Shown here: piece after piece, positions 1-64,000 of the stretch
Layout: every line of letters begins with the position of its first letter
How positions within the stretch are numbered: the first letter of the stretch is position 1
Origin: Alphaproteobacteria bacterium
GTDB lineage: Bacteria; Pseudomonadota; Alphaproteobacteria; Rhodobacterales; Rhodobacteraceae
DNA length: 64,000 bases
Direction of reading: 5' to 3'
NCBI GenBank assembly: GCA_030429495.1
Contig: JAUIFH010000010.1
Location: forward strand, 1 to 64,000
Notes under the pieces: generated by a model
The model's input: only the letters and a program-made list of their open reading frames with translations
Databases searched by the model: none
Told to the model about the DNA's origin: nothing
Position numbers and translations under genes: made by a program

Positions 1-2
1 GC

Positions 3-104
3 ACGGTCGCGGCGGGCGTCGAGATCGGCTATGGCGGCCATGTCATCACGCTCGACGGCGCGGTGCTTGGCGATATCGACCAGAGCGACTTCGTCTTCGT
101 CTGA
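3..104 (+). CDS. C-terminal end of an RTX-like / calcium-binding secreted protein (partial)
   Basis: Only the last 33 codons are present; the gene enters from the left edge. The visible tail (VITLDGAVLGDIDQSDFVF followed by V and a stop) resembles the C-termini of hemolysin-type calcium-binding proteins. In those proteins a hydrophobic strand-rich end with a Leu-x-x-Asp-Phe-x-Phe pattern serves as a type I secretion signal. The assignment rests on this short stretch alone, with no GGxGxDx nonapeptide repeat in view, so the family is tentative. It converges with the VOC gene on the other strand. Confidence 0.45.
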   Translation, partial: TVAAGVEIGYGGHVITLDGAVLGDIDQSDFVFV

Positions 105-122
105 CGCTCAGTCGTTGAGAAG

Positions 123-146
123 GGCGGCCACTGTCAGGTGGCCGCC
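123..146. terminator. Hairpin between convergent genes
   Basis: A 9-bp perfect stem (GGCGGCCAC / GTGGCCGCC) with a 6-base loop lies between the RTX-like tail and the VOC gene and overlaps the VOC stop codon. It has no strong T-run on either side. It could terminate both transcripts, but this is weak evidence for a factor-independent terminator. Confidence 0.4.
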
Positions 147-622
147 TCCGCCACAAGCGCCCGAACATCCAGCGGCCCGTTCCCCATCGCAAGCTTACCT
201 CGCGCGTCGCGCGGCCATTCGGCCTCGGACCGGTCGCGGTAAAGCTCCACTCCGTTTCCGTCGGGGTCGCGAAGGTAGACTGCTTCGCTGACGCCGTGGT
301 CGGACGCACCGTCAAGCGGATAGCCCGCCTCGACCAGCCGTTTCACGACCCTGCCGAGCGATGCGCGATCCGGATAAAGAAACGCCGTGTGGAACAGGCC
401 CGTATGGCCCGGGCCGGGCGGCGTGCCACCCTTGCTTTGCCAGGTGTTCAGGCCGATGTGGTGATGATACCCGCCCGCGGACAGGAAGACGGCGTCCGGC
501 CCGTAGCGTTGGGTAACGGTGAAACCGAGCAGCCCGGAATAAAACGCGATCGCGCGATCCAGATCCGAGACTTTCAGGTGAATATGGCCGATGCGGGTCT
601 CTGGCGGTGCGCTGTAGGTCAC
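134..622 (-). CDS. VOC-superfamily protein (glyoxalase / extradiol-dioxygenase fold)
   Basis: A 162-residue protein. The N-terminal motif GHIHLKVSDLDRAIAFY and the later YLRDPDGNGVELYRD are the classic first and last strands of a vicinal-oxygen-chelate module. They carry the His and Glu metal ligands, with a further His-rich segment (GGYHHHIGLN) in between. It resembles the catechol-2,3-dioxygenase-like (CatE) proteins, but the substrate cannot be read from sequence. I chose the GTG start because AAGGAG lies six bases upstream. An in-frame ATG 54 bases further out (676) would add a poorly protein-like extension. It stands alone, convergent with the RTX-like tail. Confidence 0.85.
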   Translation of the reverse strand: MTYSAPPETRIGHIHLKVSDLDRAIAFYSGLLGFTVTQRYGPDAVFLSAGGYHHHIGLNTWQSKGGTPPGPGHTGLFHTAFLYPDRASLGRVVKRLVEAGYPLDGASDHGVSEAVYLRDPDGNGVELYRDRSEAEWPRDARGKLAMGNGPLDVRALVAEAAT

Positions 623-717
623 GCCTGTCTCCTTCGCGATTGATTTGCGAAAGAGTAGGCTGTTCGTTGTGCGCACAGAATGGCTAAGTTCGCAGCTGTG
701 CTGTGCGAAAATGCGGT

Positions 718-740
718 GCCCCCCGGCGAGGCCGGGGGGC
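718..740 (-). terminator. Strong GC hairpin, likely trpS terminator
   Basis: GCCCCCCGGC and GCCGGGGGGC form a perfect 10-bp stem with a GAG loop. On the minus strand it is followed by a short U-rich stretch (CATTTTC). It lies about 125 bases beyond the trpS stop in the trpS direction, in a 190-base gap with no gene. The unusually small loop and pure G/C stem make it stable. Confidence 0.5.
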
Positions 741-865
741 CGCGGTGTGGCCGGGGGAGTGGCAACCGCTCTGAACCCCTGACGCCGTGCGATACCGGAC
801 GTTTCGCGGGGCAGCGCCAGTCTGCCCGGGGATTGAATCGAGATCGTGACAGGGCGCCGCGGCGC

Positions 866-1903
866 TCAGCCCCGGCGCGAGCGGACCATGCCGACGATGT
901 CGTAAGTCTGGTCGAGGATCGGCTGCGCGATTGCGTCGGCGCGCTCGGCGCCGTCCCCGAGGATGCGGTCGATCTCTGCCGGGTCGGCCATGAGCCGCGC
1001 CATCTCTTCCGCGATCGGCGAGAGCCGCGCCACGGCGAGATCGGCCAGTGCCGGTTTGAACACGCCGAACTGCTTGCCCGCGAATTCCGCGATCACGGTT
1101 TCCGCCGAAACCTCGGCAAGGGCCGCGTAGATGTTGACGAGGTTGCGCGCCTCGGGACGGCCCGCCAGACCATCGATGGTCTCGGGCAGCGGATCGGGGT
1201 CCGTCTTCGCCTTGCGGAACTTCTTCGCGATCGTGTCGGCATCGTCGGTCAGGTTGATCCGGCTCGCATCCGACGGGTCGGATTTCGACATCTTCTTGGT
1301 GCCGTCCCTGAGCGACATGACCCGCGTCGCGGTCCCTTCGATCACCGGCTGGGTCACGGGGAAGAAATCCACCTTGAAGTCGTGGTTGAACTTGATCGCG
1401 ATGTCGCGGGTCAGTTCCACATGCTGCTTCTGGTCCTCGCCGACCGGAACATGGGTCGCGTGATAGAGAAGGATGTCGGCCGCCATCAGCGCGGGATAGG
1501 CGTAAAGCCCGAGCGATGCGTTCTCGGCGTTCTTGCCGGCCTTGTCCTTGAACTGGGTCATCCGGTTCATCCAGCCCATCCGGGCGACGCAGTTGAAGAC
1601 CCAGCCCAGTTCCGCGTGGCCGGGCACCTGGCTCTGGTTGAAGAGGATGGAGCGCTTCGGATCGAGGCCCGAGGCGATATAGCCGGCCGCAAGTTCGCGG
1701 GTCGCGTTGCGCAGGTCCTCGGGGTTCTGCCAGACGGTGATCGCATGCAGGTCGACGATGCAGTAGATCGTCTCGACGCCGGAGTCCTGCATCTGGACGA
1801 ACCGTTTCACAGCGCCGAGATAGTTCCCGAGCTGGAGATGGTTGGTCGGCTGGATGCCGGAGAATACGCGCGGCTTGAATTTCGCATTGGCCGAAGCGGT
1901 CAT
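866..1903 (-). CDS. trpS: Tryptophanyl-tRNA synthetase
   Basis: Class I aminoacyl-tRNA synthetase that charges tRNA-Trp, 345 residues, normal for bacterial TrpS. The ATP-binding HIGH-equivalent is the [13 protein letters not shown] segment near residue 20-32. The second ATP loop is the canonical KMSKS ([10 protein letters not shown]) near residue 204. I prefer the ATG at 1903, which has GGGGA five bases upstream, over an ATG four codons earlier (1915). It is divergent from the rhomboid-like gene, and a strong hairpin follows it at 718-740. The call is secure. Confidence 0.97.
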
Positions 1904-1977
1904 CCTAGTCCCCATCTGGTTTTTTGCGCCCCGCTCGCGTATCGCAGGGGCAGGGCAGCGTCAACAAGGAGAGGTCC

Positions 1978-2664
1978 ATGCGGCCAGGCTATGATGAAGC
2001 GCCGGTGAACCCGCTACCGCCGGTGGTCTGGCTTCTGGTTCTGCCGATCATCGCGATGGAGGTGGTGCTGAATGCCGGTGCGTTCGGCATCGTCGGCGGC
2101 CCGCAGGCGATCGGCTGGCGGGCCGATGCATTGCAACGCTTCGCGCTGTCGCCCGAGATGCTCGACTACATGATCGCCTCCGGGCAGTTCGTGCCCGACT
2201 ATGCGCTCCGTTTCGTGACCTATCCGTTCGTGCACGGAAACTTCACCCATGCGCTGTTCGCCACGGTCTTCATCCTCGCCCTAGGCAAGTTCGTGGGCGA
2301 GGTCTTTCGAGGCTGGGCCGTGGCGGCCATCTTTTTCGCCGCGGTCGTGGCCGGCGCGCTGGCCTATTCTCTGGTGCCGGGGATCCGGGCGCCGCTTCTG
2401 GGGGCTTATCCCGGCGCCTACGGGCTTATCGGGGCGTTCACCTTCATCCTCTGGGCGCGGCTTGGCGCGGTCCATGCCAACCGGGCGCGGGCCTTCTCGT
2501 TGATCGGCGTGCTTCTGGGCATCCAGCTTCTGTTCGGCATGATCTTCGGCGGCGCGCCGGACTGGATCGCGGACCTCGCCGGGTTCGCGGCCGGGTTCCT
2601 GCTGTCCTTCGTCGTCGGCCCCGGTGGGCCTGCGCATCTGCTGCGGCTGATCCGTCAGCGCTGA
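1978..2664 (+). CDS. Rhomboid-family membrane protein lacking the catalytic Ser and His
   Basis: A 228-residue multi-pass membrane protein with the rhomboid layout: a hydrophobic first helix (about residues 17-35), the conserved HGNFTHALF segment at about 86-94, and four further helices. In active rhomboid proteases the serine lies in GxSG and the histidine in an AHLGG-type motif. Here the aligned segments read GAYPG (about 142-146) and ADLAG (about 198-202), so both catalytic residues appear replaced. It is better described as a pseudoprotease than as a peptidase. The start has AAGGAGAGG close upstream, which excludes the TTG start at 1924. Its last 10 bases overlap the end of murJ on the opposite strand. 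Confidence 0.85.
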   Translation: MRPGYDEAPVNPLPPVVWLLVLPIIAMEVVLNAGAFGIVGGPQAIGWRADALQRFALSPEMLDYMIASGQFVPDYALRFVTYPFVHGNFTHALFATVFILALGKFVGEVFRGWAVAAIFFAAVVAGALAYSLVPGIRAPLLGAYPGAYGLIGAFTFILWARLGAVHANRARAFSLIGVLLGIQLLFGMIFGGAPDWIADLAGFAAGFLLSFVVGPGGPAHLLRLIRQR

Positions 2665-4199
2665 CGCGAAAGGCCCGCGCGGAAGTCGGCGAAGCGGAAG
2701 GCACCCACAGTGTAGGCGGCCAGCCCGTAGGCGACGATTCCCGCCAGCACCAGAAGTGCCAGCGCCCAGTAGCGATGGCCGGCCGCGGACAACGACGGCG
2801 CAAGCAGCGTGGCCAGCCCCCAAAGCAGGACGCCCATCGCGAGCGAGGCAATCACGATGCGCGGCAGCCGCGCTTTCAGCCGGTCGTCCGGGGTTGCTGC
2901 CTCGCCCATGCGCTGCGTGCCGAGCCAAAGTTGCACCGTCATCGCCCAGCCGGCGATGGTCGTGCCAAGCGCCGCCGCGATGAAGCCTAGGAACGGCGCG
3001 AGGCCAATGGCCACCACTGCGTTCACGACCATCGACGTCACCGCGTAGTAGAACGGCGTCTTCGTGTCTTCGCGTGCGAAGTAGAGCGGTTGGAGCACTT
3101 TCTGAAGGACGAAGGCCGGCAGGCCGACGCCGTAGACGGCCAGCGCCAGTGCCGTTTTTGCCGTGTCCGACGCGCCGAAGGCGCCGCGCTCGAAGATGAC
3201 CGAGATCAGCGGGCCGGGGATGACGACCAGCGCCACGGCGGCGGGAACGGTTAGGAACAGCGCGAACTCCGCCGCGCGGCTGTAGGCATGGCGACCGCCG
3301 CCGGTGTCGCCGGCCTTGAGCCGCCGTGACAGGTCGGGCAGCAGCACGATCCCGATCGCGATCGCCACGACGCCGAGCGGCAGTTGATATAGCCGGTCCG
3401 CGTTGTAGAGCCAGGCGACCGCGCCGTCGAAATAGCTCGCCACCTGACGACCGACGAGCAGATTCACCTGCACCACGCCGCCCGTCAGCATCGCCGGCGC
3501 CGCGATGATCGCGAGCCGCTTCAGTTCCGGCGTCAGGCGCGGGCGGCGCGGGACGAGCCTGAACCCTGCTTCGCGCGCGGCAACCCAGACCAGCGCGAGC
3601 TGCGCGAGGCCGGCGAAGGGCACGGTCCAGATCAACGTCCAGCCGGGGTCCCAGCCGAAGACCGGCCCGATGATCAGCGCGCCTAGAAAAAGGATGTTCA
3701 GCAGCACGGGCGCCGCCGCGGCGGCGGCGAACCTTCCGCTGGCATTCAGCACGCCCGAGCAGAGCGCGGCCAGCGAGATGAAAAGGATGTAGGGAAAGGC
3801 GATCCGCCCGAAGGCGACCGAAAGGCCGAAGCGTTCGTCGCCTGCATATCCCGAGGCCATCGCGTAGATCAGCGCCGGCATGAAGAGTTGCGCAAGGATC
3901 GTCAGCGCGATCAGGATCGCGGCAAGCCCGCCCATCGCGTCGCGGGCGAAATCCTCGGCATCCTCGCCGCCTTCCAGCCGCTTGGAGAACATCGGCACGA
4001 AGGCCATGTTGAACGCGCCCTCGGCGAAGAAGCGGCGGAACATGTTGGGCAGCGAGAAGGCGATGATGAAGGCCTGCGCCACAGGCCCCGTGCCGAGCGC
4101 GGCCGCGATCCAGGCATCGCGGACAAGGCCGAGGATACGGCTCATCATCGTCCAGCCGCCGACGGTAAGGAAGCCGAGGATCAGTCGGATCGGTTTCAT
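2655..4199 (-). CDS. murJ: Lipid II flippase MurJ (MviN)
   Basis: A 514-residue polytopic inner-membrane protein of the MOP flippase superfamily, which moves lipid II across the membrane for peptidoglycan synthesis. The N-terminal segment (GGWTMMSRILGLVRDAWIAA) is the MurJ signature. It is followed by FFAEGAFNMAFVPMF and a chain of hydrophobic helices consistent with the usual 14. The ATG overlaps the glnD stop by 4 bases (ATGA), so glnD-murJ are translationally coupled, as in many Alphaproteobacteria. It converges with the rhomboid-like gene with a 10-base tail overlap. Confidence 0.96.
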   Translation of the reverse strand: MKPIRLILGFLTVGGWTMMSRILGLVRDAWIAAALGTGPVAQAFIIAFSLPNMFRRFFAEGAFNMAFVPMFSKRLEGGEDAEDFARDAMGGLAAILIALTILAQLFMPALIYAMASGYAGDERFGLSVAFGRIAFPYILFISLAALCSGVLNASGRFAAAAAAPVLLNILFLGALIIGPVFGWDPGWTLIWTVPFAGLAQLALVWVAAREAGFRLVPRRPRLTPELKRLAIIAAPAMLTGGVVQVNLLVGRQVASYFDGAVAWLYNADRLYQLPLGVVAIAIGIVLLPDLSRRLKAGDTGGGRHAYSRAAEFALFLTVPAAVALVVIPGPLISVIFERGAFGASDTAKTALALAVYGVGLPAFVLQKVLQPLYFAREDTKTPFYYAVTSMVVNAVVAIGLAPFLGFIAAALGTTIAGWAMTVQLWLGTQRMGEAATPDDRLKARLPRIVIASLAMGVLLWGLATLLAPSLSAAGHRYWALALLVLAGIVAYGLAAYTVGAFRFADFRAGLSRQR

Positions 4200-7009
4200 T
4201 CGCCGCGTGCCCGCTGCGCACCCTCGGTGATCGCCTGGCGCAGTTTTCGCTCAAGGCTGTCCTGCTTCGACTTCGTATGCAGCTTCAATCCGAACATGTC
4301 CTTGACATAGAAGGTGTCCACGACCTGGGCGCCGAAGGTCGCGATCACTGCGGAGGCGATGTAGATATTCGCGGCCGCCAGCGTCCGCGTCAGATCGTAG
4401 AGCAGACCGGGCCGGTCGCGGGTGTCGACCTCGACGATGGTGTAAATCTCGGAGCCGTCGTTGTCGAAGGTGATGTGGGTCGGGAACTGGAACTGGCGTT
4501 CGCGTTTCTTGATCTTGTCGCGATCCTTCAGCGCATCGCGAGTCACGACCTCGCCGCGCAGCGTCTTCTCGATCATCGACCGGAGCCGCGGCAGGCGGTC
4601 GGTCTCATAGGGATGGCCTTCGGAATCCTGCACCCAGAAGACGGCGGTCGCATAACCGTCCTTCGACGTATAGGTCCGCGCATCGACGACGTTGGCGCCG
4701 ACCAGCGCCAGCGCACCGGCGAGGCGGGAGAAGATGCCGGGGTGATCCTCAAGCGCGAAGCAGGCGCGCGTCGCGTCATGGTCCGGGTCGGGCTTGATGT
4801 CGATGCGCACCGCGTCGTTCGGGATGTCCTTCAGGAGATTTGCGAAGACGACATGCGTTTCGGTCGCGAGGCCTTGCCAATAGGGGCTGTAGTGGCGCGC
4901 GGACTCGCGGCGCAAATCCTTCGCGTCCCAGTTCGCTAGCCGCTCGCGTAGGGCGCGCTTGGCCTCGTCCTGGCGCTTGTCGCGGTTGACCGTTTCAAGG
5001 CCCGCTTCCAGCGCCTCGGCGGTTTCCGCGTAGAGGCGGCGGAGCAGCATGGCCTTCCAGTTGTTCCAGGTGTTCGGACCAACGCCCCGGATGTCGCAGA
5101 CCGTCAGCACCGTGAGAAGGTCGAGCCGCTTGCGCGTCTTCACGACCTTGGCGAAGTCGCGCACCGTCCTCGGGTCCGAGATATCGCGCTTCTGCGCCAT
5201 GTCGGACATGAAAAGGTGATAGCGGACGAGCCATTCCACCGTCTCGCTTTCCTCGGTATTCAGCCCCAGCCGGGGCGCGACCTTTCGTGCTATCTGGGCG
5301 CCAAGTATGGAATGATCCTCGGGCCGGCCCTTGCCGATATCGTGAAGCAGAAGCGCGACATAAAGCACGCGCCGGTTCACGCCGGCTTCGAGGATGGACG
5401 AGGAAAGCGGCAATTCCTCGATCAGTTCCTTGCGCTCGATCTGGGCGAGGGTAGAGATCGTCTGGATCGTGTGTTCGTCCACCGTGTAGTGGTGGTAGAC
5501 GTTGAACTGCATCATCGCGACGATGGGTTCGAATTCCGGGATAAAGGCCGACAGAACGCCAAGCTCGTTCATCCGGCGAAGGGCGCGTTCGGGGTTGCCA
5601 TGCTTCAGCAGCAGGTCGAGGAAGATCCGCGTCGCTTCGCGGTCTTCACGCATCTCGTCGTCGATCATGTCGAGATTGGCGGTGACAAGGCGCATCGCGT
5701 CGGGGTGGATCAGGTATCCGCTGCGCAGACCTTCCTCGAACAGGCGCAGGAGGTTGAGCTTGTCTTTCAGGAACGTCTTGGGGTCCGCTACATTGATGCG
5801 GCCACGGTCGATGCGGAACCCCTCACGCGTCTTCCGCCGGCGCCGCAACAGCCCGGCAAGCCGCGCCTCGCGCTTGGCGTGCCGTGCCTCCAGCGCGGTC
5901 AGGAATACGCGCGTCAGTTCGCCGACCCGCGTCGCGTGACGGAAGTAGTCCTGCATGAAATGCTCGACCGCCCGCCTCCCGCCGGTGTCTTGATATCCCA
6001 TCCGGCGCGCCACCTCGACCTGAAGGTCGAAGGTCAGCTGGTCCTGCGCGCGGCCGGTGATGAGATGCAGATGACAGCGAACGGCCCAGAGGAAATCCTC
6101 TGCTTCGGCGAAATTGTCGTATTCCTCGCGCCGCAGAAGGCCCTGGTCGACAAGCTCCGCCGATTGCCGCACATCGTGGATGTATTTGCCGATCCAGTAG
6201 AGGGTCTGCAGGTCGCGAAGACCGCCCTTGCCCTCCTTCACGTTCGGTTCCAGCACATAGCGCTGGCCGCCCTGACGCTTGTGGCGCTCGCTCCGTTCAG
6301 CCAGCTTCGCCTCGATGAACTCGCCGCCGGTATTCTTGAACAGATCGTTCCGCAGCTTGAGGCGAAGTTCGTTCGCCAGCGGCTGATGCCCGGTGATGAA
6401 CCGCCGTTCAAGAAGCGCCGTGCGGATCGTGTAATCCTCCCGCCCGAGGCGCAGGCAGTCCTTCACCGTGCGGCTGGAATGACCGACCTTCAGGCGCAGG
6501 TCCCACAGGATGTAGAGCATCGATTCGATGACGCTTTCGGCCCAGGCCGTCATCTTCCACGGGGTCAGGAACAAGAGGTCGACATCCGAGCTTGGCGCCA
6601 TCTCGGCGCGGCCATAGCCGCCTACGGCCAGCACCGCGATGCGCTCGCCCTCGGTCGGGTTGGCGCTTGGATGCAGCACTTCGCTTGTCAGTTGGAACGC
6701 AACCTGCACCGTCGCGTCGGTCAGCATCGCGTAAGCGCGGACCGTCACGGAGGCCGCGCGCGGATGGGTGGCGAAATCGTCCGCGATGGCGGCGAGGACC
6801 TCGCGCCGCGCGGCGACAAGAGCCTCGACGATTATGGCGCGCTGCGCGCGCGGCTCTCCAATATCCTTCAGGCGCGCCGCGAGAGCGCCGGAAAAAGCGG
6901 CGGTATCGAATACCGGGTGATCACCGATCAAGGCTGGCAGACCGGCCCCTGGCCGGGGTTCGGCGGGGTCAGAAACCCGCGCCGGCGAAGCTATTTGGGG
7001 CAGAATCAA
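4196..7009 (-). CDS. glnD: Bifunctional PII uridylyltransferase / uridylyl-removing enzyme
   Basis: A 937-residue nitrogen sensor that uridylylates PII proteins when glutamine is low and removes the UMP when glutamine is high. The nucleotidyltransferase motif GGYGR (130-134) followed by SDVDLLF is intact. The central HD domain shows HHYTVDEHTI and LLHDIGKG, which supply the metal ligands for deuridylylation. Two ACT domains close the protein (DHPGIFSRLAGALAL and DRPGLLYDLTRTLAA) and are expected to sense glutamine. The start overlaps the end of the upstream lipoprotein gene by about 40 bases. A start slightly downstream is possible. Confidence 0.97.
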   Translation of the reverse strand: MILPQIASPARVSDPAEPRPGAGLPALIGDHPVFDTAAFSGALAARLKDIGEPRAQRAIIVEALVAARREVLAAIADDFATHPRAASVTVRAYAMLTDATVQVAFQLTSEVLHPSANPTEGERIAVLAVGGYGRAEMAPSSDVDLLFLTPWKMTAWAESVIESMLYILWDLRLKVGHSSRTVKDCLRLGREDYTIRTALLERRFITGHQPLANELRLKLRNDLFKNTGGEFIEAKLAERSERHKRQGGQRYVLEPNVKEGKGGLRDLQTLYWIGKYIHDVRQSAELVDQGLLRREEYDNFAEAEDFLWAVRCHLHLITGRAQDQLTFDLQVEVARRMGYQDTGGRRAVEHFMQDYFRHATRVGELTRVFLTALEARHAKREARLAGLLRRRRKTREGFRIDRGRINVADPKTFLKDKLNLLRLFEEGLRSGYLIHPDAMRLVTANLDMIDDEMREDREATRIFLDLLLKHGNPERALRRMNELGVLSAFIPEFEPIVAMMQFNVYHHYTVDEHTIQTISTLAQIERKELIEELPLSSSILEAGVNRRVLYVALLLHDIGKGRPEDHSILGAQIARKVAPRLGLNTEESETVEWLVRYHLFMSDMAQKRDISDPRTVRDFAKVVKTRKRLDLLTVLTVCDIRGVGPNTWNNWKAMLLRRLYAETAEALEAGLETVNRDKRQDEAKRALRERLANWDAKDLRRESARHYSPYWQGLATETHVVFANLLKDIPNDAVRIDIKPDPDHDATRACFALEDHPGIFSRLAGALALVGANVVDARTYTSKDGYATAVFWVQDSEGHPYETDRLPRLRSMIEKTLRGEVVTRDALKDRDKIKKRERQFQFPTHITFDNDGSEIYTIVEVDTRDRPGLLYDLTRTLAAANIYIASAVIATFGAQVVDTFYVKDMFGLKLHTKSKQDSLERKLRQAITEGAQRARGE

Positions 7010-8141
7010 TCACAACCACCTGTGCATTCTGAATCTGGGCAACGGCAAGGCCGCGCTGGTTGGTGCCGTCGGCGCGCAGACGGAAGACCCCGTTGACGCC
7101 TCGGAAGCCGGCACCCTGGGTCAGCGCGCTGGTCGACAGCGCGTTCGACTTGCCCTGTTTCGCAAGCGCGCCGATCGCGGCAATGCCGTCATAGGCAAGT
7201 CCGGCGATCGGATGCGGCGGTTCACCGTAGGCGGCAGTGAAACGCGATCCAAACTGTGCCTGCAGGCCCGGATCCGGCAATGCGAACCAGCCGCCCTGAA
7301 GGCCGGGCATCGACAATGTCCCGCTAGGGATATCCCAGCGCGTGAGGCCTACGAATTGTGCCGATGACGTCCGCAGGCCGGCTTCGGGCAGCAACTGCGC
7401 CAGAAGCGGGAGCGCGCCGGCGGTGTCGGCAGTGAAGAAGACCGAGTTGGCGCCGACTGCCTGGGCCGAACTGGCAATGCCGCCGGCCGCGGCGATCACG
7501 CCCTGTTGGGAGAATTCGTAGGTTGCCGTCCCGACCACCGATGCGCCGGTCCGCGCGGCCGCATTCTCGATCGCGCGCCGGCCGAGGTTGCCCGACGGGT
7601 TTTGGTCGTACACGACCATGATACGGCCCTTGCCGGTTCGCGCGGCATAGGACACGAGCCGCTCGGCCGTGTTCTCGAACGTCGACCCGAGGACGAAGAC
7701 GTTGCCGCCGGCAATGTCCGTGTTGTTCGAGAAGGACAGCACGTTCACGCCTTCATCACGCACCGCAAGACCGGCGGCATTGGCAGCCTCGGCGTAGACC
7801 GGGCCAAGGATGATCCGGGCGCCGTCGTCCACGGCCTTCTGCGCCATGGCGGCCGATGTGGTCGGGCTGGAGCCGGCGTTGTAGACGCGAAGGTCGATCT
7901 GCACACCCTGAAGGTCCGCGATGGCAAGATCGGCTGCCTGCTTCAGGTTCCGCGCAAGGACCTCGTCCCCGGAATTGCCCGACCCGCCGGGAAGAATCAG
8001 CGCGACCGGCACCGGCGCGCCGGGGTCGAGCGCCGGCCCCCTGCTGGACGGAAGCGGCTGACAGGCAGCGAGCGTGAATGCGGCAACGGTCAGGGTGGCG
8101 CGGGTCAACGCCTTGCGGCGGCTTGCGAAAACAGCGAACAT
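6969..8141 (-). CDS. Penicillin-binding protein activator-like lipoprotein (LpoA / periplasmic binding fold)
   Basis: A 390-residue predicted lipoprotein: a basic N-terminus, a hydrophobic stretch, then lipobox LAAC with Cys27. The body has a type I periplasmic-binding fold (VPVALILPGGSGNSGDEVLAR, ILGPVYAEAANA, GKGRIMVVYDQNPSGN). This matches the C-terminal domain of LpoA, which stimulates PBP1A, and branched-chain amino-acid binding proteins. In alphaproteobacteria a lipoprotein of this kind commonly sits divergent from rsmI, as here. An LpoA-like role in envelope growth is inferred from family and lipid anchor; ligand binding is an alternative. Confidence 0.85.
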   Translation of the reverse strand: MFAVFASRRKALTRATLTVAAFTLAACQPLPSSRGPALDPGAPVPVALILPGGSGNSGDEVLARNLKQAADLAIADLQGVQIDLRVYNAGSSPTTSAAMAQKAVDDGARIILGPVYAEAANAAGLAVRDEGVNVLSFSNNTDIAGGNVFVLGSTFENTAERLVSYAARTGKGRIMVVYDQNPSGNLGRRAIENAAARTGASVVGTATYEFSQQGVIAAAGGIASSAQAVGANSVFFTADTAGALPLLAQLLPEAGLRTSSAQFVGLTRWDIPSGTLSMPGLQGGWFALPDPGLQAQFGSRFTAAYGEPPHPIAGLAYDGIAAIGALAKQGKSNALSTSALTQGAGFRGVNGVFRLRADGTNQRGLAVAQIQNAQVVVIDSAPNSFAGAGF

Positions 8142-8235
8142 AATACGATCCTCGGTCCTGTCGCGGGGAAGAGAAAACGCGGCGAGACTATGCGTTCTGC
8201 AACACGAAGTAAACGTATGAGCAACAGGGACGGCG

Positions 8236-9096
8236 ATGACCGGCCAACCAAATGCACTTGCCCCGGGCCTTTATTTCATAGCGACGCCCATCGGCGCGGC
8301 GCGTGACATCACACTGCGGGCGCTCGATATCCTTGGCGCGGCGGACATGATCGCGGCCGAGGACACCCGAAGCCTGCGGCACCTCATGGATATTCACGGG
8401 ATCGCGCTCGGTGACCGCCCGCTTCTGGCCTACCACGACCATAACGGAGAGAAGGCGCGGCCCCGGATTCTCGCAGCGTTGGAGGAGGGTCGGTCGGTCG
8501 TCTATGCCTCCGAGGCGGGCACGCCGCTTGTCGCCGATCCGGGCTTCCAGCTTGGCCGGGCCGCGATCGAGGCCGGCCATTCCGTCATCTCTGCGCCCGG
8601 CCCGTCGGCGGTTCTTGCCGCGCTCACGGTATCGGGGCTTCCGTCCGACCGCTTCCTCTTCGCGGGCTTCCCGCCCTCTGCGTCGGGCCAGCGGCGGAAA
8701 TGGTTGAGTGAGCTGGCAGCGGTTCCGGCGACACTGATCCTCTACGAATCCCCGAAGCGGATTCAGGGATTGTTAGGGGATCTGGCGCAGAGTTTCGGGA
8801 CAGACAGGCGGATTGCCGTCTGCCGCGAACTGACGAAGCGGTTTGAAGAGGTCATTCGGGGCACCGTTGCAGAGGTCTCCGACGTGCTCTCCGACCGTGC
8901 CGTGAAGGGAGAGATCGTCGTCGTCATCGACCGGCGCCCCGTAGGGGAGGCCGATCCTGCCGACATCGATGCTGCGTTGAAGGAGGCGTTGACATGCATG
9001 TCCGTCAAGGACGCGGCCGCCTCCGTGGCGGAGGCGATGGCGTTGCCCCGGCGGCAGGTCTACCAGCAGGCGCTGCGCCTGTCGCAAGGGAACTGA
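8236..9096 (+). CDS. rsmI: 16S rRNA (cytidine-1402-2'-O)-methyltransferase RsmI
   Basis: A 286-residue SAM-dependent tetrapyrrole-methylase-fold enzyme that 2'-O-methylates C1402 of 16S rRNA. The diagnostic motifs are present in order: LYFIATPIGAARDITLRALD, AAEDTRSLRHLM, SEAGTPLVADPGF, APGPSAVLAALTVSGLP and LILYESPKRI. The ATG start leaves a GGG-rich element upstream. It overlaps yraN by about 100 bases and is divergent from the LpoA-like gene, an arrangement widely seen in Proteobacteria. Confidence 0.96.
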   Translation: MTGQPNALAPGLYFIATPIGAARDITLRALDILGAADMIAAEDTRSLRHLMDIHGIALGDRPLLAYHDHNGEKARPRILAALEEGRSVVYASEAGTPLVADPGFQLGRAAIEAGHSVISAPGPSAVLAALTVSGLPSDRFLFAGFPPSASGQRRKWLSELAAVPATLILYESPKRIQGLLGDLAQSFGTDRRIAVCRELTKRFEEVIRGTVAEVSDVLSDRAVKGEIVVVIDRRPVGEADPADIDAALKEALTCMSVKDAAASVAEAMALPRRQVYQQALRLSQGN

Positions 9097-9446
9097 AGGG
9101 CGCCGTCGCGTATTACGGCGGTCGCGCGGCCGAGGACCAGATCGCAGCGCATTACGAAAACGCGGGCTGTGCGATCGTGGCGCGTCGCTGGCGCGGACGG
9201 GCGGGCGAGATCGACCTGATCGCCCGCGAGGGTGCGACCCTTGTCTTTATCGAGGTGAAGCGGGCGAGAACCATCGCGATCGCGGCAGAGCGGTTGTCCG
9301 AGCGGCAGATGCGCCGGATCCTGTCAGCGGCGGCCGAATACCTGTCGGGCGAACCTGCGGGGCAGGACAGCGACATGCGGTTCGACGTGGCCCTGGTCGA
9401 TGGATGCGGCCGGGTCGAGATTCGCGGCAACGTCGTCTGTCCCTGA
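8994..9446 (+). CDS. yraN: YraN / UPF0102 family nuclease-like protein
   Basis: A small protein of the UPF0102 family, which has a restriction-endonuclease-like fold. The core reads AAEDQIAAHYENAGCAIVARRW, then RAGEIDLIAREGATLVFIEVK, giving the E-x(n)-D-x(n)-E-V-K nuclease-type metal motif. No in-frame ATG or GTG lies between 8994 and the conserved core, so the first 30 or so residues overlap rsmI and may be untranslated if a CTG or TTG start is used. The biological role of the family is unsettled. Position after rsmI is its usual context. Confidence 0.88.
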   Translation: MHVRQGRGRLRGGGDGVAPAAGLPAGAAPVARELKGAVAYYGGRAAEDQIAAHYENAGCAIVARRWRGRAGEIDLIAREGATLVFIEVKRARTIAIAAERLSERQMRRILSAAAEYLSGEPAGQDSDMRFDVALVDGCGRVEIRGNVVCP

Positions 9447-9477
9447 ACGGCCCGATTGCATCCGCCGCGCGGCTGGG

Positions 9478-9502
9478 CCATCAATCGGTTCCGATTGAAT
9501 GG
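9478..9502. promoter_or_regulatory. Palindrome upstream of gshB
   Basis: TCAATCGG and CCGATTGA are perfect 8-base arms separated by TT (9481-9498). Outer CCA/TGG can pair around one bulged base. It sits in the yraN-gshB gap, 15 bases before the gshB ATG, so it could be an operator or a hairpin affecting translation. There is no T-run, which argues against a simple terminator. Confidence 0.4.
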
Positions 9503-9516
9503 CAGGGACGCGCATC

Positions 9517-10467
9517 ATGGCACTCAAGGTCGCACTCCAGATGGACCCGATCGAGCGGGTCGACATCAACGCGGATTCGACCTTCCGCATCGCGCTGGAG
9601 GCACAGGCAAGGGGGCACTCCCTGTTCTACTACACGCCGGACCGGCTATCCTACCGGGAAGGCCGCGTTCTGGCGCGCGGCTGGCCGGTAGAGGTGCGGC
9701 GCGAGAAGGGCAACCACGTCACTCTTGGCGAGGAAGCGGAGGTCGATCTGGCCGACTGGGATGTCGTCTGGCTGCGTCAGGACCCGCCCTTCGACATGGG
9801 CTATATCACGACGACGCATCTGCTGGACATGATCCATCCCGACACGCTTGTCGTGAATGATCCGTTCTGGGTCCGGAACTACCCCGAGAAACTGCTGGTC
9901 CTGAACTTTCCACAGCTGACGCCGCCGACGCTCGTCGCGCGCGATCTGGCGGCGATCCGCGCCTTCCGCGCCGATCACGGGGACATCATCCTCAAGCCGC
10001 TCTACGGAAACGGCGGCGCCGGGGTTTTCCGTCTTGACCCGAACGATCGCAACCTCGCCTCGCTGCACGAACTATTCACCGGCATCAGCCGCGAACCCTT
10101 GATCGCGCAGAAATATGTGCCTGCCGTCGTCAAGGGGGACAAGCGCATCATTCTCGTCAACGGCGAGCCGGTGGGCGCGATCAACCGCGTTCCTGCGGCG
10201 GGTGAGACGCGGTCGAACATGCATGTGGGCGGGCGGCCCGAGAAGGTCGGTCTGACCGACCGCGACCGGGAGATTTGCGCGGCGATCGGCCCGACGCTGC
10301 GCGAGAAGGGTCAGATCTTTGTCGGTATCGACGTGATCGGCGACTGGCTGACCGAGATCAACGTCACCTCTCCGACCGGCATTCAGGAGCTGGAGCGGTT
10401 CGACGGCACCAACGCCGCCGCGATGATCTGGGAGGCGATCGAGGCGAAGCGGGCCGGGCGGGGGTGA
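9517..10467 (+). CDS. gshB: Glutathione synthetase
   Basis: A 316-residue ATP-grasp ligase that joins gamma-glutamylcysteine and glycine. It shows the family N-terminus ([19 protein letters not shown]), [15 protein letters not shown], a substrate loop ([19 protein letters not shown]), the ATP-grasp loop [15 protein letters not shown] and the C-terminal metal site [19 protein letters not shown] chose the ATG at 9517 (AGGGA nine bases upstream) over one six codons earlier (9499) that falls in the palindrome. Its TGA overlaps the GTG of the next gene (GTGA). Confidence 0.97.
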
Positions 10468-11393
10468 GCCTTCGCCTGACGCTACTGAACGTCTTTCTGC
10501 GCCGGGTCGCGCGACCACGGCTGATCCGCACGCCCTATCCCGAAACGGCGCGGCGCGACTTCGAGCGGATGAGCCGCTATCTTCTTGCTGGCGCAAGGGG
10601 TGTGGCGGTCACGCACGCGCCCGGGCTCGGGCAGGGGCCGGATTTCGTGTGGTTTACGCCTCCGGATGCCGGGGAACAGACGGTGATCTATTTCCATGGT
10701 GGCGGCTACATTGCCGGATCGCCCCGCACCCATCGTGGGTTGACGGCGTCTTTCGCGCGCGCCACCGGACTAAGGCTCTGCGCCCCGCGCTATCGCCTTG
10801 CGCCAGAACATCCGTTTCCTGCCGCCTGGAATGACGCCCATGCCGCTTGGACCCGGCTTCTGGCAACGGGGCTTCGGCCGCAGGACATCGTGCTCGCGGG
10901 TGACAGCGCGGGGGGTGGCCTTGCGCTATCGCTCCTCGCGCGGCTTTGCGCGGCAGGCACGCCGCCGGCTGCGGCGATCGTTTTCTCGCCCTGGACGGAC
11001 ATGGCCGGGTCGGGCGACAGCTACAGGCGGAACGCGGCCACCGATCCGCTGCTGCCTGTGGAACGCGTCGCCGAACTTGCCGCCTATGCGCTTGGCGGCC
11101 ACGATCCGCGCGATCCCGTCGCCTCTCCACTCTTCGCCGATTTCCCCAACTGCCCGCCGGTATTCTTCGCGGTTTCCGACACCGAAATTCTTCAAGACGA
11201 CAGCGCTGTTCTGTGCGCGCGGCTTCGGGCTGAAGGTGCCACGGCGGTCCTTCATATTTGCCCCCGCTGTCCGCACGCCTGGCCGATCTTTACCGGCCGC
11301 CTGCCGGAGGCGGACGGTACCATTCGGGCGGCTGCGGCGTTCCTGCGCCGGGTCTGGCCTAGCGTTGGGACTGCACGCTCAGACGGTAGCTGA
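10464..11393 (+). CDS. Alpha/beta hydrolase (hormone-sensitive-lipase-like esterase)
   Basis: A 309-residue carboxylesterase-type hydrolase. The oxyanion motif HGGG ([13 protein letters not shown], about 78-81), the nucleophile elbow GDSAGG (Ser about 148), an Asp in [11 protein letters not shown] and a His in CPRCPHAWP complete a family IV (HSL) esterase triad. No signal peptide is seen, so it should be cytoplasmic. The GTG start overlaps the gshB stop (GTGA), implying translational coupling. Its 3' end overlaps comM on the other strand by 35 bases. The natural ester substrate is unknown. Confidence 0.9.
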
Positions 11394-12873
11394 CCGCCTC
11401 TGCCACATGCGGTTTGCGGACCTCTTCCGACCCGGCCAGATCGGCGATCGTGCGCGCGACCCGCAGGATACGGTGGTAGCCGCGCGCGGAGAGCCCGAAG
11501 CGTTCGGCCACCCGCACCAGCAGTTCGCGTCCCTCGTTGTCGGGGCTTGCCACCTCCTCAAGAAGCCGTCCCTCCGCGTCAGCGTTGACCCGAGCATCGG
11601 GATGTCCGTCGTAGCGCGCCGCCTGCCGGTCGCGCGCCGTCGCGACGCGGTCCGCGACGGTTGCAGAGGCCTCGCCGCTGTCGGGCAGGTCGAGGTCGGT
11701 ATAGGCGACCGGCGGTACCTCTACCCGCAGGTCGATCCGATCCATGAGAGGCCCGGAGATACGGCCGAGATAGTCCTCGCCGCATTGCGGGACCCGCGCG
11801 CAGGAGCGTGTGGGGTCCGTCAGGTAGCCGCATTTGCAGGGGTTGGCAGCGGCGACCAGAAGGAAGCGGCAGGGATAGCGGATATGAGCGTTGGCGCGCG
11901 CGACGACGACCTCGCCGGTCTCGATCGGCTGGCGCAGGGTTTCCAGCACGGTCCGGGGGAATTCCGGGAACTCGTCGAGGAAAAGGACGCCGTTATGCGC
12001 TAGGCTGATCTCGCCCGGTTTCGCGCCACGCCCGCCGCCGACGATGGCCGCCATCGAGGCGGTGTGGTGTGGTTCGCGGAAGGGCCGCGTCCGGCTGATC
12101 CCGCCCTCGTCGAGAAGGCCGGACAGCGAATGGATCATCGAGGTTTCCAATGCTTCCACCGCCGTAAGGGGGGGCAGGATGCCGGGGATGCGTGCGGCCA
12201 ACATCGACTTGCCGGATCCCGGCGTGCCGACCATCAGCAGGTGATGCCGCCCCGCCGCCGCGATCTCCAGCGCCCGTTTCGCGCGTTCCTGTCCCTTGAC
12301 GTCGCGCAAGTCGCGGACGGCGGCGTCGCGCCTGACCTCGCCCGGTTCGGCAGGCGGGATCGGTGCCTGCCCGGTATAGTGCCGCAGCACGTCCGCGAGC
12401 GTCGCCGCCGCGATGACCGGGGTCGCCCCGACCCATGCCGCCTCCGGCCCGCAGGCCTTGGGGCAAAGCAGCGTGCGTTCCTCCTCTGCCGCGGCCATTG
12501 CTGCGGGCAGGGCGCCGATCACCGGAACCAGTCTGCCGTCGAGCGAGAGTTCCCCCAGGGCGACCGTCGCCTCCACCTCCTCTCGTGGCAGGATGTCGAT
12601 GGCGGCGAGAAGCGCGAGCGCGATGGGCAGGTCGAAATGAGAGCCTTCCTTCGGCAGGTCGGCGGGCGAGAGGTTCACCGTGATCCGCTTGGACGGCAGC
12701 GCGATCGACATCGCGGTCAGCGCGGCCCGGACCCGGTCGCGCGCCTCGCTCACCGCCTTGTCGGGCAGGCCGACGACCGCGAAGGCGGGCATCCCGGCCA
12801 CGACCGAGCACTGCACCTCGACGATGCGCGCCTCCACACCCTCGAAGGCCACCGTATAGGTGCGCGCCACCAT
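11359..12873 (-). CDS. comM: ComM / YifB-type Mg-chelatase-like AAA+ ATPase
   Basis: A 504-residue protein with the YifB order: an N-terminal ChlI-like domain (GLPDKAVSEARDRVRAAL, INLSPADLPKEGSHFDLPIA-type segment), a Walker A GTPGSGKSMLAARIPG near residue 217, Walker B GVLFLDEFPEF, and the C-terminal Mg-chelatase region with LSARGYHRILRVARTIADL. ComM is a branch-migration helicase that helps integrate incoming single-stranded DNA during transformation. In R. capsulatus it is also needed to receive DNA from gene transfer agents. A CtrA-like site lies 20-60 bases upstream, consistent with that regulation. Confidence 0.95.
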   Translation of the reverse strand: MVARTYTVAFEGVEARIVEVQCSVVAGMPAFAVVGLPDKAVSEARDRVRAALTAMSIALPSKRITVNLSPADLPKEGSHFDLPIALALLAAIDILPREEVEATVALGELSLDGRLVPVIGALPAAMAAAEEERTLLCPKACGPEAAWVGATPVIAAATLADVLRHYTGQAPIPPAEPGEVRRDAAVRDLRDVKGQERAKRALEIAAAGRHHLLMVGTPGSGKSMLAARIPGILPPLTAVEALETSMIHSLSGLLDEGGISRTRPFREPHHTASMAAIVGGGRGAKPGEISLAHNGVLFLDEFPEFPRTVLETLRQPIETGEVVVARANAHIRYPCRFLLVAAANPCKCGYLTDPTRSCARVPQCGEDYLGRISGPLMDRIDLRVEVPPVAYTDLDLPDSGEASATVADRVATARDRQAARYDGHPDARVNADAEGRLLEEVASPDNEGRELLVRVAERFGLSARGYHRILRVARTIADLAGSEEVRKPHVAEAVSYRLSVQSQR

Positions 12874-12891
12874 GAGCCGTCCCCTTCAAAC

Positions 12892-12933
12892 TGGTTAACG
12901 GCTACCTCGGGCGGGGTTTAGGAATGGTTAACG
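12892..12933 (-). promoter_or_regulatory. Two TTAACCA elements upstream of comM (CtrA-like)
   Basis: Read on the minus strand, GTTAACCATTCCTAAAC (12933-12917) contains the half-site TTAACCAT and a TTAA-N7-TAAA arrangement. This is close to the alphaproteobacterial CtrA consensus TTAA-N7-TTAA. A second CGTTAACCA copy starts 33 bases closer to the gene. The pair ends about 20 bases before the comM ATG. The outer copy overlaps the stop codon of the GST gene. Confidence 0.5.
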
Positions 12934-13797
12934 CGCGACCATCGCCATGAAGGCGGGCCAGGCCTCCGGGTCGGCCAGTGTCTTGTCGCGGCAGAACGGG
13001 TTGCAGAAGCCCCAGACCTTGCCGTCGAGTCGCAGGAAGTCGGTGACAGGGTCGCCGGAATAGGGGCAAGCTGTGTTTTCGGACGGGCCGTCTGCGATCG
13101 TTGCCCGAAGCGGCTCGGGGCCGGGCCAGGGGCGCTCGGAGAAGGATTTCGCGTAGGATGGCTGGATGTAATTCTGTGCCTTGCCCATTGCCCGCCAGCG
13201 CCGGAAGGAAGGGTCGGCGAGATGTGCGGCGGCATAGGCCGAGGCCGCATCAGAGACCGGCAGGTTGTAGGTCGCGATCCGCGTGGCGACCGGTGCGAAG
13301 AACGCGTCCGCCGCCGTGTAGCGCCCGAAAAGCCACGGGCCGCCATCGCCGAACCGGTCGCGGGCCCGGGTCCAGATGAGGTCAAGCCGCGCCAGGTCGG
13401 CCAGCACCTCTGCCCTCGGCGCACTGTCCTCGTAGCTGACCAGCAGGTTCATGGGGCAGTCGCCACGCAGGGCGGTGAAGCCTGAATGCATCTCGGCAGA
13501 CATGTAGCGCGCCATCGCGCGGGCGGCCGGATCGGCGGGCCAGAGACCGGCCCCGGGGTGCCGCTCGGCCAGCGTCTCGGCAATGGCGAGCGTTTCACCG
13601 ATCACCTCGCCTTCCGGCGTTCGGATCGCGGGCACCAGCCGGGCAGGCTGGAAACCGGACAGGAGGCGGGTGAAATCCTCGGTATACATGATGCCGGTGT
13701 GGACTTTCACCGGGATGCCGAACTTCTCGAACAGCAGCCAGCCCCTGAGGGACCAGCTTGAATAGCTGCGGTCGCCGATGGCGAGGTGATAGGTCAT
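12928..13797 (-). CDS. Glutathione S-transferase with C-terminal four-Cys (YHS/TRASH-like) domain
   Basis: A 289-residue protein. Residues 1-80 are a thioredoxin-like GST N-domain (YHLAIGDRSYSSWSLRGWLL, LVPAIRTPEGEVIGETLAI) and about 90-210 an all-helical C-domain. The last 55 residues are not part of GST: they contain CPYSGDPVTDF, then GKVWGFCNPFCRDKT. This C-P-x-S-G ... G-F-C-x3-C spacing is like YHS/TRASH metal-binding fingers. The start has a short spacing to an upstream purine tract; an earlier in-frame ATG at 13830 looks non-coding. The GST substrate is unknown. Confidence 0.88.
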   Translation of the reverse strand: MTYHLAIGDRSYSSWSLRGWLLFEKFGIPVKVHTGIMYTEDFTRLLSGFQPARLVPAIRTPEGEVIGETLAIAETLAERHPGAGLWPADPAARAMARYMSAEMHSGFTALRGDCPMNLLVSYEDSAPRAEVLADLARLDLIWTRARDRFGDGGPWLFGRYTAADAFFAPVATRIATYNLPVSDAASAYAAAHLADPSFRRWRAMGKAQNYIQPSYAKSFSERPWPGPEPLRATIADGPSENTACPYSGDPVTDFLRLDGKVWGFCNPFCRDKTLADPEAWPAFMAMVAR

Positions 13798-13939
13798 AGC
13801 GCACTCCGTTTTTTTGTTCTCTACCCGCACCCTGCCTTCGCGGCACGTTCATATTCGTGGCCCGTTCCATCACGAAGCGTGATCGGTCGCGCCGCTTGTC
13901 ATCGGGGCGGGCGCGACCTAATCCTTGGGGGACCGGAAC

Positions 13940-15157
13940 ATGAGGCCCCCAATGCTCTCGGGAAAGCGCATTCTTCTTATCATCGGCGGCGGCATCGCTG
14001 CCTACAAATCACTGGACCTGATCCGGCGGCTCAAGGAACGCGGGGCGTCCGTCACGCCGGTCCTGACGAAAGCGGCGGAGGAATTCGTGACGCCGCTCTC
14101 GGCCGGCGCGCTTGCCGGCGAGAAGTGCTACCGCCACCTTTTCGATCTCACGGACGAGGCCGAGATGGGGCATATCCAGCTTTCGCGCGCCGCCGACCTC
14201 GTGGTGGTGGCGCCGGCAACGGCCGACCTGATGGCGAAGATGGCGGGCGGTCATGCCGACGATCTTGCATCGACCCTTCTGATGGCGACCGACAAGCGGG
14301 TGCTGATCGCGCCGGCGATGAATGTGCGCATGTGGCTGCATCGCGCGACGCAGCGCAACATCGCGGCGCTGCGCGCCGATGACATCCGCTTCGTCGGCCC
14401 GGACGAGGGCGACATGGCCTGCGGCGAATACGGGCCGGGGCGGATGGCGGAACCTCTGGATATCGTCGCCGCGGTCGAGGCCGCGCTGGGTGACGGCCCG
14501 CTTCAGGGACGGCATGTGATCGTGACTTCCGGCCCGACGCACGAGCCGATCGACCCGGTGCGCTACATCGCCAACCGGTCCTCGGGCGCGCAGGGAACGG
14601 CGCTGGCGCGGGCGCTCCGCGACCTCGGTGCGACGGTGACATTCGTGACCGGCCCCGCCTCGGTGCCGCCGCCGGGCGGGGTGTCGGTGGTCCGCGTCGA
14701 GACGGCAGCGGAGATGCTGCAGGCGGTGCAGGCGGCATTGCCCGCCGATGCGGCCGTTTTCGCGGCGGCCGTGGCCGACTGGCGGGTGAAGAACGCGAGC
14801 GGGTCGAAGATGAAGAAGGACGGGTCGGGCAAGGCCCCGGCGCTCGACTTTGCCGAGAACCCGGACATCCTCGCGACCGTCTCGGCGATGAAGAAGGGCC
14901 GACCGGCGCTCGTCGTGGGGTTCGCGGCAGAGACCGATGACGTGATCGGCCATGCCAGCGCCAAGCGGGCGCGCAAGGGCTGCGACTGGATCGTTGCCAA
15001 CGATGTTCGCCCGGCCACCGGGATCATGGGCGGGACGGAGAACGCCGTGACGCTGATCTCGGCGGACGGCGCGGAGGAATGGCCACGCCTGCCCAAGGAC
15101 GAGGTGGCGCGCCGGCTTGCCGCGCGCATCGCCGGAGCGCTCGGTGCGGGAGGATAG
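13940..15157 (+). CDS. coaBC: Bifunctional phosphopantothenoylcysteine decarboxylase / synthetase
   Basis: A 405-residue CoA-biosynthesis enzyme. The N-terminal CoaC flavoprotein has [18 protein letters not shown], the active-site His in EMGHIQLSR, the PAMNVRMW motif and [13 protein letters not shown]. The C-terminal CoaB half has [29 protein letters not shown] and a [11 protein letters not shown] Lys-rich motif. I took the ATG preceded by GGGGGA. A TTG 15 bases upstream and an ATG at 13952 are alternatives. Downstream, dut follows after a 49-base gap that holds a copy of the family repeat. Confidence 0.96.
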
Positions 15158-15162
15158 GGCGG

Positions 15163-15198
15163 ATGCCTCCGGCGGGAGTATTTTGGCCAAGAAGAAGG
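15163..15198 (+). repeat. Dispersed short repeat, copy 1
   Basis: Begins ATGCCTCCGGCGGGAGTATT and ends TTGGCCAAGAAGAAGG. It lies in the coaBC-dut gap just before the dut start. Nearly the same sequence recurs at 16771-16802 and, on the minus strand, at 39701-39740. Its CCTCC(G)GCGGGAG core is a short inverted repeat. Confidence 0.75.
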
Positions 15199-15206
15199 GG
15201 CGGGTG

Positions 15207-15674
15207 ATGATCCCGACGATCCGGGTTCTGCGCGAGGATTGGTCCGACCCTGTGGTGCCCTTGCCGTCTTATGAGACGGCAGGCGCCGCAGGCGCCGATA
15301 TCCGCGCCAACCTTCCGGCGGAGGACCGGAACTCGGGCTTCGCCCTGAAACCGATGGAGCGGCGGATCGTGCCGACCGGGCTTAGGATCGAGATCCCGCC
15401 AGGGTTCGAGGTGCAGATCCGGCCGCGTTCCGGGCTGGCGCTAAAACACGGGATTTCGCTGCCCAATACGCCGGGTACGATCGACAGCGACTATCGCGGG
15501 CCGTTGGGCGTGCTGCTGATCAACCTCGGAGCGGAAACTTTCGTGATCGCGCATGGTGAGCGGATCGCCCAGATGATCGTCGCACCGGTCGTGCAGGCGC
15601 GTTTCGAGGAAACCGCGATGCTTGGTGAAACGGTGCGCGGCGCGGGTGGTTTCGGCTCCACGGGGCGGGGATGA
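15207..15674 (+). CDS. dut: Deoxyuridine 5'-triphosphate nucleotidohydrolase (dUTPase)
   Basis: A 155-residue trimeric dUTPase that hydrolyses dUTP to dUMP. All five motifs are present: [31 protein letters not shown] (uracil-binding loop with catalytic Asp), GERIAQMIV, and a C-terminal [12 protein letters not shown] arm. The start is the ATG right after a GTG in an AAGGGGCGG context. Earlier in-frame codons run through the repeat copy and are rejected. The stop overlaps the next start (ATGATGG), coupling dut to the MoeB-like gene. Confidence 0.96.
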
Positions 15675-16711
15675 TGGTCTTCCTGATCGCGGTCGCTCTT
15701 GCCGTGCTCGGCATCCTCTTGCGGCTGCCGGGGCGAATGATCGCTGCGATGCTCGGGCTGCTTTGGCTGGGCATATTGCTGGCGCACCTTGCCTTGCCCG
15801 CAGGCCATCCGATGACGGCGGCCATCGGTGGCGACTGGCGGTCCTGGGCGGCGCTCGGGATCGGCGGCGCGCTTGTCCTTCTCTATCGCACCGGGCTGAG
15901 CCGGCTTCGCGGGAAGGCGCGTCCTGCCGGTGCCGCCCCAGCGGCCAAGGCGGGCGGGGCGTTTTCGGAGGCGGAGCTGGACCGCTATGCCCGCCACATC
16001 GTGCTGCGCGAGGTGGGCGGCATGGGACAGAAGCGGCTCAAGGAGGCGAAGGTCCTCGTCGTCGGAGCAGGCGGGCTCGGTTCGCCCGCGCTGCTCTACC
16101 TTGCGGCGGCGGGGGTGGGCACGATCGGCGTGATCGACGACGATGTGGTGTCGAACTCCAACCTTCAGCGGCAGGTGATCCATACCGACGCGCGGATCGG
16201 TCAGCCGAAGGTGTTTTCCGCCGAGGCGGCGATGCGGGCGCTCAATCCGTTCGTCACGGTGAAACCCTACAACCGGCGCCTGGGCGAGGGCGAGGCGGCA
16301 GCGCTTTTCGCCGAATACGACCTGATCCTCGACGGGTCGGACAATTTCGATACCCGCTACCTCGTCAACGCGGCGGCGGTCGCGTCGGGAAAACCACTCG
16401 TCTCGGCGGCGATCACCCAGTGGGAGGGGCAGATCAGCCTTTACGACCCGGCGCGCGGTGCGCCCTGCTATGCCTGCATCTTTCCCGAACGGCCTGCCGA
16501 CGGACTTGCCCCGGCCTGCGCGGTGGCCGGCGTGATGGGGGCGTTGCCGGGTGTGATGGGTGCGATGATGGCGGTCGAGGCGATCAAGGAGATCACCGGC
16601 GCGGGCGAAGGTCTGTGGGGCCGGATGCTGATCTATGACGCGCTTTACGGAGAAAGCCGCCAGATCGTGCTGAAGCGCAACCAAGGCTGCGCGGTCTGCG
16701 GCCGGCCGTGA
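15671..16711 (+). CDS. moeB: Membrane-anchored MoeB / ThiF-family adenylyltransferase
   Basis: A 346-residue E1-like enzyme. The C-terminal 245 residues are a standard MoeB core: [21 protein letters not shown], nucleotide loop GAGGLGS (132-138), the [13 protein letters not shown] segment, and zinc ligands CYAC (in [11 protein letters not shown]) and CAVC (340-343). MoeB adenylates the MoaD C-terminus for molybdopterin synthesis; ThiF acts on ThiS. The first 95 residues are extra: two or three hydrophobic helices (about 1-20, 23-42, 56-72) and a Pro/Ala-rich linker, predicting membrane attachment. Two overlapping ATGs (15671 and 15674) could start it. Confidence 0.9.
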
Positions 16712-16770
16712 ACGGGGCCGCCTCGGGGGGGCGTCGAGCCCCCGCTCGGCGGTGGCCGCGGGTCGCGGCC

Positions 16771-16802
16771 ATGCCTCCGGCGGAAGTATTTTGGGACAGA
16801 AA
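16771..16802 (+). repeat. Dispersed short repeat, copy 2
   Basis: ATGCCTCCGGCGGAAGTATT followed by TTGGGACAGAAA. It lies in the 150-base gap between the MoeB-like gene and the M3 peptidase and differs from copy 1 mainly after the GTATTTTGG core. Confidence 0.7.
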
Positions 16803-16863
16803 GTGCGGGGGTTCTGGCCATTCCCCGCGCCAGTGCCTAGCTTTCCCGTCGAAGGAGACCGTC

Positions 16864-18894
16864 ATGACCAATCCGCTCTTGCAGCCCTGGACCGGAGTGT
16901 TCACGCTGCCGCCATTTTCCGCAATCAGCGACGCCGACTTCGCGCCCGCCTTTGATGCGGCCCTTGCCGATGCGCGGGCCAATGTTGCAGCCATTGCCGC
17001 TTCTGCCGATGCGCCGACCTTCGCGAACACGATCGAGGCGCTGGAACTTTCCGAAGAGGCGCTGAGCAGGGTCGCCGGGGTGTTCTACAACCTCGTCGGC
17101 GCGGATTCGACACCTGCGCGGGAGGCGCTGCAGCGCGACCTTGCCCCGAAGATGGCGGCCTTCTCATCGGAAGTGACGATGAACGCCGATCTGTTCGCGC
17201 GGATCGAGGCGCTTTGGTTAGGGGGCGATACTCTTGGCCTGACGGCGGAGCAGATGCGGGTGCTGGAGCTTTACCGCCGCATGTTCGTCCGCGCCGGCGC
17301 GGCGCTTGACGAAGCCGGACGGGCGCGGATGGTCGAGGTCAAGGAACGCCTGGCGGTCCTCTCGACCGCGTTCTCGCAGAACCTGCTGGCCGACGAGCGC
17401 GACTGGGCCATGCCGCTTGCGCCGGCGGATCTGGACGGGCTGCCCGATTTCGTGGTGGCGACAGCACGGGCCGCCGCAGAGGAGCGCGGGCAGGCGGACC
17501 ATGTGCTGACGCTCAACCGGTCGCTTATCGTGCCTTTCCTTCAGTTCTCGCCGCGCCGCGACCTGCGTGAGCGGGCTTTCGAGGCCTGGCTCGCGCGCGG
17601 GGCAAACGGTGGCGAGACCGACAACCGTGCGCTGGCGGCCGAGATCCTGAAACTCAGGGAAGAACGTGCAGCCCTTCTCGGCTATCAGAGTTTCGCAGCC
17701 TACAAGCTTGAACCGGAGATGGCCAAGACGCCGGGCCGTGTCCGCGATCTGTTGATGCGTATCTGGGAACCCGCCCGCGCGAAAGCCGAGGAAGACGCCG
17801 AGGTGCTGACGCAGATGATGCATGAGGACGGCGTCAACGGCGATCTGGAAGCCTGGGACTGGCGCTACTATTCTGAGAAGCGTCGGCTGGCGGAGCACAA
17901 TCTCGACGAGGGCGAGATCAAGTCCTATTTCAGCCTTGAGGCGATGATCGCAGCTGCCTTCGATTGTGCGAGCCGGCTTTTCGCGCTTGAGTTCCGGCCG
18001 CTCGACGTGCCGCTCTACCATCCCGACGTGCGCGCCTGGGAGGTCACGCGGGGCGGACAGCATATCGCGGTCTTCCTCGGCGACTACTTCGCGCGCGCCT
18101 CCAAACGGTCGGGCGCCTGGTGTTCGACGATGCGCGACCAGCGGAAGCTGGGCGGCGACCAGCGGCCGATCGTGGTCAACGTGTGCAACTTCGCTAAGCC
18201 GGCGGCGGGAGAACCCGCGCTGCTGTCCTGGGACGATGCGCATACGCTCTTTCACGAGTTCGGCCACGCCCTGCACCAGATGCTGTCGGATCTGACCTAC
18301 TCGTTCATTTCCGGCACATCCGTCGCGCGCGATTTCGTGGAACTGCCAAGCCAGCTTTTCGAACACTGGCTTGAAGTGCCCGAAGTGCTCGACAAGCACG
18401 CGCGCCACGCAAGGACCGGCGCGGCGATGCCGGCGGACCTGCGCGACCGGCTGCTTGCGGCGAAGACCTACGACCAGGGGTTCGGGACGGTGGAGTACCT
18501 GTCCTCTGCGCTGGTCGACCTTGCCTTCCACGAAGGCGCGGCGCCGGACGATGCGATGAAGGCGCAGAGCGAGGTGTTGGAGCAACTGGGAATGCCGCAT
18601 GCGATCCGGATGCGGCATGCGACACCACATTTCGCCCACGTCTTTTCCGGCGACGGCTATTCTTCGGGTTATTACAGCTACATGTGGTCCGAAGTCATGG
18701 ATGCCGATGCGTTCGAAGCCTTCTTGGAAGCAGGCGACCCGTTCGATCCCGCGACCGCGAAGCGACTGGAGCAGCACATCCTGTCGGCAGGCGGATCGGA
18801 GGAGGCGGACGTGCTTTACACCGCATTCCGCGGCCGGATGCCGGGAGTGGAGCCGCTTCTGAAAGGGCGCGGGCTTCTGGAACCGGCGGACTGA
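16864..18894 (+). CDS. M3-family zinc metallopeptidase (peptidyl-dipeptidase Dcp / oligopeptidase A type)
   Basis: A 676-residue thimet-oligopeptidase-family enzyme that degrades short peptides. The zinc motif HEFGH is at 464-468 (LFHEFGHALHQML), and downstream FVELPSQLFEHW supplies the third ligand Glu. FSGDGYSSGYYSYMWSEVMDADAF is the typical C-terminal substrate-pocket segment (split here as FSGDGYSSGYYSYMW and SEVMDADAF). No signal peptide, so cytoplasmic. The start has GAAGGAGA upstream; the longer ORF from 16708 runs through the repeat copy and is rejected. Dcp and OpdA cannot be separated by eye. Confidence 0.94.
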   Translation: MTNPLLQPWTGVFTLPPFSAISDADFAPAFDAALADARANVAAIAASADAPTFANTIEALELSEEALSRVAGVFYNLVGADSTPAREALQRDLAPKMAAFSSEVTMNADLFARIEALWLGGDTLGLTAEQMRVLELYRRMFVRAGAALDEAGRARMVEVKERLAVLSTAFSQNLLADERDWAMPLAPADLDGLPDFVVATARAAAEERGQADHVLTLNRSLIVPFLQFSPRRDLRERAFEAWLARGANGGETDNRALAAEILKLREERAALLGYQSFAAYKLEPEMAKTPGRVRDLLMRIWEPARAKAEEDAEVLTQMMHEDGVNGDLEAWDWRYYSEKRRLAEHNLDEGEIKSYFSLEAMIAAAFDCASRLFALEFRPLDVPLYHPDVRAWEVTRGGQHIAVFLGDYFARASKRSGAWCSTMRDQRKLGGDQRPIVVNVCNFAKPAAGEPALLSWDDAHTLFHEFGHALHQMLSDLTYSFISGTSVARDFVELPSQLFEHWLEVPEVLDKHARHARTGAAMPADLRDRLLAAKTYDQGFGTVEYLSSALVDLAFHEGAAPDDAMKAQSEVLEQLGMPHAIRMRHATPHFAHVFSGDGYSSGYYSYMWSEVMDADAFEAFLEAGDPFDPATAKRLEQHILSAGGSEEADVLYTAFRGRMPGVEPLLKGRGLLEPAD

Positions 18895-18920
18895 TCGCGG
18901 CGTGGCAAAAGGGGGCAGGG

Positions 18921-20000
18921 ATGGATGCCGATTTTCTGATCATCGGTGGCGGCATTGCCGGCGTATCGGCCGCGGCGCGGCTGTCGGAACTGGGTCGGGT
19001 CGTGCTGCTGGAGGCAGAGGATCACCTGGCGCATCACACGTCGGGCCGCTCCGCCGCGCTGTTCGAGCCGAACTACGGCCTTGCCCCTGTCGTTGCGCTG
19101 TCGCTCGCAAGCGAAGACCATTTGCGCCACGCGGACGGTGGCGTGCTCAGCCCGCGCGGGATCATGATCCTTGCCGGCGCGGGGGAGGATGCCGCTTTCC
19201 AAGCGGATTGCGCGGTGCTTGGCGTCGAGGAGATGACGGTGGCAGAGGCGCGGGCGATGGTCCCGATCCTCGATCCGGCGAAGCTTCGGGGCGCGGCCTT
19301 CGGCGATCATGCCTGGGATATCGACACCGACCGCCTGATCCAGAACTTTGCCCGGACGGCGCGGGAACGCGGTGGCCGGATCGTCACCCGCGCCCGCGTC
19401 ACGGCGCTTCACCGAATCGACGGCGGCTGGCGGGCAGAGACGGGTGGCGGAGATTATTCCGCGCGCATCCTTGTCAATGCGTCGGGTGCGTGGGCCGACG
19501 AGGTTGCGGGGATGGCGGGTATCGCACCGCTTGGTTTCACGCCGCTTCGCCGGTCGATGGCGCGCATCCCGGCGCCCGGTGGCCACGATCCGTCGGGCTG
19601 GCCGCTGATCATGGGCGCGGGTGAGACGTGGTATGCAAAGCCCGATGCCGGCGCGCTGATCGTCTCGCCGGCGGAAGAGGATCCGAGCTACCCGCATGAC
19701 GCTTGGGCTGACGATATGGTCCTTGCCGAGGGGATCGCGCGGTACGAGGCGATGGTGACGGAACCCGTTACGCGGCTTCTTGCGTCCTGGGCCGGACTCA
19801 GGACCTTCGCGCCGGACCTGGTGCTGGTGATCGGCCCCGATCCGGCGGAGCCGTCCTTCTTCTGGCTGGCGGGGCAGGGCGGTTACGGTTTCCAGACCTC
19901 GGCGGGCGCAAGCCGGCTGGCCGCCGATCTGATTGGGGGCCGAACGCCGGAGATTGATGCCGCGATTGTCACCGCCCTTTCCCCGAAGCGGTTTTCATGA
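18921..20000 (+). CDS. FAD-dependent oxidoreductase of the DAO (DadA / glycine oxidase) family
   Basis: A 359-residue protein starting directly with a Rossmann FAD motif ([17 protein letters not shown]). It has SGRSAALFEPNYG, the DIDTDRLIQNFARTARERGG strand-helix typical of DAO enzymes, and a C-terminal GQGGYGFQTSAGASRLAADL FAD closure. Such proteins oxidise amino acids or sarcosine-like amines. The exact substrate is not visible. It lies 26 bases after the M3 peptidase, so the two may be cotranscribed. The ORF's apparent extension to 18684 is antisense-like overlap and is rejected. Confidence 0.9.
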   Translation: MDADFLIIGGGIAGVSAAARLSELGRVVLLEAEDHLAHHTSGRSAALFEPNYGLAPVVALSLASEDHLRHADGGVLSPRGIMILAGAGEDAAFQADCAVLGVEEMTVAEARAMVPILDPAKLRGAAFGDHAWDIDTDRLIQNFARTARERGGRIVTRARVTALHRIDGGWRAETGGGDYSARILVNASGAWADEVAGMAGIAPLGFTPLRRSMARIPAPGGHDPSGWPLIMGAGETWYAKPDAGALIVSPAEEDPSYPHDAWADDMVLAEGIARYEAMVTEPVTRLLASWAGLRTFAPDLVLVIGPDPAEPSFFWLAGQGGYGFQTSAGASRLAADLIGGRTPEIDAAIVTALSPKRFS

Positions 20001-20039
20001 GAGCATGACGGCAACAAGAATGCGGGCAACGAGGGCGGT

Positions 20040-20807
20040 ATGCGGCGCATCGGGCGGTATGTGGCAATCACACTGGCATTGGCCCTGGCGGGCTGCGGCG
20101 GCGGCCGGGTCGAGGGTATCCCGAACCGCTTCAGCGATGTCGATCCTTACGACTGGAGCGGGATAACACCCGCGCATCACCCGGTCCACGGGATCGACGT
20201 GTCGCGCTACCAGGGCGACATCAACTGGGGCCGGGTCGCCGGTTCGGGTGTGTCCTTCGCCTTCATCAAGGCGACGGAGGGCGGCGATCATACCGATCCG
20301 TCCTTCACCGAGAACTGGCACGGGGCGGCCCGGGCGGGCATCCCGCGCGGCGCCTATCACTTCTACTATCTCTGCCGGCCGGCATCTGAGCAGGCGGCAT
20401 GGTTCATCTCGCATGTGCCGGCCACGCCGGGCGCCTTGCCGCCGGTGCTGGACATCGAATGGAACCACCAGTCGCGCACCTGCCGTGCCCGGCCCGATCC
20501 GGCCGAGCTTCGGGCCGAGATCCTGACCTTCCAGCGCATGGTCGGAGCGCGCTACGGCAAGCGGCCGCTGATCTACACGACGGTGGATTTCTGGAAGGAC
20601 AACGAACTGTGGAAGCTTCGGGGAGAGGAGTTCTGGCTGCGGTCCGTCGCGGGGCATCCGCGCCTGAAGTTCCCCGGACAGAGCTGGACCTTCTGGCAAT
20701 ATACCGGCACCGGCGTCGTGCCCGGTATTTCCGGTGCGGCCGACCTGAACGCCTTCGCCGGGTCCGAGGCGCAGTGGGCACAATGGCTCATGCGCCGTCG
20801 GCTCTGA
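20040..20807 (+). CDS. GH25 lysozyme-type muramidase, lipoprotein
   Basis: A 255-residue predicted lipoprotein (lipobox LALAGC, Cys19) with a glycoside hydrolase family 25 domain. The signature runs HGIDVSRYQGDINW, then AFIKATEGG, GAYHFYY, VLDIEWN (catalytic Asp-x-Glu), LIYTT and FWQYTGTG, ending in the DLNAF loop. GH25 enzymes cleave the beta-1,4 bond between MurNAc and GlcNAc. Anchored in the envelope it may remodel peptidoglycan. All catalytic acids appear intact. Confidence 0.94.
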   Translation: MRRIGRYVAITLALALAGCGGGRVEGIPNRFSDVDPYDWSGITPAHHPVHGIDVSRYQGDINWGRVAGSGVSFAFIKATEGGDHTDPSFTENWHGAARAGIPRGAYHFYYLCRPASEQAAWFISHVPATPGALPPVLDIEWNHQSRTCRARPDPAELRAEILTFQRMVGARYGKRPLIYTTVDFWKDNELWKLRGEEFWLRSVAGHPRLKFPGQSWTFWQYTGTGVVPGISGAADLNAFAGSEAQWAQWLMRRRL

Positions 20808-20837
20808 CGCCGCGTCACATTCCCGAAACTGAATGAC

Positions 20838-20851
20838 TTGATGCAGGTCAA
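20838..20851 (+). promoter_or_regulatory. FNR/FnrL-type box
   Basis: TTGATGCAGGTCAA matches the FNR consensus TTGAT-N4-ATCAA with a single mismatch in the second half. It is centred about 61 bases before the ATG of the AhpD-like gene, a usual activating distance if transcription starts 20-30 bases upstream of the ATG. Confidence 0.6.
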
Positions 20852-20905
20852 GGCTTCGGGTGAGTCCGCGTGCGATGCGCGGATGACCCCAACCCGGAGA
20901 CCGCC

Positions 20906-21247
20906 ATGAGCTACGTCGAAGCCATCAACGAAACCCGCTCTGAACTACGCGAGCTGTACAAGGCGGTTCCCGCCGCGACGCAGGGCTTTTCCGCCCTGTC
21001 GAAGGCGGTGAAGGACAGCGGTCCGCTTTCGGTCAAGGAAAAGGAATATGTGGCACTCGGCATGGCGGTCGCCCTGCGTTGCGAGCCTTGCATCAACTTC
21101 CATGTCGAGGCGCTGATGAAAGCCGGTGCCACGCGCGAGGAACTGGGCGATGTACTGGCCATGGCGATCCAGATGGGCGGTGGCCCGACCCTGATGTATT
21201 CCGCCCACGCGCTTGCCTGCTGGGACGAACTGGCGACCAAGGGCTGA
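20906..21247 (+). CDS. AhpD-like carboxymuconolactone decarboxylase-family protein
   Basis: A 113-residue all-helical protein with the CxxC-x3-H redox motif: Cys59, Cys62 and His66 (RCEPCINFH). This places it with AhpD-like alkylhydroperoxidase-associated proteins rather than true decarboxylases. Family members often act as small thiol peroxidases or reductase adaptors. The start has CGGAGA seven bases upstream. An FnrL-type box lies just upstream and a T-tailed hairpin just downstream, so it is probably a monocistronic unit controlled by oxygen. Confidence 0.92.
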   Translation: MSYVEAINETRSELRELYKAVPAATQGFSALSKAVKDSGPLSVKEKEYVALGMAVALRCEPCINFHVEALMKAGATREELGDVLAMAIQMGGGPTLMYSAHALACWDELATKG

Positions 21248-21248
21248 C

Positions 21249-21274
21249 AACCGCGCCCGGCGGTTCACTTTTTT
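21249..21274 (+). terminator. Intrinsic terminator after the AhpD-like gene
   Basis: A 6-bp stem AACCGC / GCGGTT with a 5-base loop, starting 2 bases after the stop codon and followed by CACTTTTTTG. The T-run makes this the clearest factor-independent terminator in the window. Confidence 0.65.
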
Positions 21275-21332
21275 GTCCTCAGCGCCGGTTCCGCGGCTAG
21301 ACTGACCCGGCTTGGTCATTGCCGGAGCCAGG

Positions 21333-22355
21333 ATGCAACAGTCGCTGAAGACCCTGATCGCGGCAATCGCCGCCGTTCTGCTGTCGCACGCCGCCGAGGC
21401 GGAAGTGCGATCCTGCGGGAAGATCGGCCGCGCGCCCTGCGTGCCATTCTTCACTCCGGGCTGGGCAGAGATCGCCCCGAGGATCTGCGAGGAGCATCTT
21501 GAAGCGTGGCTGCTGTTCGCGATCTGCGGTCCCAAAGTCGATACCGGTATCAACGGGGGCGATGCGGGCGACACGCTGAACAAGCTTACGCAGATCCTTG
21601 GGAAATTCGGCTCCGGCGAGACGCAGAGCGATCTCGATCCCCTGCTCAAGGCGATTGAGGCGCTCAAGAACGGCGATCCGAGCGAGGAGGATATCCGCGC
21701 CCTTCAGGCAATCGTCTACGAGAATGACAATCTCGAAGCGCTTCTCGACGTGATGCGGGAAGCCGGCATGAAGACGATGACCATCGGAGAGTCGTTTTCC
21801 GCGGCGGCCGTCGAAGGAAAGGTGACCGAGTTCGGCTGGGCCTTTGACGTGAACAAGAAGGACCTTATCCGCCCGTATGTTGCCGAAGGGACCTCTCGTG
21901 GCATTCAGGCGAATATCGGCACCGACCTCGTGATCAGCGGTTTCCGGAAGCCGAACGGCTGCATCGGGGGGAAGGCCTATGGCGTTGGCGGTGCCATCGA
22001 CATCATCATCGGTACGGGGGCGGTTTTCTGGGCAGATGAGCGGGGCGTCAGCGAAGGGTTCAGCACGTCCCTCGGGCTGAAGGGCATTGGCGGCGGCTTC
22101 GCGCAGTTCATCGTGGAAACGAAGCTTAAGGGCATCGGTGGATGCCAGACTGACCAGCCGGCCCCGGTCATCCCGCCGCCGGCGCCGGCGCCGGTCAGGG
22201 TGACCGTGGCGCGTGGCGATACGCTGTGGGCGATTGCAGAGGCGGAACTGGGCGCGGGTCTTCGCTACCCCGAAATCTTTGCGGCGAACCAGCCGCCGCT
22301 TGCCGATCCGGACCTGATATATCCGGGGCAGGAACTGACCATCCCGCAGGAGTGA
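21333..22355 (+). CDS. Exported LysM-domain protein of unknown function
   Basis: A 340-residue protein. The N-terminus (about 1-24) is a cleavable signal peptide ending SHAAEAE. The next 240 residues match no family I recognise: a Cys-containing segment (RSCGKIGRAPCVPFF), a helical acidic region, then a Gly-rich probably beta-structured region with repeated GIGG motifs. A Pro/Ala linker leads to a C-terminal LysM (about 285-337: VARGDTLWAIAEAELG ... IYPGQELTIP), which should bind peptidoglycan. The ATG has GGAG upstream; a TTG at 21312 is unlikely. Convergent with the next gene. Confidence 0.8.
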   Translation: MQQSLKTLIAAIAAVLLSHAAEAEVRSCGKIGRAPCVPFFTPGWAEIAPRICEEHLEAWLLFAICGPKVDTGINGGDAGDTLNKLTQILGKFGSGETQSDLDPLLKAIEALKNGDPSEEDIRALQAIVYENDNLEALLDVMREAGMKTMTIGESFSAAAVEGKVTEFGWAFDVNKKDLIRPYVAEGTSRGIQANIGTDLVISGFRKPNGCIGGKAYGVGGAIDIIIGTGAVFWADERGVSEGFSTSLGLKGIGGGFAQFIVETKLKGIGGCQTDQPAPVIPPPAPAPVRVTVARGDTLWAIAEAELGAGLRYPEIFAANQPPLADPDLIYPGQELTIPQE

Positions 22356-22376
22356 CCCGCGGGATGGTATCCGTGT

Positions 22377-24875
22377 TCAGCCGTTGACGCGGATGCGTTC
22401 GTTCGACGGGTCGAACGGGCTGTCCTCGACGACGACGGCATCCCATTCCTGGCGCAGCATCCGCACCTTCAGCTTGGTGCCGACTTCCGCCAGGTCCGGG
22501 CTGACATAGCCCATGCCGATCTGCTTGTTGAACGCCACCGAATAGCCGCCCGAGGTCAGACGGCCAACCTTCTTGCCATCGACAAGAAGCGCCTCCTTGC
22601 CCCACGGATCGGTGTCCGACGGGCCGTCGATCAGCACGGTCACGCATTTGAAGCGCACGCCGGTGTCGATCATCGCCTGCTTGCCCTGGAAGTCTTTCGA
22701 GAGGTCGATGAAGCGGTCGAGACCGGCCTCGGCGGGCGTCGCGTCGCGGCCCAGTTCGGTGCCGAAGGCGCGGTAGGACTTCTCCTGACGCAGCCAGTTC
22801 TGGGCGCGGGCGCCGACCAGCTTCATGCCGTGCTTGTCACCGGCAGCCAGAAGAAGATCCCAGAGGTAGCGCTGCATCTCGATCGGGTGATGCAGTTCCC
22901 AGCCCAGCTCGCCGGTATAGGCCACGCGGATCGCGTTCACCGGGCACATGCCCAGTTCGATCTTGCGGGCCGAAAGCCAGGGGAAACGCTTGTTCGACAG
23001 CGCCGTCTCCGGCTCGGCATCCTTGATGATCTCTTTCAGGATGTCGCGCGACTTCGGACCGGCGATGGCGAAGACGCCCCATTGGGTTGTCACGTCATGC
23101 ATGTCCACATGCGCGCCGCCGCCTGCGATGAAGTCCTCGATCGACTTCTTCAGGTAGTCAGCGTCATAGGCCGTCCATGCACCCGCGGAGACGAGATAGT
23201 AGTCATTCTCGCCGTTCCGCACGATCGTGTATTCCGTCCGCGTCGTGCCCGCTGGTGTCAGCGCGTAGGTCAGGTTGATGCGGCCGACCTTCGGCAGCGC
23301 GTTGCAGGTGAACCAGTCGAGGAAGGCGGTCGCGCCCGGGCCCCGCACGATGTGTTTGGTGAAGGCGGTCGCGTCGATCAGGCCGGCCGTCTCGCGGATC
23401 GCCTTGGCCTCGTCCACGGCATATTGCCACCACGCGCCACGGCGGAACGACCGCGCATCATGGTCGAACGACGCGGGCGCGTCCTTGGGCCCGTAATAGT
23501 TCGGACGCTCCCAGCCGTTGACCTGGCCGAACTGCGCGCCGAGCGCCTTCTGGCGGTCATAGGCGGGGGCAGTGCGCAGCGGGCGGCAGGCTTCCCGCTC
23601 TTCGTCCGGGTGGTGGAGGATGAAGACATGCTCATAGCACTCTTCGTTCTTCCGCGCCGCGTATTCGGTCGTCATCCATGAGCCGTAGCGCTTGGGGTCG
23701 AGCGAGGCCATGTCGATCTCGGCCTCACCTTCCACCATCATCTGGGCGAGGTAATAGCCGGTGCCGCCCGCAGCGGTGATGCCGAAGCTGAACCCTTCGG
23801 CCAGCCACATGTTGCGCAGACCCGGGGCGGGACCGACGAGCGGGTTGCCGTCCGGCGTGTAGCAGATCGGGCCGTTGAAATCATCCTTGAGGCCGACGGT
23901 CTCCGACGACGGCAGACGGTGGATCATCGACATGTATTCTTCCTCGATCCGCTCCAGATCGAGCGGGAAGAGGTCGGCGCGGAAGCTTTCCGGCACATCG
24001 TAGAGGAAGCGGGCGGGGGCGTTGCGTTCATAGGGACCAAGGATCCAGCCGCCGCGTTCCTCGCGGACATACCACTTGGCGTCGGCATCGCGGAGGACGG
24101 GGTGCTCCGGGTTGTTCTTGCGATATTCCTGAAGCATCGGGTCCGGTTCGGTCACGATATATTGGTGCTCGACCGGGATCGCCGGGATCTTGATACCCAG
24201 CAGACGGGCGGTGCGCTGGGCATGGTTGCCGGTCGCGGTGACGACATGCTCGGCAGTGATGACGACCTGCTCTTCGGACGGAACAAGGTTGCCGCCCTTC
24301 TCGACCATCTTGGTGCAGGTGACCTGCCATTCCGACCCAGTCCATTTGTAGCCATCGACCTGCCACTTGCGCTCGATGGTGACGCCAAGCTGACGCGCGC
24401 CCTTGGCCATTGCCTGCGTCACATCGGCGGGGTTGATGTAGCCGTCCTGCGGGTGGAAGAGCGCGCCCTTCAGGTCTTCGGTGCGTACCAGCGGCCAGCG
24501 TTCCTTGATTTCCTTTGAGGTCAGGAACTCGTGATAGACATCGGCGGTCTCGGCGACGGACGAATAGAGCATGTATTCGTCCATCCGTGCATCCGTCTGG
24601 GCCATGCGCAAGTTGCCCACGACATAGAAGCCGGCATTGAGACCGGTTTCGGCCTCAAGCGTCTTGTAGAAGTCGACCGAGTATTTGTGGATATGGGTCG
24701 TCGCGTAGCTCATGTTGAAGAGCGGCAGAAGACCGGCGGCATGCCAGGTGGAACCCGAGGTCAGCTCGTCCCGCTCCAACAGCATCGTTTCCCAGCCGGC
24801 CTTGGCCAAGTGATAGGCGATCCCGGTTCCGACGGCGCCTCCGCCGACGACAAGGGCTTTGACATGCGTTTTCAT
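22377..24875 (-). CDS. Dimethylglycine / sarcosine dehydrogenase-like FAD oxidoreductase with GcvT domain
   Basis: An 832-residue two-module enzyme. The N-terminal half is a DAO-family FAD domain: GGGAVGTGIAYHLAKAG, then STWHAAGLL, whose His45 aligns with the histidine that covalently holds FAD in DMGDH/SARDH. The C-terminal half (from about 480) is an aminomethyltransferase/GcvT fold (GYGSWMTTEYA linker, GELGWELHHPIEMQRYLWDLL, GRLTSGGYS), which channels formaldehyde to tetrahydrofolate. It should demethylate N-methylglycines or related N-methyl compounds. It stands alone, with no glycine-betaine or sarcosine oxidase genes beside it, so the exact substrate is open. Confidence 0.9.
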   Translation of the reverse strand: MKTHVKALVVGGGAVGTGIAYHLAKAGWETMLLERDELTSGSTWHAAGLLPLFNMSYATTHIHKYSVDFYKTLEAETGLNAGFYVVGNLRMAQTDARMDEYMLYSSVAETADVYHEFLTSKEIKERWPLVRTEDLKGALFHPQDGYINPADVTQAMAKGARQLGVTIERKWQVDGYKWTGSEWQVTCTKMVEKGGNLVPSEEQVVITAEHVVTATGNHAQRTARLLGIKIPAIPVEHQYIVTEPDPMLQEYRKNNPEHPVLRDADAKWYVREERGGWILGPYERNAPARFLYDVPESFRADLFPLDLERIEEEYMSMIHRLPSSETVGLKDDFNGPICYTPDGNPLVGPAPGLRNMWLAEGFSFGITAAGGTGYYLAQMMVEGEAEIDMASLDPKRYGSWMTTEYAARKNEECYEHVFILHHPDEEREACRPLRTAPAYDRQKALGAQFGQVNGWERPNYYGPKDAPASFDHDARSFRRGAWWQYAVDEAKAIRETAGLIDATAFTKHIVRGPGATAFLDWFTCNALPKVGRINLTYALTPAGTTRTEYTIVRNGENDYYLVSAGAWTAYDADYLKKSIEDFIAGGGAHVDMHDVTTQWGVFAIAGPKSRDILKEIIKDAEPETALSNKRFPWLSARKIELGMCPVNAIRVAYTGELGWELHHPIEMQRYLWDLLLAAGDKHGMKLVGARAQNWLRQEKSYRAFGTELGRDATPAEAGLDRFIDLSKDFQGKQAMIDTGVRFKCVTVLIDGPSDTDPWGKEALLVDGKKVGRLTSGGYSVAFNKQIGMGYVSPDLAEVGTKLKVRMLRQEWDAVVVEDSPFDPSNERIRVNG

Positions 24876-25012
24876 TGGCCGACTCCTCGGGTCACTCTGC
24901 TGGCCTCTATCTGCCAGAGCCGGAAAAACGCGGAAAGGTCAGCCCGACCTAAACGGGCGGAAAAACGACATGTACCCTGATCGCGGCGGGCTTGGTTGCC
25001 GTCGCAAGCGCG

Positions 25013-26239
25013 TCAGTTTCCGCCGACAGTGCAGCGGCGGACGCCGTTCACGGTTTCACAGTTTCCGAACCCGCCGCGGTTGACCTTGACCTCGACAGGG
25101 GCAGCCGGTGCCGTTTCCGTCGCTGCGCTGCCGTTCTTGCTGAGCATTCCGAAGATCCGACCGAACATGCCGCCGCTGGACGCTTGCCCGCCGGCTGAAG
25201 GGGCAATCGCTTCGGGTGTGATGGTCGCATGGTCGATCGCGGCAGGCTCGTTCATGGCCTGTTCGTCTGCGGGAGATTCCTCCTCACCGGCTTCGGGGAT
25301 CACGCCGAGCGCCGCGCCAAGCGCGGTCATGCCGGTCTTGTCGTCCCTGATCTTGTCGCTAAGCGCCATGAGTCGCGCTTCCGCTTCCAATCCCTTCGCG
25401 CGCAGCGCTTCGTCCTCGGCCTTCACCGCTGCGGCGGCCATGGCGCGGGATGCCTCTGGGTCGAGAACAGGCGCGTCATTGCCGACGCCTTCGGCGGGGA
25501 CTTCCAGCATTGCGTTGATCTGGTCGTAGTCGATACTGCCGAGTAGGGCCATGATCGCTTCGTCCCCGGCATCGGCGCGCACGGTGATCGTCAGTTCCTC
25601 GCCGATCTTGCCGCTGATGACCCTGACGCCTTTCCCTTCCCGTTCGGCCCCCATGAAACCGCTCGATTCCCGGAAGGCGACTCCGCCGACCATCGCGTAG
25701 CCGTCCGCGCCGCTCATCGCGTTCAGGTTTGCATGAACCACCTGCATCGCCAACCCGCTGATCCCGCCCATCTGGCCGGGGTTGCTGCGCCGGAGCCTGA
25801 GCGAGATCAGTTCGTCGCCTTTGGCGTAAACAAAAACTTCCCTTGCGTCGGCGCGCGCCCGTGCGGCCTTGTCCATCCCCGAAAGCGCCTTGAGCGTGGG
25901 ATCGTTCTTTAACTCGTCCGGCAGGAAGTCGTCCTTCTGCATGTCGTAGCGCTTGTCGAGCCGCGCCTCGACGACCGCGTCCCAGTCGCGTCGTTCCCAG
26001 CCTTCGGGCGCTTCGGGCAGCAGGTCACGCGGAGCCATCGCGCGCAGTCGCGACCGCTCCTTGGCCGCGGCCAGTTCGGCCTGCTGGCTCAGAAAACGGC
26101 CACTGATCGTGCCGACATAGTCCCCGACAGGGAATTTGCCCGGCGCCGCACCGGAGAGCTTGGACTGGTTGACGTAGTCCACACCCGCCACCGCTGCTGC
26201 CGCGATAACGACGAATGCCCCAAGGAACGCTTTCGACAT
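25013..26239 (-). CDS. Hypothetical membrane-anchored / exported protein
   Basis: A 408-residue protein I do not recognise. The N-terminus has a single hydrophobic helix (about 4-20), a signal peptide or anchor. Residues 30-250 are mixed alpha/beta with several charged stretches (RDWDAVVEARLDKRYDMQKDD). About 260-330 is helical and Ala/Glu rich (possible coiled coil). It is followed by a low-complexity Ala/Pro/Ser linker and a terminal GNCETVNGVRRCTVGGN segment in which two cysteines could form a disulfide. This layout suggests a periplasmic protein with a flexible tether to a small C-terminal knob. Confidence 0.75.
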   Translation of the reverse strand: MSKAFLGAFVVIAAAAVAGVDYVNQSKLSGAAPGKFPVGDYVGTISGRFLSQQAELAAAKERSRLRAMAPRDLLPEAPEGWERRDWDAVVEARLDKRYDMQKDDFLPDELKNDPTLKALSGMDKAARARADAREVFVYAKGDELISLRLRRSNPGQMGGISGLAMQVVHANLNAMSGADGYAMVGGVAFRESSGFMGAEREGKGVRVISGKIGEELTITVRADAGDEAIMALLGSIDYDQINAMLEVPAEGVGNDAPVLDPEASRAMAAAAVKAEDEALRAKGLEAEARLMALSDKIRDDKTGMTALGAALGVIPEAGEEESPADEQAMNEPAAIDHATITPEAIAPSAGGQASSGGMFGRIFGMLSKNGSAATETAPAAPVEVKVNRGGFGNCETVNGVRRCTVGGN

Positions 26240-26303
26240 TGGCTTGCCCCACTTTCTTTTCGGCCCCGATATCGCCGGAAAACCGGGCCGAAATGTGACC
26301 CAT

Positions 26304-26331
26304 ACCGGGCCATTGCGGGATATGGCCCGGT
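26304..26331 (-). terminator. Hairpin after the GT39 gene
   Basis: ACCGGGCCAT and ATGGCCCGGT make a perfect 10-bp stem with an 8-base loop directly abutting the stop codon of the glycosyltransferase gene. No clear U-run follows on the minus strand, so it may be a terminator or a 3' stability hairpin. Confidence 0.45.
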
Positions 26332-27794
26332 CAGCGGAGTGGGGCGAAGCGGTGCAGGTCGTATGAATGGGCGATGTCGGGATCGACGATGTCGGGGACC
26401 GTGACCGTCTCCGATCCGGTCGCGGTCAGCGCTCCCGGATCCGAGACACCCGCTGCGGCAAGAAGCGGGGTAATCTCGGTTCCCGCCGGGACAACGACAA
26501 GAAGCGGCCGCCCGGCGGGCAGCGGCGTGAGGCTTGGTTCATAGGCTTCCGGCGCGACGGACAGCAGGTTGCCGAGCGCGTGGCTGCGGGGAAGGACGTA
26601 GCTAGCCTCCGGTCCGTAGGGGGCCAGCGCGCGATGCAGCGCGGCGAAGTCGATGCTGATATTCGACGGCGTGAGGATGCGCGATGCCGGGATCGCAACG
26701 AGGATGATGAGTGCGAGCACCGAGGCGACCGCAAGGCCCCAGCGCGCCGCGCGCCCGTCATCGGCCCGAAGGGCGGACAGCGTCAGTGCCGGCGCAAGCG
26801 CCATGAACATCGGCACCAGCCATCGCGGCGTAACCCGGGTCGCACCCGTGGCGACCATCGCCACCGTCATCACCGCGAGCCCGATCAGCCCCGCACAGAG
26901 CAACAGCCTTCGAAACCTCTCGGCCGGTTCGGGCAGCGACGGGATTTTCCGGCTCCGGCCTGCGCGCCAGCGCAGGATCGCGAGCACCAGAAGCAGCAGC
27001 GCGAGGCCCGCGGCGATTGCGTCGAGCGACTCGATCAGCGCGTTGAGCCAGGCAGGCCCGTCGATGCGGGTCGTATCCTGCCCGAACTTGCGGCTTGCCG
27101 CGAGGGAACGGTCGGTGTTGGTGATGAGCCAGTGAAGCGGCAGGGCAAGGATCAGGGCCGCGATGCCCGCCGACAGCGCCAATAAGCGCGGCCGAATGGC
27201 GCGGCGCAGGTCCGGCAGGGCGACGATGGTTATAGCGAGACCGGCGAGAATGACCCAGTAGTTGAACTTTGACAGGCCGCCAAGTCCGATGGCCACGCCC
27301 AGCAGCGCGTAGTCCCGCCGGTGGCCGAAGGCGAAAACCCGCGCCAGCGCGGCAAACGTCGCTGCCGTCATCAGGATCATGCCGACGCTGTGCGACAGGG
27401 TTCGCTGTGCCTCCCACGAGATTTCGGGGATGAGGAGGAGGGACAGCGTGGCAACGATCGCGCGCCGGTCTGGGACAAAGAGGCGGATCGCATGGAAGAC
27501 CAGTGCATAGGTCGCCCACAGGCACAGGTTCTTGGTGACGAGGATCGTGGCGAGCGATGCGCCGCCAAGCCGGAACGCTGCGGTCTGAATCCACTCATAT
27601 AGCGGCAGTTGCCCGCCATAGCCTGCACGGAAGTCGCGCGCCGACATCATCAGTGCGGCCTCGTCCAGTTCAAGGAACGGACTGGCCCAGAGCCGCAGAA
27701 CGACCTGAAGCGCGAAGTAGAGGCCGAGAAGCCCGAAAAACCACACCCCGTCGCGCGGCCGGGCGGCGAGGTCCGGCATCGCCGCCCCGCTCAC
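26331..27794 (-). CDS. GT39-type (ArnT-like) polyprenyl-phosphate glycosyltransferase
   Basis: A 487-residue polytopic membrane protein with about a dozen hydrophobic helices. The first periplasmic loop carries FLELDEAALMM, with the Asp-Glu pair of the GT-C superfamily, and PLYEWIQ and LSKFNYW segments follow as in dolichyl-phosphate-mannose and ArnT transferases. It should move a sugar from a lipid carrier to an envelope acceptor. The GTG start overlaps the upstream dehydrogenase stop (GTGA); an ATG five codons in (27779) is an alternative. Confidence 0.85.
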   Translation of the reverse strand: MSGAAMPDLAARPRDGVWFFGLLGLYFALQVVLRLWASPFLELDEAALMMSARDFRAGYGGQLPLYEWIQTAAFRLGGASLATILVTKNLCLWATYALVFHAIRLFVPDRRAIVATLSLLLIPEISWEAQRTLSHSVGMILMTAATFAALARVFAFGHRRDYALLGVAIGLGGLSKFNYWVILAGLAITIVALPDLRRAIRPRLLALSAGIAALILALPLHWLITNTDRSLAASRKFGQDTTRIDGPAWLNALIESLDAIAAGLALLLLVLAILRWRAGRSRKIPSLPEPAERFRRLLLCAGLIGLAVMTVAMVATGATRVTPRWLVPMFMALAPALTLSALRADDGRAARWGLAVASVLALIILVAIPASRILTPSNISIDFAALHRALAPYGPEASYVLPRSHALGNLLSVAPEAYEPSLTPLPAGRPLLVVVPAGTEITPLLAAAGVSDPGALTATGSETVTVPDIVDPDIAHSYDLHRFAPLR

Positions 27795-28777
27795 AGCATC
27801 GACGGCACGACCAGATCGGGCGGGCGGTGGCCGTCGGCGAAGGTCTTCACGTTGATGATGACCTTCTCGCCCATTTCCACCCGGCCCTCGACGGTGGCGG
27901 AGCCCATATGCGGCAGGAGGACGACATTCGAAAGCTCGCGGAGCCGGGGATTGATGTCCTTGCCGTGCTCATAGACGTCGAGGCCCGCGCCTGCGATCTC
28001 GCCCGACCGCAGCATCCGCGTCAGGGCATTTTCGTCGATCACCTCGCCGCGCGAGGTGTTCACGATGACGCCCGTGGGTTTCATCAGTTTCAGGCGCCGG
28101 GCATTCATCAGGTGGAACGTCGCTGGCGTATGCGGGCAGTTGATGGAGATCACGTCCATCCGGCTGACCATCTGGTCGAGGCTTTCCCAATAGGTCGCCT
28201 CGACCTCTTCCTCCTGCTCCGGACGCAGCCGTTTGCGGTTGTGGTAATGAATCTGCATTCCGAACGCATGGGCGCGACGCGCGACTGCGGTGCCGATCCG
28301 GCCCATGCCGAGAATCCCGAGCCTGCGGCCGCCGACCCGGCCGCCCATGAAGGCGGTGGGCGCCCAGCCGTCCCATTTGCCGGACTGCATGACGGCAAGG
28401 CCTTCGGGGATGCGGCGCGTCACGGCAAGGATCAGCGCCATCACCATGTCCGCAGTATCCTCCGTCACGACGCCTGGCGTGTTAGAGACCAGAACCCCCC
28501 GCTGCCGCGCGGAATGCACGTCGATATGGTCGATGCCGGCACCGTAATTGGCGATCAGCTTCAGCTTTTCGCCCGCCTGGGCCAAGAGGTTGGCATCAAT
28601 CGTGTCGGTGATGCAGGGCACAAGGACATCTGCCCGCCGCATTGCCTCGGCCAGTTCCTCGCGGGACATCCGCGTATCCGGGTCCCGCAACTCCACGTTG
28701 AAGAGCTCCTTCATCCGGGTCTCGACGACCTCCGGCAAGCGTCGCGTGACAACAACACTCAGACGCTGCGATCCCAT
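27791..28777 (-). CDS. D-2-hydroxyacid dehydrogenase (glyoxylate reductase-like)
   Basis: A 328-residue NAD(P)-dependent dehydrogenase. It shows the N-terminal substrate-domain end NYGAGIDHIDV, nucleotide motif GILGMGRIGTAVARRA, NTSRGEVIDENAL (catalytic Arg nearby), the Glu partner region and the catalytic His in LLPHMGSATVEGR. This is the GyaR/glyoxylate reductase branch by its SNTPGVVTEDTADM signature. The chosen ATG has AGGAGA upstream. A 46-residue upstream extension to 28915 reads as non-coding. It is coupled by a 4-base overlap to the GT39 gene. Confidence 0.93.
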   Translation of the reverse strand: MGSQRLSVVVTRRLPEVVETRMKELFNVELRDPDTRMSREELAEAMRRADVLVPCITDTIDANLLAQAGEKLKLIANYGAGIDHIDVHSARQRGVLVSNTPGVVTEDTADMVMALILAVTRRIPEGLAVMQSGKWDGWAPTAFMGGRVGGRRLGILGMGRIGTAVARRAHAFGMQIHYHNRKRLRPEQEEEVEATYWESLDQMVSRMDVISINCPHTPATFHLMNARRLKLMKPTGVIVNTSRGEVIDENALTRMLRSGEIAGAGLDVYEHGKDINPRLRELSNVVLLPHMGSATVEGRVEMGEKVIINVKTFADGHRPPDLVVPSML

Positions 28778-28901
28778 CTGACGGTTCTCCTCTCTTCCAA
28801 AGGCGTGATCGTATTGGCAAGGTAAGTGCGTAACGGGGCAAGCCACAAGCCCCGAATGGTGCGGCAATCGGCGCTGCGCGAAAATCGGGCAGGAAATCGA
28901 A

Positions 28902-29429
28902 GTGCGATCGGACAAACACCGGAAAATTCAGGTTTTCCTTGCAGCGACCATGACGTTGTGGCTGACCCTGCCCGCCGCCGGGCAGGGCACGGGCGAGGCA
29001 CAGCGCGGCGCGGTCACGAACCTGCCCCTGCCGCGGTTCGTCTCGCTCAAGGCGTCCGAGGGCAATGTGCGGCGCGGCCCGAGCCTCAGCCACCGGATCG
29101 ACTGGGTCTTCCGTCACCGCGACATGCCGCTTCTCGTCACCGCCGAATTCGGCCATTGGCGCCGCGTCGAGGACCGGGAGGGGCAGGGCGGCTGGATATA
29201 TTACAGCCTTCTGTCCGGGGCCCGCACGGTCATGGTGGAGGCAGACCGCACGCCTCTTCGCAGCAGGCCGGACGCGGAGTCGCAGGTCGTCGCCGAGGCG
29301 GAGGAGGGCGTCATCGCGCGGCTTGGCGAATGCCTCCCGGACTGGTGCCGGATCTCTGCCGGTGGCGCGAAAGGCTGGGTGGCCAAGGATGCCCTCTGGG
29401 GCGTTGCACGCGACGAACTGCGCGAGTGA
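28902..29429 (+). CDS. Exported SH3-domain protein
   Basis: A 175-residue protein with a signal peptide (about 1-27, ending LPAAGQG) and two bacterial SH3 modules. The first is SEGNVRRGPSLSHRIDWVFR ... WRRVEDREGQGGWIYYSLLSG; the second is ADRTPLRSRPDAESQVVAEAEEG ... WCRISAGGAKGWVAKDALWG (each given in part). Such proteins usually bind peptidoglycan in the periplasm. The start is GTG with AGGAAA upstream. It is divergent from the hydroxyacid dehydrogenase. Confidence 0.88.
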   Translation: MRSDKHRKIQVFLAATMTLWLTLPAAGQGTGEAQRGAVTNLPLPRFVSLKASEGNVRRGPSLSHRIDWVFRHRDMPLLVTAEFGHWRRVEDREGQGGWIYYSLLSGARTVMVEADRTPLRSRPDAESQVVAEAEEGVIARLGECLPDWCRISAGGAKGWVAKDALWGVARDELRE

Positions 29430-29519
29430 ACGGCTTCGGACTGCGTGGCGGGTTGCTGCCACTGGCTTCCGCCATCCGCGGCGGAATGGTAAGAGCCCGC
29501 GAGCGAAGGACCGAGGGCG

Positions 29520-30401
29520 ATGACCGACAAGCAGACATCACTGAACCTTTCCGCCGGGATCGCTTCGGTCAGCGTCGCGGTGATTCTCGTCGGGCTGAAG
29601 CTCTGGGCGCTGGGCGCGACATCTTCGCTGTCGGTGGCGGCCTCTCTCGCCGACAGCGCGCTCGACATGATGATGTCCCTTGGCGGCCTGATGGCCATCC
29701 TCTATGCGGCGCGCCCGGCGGATGAGGACCACGCCTTCGGCCATACCTCGGTTGAGGATCTGGCCGCACTGGCGCAATCGGTCTTCATCCTGATCTCGGG
29801 CGGCGTGATCGGGGCGGGCGCGGTGGGGCGGCTGCTATCGGACGCCCCGACCGCGCTTGCCGAACAGGGGCGCGGGATCGCGGTAATGGCGGTTTCCATC
29901 GTGCTGACGCTGGCGCTTGTCCTCTACCAGCGTCGGGTCGCCCGAAAGACCGGCAACAGGGTCGTGGCGGCGGATTCGCTGCACTACATGTCCGATTTGA
30001 TGCCGTCGATCGGGGCGATCGGCGCGCTCTGGGTCTCGCGTCAGTTCGGGGTCGGTCAGGTCGACAGCGTCGTGGCGCTGGCGGCGTCGGCGATGCTGAT
30101 CTTCGGCGCGCTCAGGATCGGCAAGGGTGCATGGGACGCGCTGATGGACCGTGCCGCGGATCCCCGTCTGATCGAGGGCATTGCCGGCATCGCGCGCGAC
30201 TGGCCTGGCGTCCGTGGGTTTCACGACCTCAAGACCCGGATGGCCGGCAGCCGGGTCTTCGTGAACATCCATATCGAACTTGACGGTGACCAGTCTCTGC
30301 GGGAGGCGCATGGGATCGGCGCGGGCCTTCGGCGGCGGATCATCGAGACCTATCCGCAATGCGATGTCATCGTGCACAAGGACGTGGTCGAGGAAACCTA
30401 G
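29520..30401 (+). CDS. Cation diffusion facilitator (FieF/CzcD-type) metal exporter
   Basis: A 293-residue inner-membrane exporter of divalent metals. Six helices are expected. The metal site is visible as SLADSALDMMMS in TM2 and ADSLHYMSDLMPS in TM5 (D-x3-D and H-x3-D pairs). The C-terminal cytoplasmic domain (GVRGFHDLKTRMAGSRVFVNIHIE ... ECDVIVHKD-like end, seen here as QCDVIVHKD) has the CDF dimerisation fold. Zn or Fe export is typical; the motif alone does not fix the metal. Confidence 0.93.
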   Translation: MTDKQTSLNLSAGIASVSVAVILVGLKLWALGATSSLSVAASLADSALDMMMSLGGLMAILYAARPADEDHAFGHTSVEDLAALAQSVFILISGGVIGAGAVGRLLSDAPTALAEQGRGIAVMAVSIVLTLALVLYQRRVARKTGNRVVAADSLHYMSDLMPSIGAIGALWVSRQFGVGQVDSVVALAASAMLIFGALRIGKGAWDALMDRAADPRLIEGIAGIARDWPGVRGFHDLKTRMAGSRVFVNIHIELDGDQSLREAHGIGAGLRRRIIETYPQCDVIVHKDVVEET

Positions 30402-30492
30402 CGATCCGCAACGCGCGGGGCAGGGTTGCCGTCGCGCGGCGGTTCCCGCTGTGCTAGGGTCGCGCAATATCCGCGTCAGCCGAACCGAGCGC

Positions 30493-31440
30493 ATGCAAGA
30501 ATTTATCGTCGATTCCATCCTGAAAACGGACGAATTTTCGGAATCCCAGAAGGGGCACTTCGCGGACGCGCCCGGCCGCGTCGTGATCCGGCGCATCGTG
30601 CATCCAAGGCCGCTCTGGTACCGCCCGCTATCGCTCTACCTTCTCCACCGCGAGGCGCGGGCGCTTGCGGCCGTGAGCGGGCTGCCCGGAGTGCCGGAAC
30701 TGATCCTGTCCCGGCGCGACGAGTTGCTGCGAAGCTGGCAGGAGGGTGAAACCCTCGACCTTGCCCGTCCGGCCGATCCCCGCTTCTACCGCGAGGCAGC
30801 GGCGATCCTGCGCCGTTTCCGGCGGGCCGGGGTGACGCATAACGACCTTGCCAAGCCGCAGAACTGGCTGGTCACGGATGGCGGGGGTGCCGCCGTCATC
30901 GACTTTCAGCTTGCCCGCCATCATCGCCGCCGCGGACTTTGGTTCAGGCTCTGCGCCTATGACGACCTGCGCCACCTGATGAAGCAGAAACGAGCCTATG
31001 CGCCTGGCCTGATGACGCCCGCGCAATGGCGCCTCGTCAAGCGGCGCTCGCTTCCGGCGCGGCTCTGGATGCGGTTCGTGAAGCCGATCTACAACTTCGT
31101 CACGCGGCGCATTCTCAACTGGTCCGACGGCGAGGGGCAGGGCGGACGGCTTGAGCGCGACGGTCCTGCAACGCGGGCGGCGCTGCTTGCCTTGCCCGAG
31201 GTCGGTCGGGTCGAACTGATCGCTTATACGCGGCCGGGGCGCAGGGCCGGCCTCTGCGCGATCTGCGAGGTGTCGGTCGCCGTGTCGGCCGGCGACCTTC
31301 TTGAACGGCAGCAGCAGGGCGGTGGTCACGCCGACCGCGTGGTGACGGTTGCCGCCCTGCCGGCGGATGCACGCGGCGCCATGGATATGGAAGCGCTTCG
31401 TCGACTGGCCGAGGCCGCTGAAGAACCGGCGCCGGCCTGA
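30493..31440 (+). CDS. Small kinase-fold protein (RIO/LPS-kinase-like) with a ligase-like C-terminal tail
   Basis: A 315-residue protein. Residues 40-160 look like an atypical protein or sugar kinase: catalytic loop THNDLAKPQNWLV (H-x-D-x4-N) and metal motif VIDFQLARHH (DFG equivalent). The remainder includes a basic region (KRRSLPARLWMRFVKPIYNF). The last 80 residues (LPEVGRVELIAYTRPGRRAGLCA, then VVTVAALPADARGAMDMEALRRLAE) resemble the mobile C-terminal subdomain of acyl-CoA synthetases. The catalytic lysine of that subdomain is not evident. Substrate unknown. The ATG at 30493 is chosen because upstream sequence overlaps the CDF gene end. Confidence 0.82.
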   Translation: MQEFIVDSILKTDEFSESQKGHFADAPGRVVIRRIVHPRPLWYRPLSLYLLHREARALAAVSGLPGVPELILSRRDELLRSWQEGETLDLARPADPRFYREAAAILRRFRRAGVTHNDLAKPQNWLVTDGGGAAVIDFQLARHHRRRGLWFRLCAYDDLRHLMKQKRAYAPGLMTPAQWRLVKRRSLPARLWMRFVKPIYNFVTRRILNWSDGEGQGGRLERDGPATRAALLALPEVGRVELIAYTRPGRRAGLCAICEVSVAVSAGDLLERQQQGGGHADRVVTVAALPADARGAMDMEALRRLAEAAEEPAPA

Positions 31441-31449
31441 CGCCTGCTG

Positions 31450-32736
31450 TCAGCCCTTGCTGACCGCCTTCAGCTTGTCGATGCCAAGCATCTTCATCAT
31501 CGCCTTCTCATAGTAGGGCTCGCTGGTGCCCTTCTTGACCTTGCGGATGAAGTATTTCTCGAACCCGATCTTGGCGAGATGCACCCATTTGCCCGAGGAC
31601 GACCAGTTGACGTTGCGGGGCGGGATCTGCGGTTGCGCGACGAAGGCCACGCCGCCATCGCCGAAATCGGCCAGGCAGACCGCGTTCCATGTCCCGACAT
31701 TGTCCGGTTCCTGGCCGCGCAGAAGCTGGCCGATATTGTGCGCCGTGGCCGTCACCATGCTTTCGATCATGAAGCCTGTCTTGGGCACGCCGACCGGAAC
31801 CGGCGTCTGACCCATCGGCGGGATCGCGACACAGACGCCGACCGCGAAGATGTTGGGATATTTCGGATTGCGCTGGTGCTGGTCGACGATGGTGAAGCCG
31901 CGCGGGTTCGATAGCCCCTCGATGCCCGAAACCGCGTCGATCCCCCGGAAGGCGGGCAGCATCATGGAGAAGCCGAACGGTAGCTCCTTCTCGGCCTTCA
32001 CCGATCCGTCTTCGTTGATTTCCTCGACGGTCATCTTGCCGTCCTCGACCTTCTTCACGCGGGTCGAGGTCATCCACTTGATGTGCTTGCCGCGCATCTC
32101 GCCTTCGAGCAGGCCCTTGGTGTCGCCCACCCCGTCCAGCCCGAGATGGCCGATATAGGGTTCAGACGTCACGAAGGTCATCGGCACCTTGTCGCGGATC
32201 TTGCGACGGCGAAGTTCGGTTTCAAGAATGAAGGTGAATTCGTAAGCCGGACCGTAGCAGGACGCGCCCTGCACCGCGCCGACGATGATCGGGCCGGGGT
32301 TCTTGCAGAAGGCTTCGAACTTTTCGGCGGCAGTTTCTGCATGGTCGACATGGCAGATCGACTGGGTGTGGCCGCCATGCGGGCCGAGCCCCTCGATCTC
32401 GTCGAAGGCGAGTTCGGGGCCGGTCGCGATGATCAGATAGTCGTAGTCGAGGGAGGTTCCGTCCACGAGGTCCAGCCGGTTTTCTTCCGGGCGGACCTTC
32501 TGCGCGGCGACCGGTTTGAAGGCGATCCCCTTCCGCTTCATCGTGTCGGCGAGGTCGACGGTGATGTCGTCGCGCTTGCGCCATCCGACGGCGATCCAGG
32601 GATTCGATGGCACAAAATGGTAAAGCGGGTCCTTGGTGACGACGGTGATCCTGTCTTCCTTGCGGATCTGATCGGCCAATTCATAGGCCATGATCGAGCC
32701 GCCGAGCCCCGCACCGAGCACGACGATATGCGCCAT
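31450..32736 (-). CDS. sqr: Sulfide:quinone oxidoreductase
   Basis: A 428-residue peripheral membrane flavoprotein that oxidises sulfide and reduces quinone. The N-terminus (MAHIVVLGAGLGG) and FVPSNPWIAVGWRKRDDI closely resemble the Rhodobacter capsulatus enzyme as I recall it. Three cysteines at 128, 160 and 353 fall at the positions of the catalytic triad in that enzyme (127, 159 and 353), and GAVQGASCYGPAYEF surrounds the second. The C-terminal helices would sit on the membrane. The start follows GGAGGAACAG. An operator-like palindrome and an FnrL-type box lie upstream. Confidence 0.92.
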   Translation of the reverse strand: MAHIVVLGAGLGGSIMAYELADQIRKEDRITVVTKDPLYHFVPSNPWIAVGWRKRDDITVDLADTMKRKGIAFKPVAAQKVRPEENRLDLVDGTSLDYDYLIIATGPELAFDEIEGLGPHGGHTQSICHVDHAETAAEKFEAFCKNPGPIIVGAVQGASCYGPAYEFTFILETELRRRKIRDKVPMTFVTSEPYIGHLGLDGVGDTKGLLEGEMRGKHIKWMTSTRVKKVEDGKMTVEEINEDGSVKAEKELPFGFSMMLPAFRGIDAVSGIEGLSNPRGFTIVDQHQRNPKYPNIFAVGVCVAIPPMGQTPVPVGVPKTGFMIESMVTATAHNIGQLLRGQEPDNVGTWNAVCLADFGDGGVAFVAQPQIPPRNVNWSSSGKWVHLAKIGFEKYFIRKVKKGTSEPYYEKAMMKMLGIDKLKAVSKG

Positions 32737-32786
32737 CTGCTGTTCCTCCTCCAGCGTGACTTCCAACAAGCGGAATCCGCAGGAAC

Positions 32787-32811
32787 ATATCACACTTTTT
32801 GAATGTGATAT
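32787..32811. promoter_or_regulatory. Operator-like palindrome upstream of sqr
   Basis: ATATCACA and TGTGATAT are perfect 8-base arms 9 bases apart, in an AT-rich patch 51-75 bases upstream of the sqr start on the minus strand. The arms fit a dimeric repressor. In R. capsulatus an ArsR-family sulfide sensor (SqrR) controls sqr, but this motif was not matched to a known SqrR site. Confidence 0.5.
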
Positions 32812-32824
32812 TGATCTGCGTCAA
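32811..32824 (-). promoter_or_regulatory. FNR/FnrL-type box upstream of sqr
   Basis: On the minus strand this reads TTGACGCAGATCAA, a close match to TTGAT-N4-ATCAA. It ends about 75 bases before the sqr ATG and shares one base with the palindrome at 32787-32811. The two could compete or act together. Confidence 0.6.
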
Positions 32825-32869
32825 TTCGGCGCAGCAATGCGGCCCAGCAATACGGGGCGGCACAAATGA

Positions 32870-32905
32870 AACCGGCCCCGCGGGGAAGCGGGGCCGGTTC
32901 GGTTT
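32870..32905 (-). terminator. Terminator of the xdh-BMP operon
   Basis: AACCGGCCCCG and CGGGGCCGGTT form a perfect 11-bp stem with an 8-base loop, 35 bases beyond the last gene of the minus-strand operon. On the plus strand it is followed by CGGTTTTTC, on the minus strand by TTTCATTTG, so it may act in both directions and shield sqr from read-through. Confidence 0.65.
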
Positions 32906-32933
32906 TTCGGCAATGGGCCGGCTGTTCCCAGAG

Positions 32934-34022
32934 TTACTGCGGGATATCGCCCTTGATGCCTTCGACGTAGAAGTTCATGCCCAGCAGCGTGCCGTCATCG
33001 GACACTTCGCCATCGCCGAGCCATGCAGAGCCGTCCTGCTTGTTCAGCGGGCCGGTGAACGGGTGGTAGGAACCGTTCGCAATGGCGTCGCGGATGGCCT
33101 CCGCTTCGGCCTTCACCTCGGCCGGGATGGCGTCGGTGATTTCGCCGATCAGAACTTCGCCGCCGGGAATGCCTTCCCAGGCATCGACCTGCTCGTAGGA
33201 GCCATCGAGCAGCGCGCCGACGCGCTTGACGTAGTAGGGCGCCCAGTTGTCGATGATCGAGGAGACCCGTGGCGACGGAGAGTATTCCGACATGTCGGAA
33301 GCCTGGCCGAAGCCGATCACGGCGCCGTTTGTCTTCGCGGCTTCCGCCAGCGGCGCGGTCGAGTCGGTGTGGCTTGCGATGACGTCGACTCCCTGTTCGA
33401 TCATCGCCTTGGCGGCGTCGGCCTCTTTCGCCGGGTCGAACCATGTGTAGGCCCAGATCACCGACAGTTCGACATCAGGGTTCACCTTCCGCGCATGGGT
33501 GAAGTAGGAGTTGATGCCCATGATGACTTCTGGGATCGGGAAGGAGGCGATGTAGCCGATCTTGTTCGACTTCGTCATCCGGCCCGCGATCGTGCCCTGT
33601 ACGGCGCGGCCTTCGTAGAAGCGGGCATTGTAGGTCGAGACGTTGGGGTGGTCGCGCTTGTAGCCCGTCGCATGTTCGAACATCACGTTCGGGAACTTGG
33701 CGGCGACCGCGTTGGTCGGGTCCATGTAGCCGAAGGACGTGGTGAAGATGATGTTGCAGCCCGAAAGCGCCATCTGGGTCAGCACACGCTCTGCATCCGC
33801 GCCCTCGGGCACGTTTTCCTGATACGCCGTCTCCACCTTGTCACCGAAGGCTTCCTCGACCGCCAGCAGACCCTGATGGTGCTGGTAGGTCCAGCCGCCG
33901 TCGCCGATCGGGCCGACATAGACGAAACAGGCCTTGGCGCTGTCCATCTGCGCCTGCGCGGCACCGCCGAAGGTAAGCGCCACGCCCATCGCGGCGCTGG
34001 CAAGTAGGGTTCTTCTTTTCAT
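32934..34022 (-). CDS. BMP/PnrA-family ABC transporter substrate-binding protein
   Basis: A 362-residue periplasmic protein with a signal peptide (MKRRTLLASAAMGVALTFGG then AAQAQ cleavage). The body has the BMP-family pattern: VYVGPIGDGGWTYQHHQG, TTSFGYMDPTNAVAAKFPN, IGYIASFPIPEVIMGINSY and ASHTDSTAPLAEA. BMP-family proteins bind nucleosides or purine bases. It is the last gene of an operon with two permeases, an ATPase and xdhABC, so a purine ligand is likely. The ATG is preceded by GGGAG; the longer ORF to 34361 overlaps the permease and is rejected. Confidence 0.93.
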   Translation of the reverse strand: MKRRTLLASAAMGVALTFGGAAQAQMDSAKACFVYVGPIGDGGWTYQHHQGLLAVEEAFGDKVETAYQENVPEGADAERVLTQMALSGCNIIFTTSFGYMDPTNAVAAKFPNVMFEHATGYKRDHPNVSTYNARFYEGRAVQGTIAGRMTKSNKIGYIASFPIPEVIMGINSYFTHARKVNPDVELSVIWAYTWFDPAKEADAAKAMIEQGVDVIASHTDSTAPLAEAAKTNGAVIGFGQASDMSEYSPSPRVSSIIDNWAPYYVKRVGALLDGSYEQVDAWEGIPGGEVLIGEITDAIPAEVKAEAEAIRDAIANGSYHPFTGPLNKQDGSAWLGDGEVSDDGTLLGMNFYVEGIKGDIPQ

Positions 34023-34066
34023 GTTACACTCCCGGTTGGACGGGGCTTCGCCCCTTTGGGTTGGCC

Positions 34067-35008
34067 TCAATGCGAGGCGTGGAAATTCTGGCCGAGGCTT
34101 GCGGGCGCGTTCAGGGATGCGCGGCCGCGGCCAGACGACATGATGACCAGCACGAGGATGGTTATCAGATAGGGCGACATTGCCAAGTACTCGACCGGTA
34201 TCTTGATCGGAAACTCGTTCGAGGCCTGGAGGTTCAGCTGCAGGACGGTGATCCCGCCGAAAAGGTAGGCGCCGACCAGCACGCGCCACGGTCTCCAGCT
34301 GGCGAAGACGACGATGGCGAGAGCGATCCAGCCCGCCCCTGCGGTGATCCCGTCGGTCCATTGCGGCACTCGGACGAGGCTTACGTAAGCGCCGCCGAGG
34401 CCGGCCATCGCGCCGCCGAAGACGATGGCCATCACCCGGATGCGGATCACCTTGTAGCCAAGGGCATGGGCCGCGTCATGGCTTTCACCGACCGCGCGCA
34501 GGATAAGGCCGGCGCGGGTGAACTTCAGCACTGCCCAGACACCCGCGATGATCGCGATGGAGGCATAGACCATCCAGTCGTGCCGGAAGAGGACTCTGCC
34601 GAAGAACGGGATGTCGGCGAGCGGGCCGAATGGGATAGCGCCGGTCGCGGGTGGCTTGATGCCGACATATCCCTGGCCGACGAGGCTGGAAAGACCAAGC
34701 CCGAACAGGGTCAGCGCCAGCCCCGTTGCCACCTGGTTGGCAAGGAAGACCTGGGTCAGAAGGACGAAGATCAGGCTCAGGACCGAGGCTCCGAGGGCCC
34801 CGCCGAGAAAGCCGAGGAACGGGCTCCCGGTTTCGACTGCGGTGATGAAGCCGCAGATCGCGCCCATGATCATCATCCCCTCGACCCCGAGGTTCAGGAC
34901 GCCGGACTTTTCCACGACCAGTTCGCCGATCGCGGCCAGCATGATCGGCACCGAGGCCGCCATGAGCGAGGCGATGAGAACGGAAGGGTTGATGCCATAG
35001 AAGTCCAT
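34067..35008 (-). CDS. BMP-type ABC importer permease 2
   Basis: A 313-residue inner-membrane permease of the branched-chain/nucleoside (BPD_transp_2) family with about eight hydrophobic helices. Motifs include LVVEKSGVLNLGVEGMMIMG and GINPSVLIASLMAASVPIML near the N-terminus. This type pairs with a second, longer permease and a double ATPase, both encoded just upstream. Its ATG overlaps the preceding stop by one base (TGATG), indicating coupled translation. Confidence 0.92.
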   Translation of the reverse strand: MDFYGINPSVLIASLMAASVPIMLAAIGELVVEKSGVLNLGVEGMMIMGAICGFITAVETGSPFLGFLGGALGASVLSLIFVLLTQVFLANQVATGLALTLFGLGLSSLVGQGYVGIKPPATGAIPFGPLADIPFFGRVLFRHDWMVYASIAIIAGVWAVLKFTRAGLILRAVGESHDAAHALGYKVIRIRVMAIVFGGAMAGLGGAYVSLVRVPQWTDGITAGAGWIALAIVVFASWRPWRVLVGAYLFGGITVLQLNLQASNEFPIKIPVEYLAMSPYLITILVLVIMSSGRGRASLNAPASLGQNFHASH

Positions 35009-36099
35009 CAGCGGGCCTCCTTCGCGAAGAGCATGAGCCGGATGCGGTAGTTCGACAGAAGGTCGACCGCGAGAAGAAAGAACAGGAGCATTCCCTGGAA
35101 GGCCTGGATCGCCGCAGACGGCAGGCCGAGCATGAACTGCGCCAGCTCTCCGCCGATATAAGTCAGCGCCATCAGCAGCCCGGCCAGAAGGATGCCGATC
35201 GGGTTGAGCCGGCCGAGGAAGGCCACGATGATCGCGGTGAAGCCGTAACCGACGTTGAAGTCGATGGAGATCTGGCCAGCGGGGCCGGAGACCTCGAACA
35301 CGCCCGCAAGCCCGGCGAGCGCGCCCGAGATCGCCATGCAGAGGACGACCAGCTTGTTGGGGCTGACGCCGGCGAACCGGGCCGCGCGCGGCGCCTGTCC
35401 GGCGAGCTTGATCTGGAAGCCGAGCATATGGCGTTGCAGGAGGATGTAGGACGCGATCACCGCGATGAAGGCCGCGACGACGCCCCAGTGCATGCCGGTC
35501 CCGGCGAACAGTTCGTGGTTCGCGGCCGCGTCGTATTGCGACAGGTTGCGCGATCCGGGAAAGCCGCCGCCTTCGGGGTTGCGAAGCAGGCCAAGCGACA
35601 TCGAGGCAAGGATATTCTCAGCCACGTAGACGAGGAGCAGCGAGACGAGAATTTCGTTCGTGCTGAACCGCGTCTTCAGGATTGCCGGGATCATCGCCCA
35701 GAGAAGCCCACCCGCCGCCCCCGCGATCACCATCAGCGGGAAGATGTAGAAGGCATCCAGCGGATAAAAGGCAAGGCCGACACCGGCGCCGAAGATCGCG
35801 CCCATGATGTATTGCCCCTCGGCGCCGATGTTCCAGATGCCGGCGCGGAAGCCCAGGGACAGGCCGATCGCGATCAGGATCAGCGGTCCGGCCTTCACCA
35901 GAAGCTGCGGCCGCGAATAGGCCGCGAACTGTTCGTTGAACAACGGGTCCCAGAAGATCGTGCGGATCGCCTCGAACGGGTTCTTGCCGAGGACGGCGAA
36001 CATGATGCTGCCGGCGATCATGGTCAGCACCACCGCAAGGAACGGCGTGCCCCAGGCCCAGAACTTGGAAGGGGTTGGGCGTTTCTCAAGGATGAACAT
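35008..36099 (-). CDS. BMP-type ABC importer permease 1
   Basis: A 363-residue inner-membrane permease with about ten hydrophobic helices. Family signatures include GLSLGFRAGIWNIGAEGQYIM (the second-permease EAA-like loop, given in part as GFRAGIWNIGAEGQ) and FSTNEILVSLLLVYVAENIL. The ATG chosen (36099) follows GGAGGTG and overlaps the ATPase end by 14 bases; the ORF could begin 7 codons earlier. It forms the transmembrane pore with the 34067-35008 permease. Confidence 0.92.
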   Translation of the reverse strand: MFILEKRPTPSKFWAWGTPFLAVVLTMIAGSIMFAVLGKNPFEAIRTIFWDPLFNEQFAAYSRPQLLVKAGPLILIAIGLSLGFRAGIWNIGAEGQYIMGAIFGAGVGLAFYPLDAFYIFPLMVIAGAAGGLLWAMIPAILKTRFSTNEILVSLLLVYVAENILASMSLGLLRNPEGGGFPGSRNLSQYDAAANHELFAGTGMHWGVVAAFIAVIASYILLQRHMLGFQIKLAGQAPRAARFAGVSPNKLVVLCMAISGALAGLAGVFEVSGPAGQISIDFNVGYGFTAIIVAFLGRLNPIGILLAGLLMALTYIGGELAQFMLGLPSAAIQAFQGMLLFFLLAVDLLSNYRIRLMLFAKEAR

Positions 36100-37624
36100 G
36101 GTGGGGCACCTCCGCGTCATGCATGCCGTGCGCCCCGCCGAGCATCAGGCCGATCTGGTCGATGGTCAGTCCCTGCGTCGGGACCGGTTCCGAAAGCCGT
36201 CCTTCGTTCAGCGCGGCGAAGCGATCGGCGATTTCCATGATCTCGTCGATGTCCTGGCTGATCACCACGACAGCAGCGCCCGCCGCCGCGCGGTTCAGAA
36301 GCGCCTGGCGGATGAAGGCCGCCGCGGCAGCGTCGACGCCCCAGGTCGGCTGGTTCACGATGATCACTTCGGGTTCCTGCATGATCTCGCGGCCAAGCAC
36401 GAATTTCTGCAGGTTCCCGCCCGAGAGCGCGCGGGCCGCCGTGCCGATGCCCGGCGTGCGGACGTCGAATGTCTTCACGACCCCTTCGGCATAGTCGCGC
36501 GTCCCCTGCCAGTCGATGAACCCTCTCCGGGTCAGGTTCTTGCGAACCGAGGCAGAGAGAAGTGCGTTTTCCATCAGCGACATGTCTGGCGCCGCCGCGT
36601 GGCCAAGCCGTTCCTCCGGCGCCGTGCAGACGCCGTCGCGCCGCCTCTCGTTCGGGCCAAGATGCCCGATTCCGCGGCCGTGAATGCGGACAGTTTCGGC
36701 CGGGGTGCGGATTTCACCTGACAGCGCCAGCAAGAGTTCGTCCTGCCCGTTTCCGGCGACTCCACCGATTCCGAGCACTTCCCCCTGCCGCACCTCGAAC
36801 CCGACGCCCTTGAGGCTGGTGCCGAAGGCGCTGGGGCTCGCGACCGACAGGTCTGTCACGGTCAGTGCCACCGGCCCCGGCTCGGTCGCCGCGCGTTCCG
36901 GCGCGTTCAGCGTGGCGCCGACCATCATCTCGGCCATCTCGCGCGCCGATTGTTCGCGCGGCGTACAGGTGCCGACCACCTTGCCGCGGCGCAGGATCGT
37001 CGCCTCGTCGCACAGGGCTTTGATCTCTTCCAGCTTGTGGCTGATGTAGAGGATCGACGTCCCCTCGGCAGCCAGCTTTCTCAGCGTGTGAAAGAGGATT
37101 TCGACTTCCTGCGGCGTCAGAACACTGGTCGGTTCGTCCATGATCAGAAGCTTGGGGTCCTGAAGCAGACAGCGGATGATCTCCACCCGCTGACGCTCTC
37201 CGGCCGACAGATCGCCCACCAGCCGAGACGGGTCGAGCGGCAGGCCATAGCTTTCCGACACTTCGCGAATCCGCGACGCCAGCTCGCGCATCGGCGGCGG
37301 GTTATCCATGCCGAGCGCGACGTTTTCAGCCACGTTCAGCGCGTCGAACAGGCTGAAATGCTGGAATACCATGGCGACGCCCAGCGACCGGGCCTCGCGC
37401 GGTTCGGATGGCGCGTATCCCTCGCGGCGGAAGGCCATCTTCCCCTCGTCGGGCTTCACCAGTCCGTAGATCATCTTGACCAGCGTCGACTTGCCCGCGC
37501 CGTTCTCGCCCAAAAGCGCGTGAACCTCGCCCTCGCCGATCCGGAACGACACGTCGTCGTTCGCCTTAACACCCGGATAAGACTTGCTTATCCCCTCGAT
37601 GCTCAGCAGTGTTTCCCTCGTCAT
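36086..37624 (-). CDS. Double-domain ABC importer ATPase (nucleoside/purine type)
   Basis: A 512-residue ATPase with two nucleotide-binding domains in tandem. Domain 1 has Walker A GENGAGKST, signature LSAGERQRVEI and Walker B LLIMDEPTSVLTP. Domain 2 has a degenerate Walker A (GVAGNGQDELL), signature LSGGNLQKFVLGREI and a Walker B variant IIVNQPTWGVD. This unequal arrangement is normal for the sugar/nucleoside importer family (RbsA, YufO). The start overlaps the xdhC stop by 4 bases (ATGA). Confidence 0.95.
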   Translation of the reverse strand: MTRETLLSIEGISKSYPGVKANDDVSFRIGEGEVHALLGENGAGKSTLVKMIYGLVKPDEGKMAFRREGYAPSEPREARSLGVAMVFQHFSLFDALNVAENVALGMDNPPPMRELASRIREVSESYGLPLDPSRLVGDLSAGERQRVEIIRCLLQDPKLLIMDEPTSVLTPQEVEILFHTLRKLAAEGTSILYISHKLEEIKALCDEATILRRGKVVGTCTPREQSAREMAEMMVGATLNAPERAATEPGPVALTVTDLSVASPSAFGTSLKGVGFEVRQGEVLGIGGVAGNGQDELLLALSGEIRTPAETVRIHGRGIGHLGPNERRRDGVCTAPEERLGHAAAPDMSLMENALLSASVRKNLTRRGFIDWQGTRDYAEGVVKTFDVRTPGIGTAARALSGGNLQKFVLGREIMQEPEVIIVNQPTWGVDAAAAAFIRQALLNRAAAGAAVVVISQDIDEIMEIADRFAALNEGRLSEPVPTQGLTIDQIGLMLGGAHGMHDAEVPHHVHP

Positions 37625-38571
37625 CCCGCGCGTTCCTTATGTGTCTGGTCTGCGGTTTCCGCCTTCATTAGTTCGACCGCGACGCCGACGGCAATTGCCT
37701 GCGGGTGCTTGCCAAGGCCCGGGTCGCCGATCGGGCAGCGAATGCGCAAAATTCGGGCATCGGGATGGCCCAGTGCCTGTAGCCGCGACCGGAACCGTGC
37801 CCATTTCGTCGCCGAGCCGATCAATCCCACGGCACCGAAACCGTGACCCAGCAGCCGATGGCAGATCTCCAGATCGAAGGCGTGCGAGAAGGTCAGGACC
37901 AGATGTTCGGCATGGGCAGGGGCCTCGGCCACAAGATCGGCCGGGTTGGCGGCGATCTTCCGCACGACGCCCTCCGGCACCTCCGGGAAGCGCGCCGCAT
38001 CGGTGTCGATCCAGGTCAGGCGCAGGCCGGGAAGGGGGGCGAGAACGCCCACCAGCGCCCGGCCGACATGGCCCGCGCCCCAGATCCAGATCTCACGCGT
38101 GGGCGCGGTGACAGGCTCCACCATCCAGCCATGCAGGATGCGCGGCACGGGCCGGAAGCCCTCACCGCGTGCGCGGTTGAGGATGCGGCGTACGGAAAGC
38201 GGCATGTCACCCGTCGTGCCGGGCAGGGCGCGCGCCAGAATGCTGGCATCGCCAAGGGTGGCTAGCCTTTCGGCGTTCCAGACCTCGGACAAGAGCACGA
38301 CCGCGCCGCCGCAGCACTGGTTCAGCGCCGGGCCGAGCGGCATCCGGTCGAGCCGGTCGGGCCTGCCTTCGGCCAACATGGCCCGCGCCCTGTCCGCAGC
38401 TTCATATTCCAGCGCGCCGCCGCCGATCGTGCCCGACTGGCCCTCGGACCAGACAAGCATCGCGGCTCCCGCCTCGCGCGGGGCGGAGCCCTTGATCTCG
38501 GCGACGACCACCCGCACCACGGCGCCGTGTTCGGCTACCGAGCGGATCAGCGCTTCACAGTCGAAGCTCAT
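37621..38571 (-). CDS. xdhC: Xanthine dehydrogenase accessory protein XdhC
   Basis: A 316-residue XdhC/CoxI-family protein. XdhC binds molybdenum cofactor, helps sulfurate it and inserts it into XdhB. The N-terminal region has VVVAEIKGSAPREAGAAMLV and GTIGGGALEYEA. The C-terminal half is Rossmann-like (IWIWGAGHVGRALVGVLAP). It overlaps xdhB and the ABC ATPase by 4 bases each, so it is in the middle of a coupled operon. Confidence 0.93.
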   Translation of the reverse strand: MSFDCEALIRSVAEHGAVVRVVVAEIKGSAPREAGAAMLVWSEGQSGTIGGGALEYEAADRARAMLAEGRPDRLDRMPLGPALNQCCGGAVVLLSEVWNAERLATLGDASILARALPGTTGDMPLSVRRILNRARGEGFRPVPRILHGWMVEPVTAPTREIWIWGAGHVGRALVGVLAPLPGLRLTWIDTDAARFPEVPEGVVRKIAANPADLVAEAPAHAEHLVLTFSHAFDLEICHRLLGHGFGAVGLIGSATKWARFRSRLQALGHPDARILRIRCPIGDPGLGKHPQAIAVGVAVELMKAETADQTHKERAG

Positions 38572-40883
38572 TGCCCCGTCCCCCGGGCGCGTTTGACCGC
38601 CGCCAGCACTGCCTCGGCGGTCGCGGGGGCCTGAAGGTCAGGGTAGTTCGGGCCACAGGCGGCGCAGGCATCAGAGAGCGCCGAGAAGACCGAAATCCCG
38701 TGCATGAAGGGTGGTTCACCCACGGCCTTCGAACGGTAGATCGTGTCCTCGCGGTTTTCCCCGTCCCAGAGCGAAACATTGAAGATGCGCGGCCGGTCGG
38801 AGCAGGCGGGGATCTTGTAGGTCGAGGGCGCATGGGTGCGAAGCCGCCCCTTGTCGTCCCAGACCAGTTCCTCGGTCGTGAGCCAGCCCGCGCCCTGCAC
38901 ATAGGCCCCTTCCACCTGCCCGATATCAAGGGCAGGGTTCAGGCTCGCGCCCGCATCATGCAGGATATCGGCGCGAAGGATGCGGTTCTCACCCGTCAGC
39001 GTGTCGATCACGACCTCGCTCACGGCCGCGCCGTAGGAGAAGTAGTAGAAGGGCCGCCCGCGTCCGGCGACACGGTCCCAGGTGATCTTGGGCGTGGCGT
39101 AGAAGCCGGTGGACGAAAGGCTGACGCGGCCCATGTAGCAGCGGGACGCGGCCTCGGCGAATGTCATCTCATCGCCGCCGACAAAGACCTTGCCCTCTTC
39201 GAAATGCACCTTCGCAGGCACCGTCTGATGCTCGCGCGCCAGGAACTCGGCCATCCGGTCGCGGATCGTGTCGCAGGCGGCCTTGACCGCCATGCCGTTC
39301 AGATCCGACCCGGACGAGGCCGCCGTGGCCGAGGTATTGGGTACCTTGGCGGTATCGGTCGCGGTGATGGCGATGGCCCCGACATCGACGCCGAAGGATG
39401 CGGCCGCAACCTGGCTAACCTTTCGGAAGAGGCCCTGACCCATCTCGGTCCCGCCATGGTTCAGATGGATTGATCCATCCGAATAGACATGCACCAGCGC
39501 ACCCGCCTGATTGAGATGGGTGAGCGTGAAGGAGATCCCGAACTTCACCGGGGTCAGCGAGAGGCCCTTCTTCAGGATCGCATTTTCGGCGTTCCACTTC
39601 GCAATCGCCGCCTTGCGGTCGGCAAAGGCGCTCGACGCTTCCAGCTTTGCCACGAGCCCGTTCAGGATGAAGTCCTCGACCTCCATATGGTAGGGGGTCG
39701 TCTGCTTCTTCTTGGCCGAAATACTCCCGCCGGAGGCGTCCGGCATATCGGCATAGAAATTCGCCTTGCGGACGGCGAGCGGTTCGAGCCCGAGCTGATG
39801 GGCGATATGGTCCATCGCGCGTTCTATCCCCAGCATCCCCTGCGGCCCGCCGAAGCCGCGATAGGCGGTGGCGGACTGGGTGTTGGTCTTCAGCCGGTGG
39901 CTTTCGATGCGGACATGTTCAAGGTTATAGGCATTGTCGGAATGCAGCATCGCCCGGTCGGCGACCGGCAGGGAAAGGTCCATGGCCCAGCCGCAGCGGG
40001 CGAGTTGCAGGAACTCGATGCCAAGAATGCGGCCCGTGTCGTCCACGCCCGCCCGGTATTCGATGCGGAAGTCGTGACGCTTGCCGGTGATGACCATGTC
40101 GTCGTCGCGGTCATAGCGCATCTTGGCGGGCCGCCCGAGCAACCGTGCGACAAGCGCACAGGAAACCGCCAGCGCATTGCCCTGGCTTTCCTTGCCGCCA
40201 AAGCCGCCGCCCATTCGGCGGATTTCGACCCGCACGGCGTTCATCGGAAGGCCGATCGCCTCGGCCACCTTGTGCTGGATCTCGGTCGGGTGCTGGGTCG
40301 AGGACTGGACGATGACACCGCCCTCGGCGGGCATCGCGAGGGCTGCCTGACCTTCCAGATAGAAGTGTTCCTGACCGCCCATCTCGAACCGGCCCTCGAC
40401 CACGCGGGGTGCGTCCGCGATGGCCTTGGCTGCATCGCCCTTGGTCCAGATGACGGGTCCGCCTTCGAACCGGCTTCCCGCAGCCATCGCCTGGTCGACT
40501 GTGAGAAGTGCGGGCAGTTCCCGATACTCGATCTTGCCCAGCCGCGCCGCCTTCCGCGCCGCGAGATGGCTTTCCGCGATGACGAGAAAGATCGGCTGGC
40601 CGACATAGTGGACAGTGCCGGTTGCCAGCAGGGGTTCGTCATGGATCGAGGGCGAGACATCGTTGGCGAAGGGCAGGTCCTCTGCCGTCCAGACCGCGAT
40701 CACGCCTGGCGCGGAACGCACCGCCGAGAGGTCCAGCGACGTGATCTCGCCATGCGCCACGGTCGACAGGCCGAAGGCCAGATGCGCGGTGTTCGCCGGC
40801 AGCGGAACATCGTCGATGTAGCGGGCTACGCCGGTGACGTGGAACTGGCCTGAATCGTGGGTGATCGGTTTCGCGACGCTCAT
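38568..40883 (-). CDS. xdhB: Xanthine dehydrogenase large subunit (molybdopterin-binding)
   Basis: A 771-residue Mo-cofactor subunit of xanthine dehydrogenase. It has [15 protein letters not shown] (Moco loop), [11 protein letters not shown] and, near the end, [13 protein letters not shown], whose Glu is the catalytic base. It converts hypoxanthine to xanthine and xanthine to urate with XdhA. Residues near 385-400 ([12 protein letters not shown]) are encoded by an in-frame copy of the dispersed repeat that occurs between genes elsewhere in this window. Overlaps of 4 bases with both neighbours. Confidence 0.95.
39701..39740 (-). repeat. Dispersed short repeat, copy 3, inside xdhB
   Basis: On the minus strand it reads GCCTCCGGCGGGAGTATTT, then CGGCCAAGAAGAAGCAG. 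Over about 34 bases it matches copy 1 except for one base. It lies in frame within xdhB and encodes [11 protein letters not shown]. The reading frame stays open on both sides. Confidence 0.75.
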
Positions 40884-42244
40884 GATGTCACCTCCAGCAC
40901 CGAGACGGGTGATCCCTCGCGTTCATGGAAATAGCGCCGCAACATGTTCTGTGCCGCTTCGAGCCGATAGCTTGCGGAGGCACGCATATCCGTCATCGGC
41001 GTGAAGTCCGTCGCGAAGGCCGGCAGGGCGGCCTCGACCGTCGCGGACGTCCAGTCGCGGCCGGTAAGCGCGGCTTCGACCGCGGTTGCCCGTTTCGGAA
41101 TGCCCGCCATGCCGCCGAAGGCAATGCGTGCCCTGGTGACCTTGCCGTCTTCAACCGCGATGCTGAAGCAGCCGCAGACGGCCGAGATGTCCTGGTCGAA
41201 CCGCTTGGAGAGCTTGTAGCAGGCAAGCGCCGGGACCGTCTCCGGAATCGTCACCGCGGTGACGAACTCTCCCTTGGCGCGGTCTTGCTTGCCGTAGTCG
41301 AGGAAGAAGTCCTCCAGCGCCATCTTCCGCCGGACATGGCCCATGCGCAGATGCAGCACGGCCCCCATAGCGATCAGCGCCGGAGGCGCGTCGCCGATGG
41401 GCGATCCGTTGGCGATATTGCCGCCGATCGTGGCCGCGCCGCGCACCTGCTCGGATGCAAAGCGGCGCAGAAGCTCGGCCAAGGCCGGGTGCGGGTCCTC
41501 CATCGCCCGGCGCAAGGTGGCTATGGTCACGCCCGCGCCGACGCGCCAGCCGCCGTCCACCTTCTCGATTTCCTGAAGGTCCCGGCAGGCGTGAAGGAAC
41601 GCGATCTCGGGCAGCTCGCGCAGTTGCTTTGTCACCCAGAGCCCGACATCCGTCGCCCCCGCGACGAGCACTGCGTCGGGATGTGTGGCGTACCAGGCCG
41701 CAAGCTCGTCGGACGAGGCGGGTGCGTAGGGTGCGGGGCCGCCGGCGCGCTCCGGCGCGTCGTCGATCCAGCGTGGAACCGGAGCCTTCGCCGCGGCCTC
41801 TGCCGCGCGGATGATCGGTGCGTAGCCGGTGCAGCGGCAGAGATTGCCGGCAAGCTGATCGTCATGATCGGTCGCGCCGTTCTTCTGCGCGACGGCCATC
41901 GACATGACGAAACCCGGCGTGCAGAAGCCGCACTGGCTGCCATGATGTTCGACCATCGCGGCCTGGACAGGATGCAATTCGCCTTTTGGACCGGTCAGGC
42001 CTTCAACGGTGCGTACGGCCTTGCCGTGCAGCTGCGGCAGGAACAGGATGCAGGAATTGAGGGCGCGCGTGCCCTGCTCGTCGGTCACCATGACCGTGCA
42101 GGCGCCGCAATCGCCTTCGTTGCAGCCTTCCTTCGTGCCGGTGAGGCCGCAGCCTTCGCGCAGCCAGTCCAGAAGTGTCCGGGTCGGGCTGTCGCCCGAA
42201 ACCGTCACAGGCGTTCCGTTCAGCAGAAACGCTATATCGTTCAT
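40880..42244 (-). CDS. xdhA: Xanthine dehydrogenase small subunit (2Fe-2S / FAD)
   Basis: A 454-residue subunit carrying two iron-sulfur clusters and FAD. The plant-type cluster ligands are in [14 protein letters not shown]. The second cluster is in [13 protein letters not shown] and NLCRCTGY. The FAD domain has [11 protein letters not shown] and [20 protein letters not shown]. It passes electrons from XdhB to NAD. The ATG at 42244 begins the ferredoxin fold directly; an upstream extension to 42451 contains non-coding-like sequence. First gene of the seven-gene operon. Confidence 0.95.
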
Positions 42245-42399
42245 CGAATGAACCCGCCGCCTTCTCTTCTCCCCGGTAGTTGCGCCCCCGCCCGATGCGG
42301 CGTAAAGCGGGGTTGCGCGCCGTCTCCCGCATGCATGAAGCGCCCATCCCGGTCGCAAGGCAAGATAAACTTCTCTCAGATTCCGTTGAGCAGTTTCTT

Positions 42400-42415
42400 G
42401 ATTTTCGAGAAAATC
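42400..42415. promoter_or_regulatory. Palindrome in the xdhA / DUF6544 divergent gap
   Basis: GATTTTCGAGAAAATC is a perfect 16-base palindrome in the 262-base gap between xdhA (minus) and the DUF6544-like gene (plus). It lies 156 bases before xdhA and 92 before the other gene. The gap is more AT-rich than its surroundings (42361-42420), as expected for promoters. The regulator is unknown; LysR and MarR proteins control xdh genes elsewhere. Confidence 0.4.
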
Positions 42416-42506
42416 GCGAGAATCCGCGGAACAGTCACGCGTCGCTGGCATTGCGCTGGCCGCATCGTCATAATCGATAGCGGGTGGAGTTGGCGCCGGG
42501 GAGGGA

Positions 42507-43328
42507 ATGGAAACGGCGTTCTATGTATCGGTGCTGTTGCTGGTGGTGCTGCTTGGTCTGCAGGTGGCCGGTAGCCGGCGCTATCGCGGCAGGGTTCTGT
42601 CGCTGGCCGCGCGCCTGCATGACACCCCGCCGACCCGCGACGCCGAAGGCTCCCTGCCGCCGATTGTTGCCGATTTCGCCCGCCGCGCGGGGGCTGATCC
42701 GCTGCGGCCCGCGCGCGTTGCGACGTTCCACCAGACCGGCGAACTGCGGCTGAAGCCCGGCGGAACGTTCCGCCGCTTCGACGCTTGGCAGGTTATCGCG
42801 CTTGGTCGCGCCGGTTTCCTATGGGATGCGCGCCAGACCAGCGGTCCGCCTTTGCGCTGGCGTGTGCTCGACGCTTATGTCGGATCCGAGGGCATCCTTG
42901 AGGCGCGCATTCTCGGCTCGCTCCCGGTGGCACGGGCTGCGGGTTCGGACGTCACCCTGGGCGAAGCCTATCGCTATCTCGCGGAACTGCCCTGGTCGCC
43001 CGATGCGATCCTGGGCAATCCGGGTCTCGAATGGCGACTGCACGGGCCCGACCGGGCGGAGGTGCGGATGCGGACAGCGGAAGGAACCGCGCGGGTCACT
43101 TTCCGGTTCGACAGTAGCGGCGATATTGTCGAGGTGGAGGCGACGGGCCGCCCTACGCGTGACAGCGCTGGCAACAGTGCCAGCTACGACTGGCGCGGCC
43201 GGTTCGCGGACTACGCGTGGATTGGCGACCGGCGCGTGCCGGAAACGGGCGAGGTAGGTTATGTCTATCCCTCGGGTTATGAGGTCTATTTTCGCGGCAG
43301 GATCAGTGAATACCGGGTAACCGCCTGA
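42507..43328 (+). CDS. DUF6544-like membrane-anchored protein
   Basis: A 273-residue protein with an N-terminal hydrophobic helix (about 5-20). The soluble part ([51 protein letters not shown], and an alternating hydrophobic C-terminus) fits the DUF6544 pattern, a family with no known function. Asn, Trp and Arg residues in the RYLAELPW motif look conserved. The gene is divergent from xdhA and overlaps the GNAT gene tail by 26 bases. Confidence 0.8.
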
Positions 43329-43809
43329 CCTCGGGACTGTCGGATGCTCGGGTGAGTTGAAAGACCTTTCGCACCGCCCCGTCGATGCGTTCGTAGGTTC
43401 GAAACCCGACCGCCTCGTAATAGGCCAGCCCATCGGCGTTCCATTTCCCGATCGTCGCGTCGATCCGCTCGAGGTTGCTGGCCAGCGCCGCCGCGCGCGT
43501 CGCTTCGAACAGCGCACGACCGACGCCACGGCGTGCCGTGTCGGGGCGGATGTGGGTCCCGATGATGCCCCAGCCTGGTGTAACGGCGTAGATGTTTCCC
43601 GGCCGCGCCAGCTTGAGCGACTGGAAGCCGAGAATCCGCCCCTGTCCATCAAGCGCTACGTGACAGGCGATCCGATCGGGATGCAGGATGTAGTGATTCA
43701 GGACAAAGGCGACATCGCTCGGCTTTGTGCGTTTGCCCGCCGCGGCTAGGTCGGACAGCGTCGCGCTCATGCCGACGGCGTCTTTCTCTTGCGCCTGTCT
43801 GATCTCCAT
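43303..43809 (-). CDS. GNAT-family N-acetyltransferase
   Basis: A 168-residue acetyltransferase. The acetyl-CoA pyrophosphate loop is visible in IRPDTARRGVGRALFEATRAAAL (Arg-x-x-Gly-x-Gly/Ala pattern, given in part as TARRGVGRALF), followed by the YYEAVGF motif of the C-terminal beta-strand. The substrate, either a small molecule or a protein N-terminus, is unknown. Its 3' end overlaps the DUF6544-like gene on the opposite strand. It is divergent from dnaE. Confidence 0.9.
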   Translation of the reverse strand: MEIRQAQEKDAVGMSATLSDLAAAGKRTKPSDVAFVLNHYILHPDRIACHVALDGQGRILGFQSLKLARPGNIYAVTPGWGIIGTHIRPDTARRGVGRALFEATRAAALASNLERIDATIGKWNADGLAYYEAVGFRTYERIDGAVRKVFQLTRASDSPEVRRLPGIH

Positions 43810-43934
43810 TTTCTCGCCTTTCCGGCTCTTAGCTGCCGCGAGACAATCATATCCCCCGGTGGCGGGAAACCCCGACGACGCGATGGGCGCTTTCGATCTT
43901 TTCGCTGACGGGCCGCTTCGGCTAGGGTCCTGTC

Positions 43935-46900
43935 ATGAGCAGGCCACCGCGATTCATCCATCTTCGCACGCACACCGAATACTCGCTTCTCGAAGGCGCT
44001 GTGCCGGTCAAGAAGCTTGTCGGGCTTTGCGACAAGATGGCGATGCCCGCCATCGCCGTGACCGATACGAACAACATGTTCGCGGCGTTGGAGTTTTCGG
44101 TTCTGGCGAAGGGTGCGGGCGTGCAACCCATCGTCGGCTGTCAACTGTCGTTCGACTACGATCCGGTCCAGCCCGGCGAACGCATTCGCCCACCGGCCCC
44201 GGTTGTCCTCCTCGCGCAGAGCGAGGCCGGCTACATGAACCTCATGAAGCTGAATTCCTGCCTCTACCTGCGGGGCGACGGGTCTTTGCCACATGTGACG
44301 GCCGAGGAGCTTGAGGCGCATTCCGCGGGACTCATCTGCCTTTCCGGCGGGCCGGACGGACCTGTCGGCCGATTGCTGCGGGCCGGGCAGGGGGCAAAGG
44401 CCGAGGCGCTTCTGCGCCGTCTTTCCGCGGCCTATCCCGACCGGCTCTATGTCGAGTTGCAGCGCCATCCGGGTGAGGGCGGCCAGTTCGCCGAGGCCGA
44501 GCGGCAGACAGAGCGCGGCCATGTCGAGATGGCCTATGCGCTGGGCCTGCCGCTGGTGGCGACCAACGATGTCTACTTCCCGAAGCCCGACATGTACGAA
44601 GCGCATGACGCGCTGATCTGCATCGCCGAGGGCGCCTATGTCGACCAGCAGGAGCCGCGCCGGAGGTTGACGCCGCAGCACTACCTGAAATCGCCCGAGG
44701 AGATGGCGGCGCTTTTCGCCGATCTTCCCGAGGCGCTGGAAAACACGGTCGAGATCGCTCGCCGCTGCGCCTTCGCCGCCTACAAGCGCAAGCCGATCCT
44801 GCCGCGTTTCGCTGACGATGAGGTGCAGGAACTGCGCCGTCAGGCCACCGAAGGGCTGAAGGCGCGGCTTGCGGTGATCCCGCACTCGGCCCCGGTCGAG
44901 GACTATGAAAAGCGCCTTGAGTTCGAGTTGGGCATCATCGAGCACATGGGCTTCCCCGGCTACTTCCTGATCGTTGCCGACTTCATTAAATGGGCGAAGG
45001 ATCACGACATTCCGGTCGGGCCGGGGCGGGGATCGGGCGCGGGCTCGCTCGTCGCCTATGCGCTGACGATCACCGACCTTGACCCCCTGCGCTACTCGCT
45101 GCTGTTCGAACGGTTCCTGAACCCCGAACGGGTCTCGATGCCGGACTTCGATATCGACTTCTGCATGGACCGGCGCGAAGAAGTCATCCGCTATGTGCAG
45201 GAGCGGTACGGGCGCGAGAAGGTGGGCCAGATCATCACCTTCGGAGCGCTTCTGTCGAAGGCCGCGGTGCGCGACGTGGGCCGCGTCCTGCAGATGCCCT
45301 ACGGGCAGGTCGACCGGTTGTCGAAGCTGATACCAGTTGAGGGGGTCAAGCCCGTCTCGATCGAAAAGGCGTTGGCTGATGAGCCGCGGCTGCGCGAAGC
45401 GGCGCGCAGCGAGGAAGTCGTGAAGCGTCTGCTAGACTATGGCCAGCAGGTCGAGGGGCTATTGCGCAACGCTTCCACCCACGCCGCCGGCGTTGTGATC
45501 GGTGACCGCCCGCTGGATGAACTGGTGCCGGTCTACCAGGACCCGCGCTCGGACATGCCGGCGACGCAGTTCAACATGAAGTGGGTCGAACAGGCCGGCC
45601 TCGTGAAATTCGACTTCCTCGGACTGAAGACGCTGACCGTGATCCAGAACGCGGTCGACCTGATCCTTGCGGGGGGACGGGCACTGCATCAGGCACCGGA
45701 TGGCCGGACGCTCTACACGCCGCCCGAGGGGGCCGAGAACGATATCGGCGCCATCCCGCTGGACGACGAGCCGACCTACAAGCTCTATGCCTCGGCCAGG
45801 ACCGTCGCGGTGTTCCAGGTGGAAAGCTCGGGCATGATGGATGCGCTCAGGCGCATGAAGCCGACCTGTATCGAGGATATCGTCGCGCTTGTCGCACTCT
45901 ACCGTCCCGGCCCGATGGAGAACATCCCGACCTATTGCGAGGTCAAGAACGGGCTGAAGGATCTGGAGAGCATCCACCCTTCCATCGACCACATCCTTGA
46001 AGAGACGCAGGGCATCATCGTCTATCAGGAACAGGTGATGGAGATCGCCCAGGTCATGGCGGGCTATACGCTCGGCGGTGCCGACCTGTTGCGTAGGGCG
46101 ATGGGCAAGAAGATCGCCGAGGAGATGGCCAAGGAACGGCCCAAGTTCATCGACGGATCGGTCGCCAATGGCGTCGACAAGAAGAAGGCGGGCGAGGTGT
46201 TCGACCTTCTGGAGAAGTTCGCCAACTACGGTTTCAACAAATCGCACGCCGCCGCCTACGCCGTCGTCAGCTATCAGACCGCCTGGCTGAAGGCCAATCA
46301 CCCGGTGGAGTTCATGGCCGGGGTCATGAACTGCGATATCCACCTGACCGACAAGCTCTCGATCTATGCCGAGGAGGTGCGGCGCGGGCTTGATATCGGG
46401 ATCGTGCCGCCCTGCGTGAACCGGTCGCAGGCGACCTTCTCCGTGACCGACGGCCAGATCGTCTATGCGCTGGGGGCGCTGAAGAATGTCGGCGTCGAAG
46501 CGATGCGCCTGATCGTCGAGGCGCGGGGCGGGAAGCCGTTCGCGACGCTCTTCGATTTCGCCCGGCGTACCGATCTGAAACGGATCGGCAAGCGGCCTCT
46601 GGAGATGCTGGCGCGCGCGGGCGCCTTCGACCAGCTCGACTCCAACCGCGCCCGTGTCTTCGGTGCACTCGACGCGCTTACCGCCTATTCGGCGGCGATC
46701 CACGAGGGCCGTGCATCGGCGCAGGTTTCCCTGTTCGGCGAGGCGGGGGAGGACCTGCCCGAGCCGAGGCTGCCGAACTGCGACGACTGGCTGCCGGCGG
46801 AACGCCTGGCGCAGGAGCATCAGGCGATCGGCTTCTACCTTTCGGGCCATCCGCTGGACGACTACGCGCCCGCGCTGAAGCGCAAGGGAATGCTGACGCT

Positions 46901-47444
46901 CGTCGAGCTGCAGGAAAAGGCCGAGCAGTCGGGCGCGGCGGTGTCCCGGGTCGGAGTGCTGGTTTCGGGCCTACAGGACCGCAAGTCTGCGCGCGGGACG
47001 CGCTTCTTCCGCATGAACATCTCGGACCCGACGGGGCAGGTTTCCGGCATGGCGCTGTTCCCCGAAGACTTTGACGCGTGCCGCAAGGTCTTTGACCAGA
47101 CCAATCAGGTCGTGATGACACTCGAGGCGCGCTTCAACGAGGGTCAATTCGACCCGGTCGCCCGGTCCGTCACGCCGATGGAAGGTGCGGTTGCCGATGC
47201 GGGTGGCGTCGGGCTGCGCATCCATGTGGAGAACGAAGGCGCGGTGGCCAGCGTCGCCGCGCTGCTCGCCCGAATGGTAGAGGAGGCGAAGATCCGCACG
47301 CGCGGGCCGGTCAGCTTCTGCATTGCCGACCGCGCGACCGGCGAGGAAGTCGTGGTCGCTGCCGGACAGGATTTCCCGGTCAACCCGCAGATCAAGGGCG
47401 CGATCAAGGCGATGGGCGGGGTCGCACTGATCGAAGAAGTCTGA
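43935..47444 (+). CDS. dnaE: DNA polymerase III alpha subunit
   Basis: The 1169-residue replicative polymerase. Domains in order: an N-terminal PHP domain (FIHLRTHTEYSLLEGAVPVKK), a polymerase core with GPGRGSGAGSLVAY and the catalytic PDFDIDFC, helix-hairpin-helix and fingers region (FGFNKSHA-type segment, here YGFNKSHAAAYAVVSYQTAW), and a C-terminal OB fold (GVLVSGLQDRKSARGTRFFRM). Length is normal for DnaE1. No intein or break. Confidence 0.97.
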   Translation: MSRPPRFIHLRTHTEYSLLEGAVPVKKLVGLCDKMAMPAIAVTDTNNMFAALEFSVLAKGAGVQPIVGCQLSFDYDPVQPGERIRPPAPVVLLAQSEAGYMNLMKLNSCLYLRGDGSLPHVTAEELEAHSAGLICLSGGPDGPVGRLLRAGQGAKAEALLRRLSAAYPDRLYVELQRHPGEGGQFAEAERQTERGHVEMAYALGLPLVATNDVYFPKPDMYEAHDALICIAEGAYVDQQEPRRRLTPQHYLKSPEEMAALFADLPEALENTVEIARRCAFAAYKRKPILPRFADDEVQELRRQATEGLKARLAVIPHSAPVEDYEKRLEFELGIIEHMGFPGYFLIVADFIKWAKDHDIPVGPGRGSGAGSLVAYALTITDLDPLRYSLLFERFLNPERVSMPDFDIDFCMDRREEVIRYVQERYGREKVGQIITFGALLSKAAVRDVGRVLQMPYGQVDRLSKLIPVEGVKPVSIEKALADEPRLREAARSEEVVKRLLDYGQQVEGLLRNASTHAAGVVIGDRPLDELVPVYQDPRSDMPATQFNMKWVEQAGLVKFDFLGLKTLTVIQNAVDLILAGGRALHQAPDGRTLYTPPEGAENDIGAIPLDDEPTYKLYASARTVAVFQVESSGMMDALRRMKPTCIEDIVALVALYRPGPMENIPTYCEVKNGLKDLESIHPSIDHILEETQGIIVYQEQVMEIAQVMAGYTLGGADLLRRAMGKKIAEEMAKERPKFIDGSVANGVDKKKAGEVFDLLEKFANYGFNKSHAAAYAVVSYQTAWLKANHPVEFMAGVMNCDIHLTDKLSIYAEEVRRGLDIGIVPPCVNRSQATFSVTDGQIVYALGALKNVGVEAMRLIVEARGGKPFATLFDFARRTDLKRIGKRPLEMLARAGAFDQLDSNRARVFGALDALTAYSAAIHEGRASAQVSLFGEAGEDLPEPRLPNCDDWLPAERLAQEHQAIGFYLSGHPLDDYAPALKRKGMLTLVELQEKAEQSGAAVSRVGVLVSGLQDRKSARGTRFFRMNISDPTGQVSGMALFPEDFDACRKVFDQTNQVVMTLEARFNEGQFDPVARSVTPMEGAVADAGGVGLRIHVENEGAVASVAALLARMVEEAKIRTRGPVSFCIADRATGEEVVVAAGQDFPVNPQIKGAIKAMGGVALIEEV

Positions 47445-47480
47445 CATCGCGCCCCGCGTACGAGGAACGGAGGGTACCGC

Positions 47481-49037
47481 ATGTTGAAACTTCTGCGCCG
47501 GATCGCCGCGCTCGCGGTTGTGATCGTCGTCGCCATCATAGCGCTGCGCCTTGCCTTCCCGCTGCCGTCACTCACCGACCGCCCGGCAAGCGAGGCACGC
47601 CCATCGAGCGATGCGACAGCGATCGGGGCTGCCGTCGGGACCGCCGCCGCCGACCATCCCGGCCTTAGCGGCGTCTATCCGCTTTCATCCGGTCTCGAAG
47701 CCTATGCGGCGCGCGCGCTTCTTGCCCGCGCAGCCGAGGACTCGATCGATGCGCGCTACTACATCTGGAGCGATGATGTGACGGGCCTGACCCTTCTTCA
47801 GGAGCTTCAGGCCGCGGCCGAACGCGGCGTCCGTGTCCGCCTGCTCGTCGACGACAACGGCACGCCCGCGCTTGATCCCGAACTGGCCGCGCTCGATGCG
47901 CTCGAGAATGCCGAAGTGCGGATATTCAACCCGTTCACGTTGCGCAATCCGCGGCTTCTTTCCTACGCTTTCGACTTCTTCCGCCTCAACCGGCGGATGC
48001 ACAACAAGTCGTTCTCGGTTGATGGCGCAGCCACGATCATCGGCGGCCGAAACGTTGGCGATGTCTATTTCGAAACGGGCAGCTCCGGCATCTATTTCGA
48101 TCTCGACGTGCTTGCCGTGGGGCCGGCGGCGAAGGATGTCGCGGACGACTTCGACCGCTACTGGAACAGCCGTTCGGCCTATCCCGCGCTGTCGCTCATC
48201 ACGCCCCTGCCGGAGGATGCGGGCCGTCTTGCCGCCCGCGCGGCAGAGGCCGCGGCGTCCGAGCAGTTCGCAGGCTATCGCGAGGCGCTGGCGGAGACTC
48301 CGCTGATCGGAAATCTGGTTTCCGGCCGGGTGCCACTGGAATGGGTGACGGCGACGCTTTATTCGGACGACCCCGCTAAGGGGCTTGGCAAAGTCAGCGA
48401 TGACCAGCTTCTCATCGCCCGGCTGTTGAGGGAGATGCCGGAACCGTCGGAGTCCTTCGACCTCGTCTCTGCTTACTTCATTCCCGGTGCGGCAGGGACC
48501 GCGGTACTGACAGGCTATGCAGAGCGCGGCATCGCCGTCCGCACGCTGACCAATTCGCTTGACGCGACCGACGTGGCGCCGGTCCATTCGGGCTATATCA
48601 AGTATCGCGATGCGCTGATCGATGGGGGCGTCGGCGTCTATGAGCTGCGCTCGGGCATTGAGGAACGGCGCACGGTCGACAAGCTGGGTCTGCTCGGTTC
48701 GTCGACCTCGTCGCTTCATGCCAAGAGCTTTGCCTATGACCGGCGTCACATCTTCATCGGATCATTCAATTTCGATCCACGCTCGGCCCGGCTGAACAGC
48801 GAGATGGGATTCCTCATGGACAGTCCTGCGCTGGCCCGCGCGATGCAGGACGGGTTCGACACGACGGTGCCTTTGGGTGCCTACCATGTCACGCGCGATG
48901 CGACGGGCGCCTTGCTCTGGCACGAGGCGCAGCGTGACGGTCCCGGCATCGGCTACCGGCAGGAACCGGGTTCCTCCCCGCTCGAGCGCTTCTTCATCCG
49001 GGCGATGGGCTGGCTGCCGATCGAGTGGATGCTCTAA
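47481..49037 (+). CDS. Phospholipase D-family protein (cardiolipin synthase-like)
   Basis: A 518-residue protein with an N-terminal membrane helix (LLRRIAALAVVIVVAIIAL). It has two PLD catalytic motifs: HNKSFSVDGAATIIGGRN (His-x-Lys) and HAKSFAYDRRHIFIGSFN (His-x-Lys). They create the phosphatidyl transferase active site found in cardiolipin synthases and periplasmic PLD proteins. The arrangement resembles the YmdC/ClsC branch with one N-terminal anchor. It follows dnaE by 36 bases. Substrate not determined. Confidence 0.9.
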   Translation: MLKLLRRIAALAVVIVVAIIALRLAFPLPSLTDRPASEARPSSDATAIGAAVGTAAADHPGLSGVYPLSSGLEAYAARALLARAAEDSIDARYYIWSDDVTGLTLLQELQAAAERGVRVRLLVDDNGTPALDPELAALDALENAEVRIFNPFTLRNPRLLSYAFDFFRLNRRMHNKSFSVDGAATIIGGRNVGDVYFETGSSGIYFDLDVLAVGPAAKDVADDFDRYWNSRSAYPALSLITPLPEDAGRLAARAAEAAASEQFAGYREALAETPLIGNLVSGRVPLEWVTATLYSDDPAKGLGKVSDDQLLIARLLREMPEPSESFDLVSAYFIPGAAGTAVLTGYAERGIAVRTLTNSLDATDVAPVHSGYIKYRDALIDGGVGVYELRSGIEERRTVDKLGLLGSSTSSLHAKSFAYDRRHIFIGSFNFDPRSARLNSEMGFLMDSPALARAMQDGFDTTVPLGAYHVTRDATGALLWHEAQRDGPGIGYRQEPGSSPLERFFIRAMGWLPIEWML

Positions 49038-49195
49038 GCGCGGAGCCTGCCGGGCGATTGAGCTGGACGAAAAAAATCGCTTTACCTTACTAAAATAGTC
49101 TCCTAATAGGCGGTATCCGCTGCGCCATCCAGATCTTGCGATCCAGACAGCCCGTTCAGCGACGGACAAACGGGACGCTAGACAAGGACCAGACT
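49038..49195. promoter_or_regulatory. AT-rich promoter region of the iron-uptake locus
   Basis: The 158-base gap before the TonB-dependent receptor has an AT-rich core (about 49070-49110) with a run of seven A, the small palindrome ACTA-AAA-TAGT (49089-49099) and the nearby palindrome GCGGTATCCGC (49110-49120). No clear Fur, RirA or Irr consensus was found. Regulation by iron is inferred from the genes only. Confidence 0.35.
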
Positions 49196-51670
49196 ATGCG
49201 CAGCTTGAGACTGCGGCCGCATTTGGCCGCCCAAACACTTGCCGGCGGCAGGTGCACGCTTATCGGTGCTTCGATGACCGCCGCATGCTTTGCCGGTATC
49301 GCATCCGCACAGGCAACCGACGGGCCGGGAACCGGGATGATCGTCCTTCCCACCGTGGACGTGGAAACCACCGAGGCGCCGAAATCGTCGCCGGTGGCTA
49401 GGACGGCAGCGCGCCGTGCGAGTGCGCCGAGGGTTTGCACACCTGAGTACGCCGGCACACCGATCTGCGCGGACCAGGAAGCGGTCCAGCGTGCAGCCGC
49501 CGAGGCAGCCGCTGCCGCTGCCGCGAGGCAGGCGGAAGCCAGTGCCCGCGCAGCGAGCAACCCTTATGCGGATCCTGACGCGCCGTTCCGTGCGACGACG
49601 CTGTCCAACAGCAAGTTGCAGGGCGAGATCAGGGACATGCCGCGCACTGTCACGGCCATCACGCAGGAGGTGCTCGACACCACCAACACGACTTCCGTCC
49701 GACAGCTCGCACGGTCGACGCCTGGCATTTCACTTGGCTTCGGTGAAGGTGGAAATGCATTTGGCGACAACATCTACATCCGCGGATTCAAGGCCAACAA
49801 CGACATCTATGTCGATGGCGTGCGCGATCCCGGCATCTCGGTGCGCGAGACCTTCGCGACCGAACAGGTCGAAGTGCTGAAGGGCCCGTCGGGCTCTGTC
49901 GCCGGGCGCGGGACGACGGGTGGCGCGCTCAACATCGCGACGAAGAAATCGCGGGACGTGGATTTCACCGAGTTCTCCACTGAACTAACCAGCGCGGGAA
50001 CCGTGCGACAGACCTTCGACCTGAACCGTGTGGCGGACGAACACTTCCAGTTCCGCCTGAACGGCCTGATGCAGGAGGGCGAGGTCGCGGGCCGCGACGA
50101 CGTCTACGACGATCGCCTCGGCCTGGCTGCCGCTGCGCGCTACCGGCTCAGTGACAGAGTCACGCTGGAAGGCGACCTGACATTCACGCAAATCGAGCAG
50201 ATGCCGGATTGGGGCGTGCCCTTCGTCACCGATCCCGACCCTCTCGATGCAGTGGTCATCCCGTCCGGTCCGGTAACGGAGTTCGGAGTCGACCGGGACA
50301 CGTTCTATGGTGTCCGTGGCCGCGACTTTCAGGAAGCGACGCAGAAGATCGCCACCGGGCGGCTGATCTGGGACCTCGGGGACGGGCGGACGCTGACCAG
50401 CACACTACGCGGATCGGCGTCGATCAACGATTACATCCTGACCGCGCCGAGCCGGGTGAACGACAACGGATCGGCCGATCCCAATGACTGGACCGTCGGC
50501 CTCAGTTTCAAGTCGAAGTACCAGGAGACCGACGTTCTCTCCAGCACGACCGAACTGTCGGGAGAGGCCGGATGGTTCGGTGTGAAACACGACTATGTGG
50601 TTGGCGTTCTGGTGCAGCGCGAAAGCGTGAAAGCGACAACCTATGCCAGCCTTGCGTCGGAAGACTTTCCGGTCGGCGCCAGCGGATGCACGATCACCGT
50701 GGTGAATCCCGATCCGTCGGTGTGCTGGAGCGGTGGTGCGCCAATGCTCGGCACCGATTTCACCAAGACGGATGTCGACACGATCGCCGCCTATTTCGTC
50801 GATCGGATCGAATTGTCCGACAAGTGGGTCCTCGATGCGGGGATACGGATCGACCGATATGATATCGAACGCACCGGGACCAACGCCACTGGCGCCTACG
50901 TCCTGTCGCGTCAGGATACGATGCTGAACGGCAACCTCGGTCTTACCTGGAAACCCCGCGAGGACCTGAGCTTCTACGGCGCGATTGGTTCGTCAAGCAA
51001 TCCGATGGGGCAGGAGATCGCGGCGGGCGGCGGGTTTTACGGTGGCCTCGATACCGGGGGCGCCGACCTCGCCCCGGAACGCAACACGTCCTTTGAACTC
51101 GGCGCGAAATACGAGATCGACGACAACCTGCTTCTGACTGCCGCGCTCTTCCAGACGACCAAGAAGAACGCGCGGGAGGATATCGGCCCGCGTGGCTCGA
51201 CGGTGACGCAGGACACGCTCGAATACCGTTTCCGGGGCGTCGAACTTGGCGTCTCCGGGCGCGTGGGCGAACGGGTCGGGCTGCATGGTGGCGCGGTCTT
51301 CATGGAAAGCGAAATTCTCGCCAGCGCCGACCCGACCAGCATCGGTGAGCCGATCGCAAACATCGCGCATGGGCAGTTCAACCTGCTGACGACCTATGAC
51401 GTCACTGACGCACTCACGCTTGGGGCGCAGGCCAATTTCATGGCCGAACGCGATCTGGGCACGCTTGCGCCGAACGGCAACACGCTGCCGTCTTACTGGA
51501 GTTTCGACCTAGTCGGTTCCTACGAGATCAACGACGCGACCGATCTTCGGTTCGGAGTGAAGAACGCGACGGACAAGCTTTACTACGACACAGCCTACCG
51601 CTCGGGGGAGCCGTTCACCTACGTGGCTCCGGGTCGCGAGGTCTGGGCCGCTTTGGATCTCAGGTTCTGA
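49196..51670 (+). CDS. TonB-dependent catecholate-type siderophore receptor
   Basis: An 824-residue outer-membrane receptor with a signal peptide (about 1-38, [11 protein letters not shown]). A long Ala/Gln-rich, coiled-coil-like segment (about 90-130) precedes the plug, which is unusual. The plug begins near [16 protein letters not shown] and has [18 protein letters not shown] and [20 protein letters not shown]. The C-terminal barrel ends [18 protein letters not shown], with a terminal Phe. Plug and barrel resemble Fiu/CirA-type ferric-siderophore receptors. The ATG follows ACAAGGACC; a longer start at 49136 is unlikely. Its genes for energising follow directly. Confidence 0.93.
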
Positions 51671-51740
51671 CCAGGGGCGTTTCGGGGCCGGGGCGGCATT
51701 CTGCTGCCCTGGCCTTCAATTCAACGACGAGGGCGACATC

Positions 51741-52424
51741 ATGCTCATCACCATTCCCGAAATCTTCCGCCGAGAGGAAGCTCTGGCGATCCGGGCGCGG
51801 CTGGACGCCGAGGCTTGGGAGGACGGACGGCTGACGGCGGGCGCCCAGTCGCAGCGGGTCAAACGCAACCGCCAGCTCGGCCCCACATCCGATGTTGCGC
51901 GCGATCTTGGGCAGACGATACTGGAGCGGCTGCAACAGACGCCGCTGTTCCTCTCCGCGGCGCTCCCGCTCAGGATTCTGCCGCCGATGTTCAATCGCTA
52001 CGAAAGCGGCGAGACCTTCGGCGTGCATGTGGATAACGCGATCCGCGTCAATCCGTTCACGTCAGAACGTCTGCGCACTGATCTGTCCATGACGATCTTC
52101 TTTTCGGACCCCGATGAATACGACGGCGGAACTTTGGTGGTGGAGGACCACTACGGAGCGCAGGAGGTGAAGCTACCGGCGGGCGACATGGTGTTGTACC
52201 CGTCGACATCCCTGCATGAAGTCACGCCGGTTACTCGTGGCACGCGCGTCTCCTCGTTCTTCTGGCTGCAAAGCATGGTGCGGTCGAACGAACAGCGGAC
52301 GATCCTGTTCGACATGGACCAGACGATCCAAGTGCTCGCCGGGCGCATGGGCGCGGGCGACGCGGAGGTCGTCCGGCTGACCGGCATCTATCACAACCTT
52401 GTCCGGAACTGGGCGGAGGTCTGA
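51741..52424 (+). CDS. piuC: PiuC-type Fe(II)/2-oxoglutarate dioxygenase (PKHD hydroxylase)
   Basis: A 227-residue dioxygenase. Fe ligands appear as [10 protein letters not shown] (H-x-D) and [14 protein letters not shown] (distal His followed by the Arg that binds 2-oxoglutarate). The pattern with [17 protein letters not shown] is typical of PiuC/YbiX proteins, whose genes sit beside siderophore receptors in many Proteobacteria. The role in siderophore use is not fully established. It starts 70 bases after the receptor and is followed by exbB. Confidence 0.92.
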
Positions 52425-52426
52425 GC

Positions 52427-53170
52427 ATGGCATTTTCTCTCGATGCCTTTGGGCGCTGGCTTGCCGAAGCGGGGCAGGATCACATGTCGCCGGTCGGCAT
52501 GTTCCTTGCCGCAGATATGGTGGTGAAGGCGGTGATCGTCTCGCTCGCGGTTGCGTCGAGTGTTGTCTGGGCGATCTTCGTCGCGCGTCTGATCCACCTG
52601 GCCGTGGCGCGCCGGCGATTGAAGGTGAACTACAACGCGCTTGACGCAGCGGGCACGTTCACCGGCATCGGCGAGACGTTTCGCTCGGGGCGTGGTGTCT
52701 TCGGCGCGATGGTCCGCGTCGTGCTGGCCGAGCGTCAGCTTTCGGGCGGGTCGGATGCTGCAGGCGTGAAGGAGCGCAGCGAAAGCGCACTGGCGCGGAT
52801 CGAGGTCGGGGCTGCACGCGCCATGCAACGCGGCGCGGGCGTTCTGGCGATCATCGGGTCCACGGCGCCGTTTGTCGGGCTTTTCGGCACGGTCTGGGGG
52901 ATCATGAACAGCTTCATATCGATCGCTGAGTCGAATACGACAAACCTCGCCGTTGTGGCCCCCGGTATCGCCGAGGCGTTGCTGGCCACCGCCATCGGGC
53001 TGTTTGCGGCGATCCCCGCCGTCGTGTTTTACAACCTCCTGGCGCGGGGTGCCGGCGAATATCGCGTGATGCTCGGGGACGCGGCGGCGCTCGTCCAGCG
53101 CACGCATTCTCGCGACCTCGACCTTATGGCGCTCGGGCAGGCAGGGCGCGTCGTGCAGGCGGCGGAGTAG
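52427..53170 (+). CDS. exbB: ExbB-type proton channel
   Basis: A 247-residue MotA/TolQ/ExbB protein with three predicted membrane helices (around 35-58, 140-165 and 185-205 by eye). The middle region contains [22 protein letters not shown] and the last helix [21 protein letters not shown], both standard for this family. It energises TonB-dependent transport with ExbD and TonB encoded directly downstream. It follows the PiuC-type gene with a 2-base gap. Confidence 0.95.
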
Positions 53171-53173
53171 GCG

Positions 53174-53623
53174 ATGGGTGTGCGACTGAGATGGGATGCC
53201 GGTGACGACCTGGCCGAAAATGCCGAGATCAATATCACGCCATTCATCGACGTGATGCTCGTCCTTCTCATCATCTTCATGGTGGCGGCGCCCCTTTCGA
53301 CCGTGGATATCCCGGTCGAGCTTCCGGTGGCGATTGCGGACGCGCCCGTGCGGCCGACGGAGCCGGTCTTTATCACGCTGAGAGAAGATCTGACGCTGGC
53401 AGTGGGCGAGGTCGACGCCACGCTCGACACTTTGGTGGTGGAGGTCGGGATTGCGACAGGCCTCAGACGGGACGAGCGGCTCTATATCAGAGCGGACAAG
53501 TCTGTGCCCTACGGCGAACTCGTCGGCGTGATGAACGTGCTGCGGGCCGAGGGCTACCTGAAGGTCGGGCTGGTTGGCCTGGATGAGGCTGCGGTACCGC
53601 CCGAGACGGAGGTTGGGCAATGA
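53174..53623 (+). CDS. exbD: ExbD-type proton channel
   Basis: A 149-residue protein with one N-terminal membrane helix. The signature INITPFIDVMLVLLIIFMV carries the conserved Asp that takes part in proton transfer. The rest is periplasmic. It starts 3 bases after exbB and overlaps the tonB-like gene by 4 bases (ATGA), so the three are cotranslated. The set is dedicated to the receptor upstream, judged by position. Confidence 0.95.
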   Translation: MGVRLRWDAGDDLAENAEINITPFIDVMLVLLIIFMVAAPLSTVDIPVELPVAIADAPVRPTEPVFITLREDLTLAVGEVDATLDTLVVEVGIATGLRRDERLYIRADKSVPYGELVGVMNVLRAEGYLKVGLVGLDEAAVPPETEVGQ

Positions 53624-54474
53624 GCCTGGCATACGGTGCCGCCGGCGGCATCCTTCCCGGTGCCTTTGCGGCCTTCGCGCTCAGTGTTGCCGCGCATGTT
53701 GCCGTGCCACTTTCGATCTTCGCCAGGGCGTCCGAACCGCAGCCCGAGGTCGTTCGCGAAGAGATGGGCCTGCAAGGTGCGATCCTCTTCGATCTTTCCG
53801 ACCTGATCGCCGCCCCGTCCGATGCGGGCGAGGATAGCGCGGAAGTCACCGAGGCGGAGGATGCACCAACCGTCGCGGAATCGCCGGAGGCAGTCCATGC
53901 CGCCCGAGCCGCTGACGAGCCGCTTCTGAACCAGACCCCTTACGCGGTCGAGGAAGAGGATCTGAAATTCGGCATCGCCAGTCCCGAGCCGATGGAAAAG
54001 GCGGAAGAAGCAACGAAGGAGACCGCGCAGGAGTTCGAGGAAGAGCAGATCGACCAGCTTTCACAACTGGGTGCGGTGGCGGCCGAGGCTTCCAAAGCCT
54101 CTGTCTCCGGGCTTGATGTCGAGGCCCGCGCCGAGAAGGCCGAGGCAATGAGTGAGGGTCTGACCGACCAGGAAAAGCAGGAAATCACCGAATGGCAGAA
54201 GGCTATGGTTCTGCGGATCGCAAAAGCCAAATCCTATCCCGCAAGCGCCCGCAAGAAAGGGTTGGAAGGCGAAGTGATGGTGAAATTCACCCTCGACCGA
54301 TACGGCGCCGTTCTTGCCTGCGAAGTGCACACGTCTTCGGGCCACGTGGAACTGGACCGCGCCGCGCTTGAGGTGTTCGACGGGCTCGGCAAGCTGCCGA
54401 CACCCCCGAACCATCTGAGCGGCGACAGCTTCACGCTTGTCGTTCCGCTGAACTACGTCATCCGGAAAGGTTGA
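53620..54474 (+). CDS. tonB: TonB-family energy transducer
   Basis: A 284-residue protein with an N-terminal hydrophobic anchor (about 8-30), a long acidic Glu/Ala-rich periplasmic spacer (about 65-190) in place of the usual Pro-Lys repeat, and a C-terminal TonB domain (YPASARKKGLEGEVMVKFTL, VELDRAALEVF, FTLVVPLNYVI). The charge of the spacer is opposite to that of E. coli TonB. Linked by overlap to exbD. It converges with the hydroxy-acid oxidase gene after 24 bases. Confidence 0.9.
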   Translation: MSLAYGAAGGILPGAFAAFALSVAAHVAVPLSIFARASEPQPEVVREEMGLQGAILFDLSDLIAAPSDAGEDSAEVTEAEDAPTVAESPEAVHAARAADEPLLNQTPYAVEEEDLKFGIASPEPMEKAEEATKETAQEFEEEQIDQLSQLGAVAAEASKASVSGLDVEARAEKAEAMSEGLTDQEKQEITEWQKAMVLRIAKAKSYPASARKKGLEGEVMVKFTLDRYGAVLACEVHTSSGHVELDRAALEVFDGLGKLPTPPNHLSGDSFTLVVPLNYVIRKG

Positions 54475-54498
54475 TGCGGTTCAGGTTCGCATCTCGGT

Positions 54499-55632
54499 TC
54501 AATGCAGACCCTGAACGCCGGATGCAGCCGAAATCTGTACGCAGTCGGGGGTGATGTCGCCGAGTGTCCTGCAGCCAGACAGCGCCATGGTAACCTCCAG
54601 CTCATCCCGCAAAAGCCGGAGAACGTGGCTCACCCCGCGGGCTCCGGCTACGGCGAGGCCGTGGCAGACGGGTCGTCCGACGAGAACCGCGTCCGCACCC
54701 AACGCCAGTGCCCGGAACATGTCGACACCGCGCCGGATGCCGCTGTCCATGAGGACCGGAACCTCTCCATTAATGCGGTTGACCACACCGGGCAATGCGC
54801 TGATTGCCGTCTGCACGCCATCGATCACCCGCCCGCCGTGGTTCGACACGATGATCCCTGCCGCGCCGGCCTGAAGCGCCAGTCCGGCATCCTCGGGATG
54901 GAGGATGCCCTTGACCAACACGGGCAGCGGCGCGTCGGCGCAAAACCATGCGATGTCCTCCCAGAGTGGCAGAACATGGGCGATGCGGTCGAAGATCGCT
55001 GACTGACCCTCCCGCAGCGGGGCGAAACGCGGCTTGGGGAGGCCCGCCATATTGACGGCTGCGACCCCGTCGGGAAGCGCAAAGCCGGTCTCGACCTCGG
55101 CGTCGCGTATGCCGTTCACCGGGGCATCCACCGTCAGGACGAGTGCGCGAAATCCGGCCCTCGCCGCGCGTTCCGCCAGCGCGATCGTGCCGCTGCGGGA
55201 GGCCTGCCAGTAGATCTGCATCCAGCCGCAAGCCGCGCCCCTGTCGCGGACCTGTTCCATCGGCTGCGCAGCCTGCGCGCTCAGGACCATGCCGGCGCCC
55301 TGCGCTTCGGCCGCCGCAGCGACGCCCATCTCTCCATCGCGATGCAGAAGTGTTTGGTAGGCCATCGGCGCGACGAGGAGCGGTGCCGCCAGCACCTGGC
55401 CGAAAAGGGAAAGGCTGGTTCCCCCCTGCCGGAGATCGCGCAGGACGCGCGGCCGGATGAGGACCGCTCCAAGGTCGCGACGGTTCCGGCGAAGCGTTTC
55501 CTCGTGCCCGGCGCCTCCCAGGAAATAGGCGGCAATGTCTGGGGTGAGCCGTTGTTTGGCAGCCTCAGCATAGGCCGTCAGCGTTGCGGGCAGGCGGTAT
55601 CCATCGTCTTGTTGCGCGCGCTTCTGGGTCAC
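54499..55632 (-). CDS. FMN-dependent alpha-hydroxy-acid oxidase / dehydrogenase
   Basis: A 377-residue protein of the lactate/glycolate oxidase family (LldD-like). FMN-binding and catalytic segments are present: APMAYQTLLHRDGE, CGWMQIYWQASRSGT (with the catalytic Tyr), LVLTVDAPVNGIRD, VKGILHPEDAGLAL (Lys), VSNHGGRVIDG (catalytic His and Arg) and DSGIRRGVD. The substrate is likely a short alpha-hydroxy acid; lactate, glycolate and mandelate cannot be told apart here. It overlaps hemP by 4 bases, an unusual partnership. Confidence 0.9.
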   Translation of the reverse strand: MTQKRAQQDDGYRLPATLTAYAEAAKQRLTPDIAAYFLGGAGHEETLRRNRRDLGAVLIRPRVLRDLRQGGTSLSLFGQVLAAPLLVAPMAYQTLLHRDGEMGVAAAAEAQGAGMVLSAQAAQPMEQVRDRGAACGWMQIYWQASRSGTIALAERAARAGFRALVLTVDAPVNGIRDAEVETGFALPDGVAAVNMAGLPKPRFAPLREGQSAIFDRIAHVLPLWEDIAWFCADAPLPVLVKGILHPEDAGLALQAGAAGIIVSNHGGRVIDGVQTAISALPGVVNRINGEVPVLMDSGIRRGVDMFRALALGADAVLVGRPVCHGLAVAGARGVSHVLRLLRDELEVTMALSGCRTLGDITPDCVQISAASGVQGLH

Positions 55633-55796
55633 TTGGTCAGGATCAGCTTTCCGGCCCGAGTGATCCGCAGCGTGTAGGACTGGCCGTTCAGAACGATTTC
55701 AGCTTTGATCCCGTTTGGAATCAATTGATTGGCATCGTAGGTGACGGTGTCGTCCGCTTCGTTGACGGCTGTCTGGTCGGGATCGGACTTGCTCAC
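55629..55796 (-). CDS. hemP: Hemin uptake protein HemP-like
   Basis: A small protein (55 residues from this GTG). The C-terminal third matches HemP: EIVLNGQSYTLRITRAGKLILTK aligns with the family's H-x-G-x-x-Y-x-L-R-x-T-x-x-G-K-L-I-L-T-K pattern (quoted in part as YTLRITRAGKLILTK). HemP genes are usually iron-regulated and linked to heme uptake. The GTG has GGGGGAAG upstream; an ATG at 55865 would add 23 Arg/Gly-rich residues that look like untranslated leader. It is the first gene of a pair with the hydroxy-acid oxidase. Confidence 0.75.
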   Translation of the reverse strand: MSKSDPDQTAVNEADDTVTYDANQLIPNGIKAEIVLNGQSYTLRITRAGKLILTK

Positions 55797-56132
55797 CTGC
55801 ACTTCCCCCTTTCGGCCCGGGCGGATGGGCACCCATCCCCCGCGGCGCAGGACATTGTCAGGCATCCCCGCACTGTGTGCGGTCCTGACCGGCTTTGCAT
55901 TTGTTTTGTCGCAACCATTCTCTAGCTACCCCTTCGCCGGCCGGCACTTCACTGAAGTTCTGTCGCAATTCCAACTTTTTTTGTCAAGAATTTAGCGGCA
56001 ATATTTTGGGATAGCCGGTGCGCAATCGCCTCGCTCGCCCGGAGGCTGGTTCCTTGGACGAGGCCCGACGCCTTTCCGTTGTACTGCGGAGCATGACTTC
56101 CCCGCGCCCGACGAACTTTGTCTATCGTTCGG
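55797..56132. other. hemP leader and promoter gap
   Basis: About 335 bases with no convincing gene. On the minus strand an ideal -35 hexamer TTGACA occurs at 55987-55982, but the matching -10 is poor. Two near-identical 12-base elements, TTGCGACAGAAC (55968-55957) and TTGCGACAAAAC (55914-55903), repeat 54 bases apart. The 3' flank of the next gene (ggt-like, ending 56133) begins here. Confidence 0.45.
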
Positions 56133-57683
56133 TCAGGAAGCGCCCGGGCCGGCAGCGCCACCGTCAGGCAGGACAGGGTCGTTTATCCCAACCATATCTC
56201 CGCCGTCCCGGGCTACCCCGGACGGGCAGGCGTAGAGCTTCGGCATCACGACACTGCCCGAAATTTCCAGCGTGTGGTGGCGCGCCAGAGCGTCCAGAAC
56301 GTCCGCCCCAAAACGCGGGTCGGCACGCAGGCTGCCGCGATGCGACGCGTCCAGCCTGGGCGAATGGAACGCCGCCTCCAACGAAATGTCGAAATCGAGC
56401 ATGAGCGCCGCGATTTGGGATACGCAAGGCATGATAAGGTCCACGCCCGAGGCACCGACGGCGAAAACGGCCTGCCCGTCCCGGACTGCGACGGTCGGTA
56501 CCATGTTGGACGAATTGATCCGCTTGCCGCCCGCCATGGAGGTGCGCAGGCCGGGGCGTGGGTCGAAATAGCTGACGCCATTATTCAGCGCTAGGCCGGT
56601 TTCCGGCAACGTGATCCCTGCGCCGAAATGGTCAAGCAACGTGTAGGTCAGGGCGACCATGTTGCCCTCGGCGTCGGCCGCCGACAGCGAGGAGGTCGAA
56701 CTGCCGACCTCGGCAAGGGTGCCGTTGCGTTCGCGATGCGCGCGCCATGCAACCTCCAGCGCGTCGGCATAGATGCACCAGGTCGCGGCATCCGGGGCCT
56801 TCGGCGGAACCGGCAGCATTTCGGCAATATGGGCCAGGAAGTCGCGCTGCCGAAGACCGCCACTCTGCTCACCCGGCGTGTAAAGGGTTGTACCGCGATG
56901 CTGTGCCTCCATCGGGTTGTATTCCTGCACATCGTAGGCGGCCAGATCCTCCATGGTCATGCGGTTGCCCTGCGCCTGCAACTCACACACCAGATCGCGG
57001 CCGAGATCGCCGTGATAGAAGCCTTCGGCGCCGGTTTCGGCCAGGCGACGCATAGTTCGGGCGAGCTCCGGAATCTTCAGCGGCGCGCCCGGCTGCAACG
57101 GGACACCGTCCGGCAGGTAGATCGAAGCGGCGGTCGCATCCTTGGCCAGGATCGCCATCTCGGACGCGATCATCAGCGTGCAGAACCAGCTTGCCGGGAT
57201 GCCGGTTTCCGCGAGTTGGATCGCAGGTTGCAGCGCGTCGGAGAGGCTCTTGCGGCCGAACCGGCGCAGGGCATGGTCAAATCCCGCCACCGCGCCGGGG
57301 ACGGTGACGGCGCGCGCGCCCTGGGTGTTGGCGAAGTTCGCGACCGCCGGGAAGCCCATCGACGTTACAGGAAGGCTTGCGTCGATCGGATAGTCATCCG
57401 CTGTCAGGGCCTTGGGCAGGACGCCCTGGAAATCGAGGGCAACCGCACGTCTCTCGGCAGCAAGCCAGACGACCATGAAGCCACTACCGCCAATGCCACA
57501 CATCCAGGGCTCGACCGCGCCAAGGGCGAGTGCCGCAGCGACGGCTGCGTCGACGGCATTTCCCCCCTGCGCCAGCAACGCGGCCCCGGCCTCGGCGGCC
57601 CTGATGTGTTGGGCCGCGACCATGCCGCCCGTGCTGCGAACCGGCCGTTTCGCTGTCGACCATTGATCTGCCGCTGTCGCCAT
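56133..57683 (-). CDS. Gamma-glutamyltransferase-fold Ntn hydrolase with altered substrate pocket
   Basis: A 516-residue protein of the Ggt family; no signal peptide is apparent. The catalytic Thr and its neighbourhood align as GSSTSSLSAADAEGNMVALT (E. coli TTHYSVVDKDGNAVAVT), and the SSNMVPT segment keeps the paired serines. The E. coli Arg114 position (DFREMAP) reads DFQGVLP, the Asp433 position reads Tyr (NNGVSYF), and the second oxyanion glycine (PGGS) reads SGVD. It is probably an autoprocessing amidase/acylase for a non-glutamyl substrate. Divergent from gntR and likely controlled by the shared palindrome. Confidence 0.88.
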   Translation of the reverse strand: MATAADQWSTAKRPVRSTGGMVAAQHIRAAEAGAALLAQGGNAVDAAVAAALALGAVEPWMCGIGGSGFMVVWLAAERRAVALDFQGVLPKALTADDYPIDASLPVTSMGFPAVANFANTQGARAVTVPGAVAGFDHALRRFGRKSLSDALQPAIQLAETGIPASWFCTLMIASEMAILAKDATAASIYLPDGVPLQPGAPLKIPELARTMRRLAETGAEGFYHGDLGRDLVCELQAQGNRMTMEDLAAYDVQEYNPMEAQHRGTTLYTPGEQSGGLRQRDFLAHIAEMLPVPPKAPDAATWCIYADALEVAWRAHRERNGTLAEVGSSTSSLSAADAEGNMVALTYTLLDHFGAGITLPETGLALNNGVSYFDPRPGLRTSMAGGKRINSSNMVPTVAVRDGQAVFAVGASGVDLIMPCVSQIAALMLDFDISLEAAFHSPRLDASHRGSLRADPRFGADVLDALARHHTLEISGSVVMPKLYACPSGVARDGGDMVGINDPVLPDGGAAGPGAS

Positions 57684-57722
57684 TTCCTTGCCCTTTCACG
57701 AATCGCTTGCCTGACGGTGCTT

Positions 57723-57750
57723 GCTCAGTATATTTCATAATATATTGAGC
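57723..57750. promoter_or_regulatory. 28-bp palindromic operator between ggt-like and gntR
   Basis: Arms GCTCAGTATATT and AATATATTGAGC match at 11 of 12 positions around a TCAT centre. It sits in the 86-base divergent gap, 19 bases before the gntR ATG and 39 before the ggt-like start. It is the most extended palindrome in the window and an obvious binding site for the adjacent GntR protein, which would then control both directions. Confidence 0.75.
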
Positions 57751-57769
57751 CACGCAAAGGGCCATCCGA

Positions 57770-58435
57770 ATGAGCAAGCGCAAGAGCGACGAGGCCTATG
57801 GCGAGCTACGTCGGCGGATCATGCTGGCGGAGCTGCCGCCCAACAGCCTTCTCGACGAGAAAACGCTGCTGGCGTCACTCGACTGTGGCCGCACGCCCCT
57901 GCGTGAAGCGATCCTGAGGCTCGCGCAGGAAGGTCTGGTGACGTCGATGGGGCGGCGCGGCTATGCGGTTGCCGGTGCGACACCCGAAGATCTTCAGCGC
58001 GGCTACGAACTCCGCCGGGAAATGGAGTGCTTCATCGCGGGCCTCGCCGCCGAGCGCCGCACGCCCGAAGACATGGAGCGCCTTGATGCCTTCCTTGCCA
58101 AGGTCCAGTCAGAGATGGAGTCGTCCGAGGGCGACGTCACTTGGGAGCTGGCCATTGACGAGGAGTTTCACGGCCTGGTCGCCCGGGCTTCGGGCAACAA
58201 ATTCGCCCAGCGATATCTCGCCTCGCTCTATGGCCTGTCGGTGCGCAGCCTTTACGTCTCGCAAGTGCCGATCACCTTCGTCCGCGAAGAGCTCGATACC
58301 TATCGCCAACTGATTGACGCCATCCGCATGTATGATGCCGCAGCCGCGCGCGCCGCGATGGCAGCACATCTGACCGTCAGCCCGATCAAGGCGATTGCCC
58401 AGAAGGGGCTGCGGGGCAAGGCCAAGGTGTCGTGA
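57770..58435 (+). CDS. GntR-family (FCD) transcriptional regulator
   Basis: A 221-residue repressor or activator. The N-terminal winged helix is seen in SDEAYGELRRRIMLAELPPN and CGRTPLREAILRLAQEGLV. The C-terminal FCD effector domain (LRREMECFIAGLAAE, EFHGLVARASGNKFAQRYLASL, IDAIRMYDAAAARAAMAAHL) usually binds a carboxylate or amino-acid-like ligand through a metal. It starts the transporter operon and is divergent from the ggt-like gene. Confidence 0.93.
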   Translation: MSKRKSDEAYGELRRRIMLAELPPNSLLDEKTLLASLDCGRTPLREAILRLAQEGLVTSMGRRGYAVAGATPEDLQRGYELRREMECFIAGLAAERRTPEDMERLDAFLAKVQSEMESSEGDVTWELAIDEEFHGLVARASGNKFAQRYLASLYGLSVRSLYVSQVPITFVREELDTYRQLIDAIRMYDAAAARAAMAAHLTVSPIKAIAQKGLRGKAKVS

Positions 58436-59292
58436 TGCGCAGAGAGCGACGCGAGCAGCTTCAGACAGGCTTGATGCTGACCCCTTCGGTGCTTTTGCTG
58501 GCGCTGTTCATCCTGCTGCCACTTTGTGTAGTGTTCGCCTACAGCTTCGCCTTGCGCGACCCCTACGGGGCGGTGCTGCCGGGCTTCACGCTCGACAACT
58601 ACAAGGAGCTGGTGCAGGGCGTCTACCTGCGGGTCCTGATGAATTCGTTTTCGCTGGCGGGAATGACGACGGTTCTGTGCCTTCTGATCGGCTATCCCGT
58701 CGCGTATTTCATAGCATTCAAGGCCGGGCGCGCGGCGCCTGCGCTGCTGCTGCTGTTGCTGATCCCTTTCTGGATCAACTTCCTCATCCGGATTTCGGCT
58801 TGGGTGGTGCTCCTGGGGCGCGGTGGCCTGATCAACAAGGGGCTGGTCTTCTCGGGCCTGATTGACGAGCCGATCGGGATGCTGGGCACGGTTGCGGCGA
58901 CGCTTGTCGGCATGGTCTATGCCTTTCTGCCGGTGACCGTTTTCCCAATCTATGCCGCGCTTACTCCGATCGACCGCAGACTGATGGAGGCTGGCGCCGA
59001 TCTGGGCGCGGGTCCCGCAGAGACCTTCTGGCGCATTACCCTCCCGCTTTCCCTGCCGGGTGTGCTGGCGGCGGCGCTGTTCGTTTTCGTTCCATCAATG
59101 GGGGTCTTCGCGATTCCGGTGCTTCTGGGTGGCGGCAAGGACATCATCCTCGGCAATCTCATCGTTCAGCTGTTCCTTGAGTTTCGGAACATTCCGGTCG
59201 GCGCGGCCGTGTCGATCCTTCTGCTCGTCGTCTCGGGCTTCGGAATCCTGCTCTACATGCGCGCCCTCCGGCGGGTGGAGGCCATGAAATGA
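58435..59292 (+). CDS. Spermidine/putrescine-type ABC importer permease 1
   Basis: A 285-residue PotB-like inner-membrane permease with six predicted helices. The cytoplasmic coupling loop reads EAGADLGAGPAETFWRITLPLSLPG (quoted in part as EAGADLGAGPAETFWRITL), the EAA motif that touches the ATPase. Start codons GTG (58432) and ATG (58435) both overlap the gntR stop, so expression is coupled. It pairs with the next permease by a 4-base overlap. Confidence 0.93.
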   Translation: MRRERREQLQTGLMLTPSVLLLALFILLPLCVVFAYSFALRDPYGAVLPGFTLDNYKELVQGVYLRVLMNSFSLAGMTTVLCLLIGYPVAYFIAFKAGRAAPALLLLLLIPFWINFLIRISAWVVLLGRGGLINKGLVFSGLIDEPIGMLGTVAATLVGMVYAFLPVTVFPIYAALTPIDRRLMEAGADLGAGPAETFWRITLPLSLPGVLAAALFVFVPSMGVFAIPVLLGGGKDIILGNLIVQLFLEFRNIPVGAAVSILLLVVSGFGILLYMRALRRVEAMK

Positions 59293-60116
59293 GTGCGAAC
59301 GGAAAGGCGCCCAACTGGTTCGTCCGCCACGTCGTTTACGGCGCCGCGGGCTGGATTACGCTGCTGACGTATTTGTTCATGCTTCTTCCCATCGTGGTTC
59401 TGATCGCCTTCGCCTTCAATGCGGGCAAGTCGACCGTCGTCTGGACCGGCTTCTCGTTCAAATGGTTCGAGAAGGTGATCAGCAACCGGAACATCATCGA
59501 CGCGCTTGAGGTCAGCCTGATTGTCGCGGTGGCCAGTGCTGCGATTTCGACAGCCATCGGTGCGGTTGCGGCAGTTGCGATCACACGCCGTTCCTTTCCC
59601 GGGCGCGATGCCCTGGGCGCAGCCCTCGCCGCGCCGCTGGTGCTGCCCGAGATCGTTTTGGGCGTGGCGCTCCTGGTGTTCATGTCCTTTGTCGGAATGA
59701 CGCTGGGCTATACGACCATGATCATTGGGCATGTCCTGGTCTCGATCCCCTTCGCGACGCTGATTGTCCGGGCAGCCGCCTCGTCCCTCGATCCCAGATT
59801 GGAGAATGCCGCGGCCGATCTCGGCGCGAACGAGTGGCAGACGTTCCGCATGGTGACGCTTCCACAGCTGATGCCGGCGATCTTTACGTCCTTCATCCTG
59901 TCTGCGACGCTGTCGTTCGACAATCTGGTCATGTCCACCTTCACCTCGGGCGTCGGCACCACCACCCTGCCGCTGCGCATCTATTCGATGCTGAAGCTGG
60001 GCATTACCCCCGAAATCAACGCCCTCGGCGCGCTGATGGTCCTGGCCAACGTCACGATCCTTCTGTTGGTCATGGGCCGCTACCTTCCTTTGATCCTGAA
60101 GACTAACCGGCGCTGA
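59289..60116 (+). CDS. Spermidine/putrescine-type ABC importer permease 2
   Basis: A 275-residue PotC-like permease with six helices. The EAA loop is ENAAADLGANEWQTFRMVTLP. The N-terminal FVRHVVYGAAGWITLLTYLF and VWTGFSFKWFEKVI segments are characteristic of PotC proteins. Overlap with the previous permease (ATGA) indicates a stoichiometric pair. Confidence 0.93.
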   Translation: MSANGKAPNWFVRHVVYGAAGWITLLTYLFMLLPIVVLIAFAFNAGKSTVVWTGFSFKWFEKVISNRNIIDALEVSLIVAVASAAISTAIGAVAAVAITRRSFPGRDALGAALAAPLVLPEIVLGVALLVFMSFVGMTLGYTTMIIGHVLVSIPFATLIVRAAASSLDPRLENAAADLGANEWQTFRMVTLPQLMPAIFTSFILSATLSFDNLVMSTFTSGVGTTTLPLRIYSMLKLGITPEINALGALMVLANVTILLLVMGRYLPLILKTNRR

Positions 60117-60154
60117 ACGGCCGGACCCATCCAACTTCCAACTAGGAGACCGTC

Positions 60155-61189
60155 ATGAAAAACCGATTTTCCCTTGGCCTTGCCACCTCTACGCTGGCGC
60201 TATTGGTGGCCCTGCCCGCTCTTGCCGAAAATCTGCTCATCTACGGCTGGGCAGGTGAGATGCCGGACGAAGTGCTGGCCGATTTCGAACAGGAAACCGG
60301 CATTGATGTCACGTTCGACACGTTCGACAGCAATGAATCGATGATTGCCAAGCTGGATGCCGGCGGGTCCGGTTACGATCTGGTGAACCCGTCCCAATAC
60401 GCGGTTCAGATCCTGATCAACCGCGGGAAACTGGCCGAGCTGGATCACTCGAAGATCGAAACCTACGGCAAGATCGGCCCTACGTTCCGGGAAGTGTCCT
60501 ACGACCCCGGCAACCGGTATTCGATCCCCTATGTCTGGGGCACCACCGGGTTGGCCTACAACAAGAGCTGCGTTGATGAGCCGATTACCAGCTGGAAGTC
60601 CCTTTTTGACGAGAAGTACAAGGGCCGCATCTACATGCTCGACAACATGCTGGCGGCCTACATTGCCGGCCTGCAGGTCAATGGTTTCAGCGCCAACACC
60701 TCGGACCCCGCCGAAATCGAGAAGGCGACCGAAACGCTGATCGCGCAGAAGCCTCTGCTTGCGGGCTACAACAGCACGAACTTTGCCGACCTGGTGTCCT
60801 CCGGCGAGGCCTGCATCGTCGAGAGCTGGTCGTCTTCGGTGCTGCAGGCGATCGCCGACAACCCCGATGTCGTCTACGTCCTGCCCGAAGAAGGTGGCAC
60901 GATGTGGATCGACGGCTACAGCATCCTCTCGGATGCGCCGAACCCCGACGCGGCCTACAAGTTCCTGTCTTACATCCTCCGCCCCGAGGTCGCGGCCAAG
61001 ACGACCGATCTGACGAAGACGGCGACCGTGGTGCCGGAGTCCAAGGCTCTGCTTCCCACGGAGATCGGTGAAAACCCTGCCGTTTTCCCGGATGAGGCGA
61101 CCATCGCGAATGCGGACTTCATCCTCGATCTCGGCGACGCGATGAAGTTCTACCAGGATGGCTGGACCAAGGTCAAAGCCGCTCCGTAA
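60155..61189 (+). CDS. PotD/PotF-like ABC substrate-binding protein
   Basis: A 344-residue periplasmic protein with a signal peptide (ATSTLALLVALPALAE). The polyamine-binding-protein fold is clear: NLLIYGWAGEMPDEVLADFEQ, GSGYDLVNPSQYAV and MWIDGYSIL, which keeps the Trp-x-Asp pair of PotD. The position of PotD Glu171, which grips spermidine, appears to be Ala (LDNMLAAYIAGL). The first aromatic motif WTEY reads WAGE. A ligand other than spermidine is possible. A GC hairpin after the stop may favour its mRNA over the ATPase. Confidence 0.9.
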   Translation: MKNRFSLGLATSTLALLVALPALAENLLIYGWAGEMPDEVLADFEQETGIDVTFDTFDSNESMIAKLDAGGSGYDLVNPSQYAVQILINRGKLAELDHSKIETYGKIGPTFREVSYDPGNRYSIPYVWGTTGLAYNKSCVDEPITSWKSLFDEKYKGRIYMLDNMLAAYIAGLQVNGFSANTSDPAEIEKATETLIAQKPLLAGYNSTNFADLVSSGEACIVESWSSSVLQAIADNPDVVYVLPEEGGTMWIDGYSILSDAPNPDAAYKFLSYILRPEVAAKTTDLTKTATVVPESKALLPTEIGENPAVFPDEATIANADFILDLGDAMKFYQDGWTKVKAAP

Positions 61190-61203
61190 TCGACGCAAGT
61201 TCT

Positions 61204-61232
61204 GGCGCGCGGGGTATCCGCCCTCGCGCGCC
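61204..61232 (+). promoter_or_regulatory. Intercistronic hairpin between binding protein and ATPase
   Basis: GGCGCGCG and CGCGCGCC give an 8-bp stem with a partly pairing interior (GGG/CCC). It lies between the substrate-binding-protein stop and the ATPase start, a common place for structures that raise the binding-protein level relative to downstream genes. Confidence 0.45.
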
Positions 61233-61256
61233 GTCCTACCTACAAGCAGGCAATAC

Positions 61257-62351
61257 ATGTCCACCACCATCAAATATCCGTCCCCTTCGAAGGCTGTTGT
61301 CGAGCTCAGGGGGGTAGAGAAGCGCTTTGCCGCCTTCACGGCGTTGCGCCGTATGGACCTGACCATTCGGGAGGGGGAGTTCTTCACCCTGCTTGGCCCC
61401 TCGGGATGTGGAAAGACGACCACCTTGCGCCTGATTGCCGGGTTCGAGCTGCCCAGCGAAGGGCAGATCATGATTGCCGGGCAGGATGTGTCGAACGTGC
61501 CGACGCATTTGCGGCCTGTGCATACCGTATTCCAGAACTACGCGCTGTTCCCGCATATGACGGTGCTCGATAATGTGGCTTTTCCACTGACGGTGCGCCG
61601 CATCACGAAGGCCGAGCGGTTGGAGCGCGCGCGCGCCGCGCTGGATCTTGTGCAGATGGACGCCTTCGGCGACCGCAAGCCATCGCAGCTCTCGGGCGGA
61701 CAACAGCAGCGCGTGGCCCTTGCCCGGGCGCTTGTCAACGAACCGCAGGTCCTGCTGCTGGACGAACCTCTGGGGGCCCTGGATCTGAAGCTGCGCAAGG
61801 AAATGCAGGCCGAATTGAAGGCCATGCAGCGCCGACTGGGCATCACCTTCGTCTTCGTGACGCACGATCAGGAAGAAGCGCTCTCCATGTCGGATCGCAT
61901 CGCCCTGATGAAAGGCGGCGAGATCGTTCAGCTTGATACGCCAACCGGTCTCTACGACCGGCCGGCGAATGCCTATGTCGCGGACTTTATTGGCGAAACC
62001 AACATGATCCCGGCGCGGGTCGTTTCCTGCGACGCCGATGCCACCCTGGTGGAGGCGATGGGAACCCGTCTACGCGTGTCGGGTTACCACGGTCAGGCGG
62101 CGGGGGCCGAGGTGCAGATGGCGATCCGGCCGGAACGGGTGAGCGACGAGATAGCTGAGCCTTCGAACTGCGCCGAAGGCGTGCTCGCCGATATCGAATT
62201 CATCGGAACCGATCTGCGCATGGCCTATCGGATGACCGACGGTAGCCGCGTCGTGATGCGGCGGCAGAACAGCGGGCGCGCCGCTCCTCAACTAGGCGAA
62301 ACCCGGCGGCTGGGCTTCCGGCAACAGGACCTGCGGCTTTTCAGCCGCTGA
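61257..62351 (+). CDS. Spermidine/putrescine-type ABC importer ATPase
   Basis: A 364-residue PotA-like ATPase. It has Walker A LLGPSGCGKTTTLRLIAGFE, Q-loop FQNYALFPHMT, signature LSGGQQQRVALARALVNEPQ, Walker B VLLLDEPLGALDLKLR and H-loop VFVTHDQEEAL. A C-terminal TOBE-like regulatory domain (ADFIGETNMIPARVVS ... RPERVSDEI) follows. The ATG at 61257 is the first that begins a proper N-terminus; an upstream in-frame extension overlaps the binding-protein gene. It energises the two permeases above. Confidence 0.95.
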   Translation: MSTTIKYPSPSKAVVELRGVEKRFAAFTALRRMDLTIREGEFFTLLGPSGCGKTTTLRLIAGFELPSEGQIMIAGQDVSNVPTHLRPVHTVFQNYALFPHMTVLDNVAFPLTVRRITKAERLERARAALDLVQMDAFGDRKPSQLSGGQQQRVALARALVNEPQVLLLDEPLGALDLKLRKEMQAELKAMQRRLGITFVFVTHDQEEALSMSDRIALMKGGEIVQLDTPTGLYDRPANAYVADFIGETNMIPARVVSCDADATLVEAMGTRLRVSGYHGQAAGAEVQMAIRPERVSDEIAEPSNCAEGVLADIEFIGTDLRMAYRMTDGSRVVMRRQNSGRAAPQLGETRRLGFRQQDLRLFSR

Positions 62352-62368
62352 CAGGACAAGGACAAGTA

Positions 62369-63055
62369 ATGACCGACATCTACCGCCTTGAAGCGCTGCC
62401 GCCGCAGCTCGACGCCGAGACGGCCGTCAAACTGGCCCGGGTCGAGGCCGCGACGCTTGGCCACTATCTGCACACGGGATTCGTGGATACAGCGATCCGC
62501 CCGATGATCGTGGGGCCAAGAGTCGCGGGGGCTGCGGTCACGGTGCAGATATCCGGCCCGGATTCCACCCTGCTTTACCACGCCATGGACCGCGTGCGGC
62601 CCGGCGACATGCTGGTCATTGACCGGGCCGGCGATCACAAGCAGGCCTGCTGGGGCGGCTTCATGGCGGCGCTGGCGCGCATTCGGGGCCTCGCCGGCGT
62701 GATCATCGACGGCGCCGTTACCGACCCCTCCGCGATCCGCGAGGCCGGAGTACCCACCTGGGCGCGTGACACTTCGGCGGTGACGACCAAGCTTCTGAAC
62801 CTTGGGGGCGGTTTCAACGTGCCGGTCTCGATCGGCGGCGTGGCCGTCAATCCCGGCGATGCCGTTCTGGCCGACGACTGCGGCGTCGTCGTGATCGAAC
62901 CCGGGCGCCTGTCCAAGCTGATCGAGGTTGCCCTAGCCGATCAGGCCGAGGAGGGCGACTGGATCGCAAGGCTGCAGAAGGGCGAGATGCTGCAAGACCT
63001 CATCGACATCCGCGGGATGCTGGAGAAGAACGGAATGGAGGGAACCGGTGTCTGA
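62369..63055 (+). CDS. RraA-family aldolase-like protein with altered catalytic Arg
   Basis: A 228-residue protein of the RraA / HMG-CHA aldolase family. The family motif, normally DG-x-V-R-D, reads DGAVTD (GVIIDGAVTDPSAIREAGV), so the metal-binding Asp stays but the substrate Arg is Thr. ACWGGFMAALARIRGLAG supplies the rest of the site. Members act as 4-hydroxy-4-methyl-2-oxoglutarate or 4-carboxy-4-hydroxy-2-oxoadipate aldolases and oxaloacetate decarboxylases; others bind RNase E. The changed Arg leaves the activity uncertain. It follows the ABC operon by 17 bases. Confidence 0.88.
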   Translation: MTDIYRLEALPPQLDAETAVKLARVEAATLGHYLHTGFVDTAIRPMIVGPRVAGAAVTVQISGPDSTLLYHAMDRVRPGDMLVIDRAGDHKQACWGGFMAALARIRGLAGVIIDGAVTDPSAIREAGVPTWARDTSAVTTKLLNLGGGFNVPVSIGGVAVNPGDAVLADDCGVVVIEPGRLSKLIEVALADQAEEGDWIARLQKGEMLQDLIDIRGMLEKNGMEGTGV

Positions 63056-63770
63056 TATGCCTTCCGAAAACGCGGTCTGGCTGTCGACACCGCACCATCA
63101 ACTGGTGGAAATCGCCACGTCGCTCGGATGCCGGCGCTTCGTGCTGGACATCGAGCATGGCTATTTCGATCTGGATGGCACCGACAAGCTCATCGCGCTG
63201 ATCCGGGCGCTCGGGGCGAAGGTCTATGCCAAGGTGTTGGGGCCTGAGACCGTTCCGATCCAGCAGGCACTGGACATGGGGTGCCACGGGGTGATCATTC
63301 CCCATATCGGTGATGCCGGGCACGCCCACCGTGTCACCGCTGCGGCGAAATATCCGCCGAACGGCCTGCGCAGCTTCTCGGGCACGCGCCCGGCGCGGTA
63401 TGACGCGGCGGGGCAGGACTACTATGCCCGCGAAGACGCCGAAACGCTTTGCCTGCCGATGATCGAAAGCGCCGAGGCGCTGGCCGACGTCGAGGCGATC
63501 CTGGCCCTTCCGACGGTGGACGGCCTGTTCGTCGGCCCGTCCGACCTATCCCTGTCGCGTGGGCGCGGGGCATACGCCAAGACCGAGGCCGACTTCGACG
63601 ACCTGCGCCGTATCGCCGCCGCTGCAAAGGCCGCCGGCAAGCCGTGGATCATGCCCGCGTGGTCGCAGGCGGAACGCGATCTTTCGCGGTCGCTCGGTTC
63701 GGCCTGGCAGGTGACGGTCGATGAGTATGGCGCGCTCTGGACCGGCATCGAAGCCGGGCTTCGGGCCTGA
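63048..63770 (+). CDS. HpcH/HpaI-family class II aldolase
   Basis: A 240-residue TIM-barrel aldolase. It has LDIEHGYFDLD (catalytic His), then AKVLGPETVPIQQALDMGCHGVIIP, KYPPNGLRSFSGTRP, PMIESAEALADVEAIL (metal Glu) and VDGLFVGPSDLSLSRG (metal Asp). The Arg that binds the pyruvate carboxylate in HpaI aligns with Lys here (in YAKVLGP). Family enzymes cleave 4-hydroxy-2-oxo acids to pyruvate and an aldehyde. The GTG start overlaps the preceding stop; an ATG three codons in is also possible. Confidence 0.9.
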   Translation: MSDMPSENAVWLSTPHHQLVEIATSLGCRRFVLDIEHGYFDLDGTDKLIALIRALGAKVYAKVLGPETVPIQQALDMGCHGVIIPHIGDAGHAHRVTAAAKYPPNGLRSFSGTRPARYDAAGQDYYAREDAETLCLPMIESAEALADVEAILALPTVDGLFVGPSDLSLSRGRGAYAKTEADFDDLRRIAAAAKAAGKPWIMPAWSQAERDLSRSLGSAWQVTVDEYGALWTGIEAGLRA

Positions 63771-63780
63771 GGAGGGAACA

Positions 63781-64000
63781 TGTCGATCGCCGTCTATCTG
63801 GGGGATGCCGAGGAAACCCGTGAGTGGGTCGAGCTTCTTTCCGGTCTGTTGCCCGAGTTCGAAATTCGTGATCTCGACGATCCGGGAGACGTGGCGGCGG
63901 TGGAATACGCCGTCGTCTGGGCTCCGCCTGCTGGCAGGATCGCGCGCTTTCCGAACTTGAAGGCCGTGGTCTCGATCGGGGCCGGGGTCGATCATGTCCT
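63781..64000 (+). CDS. GhrA-like D-2-hydroxyacid dehydrogenase (partial, runs off the window)
   Basis: Only the first 73 residues are in view. MSIAVYLGDAEETREWVELL and PNLKAVVSIGAGVDHVL are the start of the substrate domain and the GAGVDH motif of D-2-hydroxyacid dehydrogenases of the glyoxylate/hydroxypyruvate reductase A type. It starts 10 bases after the aldolase with GGAGGG as ribosome-binding site, so it belongs to the same operon. It could reduce the aldehyde or 2-oxo acid made by the aldolase; this is inference. Confidence 0.8.

Follow-up and report, generated by a model that had tools for sequence, protein, structure and literature searches.

The window, meaning the whole stretch of 64,000 nucleotides analysed here, ends in a gene set (56133-64000) made up of a divergent gene for a GGT-like Ntn hydrolase and an operon with the order GntR-permease-permease-SBP-ATPase-RraA-HpaI, followed by a GhrA-like gene and, past the window end, a GlcD-like gene. 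The RraA-fold lyase falls in a Thr-type group, the HpaI-fold lyase in a Lys-type group, each named for the residue at the position of an Arg of characterised aldolases, and both groups are repeatedly located next to C-N hydrolases. Read from its sequence, the gene set is predicted, with a probability of about 60%, to be a GntR-controlled operon whose products import and degrade a small amide (or lactam) compound.

The families of the encoded proteins were confirmed with Pfam and NCBIfam profiles, and the short or overlapping gene spacings mentioned in the preliminary description are seen in the coordinates:

56133..57683, reverse strand: GGT-like Ntn hydrolase, 516 aa (PF01019, 320.6 bits), divergent from the operon
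57729..57744, no strand: perfect palindrome TATATT-TCAT-AATATA between GGT and GntR, probable GntR operator
57770..58435, forward strand: GntR-family regulator with FCD domain (PF00392, PF07729), operon gene 1
58432..59292, forward strand: PotB-like ABC importer permease (NF007044, 243.9 bits, below the cutoff of 348)
59289..60116, forward strand: PotC-like ABC importer permease (NF007047, 228.4 bits, below the cutoff of 326)
60155..61189, forward strand: PotD-like substrate-binding protein (SBP) with changed amine-site signature (NF007048, 223.3 bits, below the cutoff of 582)
61257..62351, forward strand: PotA-like ABC ATPase (TIGR01187, 381.2 bits, above the cutoff of 355.6); the start is the likely Met of a frame open from 61158
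62369..63055, forward strand: RraA/HMG-aldolase-fold lyase, Thr type (T118) (PF03737; 3NOJ is the top match in sequence and fold)
63048..63770, forward strand: HpcH/HpaI-fold lyase, Lys type (K62) (PF03328; top fold match SwHKA 7nnk, TM 0.87)
63780..64000, continuing to contig position 64712, forward strand: 5' part of a GhrA-like D-2-hydroxyacid dehydrogenase (PF02826; NF012013, 223.5 bits, below the equivalog cutoff of 403)
64712-66112 of the contig, beyond the window: GlcD-like FAD oxidase, directly after the GhrA-like gene

An FMN-dependent dehydrogenase gene at 54499-55632 was considered as a further member and dropped, being labelled by the panel in no other locus. A search of the window against Rfam gave no match, and in no plasmid record did a single place span 80% of the query. 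No paper on this gene combination was among those listed from open-licence PubMed Central; the term 'RraA family protein' occurs in a lignin-degradation paper (PMC12673573).

The gene set is not confined to this genome, as a search proposed in the preliminary description revealed 11 further rhodobacterial loci (layout A), of which eight show the complete order, starting with GGT and finishing with GhrA; two others run into a contig end, and L032 has no middle genes. GhrA follows HpaI in all 11. In 14 rhizobial and other loci (layout B) the core occurs without GGT and GhrA and with a ThDP enzyme instead. Neither GGT nor a CN hydrolase was found near the lyases in any of these 14, four of which have a weak (25-28%) beta-lactamase-fold match. 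The distribution is sporadic, with HpaI present at E <= 1e-30 in four of 198 genomes of the family, the window's own included. Some loci contain a class III aminotransferase, and a different hydroxyacid oxidase lies nearby in the Shinella loci L001 and L024. A TcuA-containing cluster adjoining layout B was rejected as a clue, since it was seen in two loci only and is uninformative. Combinations of RraA, GGT and GhrA also adjoin TRAP importers (L087 and L088, the former with GlcD too), and RraA-GGT pairs occur next to dipeptide importers.

The closest characterised relative of the RraA-fold protein is the HMG/CHA aldolase of Pseudomonas putida (3NOJ; LigK/PcmE/RraA fold), to which its predicted fold has a TM of 0.88. 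HMMER alignment to solved structures showed that D119 and T140 are kept (D124 and T145 in 3NOJ), but that T118 stands in place of the enolate-stabilising Arg123, as had been noticed by eye; the score against the NCBIfam HMG/CHA aldolase profile is 121.6 bits, below the cutoff of 304.5. The metal ligand D119 and also R86 are invariant among 26 aligned RraA rows, and Thr occupies column 118 in 38 of 40 rows, with the window counted twice (as itself and as L007) and with near-duplicates, for example L001/L024 and L002/L028, not being independent.

When RraA loci were ranked, leaving aside ranks 1-2 (the window and L016), the top 19 family loci had Thr (18) or Cys (1) at this position, and all of the next 20 had Arg. 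In stretches of about 8 kb on each side of RraA (less where some contigs end, in either group), a C-N/amide hydrolase family was present at 15 of the 19 Thr-group loci versus none of the 20 Arg-type loci (Fisher 1.5e-7), with a hydrolase panel picked after the neighbours had been seen and some of the counted matches being weak (30-36% identity). The four remaining Thr-group loci had no amide hydrolase of the panel. Excluding L054, L087, L088 and L099, fetched earlier for GGT or HpaI, the proportions were 11/15 versus 0/20 (3.3e-6). GhrA at 48% identity or more was found near RraA at 6/19 Thr-group versus 0/20 Arg-type loci (p = 0.008), and at 7/19 versus 3/20 if weak matches (27-32%) are included. 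On an RraA tree of 78 rows, built with column 118 excluded and without L007, L010, L030, L040, L042, L043, L044, L046 and L101, the 21 Arg rows form one side of a branch with SH-aLRT 98; L006, L008, L016, L100 and L061-L086 are likewise left out of this tree.

The HpaI-fold protein resembles the class II pyruvate aldolases HpaI, SwHKA and GarL in its predicted fold and in the metal-site His, Glu and Asp, the catalytic H37 together with E140 and D166 being kept on HMMER alignment to solved structures. It differs from them in having K62 aligned with an Arg of SwHKA, which is R70 in E. coli numbering, in agreement with the Lys-for-Arg replacement first proposed, and lies far below their NCBIfam cutoffs (80-91 versus 369-441 bits). 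The role of Arg70 in the HpaI class II pyruvate aldolase is given in PMC8560999. Lys is found at the K62 column in 50 of 56 rows, again with the window counted twice and, as in the GGT-like/SBP row tables, where it is also counted twice, without the last-named loci omitted from the RraA tree. Outside layouts A and B, a CN hydrolase is near HpaI in 23 of 24 loci. The two lyase types do not always occur together: Lys-type HpaI is absent from several Thr-type RraA loci, and L087, L142 and L146 have Arg-type HpaI.

The GGT-like enzyme shares with bacterial gamma-glutamyltranspeptidase the Pfam family and the Thr nucleophile that begins the small subunit (T330; Thr in 27/27 rows of a wider set), and just one Ser of the Ser-Ser pair was matched in the alignment. 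In contrast, aligned to the solved E. coli structure, it has Q86 at R114 and Y372 at D433, so that the two residues reported missing are indeed absent at the aligned columns, and the g_glut_trans score is 277.1 bits, below the cutoff of 357.85. Neither R nor D occurs at these columns in any of the 27 rows; an Arg two residues beyond them was found in nine rows, none of layout A. PMC8062742 reports that BlGGT R109S retains 85% activity and that extremophile GGTs have Ser at that position, so loss of the Arg alone does not exclude gamma-glutamyl substrates.

The importer is similar to PotABCD in its four genes, the PotA subfamily score and the W/D part of the amine site (W225, W251 and D253 kept), but the PotB, PotC and PotD cutoffs are not reached, and in the HMMER alignment to the solved structure A167 and N164 stand at PotD E171 and D168, the former being the Glu171 loss expected from the preliminary description. 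The acidic amine contacts of PotD are D168, E171 and D257, of which the SBP keeps only one, as D253. Counterparts of the SBP and permeases at 59-65% identity are encoded on pTiS4 and pTiQ15/94, whose SBPs deviate at the SQY/TQN motif.

A TATA...TATA-type site between GGT and GntR was aligned in the window and in the nine layout A loci examined. The palindrome had a single place in 3.83 Mb at one mismatch or fewer and a backward-read control pattern had two, which puts the count no higher than expected by chance; judged by its conservation in layout A, the predicted operator probably co-regulates both genes.

The recurrence of the same residue changes in orthologues indicates that they are not chance. 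The claim that all enzymes of the cluster deviate was nevertheless too broad: the residues named for RraA, HpaI, GGT and SBP are absent at the aligned positions, but for GGT the loss is common to the wider group, and for GhrA no deviation was named, its Arg/Glu/His motif being present. Synteny, the conserved GGT-GntR site and recurrence support the view of importer, amidase, aldolase-fold lyases and reductase as one catabolic unit. The further suggestion of a substrate that no parent family predicts is unproven, since Lys for Arg in HpaI is a conservative swap and the GGT loss is group-wide and not decisive in published mutants.

In the proposed pathway, the SBP and permeases would bring in the amide or lactam compound, with the palindrome acting as GntR operator in both directions. 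The GGT-like enzyme would process itself and hydrolyse a non-gamma-glutamyl amide bond. Redox interconversion of the hydroxy or oxo acid set free might fall to the GhrA-like and GlcD-like enzymes, and its cleavage to the two metal lyases of RraA and HpaI fold. The altered enolate-side residue of both lyases may reflect a carbonyl donor or acceptor unlike that of pyruvate aldolases.

Another possibility, which we regard as doubtful though worth considering, is that the K62 and T118 variants are ordinary aldolases cleaving 4-hydroxy-2-oxo acids to pyruvate, another residue such as the invariant R86 of RraA replacing the Arg. Folds and metal ligands are kept in both proteins and Lys can stand in for Arg as a cation, but in PMC5065237 the P. 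putida enzyme is below detection as R123A and has a 181-fold lower kcat as R123K, and the conservation of Thr and Lys across divergent layouts suggests a different role. It is very improbable that the RraA-fold protein is a regulator of the RNase E inhibitor type and no enzyme; E. coli-type RraA proteins have this fold, but 3NOJ is nearest in sequence and structure, D119 is invariant, and the gene sits in catabolic operons.

Regarding the substrate, import of a rideopine-type amine-carboxylate conjugate (N-(4'-aminobutyl)-glutamate or its lactam), with the enzymes degrading the acid half, is unlikely. It would suit the Ti-plasmid importer orthologues and an SBP keeping one amine site (W251, D253) after loss of D168/E171. 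According to PMC8554961 and PMC10410297, a pTiS4 region is hypothesised to serve rideopine catabolism and rideopine forms a lactam; judged by its annotated gene neighbours, the pTiS4 SBP probably lies in this region. Against this, several ABC importers of the region could each move rideopine, RraA, HpaI and GhrA were not found in the 35 kb of it that were read, and the Ti-plasmid SBPs differ at SQY/TQN. Still less probable is a pantothenate-type route, with the GGT or CN hydrolase as pantothenase, GhrA/GlcD oxidising D-pantoate and the lyases splitting ketopantoate into 2-oxoisovalerate and formaldehyde. This would accommodate an amidase, a D-2-hydroxyacid dehydrogenase, a metal lyase, the layout B ThDP enzyme and the class III aminotransferase, and the pantothenase protein was termed unidentified in 2023 (PMC10393543), but the chemistry is inferred and no sequence feature is specific to pantoate.

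Within the favoured amide or lactam reading, we tentatively suggest that Thr-type RraA and Lys-type HpaI are lyase subfamilies of unrelated fold, re-tooled at the enolate-stabilising residue for an amide/lactam-hydrolysis route with a non-pyruvate carbonyl product, which could be a missing pantothenate- or opine-like amide route. In public records, some members of both groups carry the name '4-hydroxy-4-methyl-2-oxoglutarate aldolase' or '4-hydroxy-2-oxovalerate aldolase', although they do not have the Arg that the characterised aldolase activity needs. A single residue, together with the neighbourhood, would tell both lyase types apart from true pyruvate aldolases, and with its compact gene set the operon offers a way to find a substrate.

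Every gene assigned to the catabolic cluster in the preliminary description was found at its position and belongs to the family named there. The features of the region are as follows.

54499-55632, FMN-dependent alpha-hydroxyacid dehydrogenase gene, just beyond the GGT-like gene
56133-57683, minus strand, GGT-like gene
57729-57744, perfect palindrome TATATT-TCAT-AATATA within the 86-bp GGT/GntR gap
57770-63770, plus strand, operon encoding a GntR regulator, two permeases, a PotD-like substrate-binding protein (SBP), an ATPase, RraA and HpaI
63780 to contig position 64712, GhrA-like gene, running past the window end
to contig position 66112, GlcD-like FAD oxidase gene, next after the GhrA-like gene and outside the window

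The operon continues beyond the window. The FMN-dependent dehydrogenase was not counted as a member, and the panel of protein families used to label neighbouring genes labelled none in any other locus. The window's genome encodes no second RraA or GGT homologue at E <= 0.001, and ten PotD-like proteins, including the operon SBP, at the same threshold. About 2 kb past the operon, in the fetched copy of this locus (L007), a gene resembling by eye an MttB-type methyltransferase (17990-19558) adjoins one for an XRE/cupin-type regulator (17288-17905). Two short frames with a common sequence stretch, seen by eye at L007 16562-17107 and at 7440-8006 of another fetched locus, L008, are possibly mobile-element remnants. 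Downstream on the same contig, L008 (9457-14841; contig C19, ~79457-84841) encodes a repetitive Gly-Asp-rich protein of ~1800 aa, which to the eye has the look of calcium-binding RTX repeats.

The residue changes noted at substrate contacts were borne out when the window proteins were aligned to solved structures. In RraA, T118 occupies the place of Arg123 of the P. putida HMG/CHA aldolase, with D119 and T140 retained; in HpaI, K62 matches an Arg of the Sphingomonas hydroxyketoacid aldolase SwHKA, which we take to be R70 in E. coli numbering, with H37, E140 and D166 retained. The GGT-like protein has Q86 at Arg114 and Y372 at Asp433 and retains T330, while the SBP has A167 at PotD Glu171 and N164 at Asp168, with W225, W251 and D253 retained. 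Predicted models of RraA and HpaI were confident (mean pLDDT 93.7 and 89.9), and their best solved matches were the P. putida aldolase (3NOJ, TM 0.88) and SwHKA (7nnk, TM 0.87), respectively. The change in RraA carries weight because, in the available text of PMC5065237, the R123A mutant of the P. putida aldolase has activity below detection and R123K a 181-fold lower kcat. Arg70 of HpaI is reported as important for specificity, C-C cleavage and enolate stabilisation in the accessible part of PMC8560999. For GGT the corresponding literature, as far as the available text of PMC8062742 goes, points both ways. In EcGGT, neither R114L nor R114D is active, and the D433N mutant no longer transpeptidates and acquires cephalosporin-acylase activity; in BlGGT, by contrast, R109S retains 85% activity, and Ser occupies this position in extremophile GGTs.

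The observation is real and conserved. Searching the species-genome collection once with the HpaI alignment yielded 40 loci; in the RraA table, comprising scan loci, five plasmid loci (three with the gene set) and the window, 38 of 40 rows have Thr at column 118, and two, both LigK-like paralogues, have Arg. The wider HpaI table has 56 rows, with Lys at column 62 in 50 of them, Arg in five and a gap in one; four of the Arg-type proteins are 31-35% identical to the window protein, and the fifth is an HpcH-type paralogue of the Shinella locus L001. The GGT deviation differs in kind from the conserved changes of RraA and HpaI: none of 27 GGT-like proteins from many contexts has R or D at the Arg114/Asp433 columns, so this deviation marks a wider group. 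An Arg lies two residues further on in nine of the 27, none of them from the layout A loci described below. The motifs LDNML(A/S)AY, MW(I/V)D and YQDGW are common to 30 of 31 SBPs, those of Ti plasmids among them, the odd one being a second SBP in locus L031 (33% identical). The novelty resides in two linked lyase groups, Thr-type RraA and Lys-type HpaI, and not in GGT.

A controlled comparison was made within 198 genomes of the family, 117 of which gave RraA matches at E <= 1e-12, with a drop in score between rank 21 (138 bits) and rank 22 (112 bits). With the window and L016 (ranks 1-2) excluded, 18 of the 19 loci at ranks 3-21 carry Thr at position 118 (Cys in L145), and all 20 at ranks 22-41 carry Arg. 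A C-N/amide hydrolase family (CN hydrolase, GGT, creatininase, N-formylglutamate amidohydrolase or beta-lactamase-fold hydrolase) is present in the stretch in 15/19 versus 0/20 loci (Fisher 1.5e-7), some matches being weak (30-36% identity), and in 11/15 versus 0/20 (3.3e-6) once four loci already retrieved on account of GGT or HpaI are set aside; the Arg-type control loci were scored by the same panel, which is biased to families already met because it was chosen after neighbouring loci had been seen. A GhrA-like gene of at least 48% identity lies nearby in 6/19 versus 0/20 (p 0.008), or 7/19 versus 3/20 including weak matches (27-32%). On a quick RraA tree of 78 sequences, built without column 118 and unrooted, so that it does not give the older state, a branch with SH-aLRT 98 separates all 21 Arg-type sequences from the 56 Thr-type sequences and the one with Cys, the long-branched L029 (Thr) being nearest to the Arg side. 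L038, which comes from a record under the title Bacillus subtilis SK6B4, has an operon whose RraA is placed next to Brucella sequences on this tree, and the record is probably contaminated or wrongly labelled.

The same gene set was found again in other genomes, in 11 rhodobacterial loci (layout A), eight of which keep the full order, a divergent GGT gene and GntR-permB-permC-SBP-ATPase-RraA-HpaI-GhrA; in L010 and L012 the cluster is truncated by the end of the contig. GhrA follows HpaI in all 11, GlcD is present in seven, and GGT in all nine whose contigs extend far enough. In L032 (Defluviimonas SB22, 2745-6555) a partial HpaI gene directly follows GntR, and the genes for the two permeases, the SBP, the ATPase and RraA are absent, through either deletion or misassembly. 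Layout B (14 loci) keeps the layout A order but has no GGT and carries a ThDP enzyme of the PRK07524 family instead of GhrA; it occurs in Shinella, Rhizobium, Sinorhizobium, Mycoplana, Mesorhizobium, Ciceribacter, Pseudomonas sp. CAN1 and a Rhodospirillaceae isolate. The layout A locus L012 (Pseudorhodobacter) also carries a ThDP enzyme (3051-4862, opposite strand; 46% to that of layout B). Beside layout B in the Shinella loci L001 and L024, an opposite-strand group encodes a TcuA-like dehydrogenase, an NAD(P) oxidoreductase and Arg-type HpcH-type and LigK-type aldolases. Layout C comprises two Aestuariivirga-like loci, and layout D 11 loci in which HpaI-CN hydrolase-RraA is preceded by a different ABC importer; five more loci combine HpaI with a CN hydrolase and further genes. 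Of the 24 loci belonging to neither A nor B (18 from the scan, six from plasmids and family genomes; HpaI is broken in L047), 23, all but L051, have a CN hydrolase no more than 4.2 kb from HpaI. RraA, GGT and GhrA also stand beside TRAP importers in loci L087 (with GlcD) and L088, and RraA-GGT pairs occur in dipeptide-importer operons; the enzymes therefore travel together independently of importer type. Within the family the operon is sporadic: HpaI matches at E <= 1e-30 occur in four of 198 genomes, including the window's, two of them at 47% identity, and GGT matches at E <= 1e-60 in 23.

With up to one mismatch allowed, the palindrome in the GGT/GntR gap occurs just once in the 3.83-Mb genome, which is chance level, since the backward-read control pattern has two; its weight comes from place and conservation, not from count. 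The window and all nine layout A loci examined share an aligned TATA...TATA-type site; of 10 layout B loci inspected, 9 have an AAATATAT-type site upstream of GntR. These observations make joint control of GGT and the operon likely.

Two leads to the substrate, neither strong, were considered. The SBP and permeases share 59-65% identity with their pTiS4 counterparts, and the genes around the pTiS4 SBP fit the region proposed for rideopine catabolism in the available text of PMC10410297 and PMC8554961, which points to a rideopine-type compound, but that region holds several importers. The enzyme classes are also compatible with a pantothenate-type route; as of 2023, the accessible part of PMC10393543 describes the pantothenase protein as unidentified. 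For the operon itself, its gene content suggests that the ABC system would import a compound, that the GGT-like enzyme would hydrolyse an amide, and that the released hydroxy or oxo acid would then enter redox and metal-lyase reactions, in an order that is presumptive. This reading is given a probability of about 0.6, slightly down from 0.62 because the operator count was not above its control.
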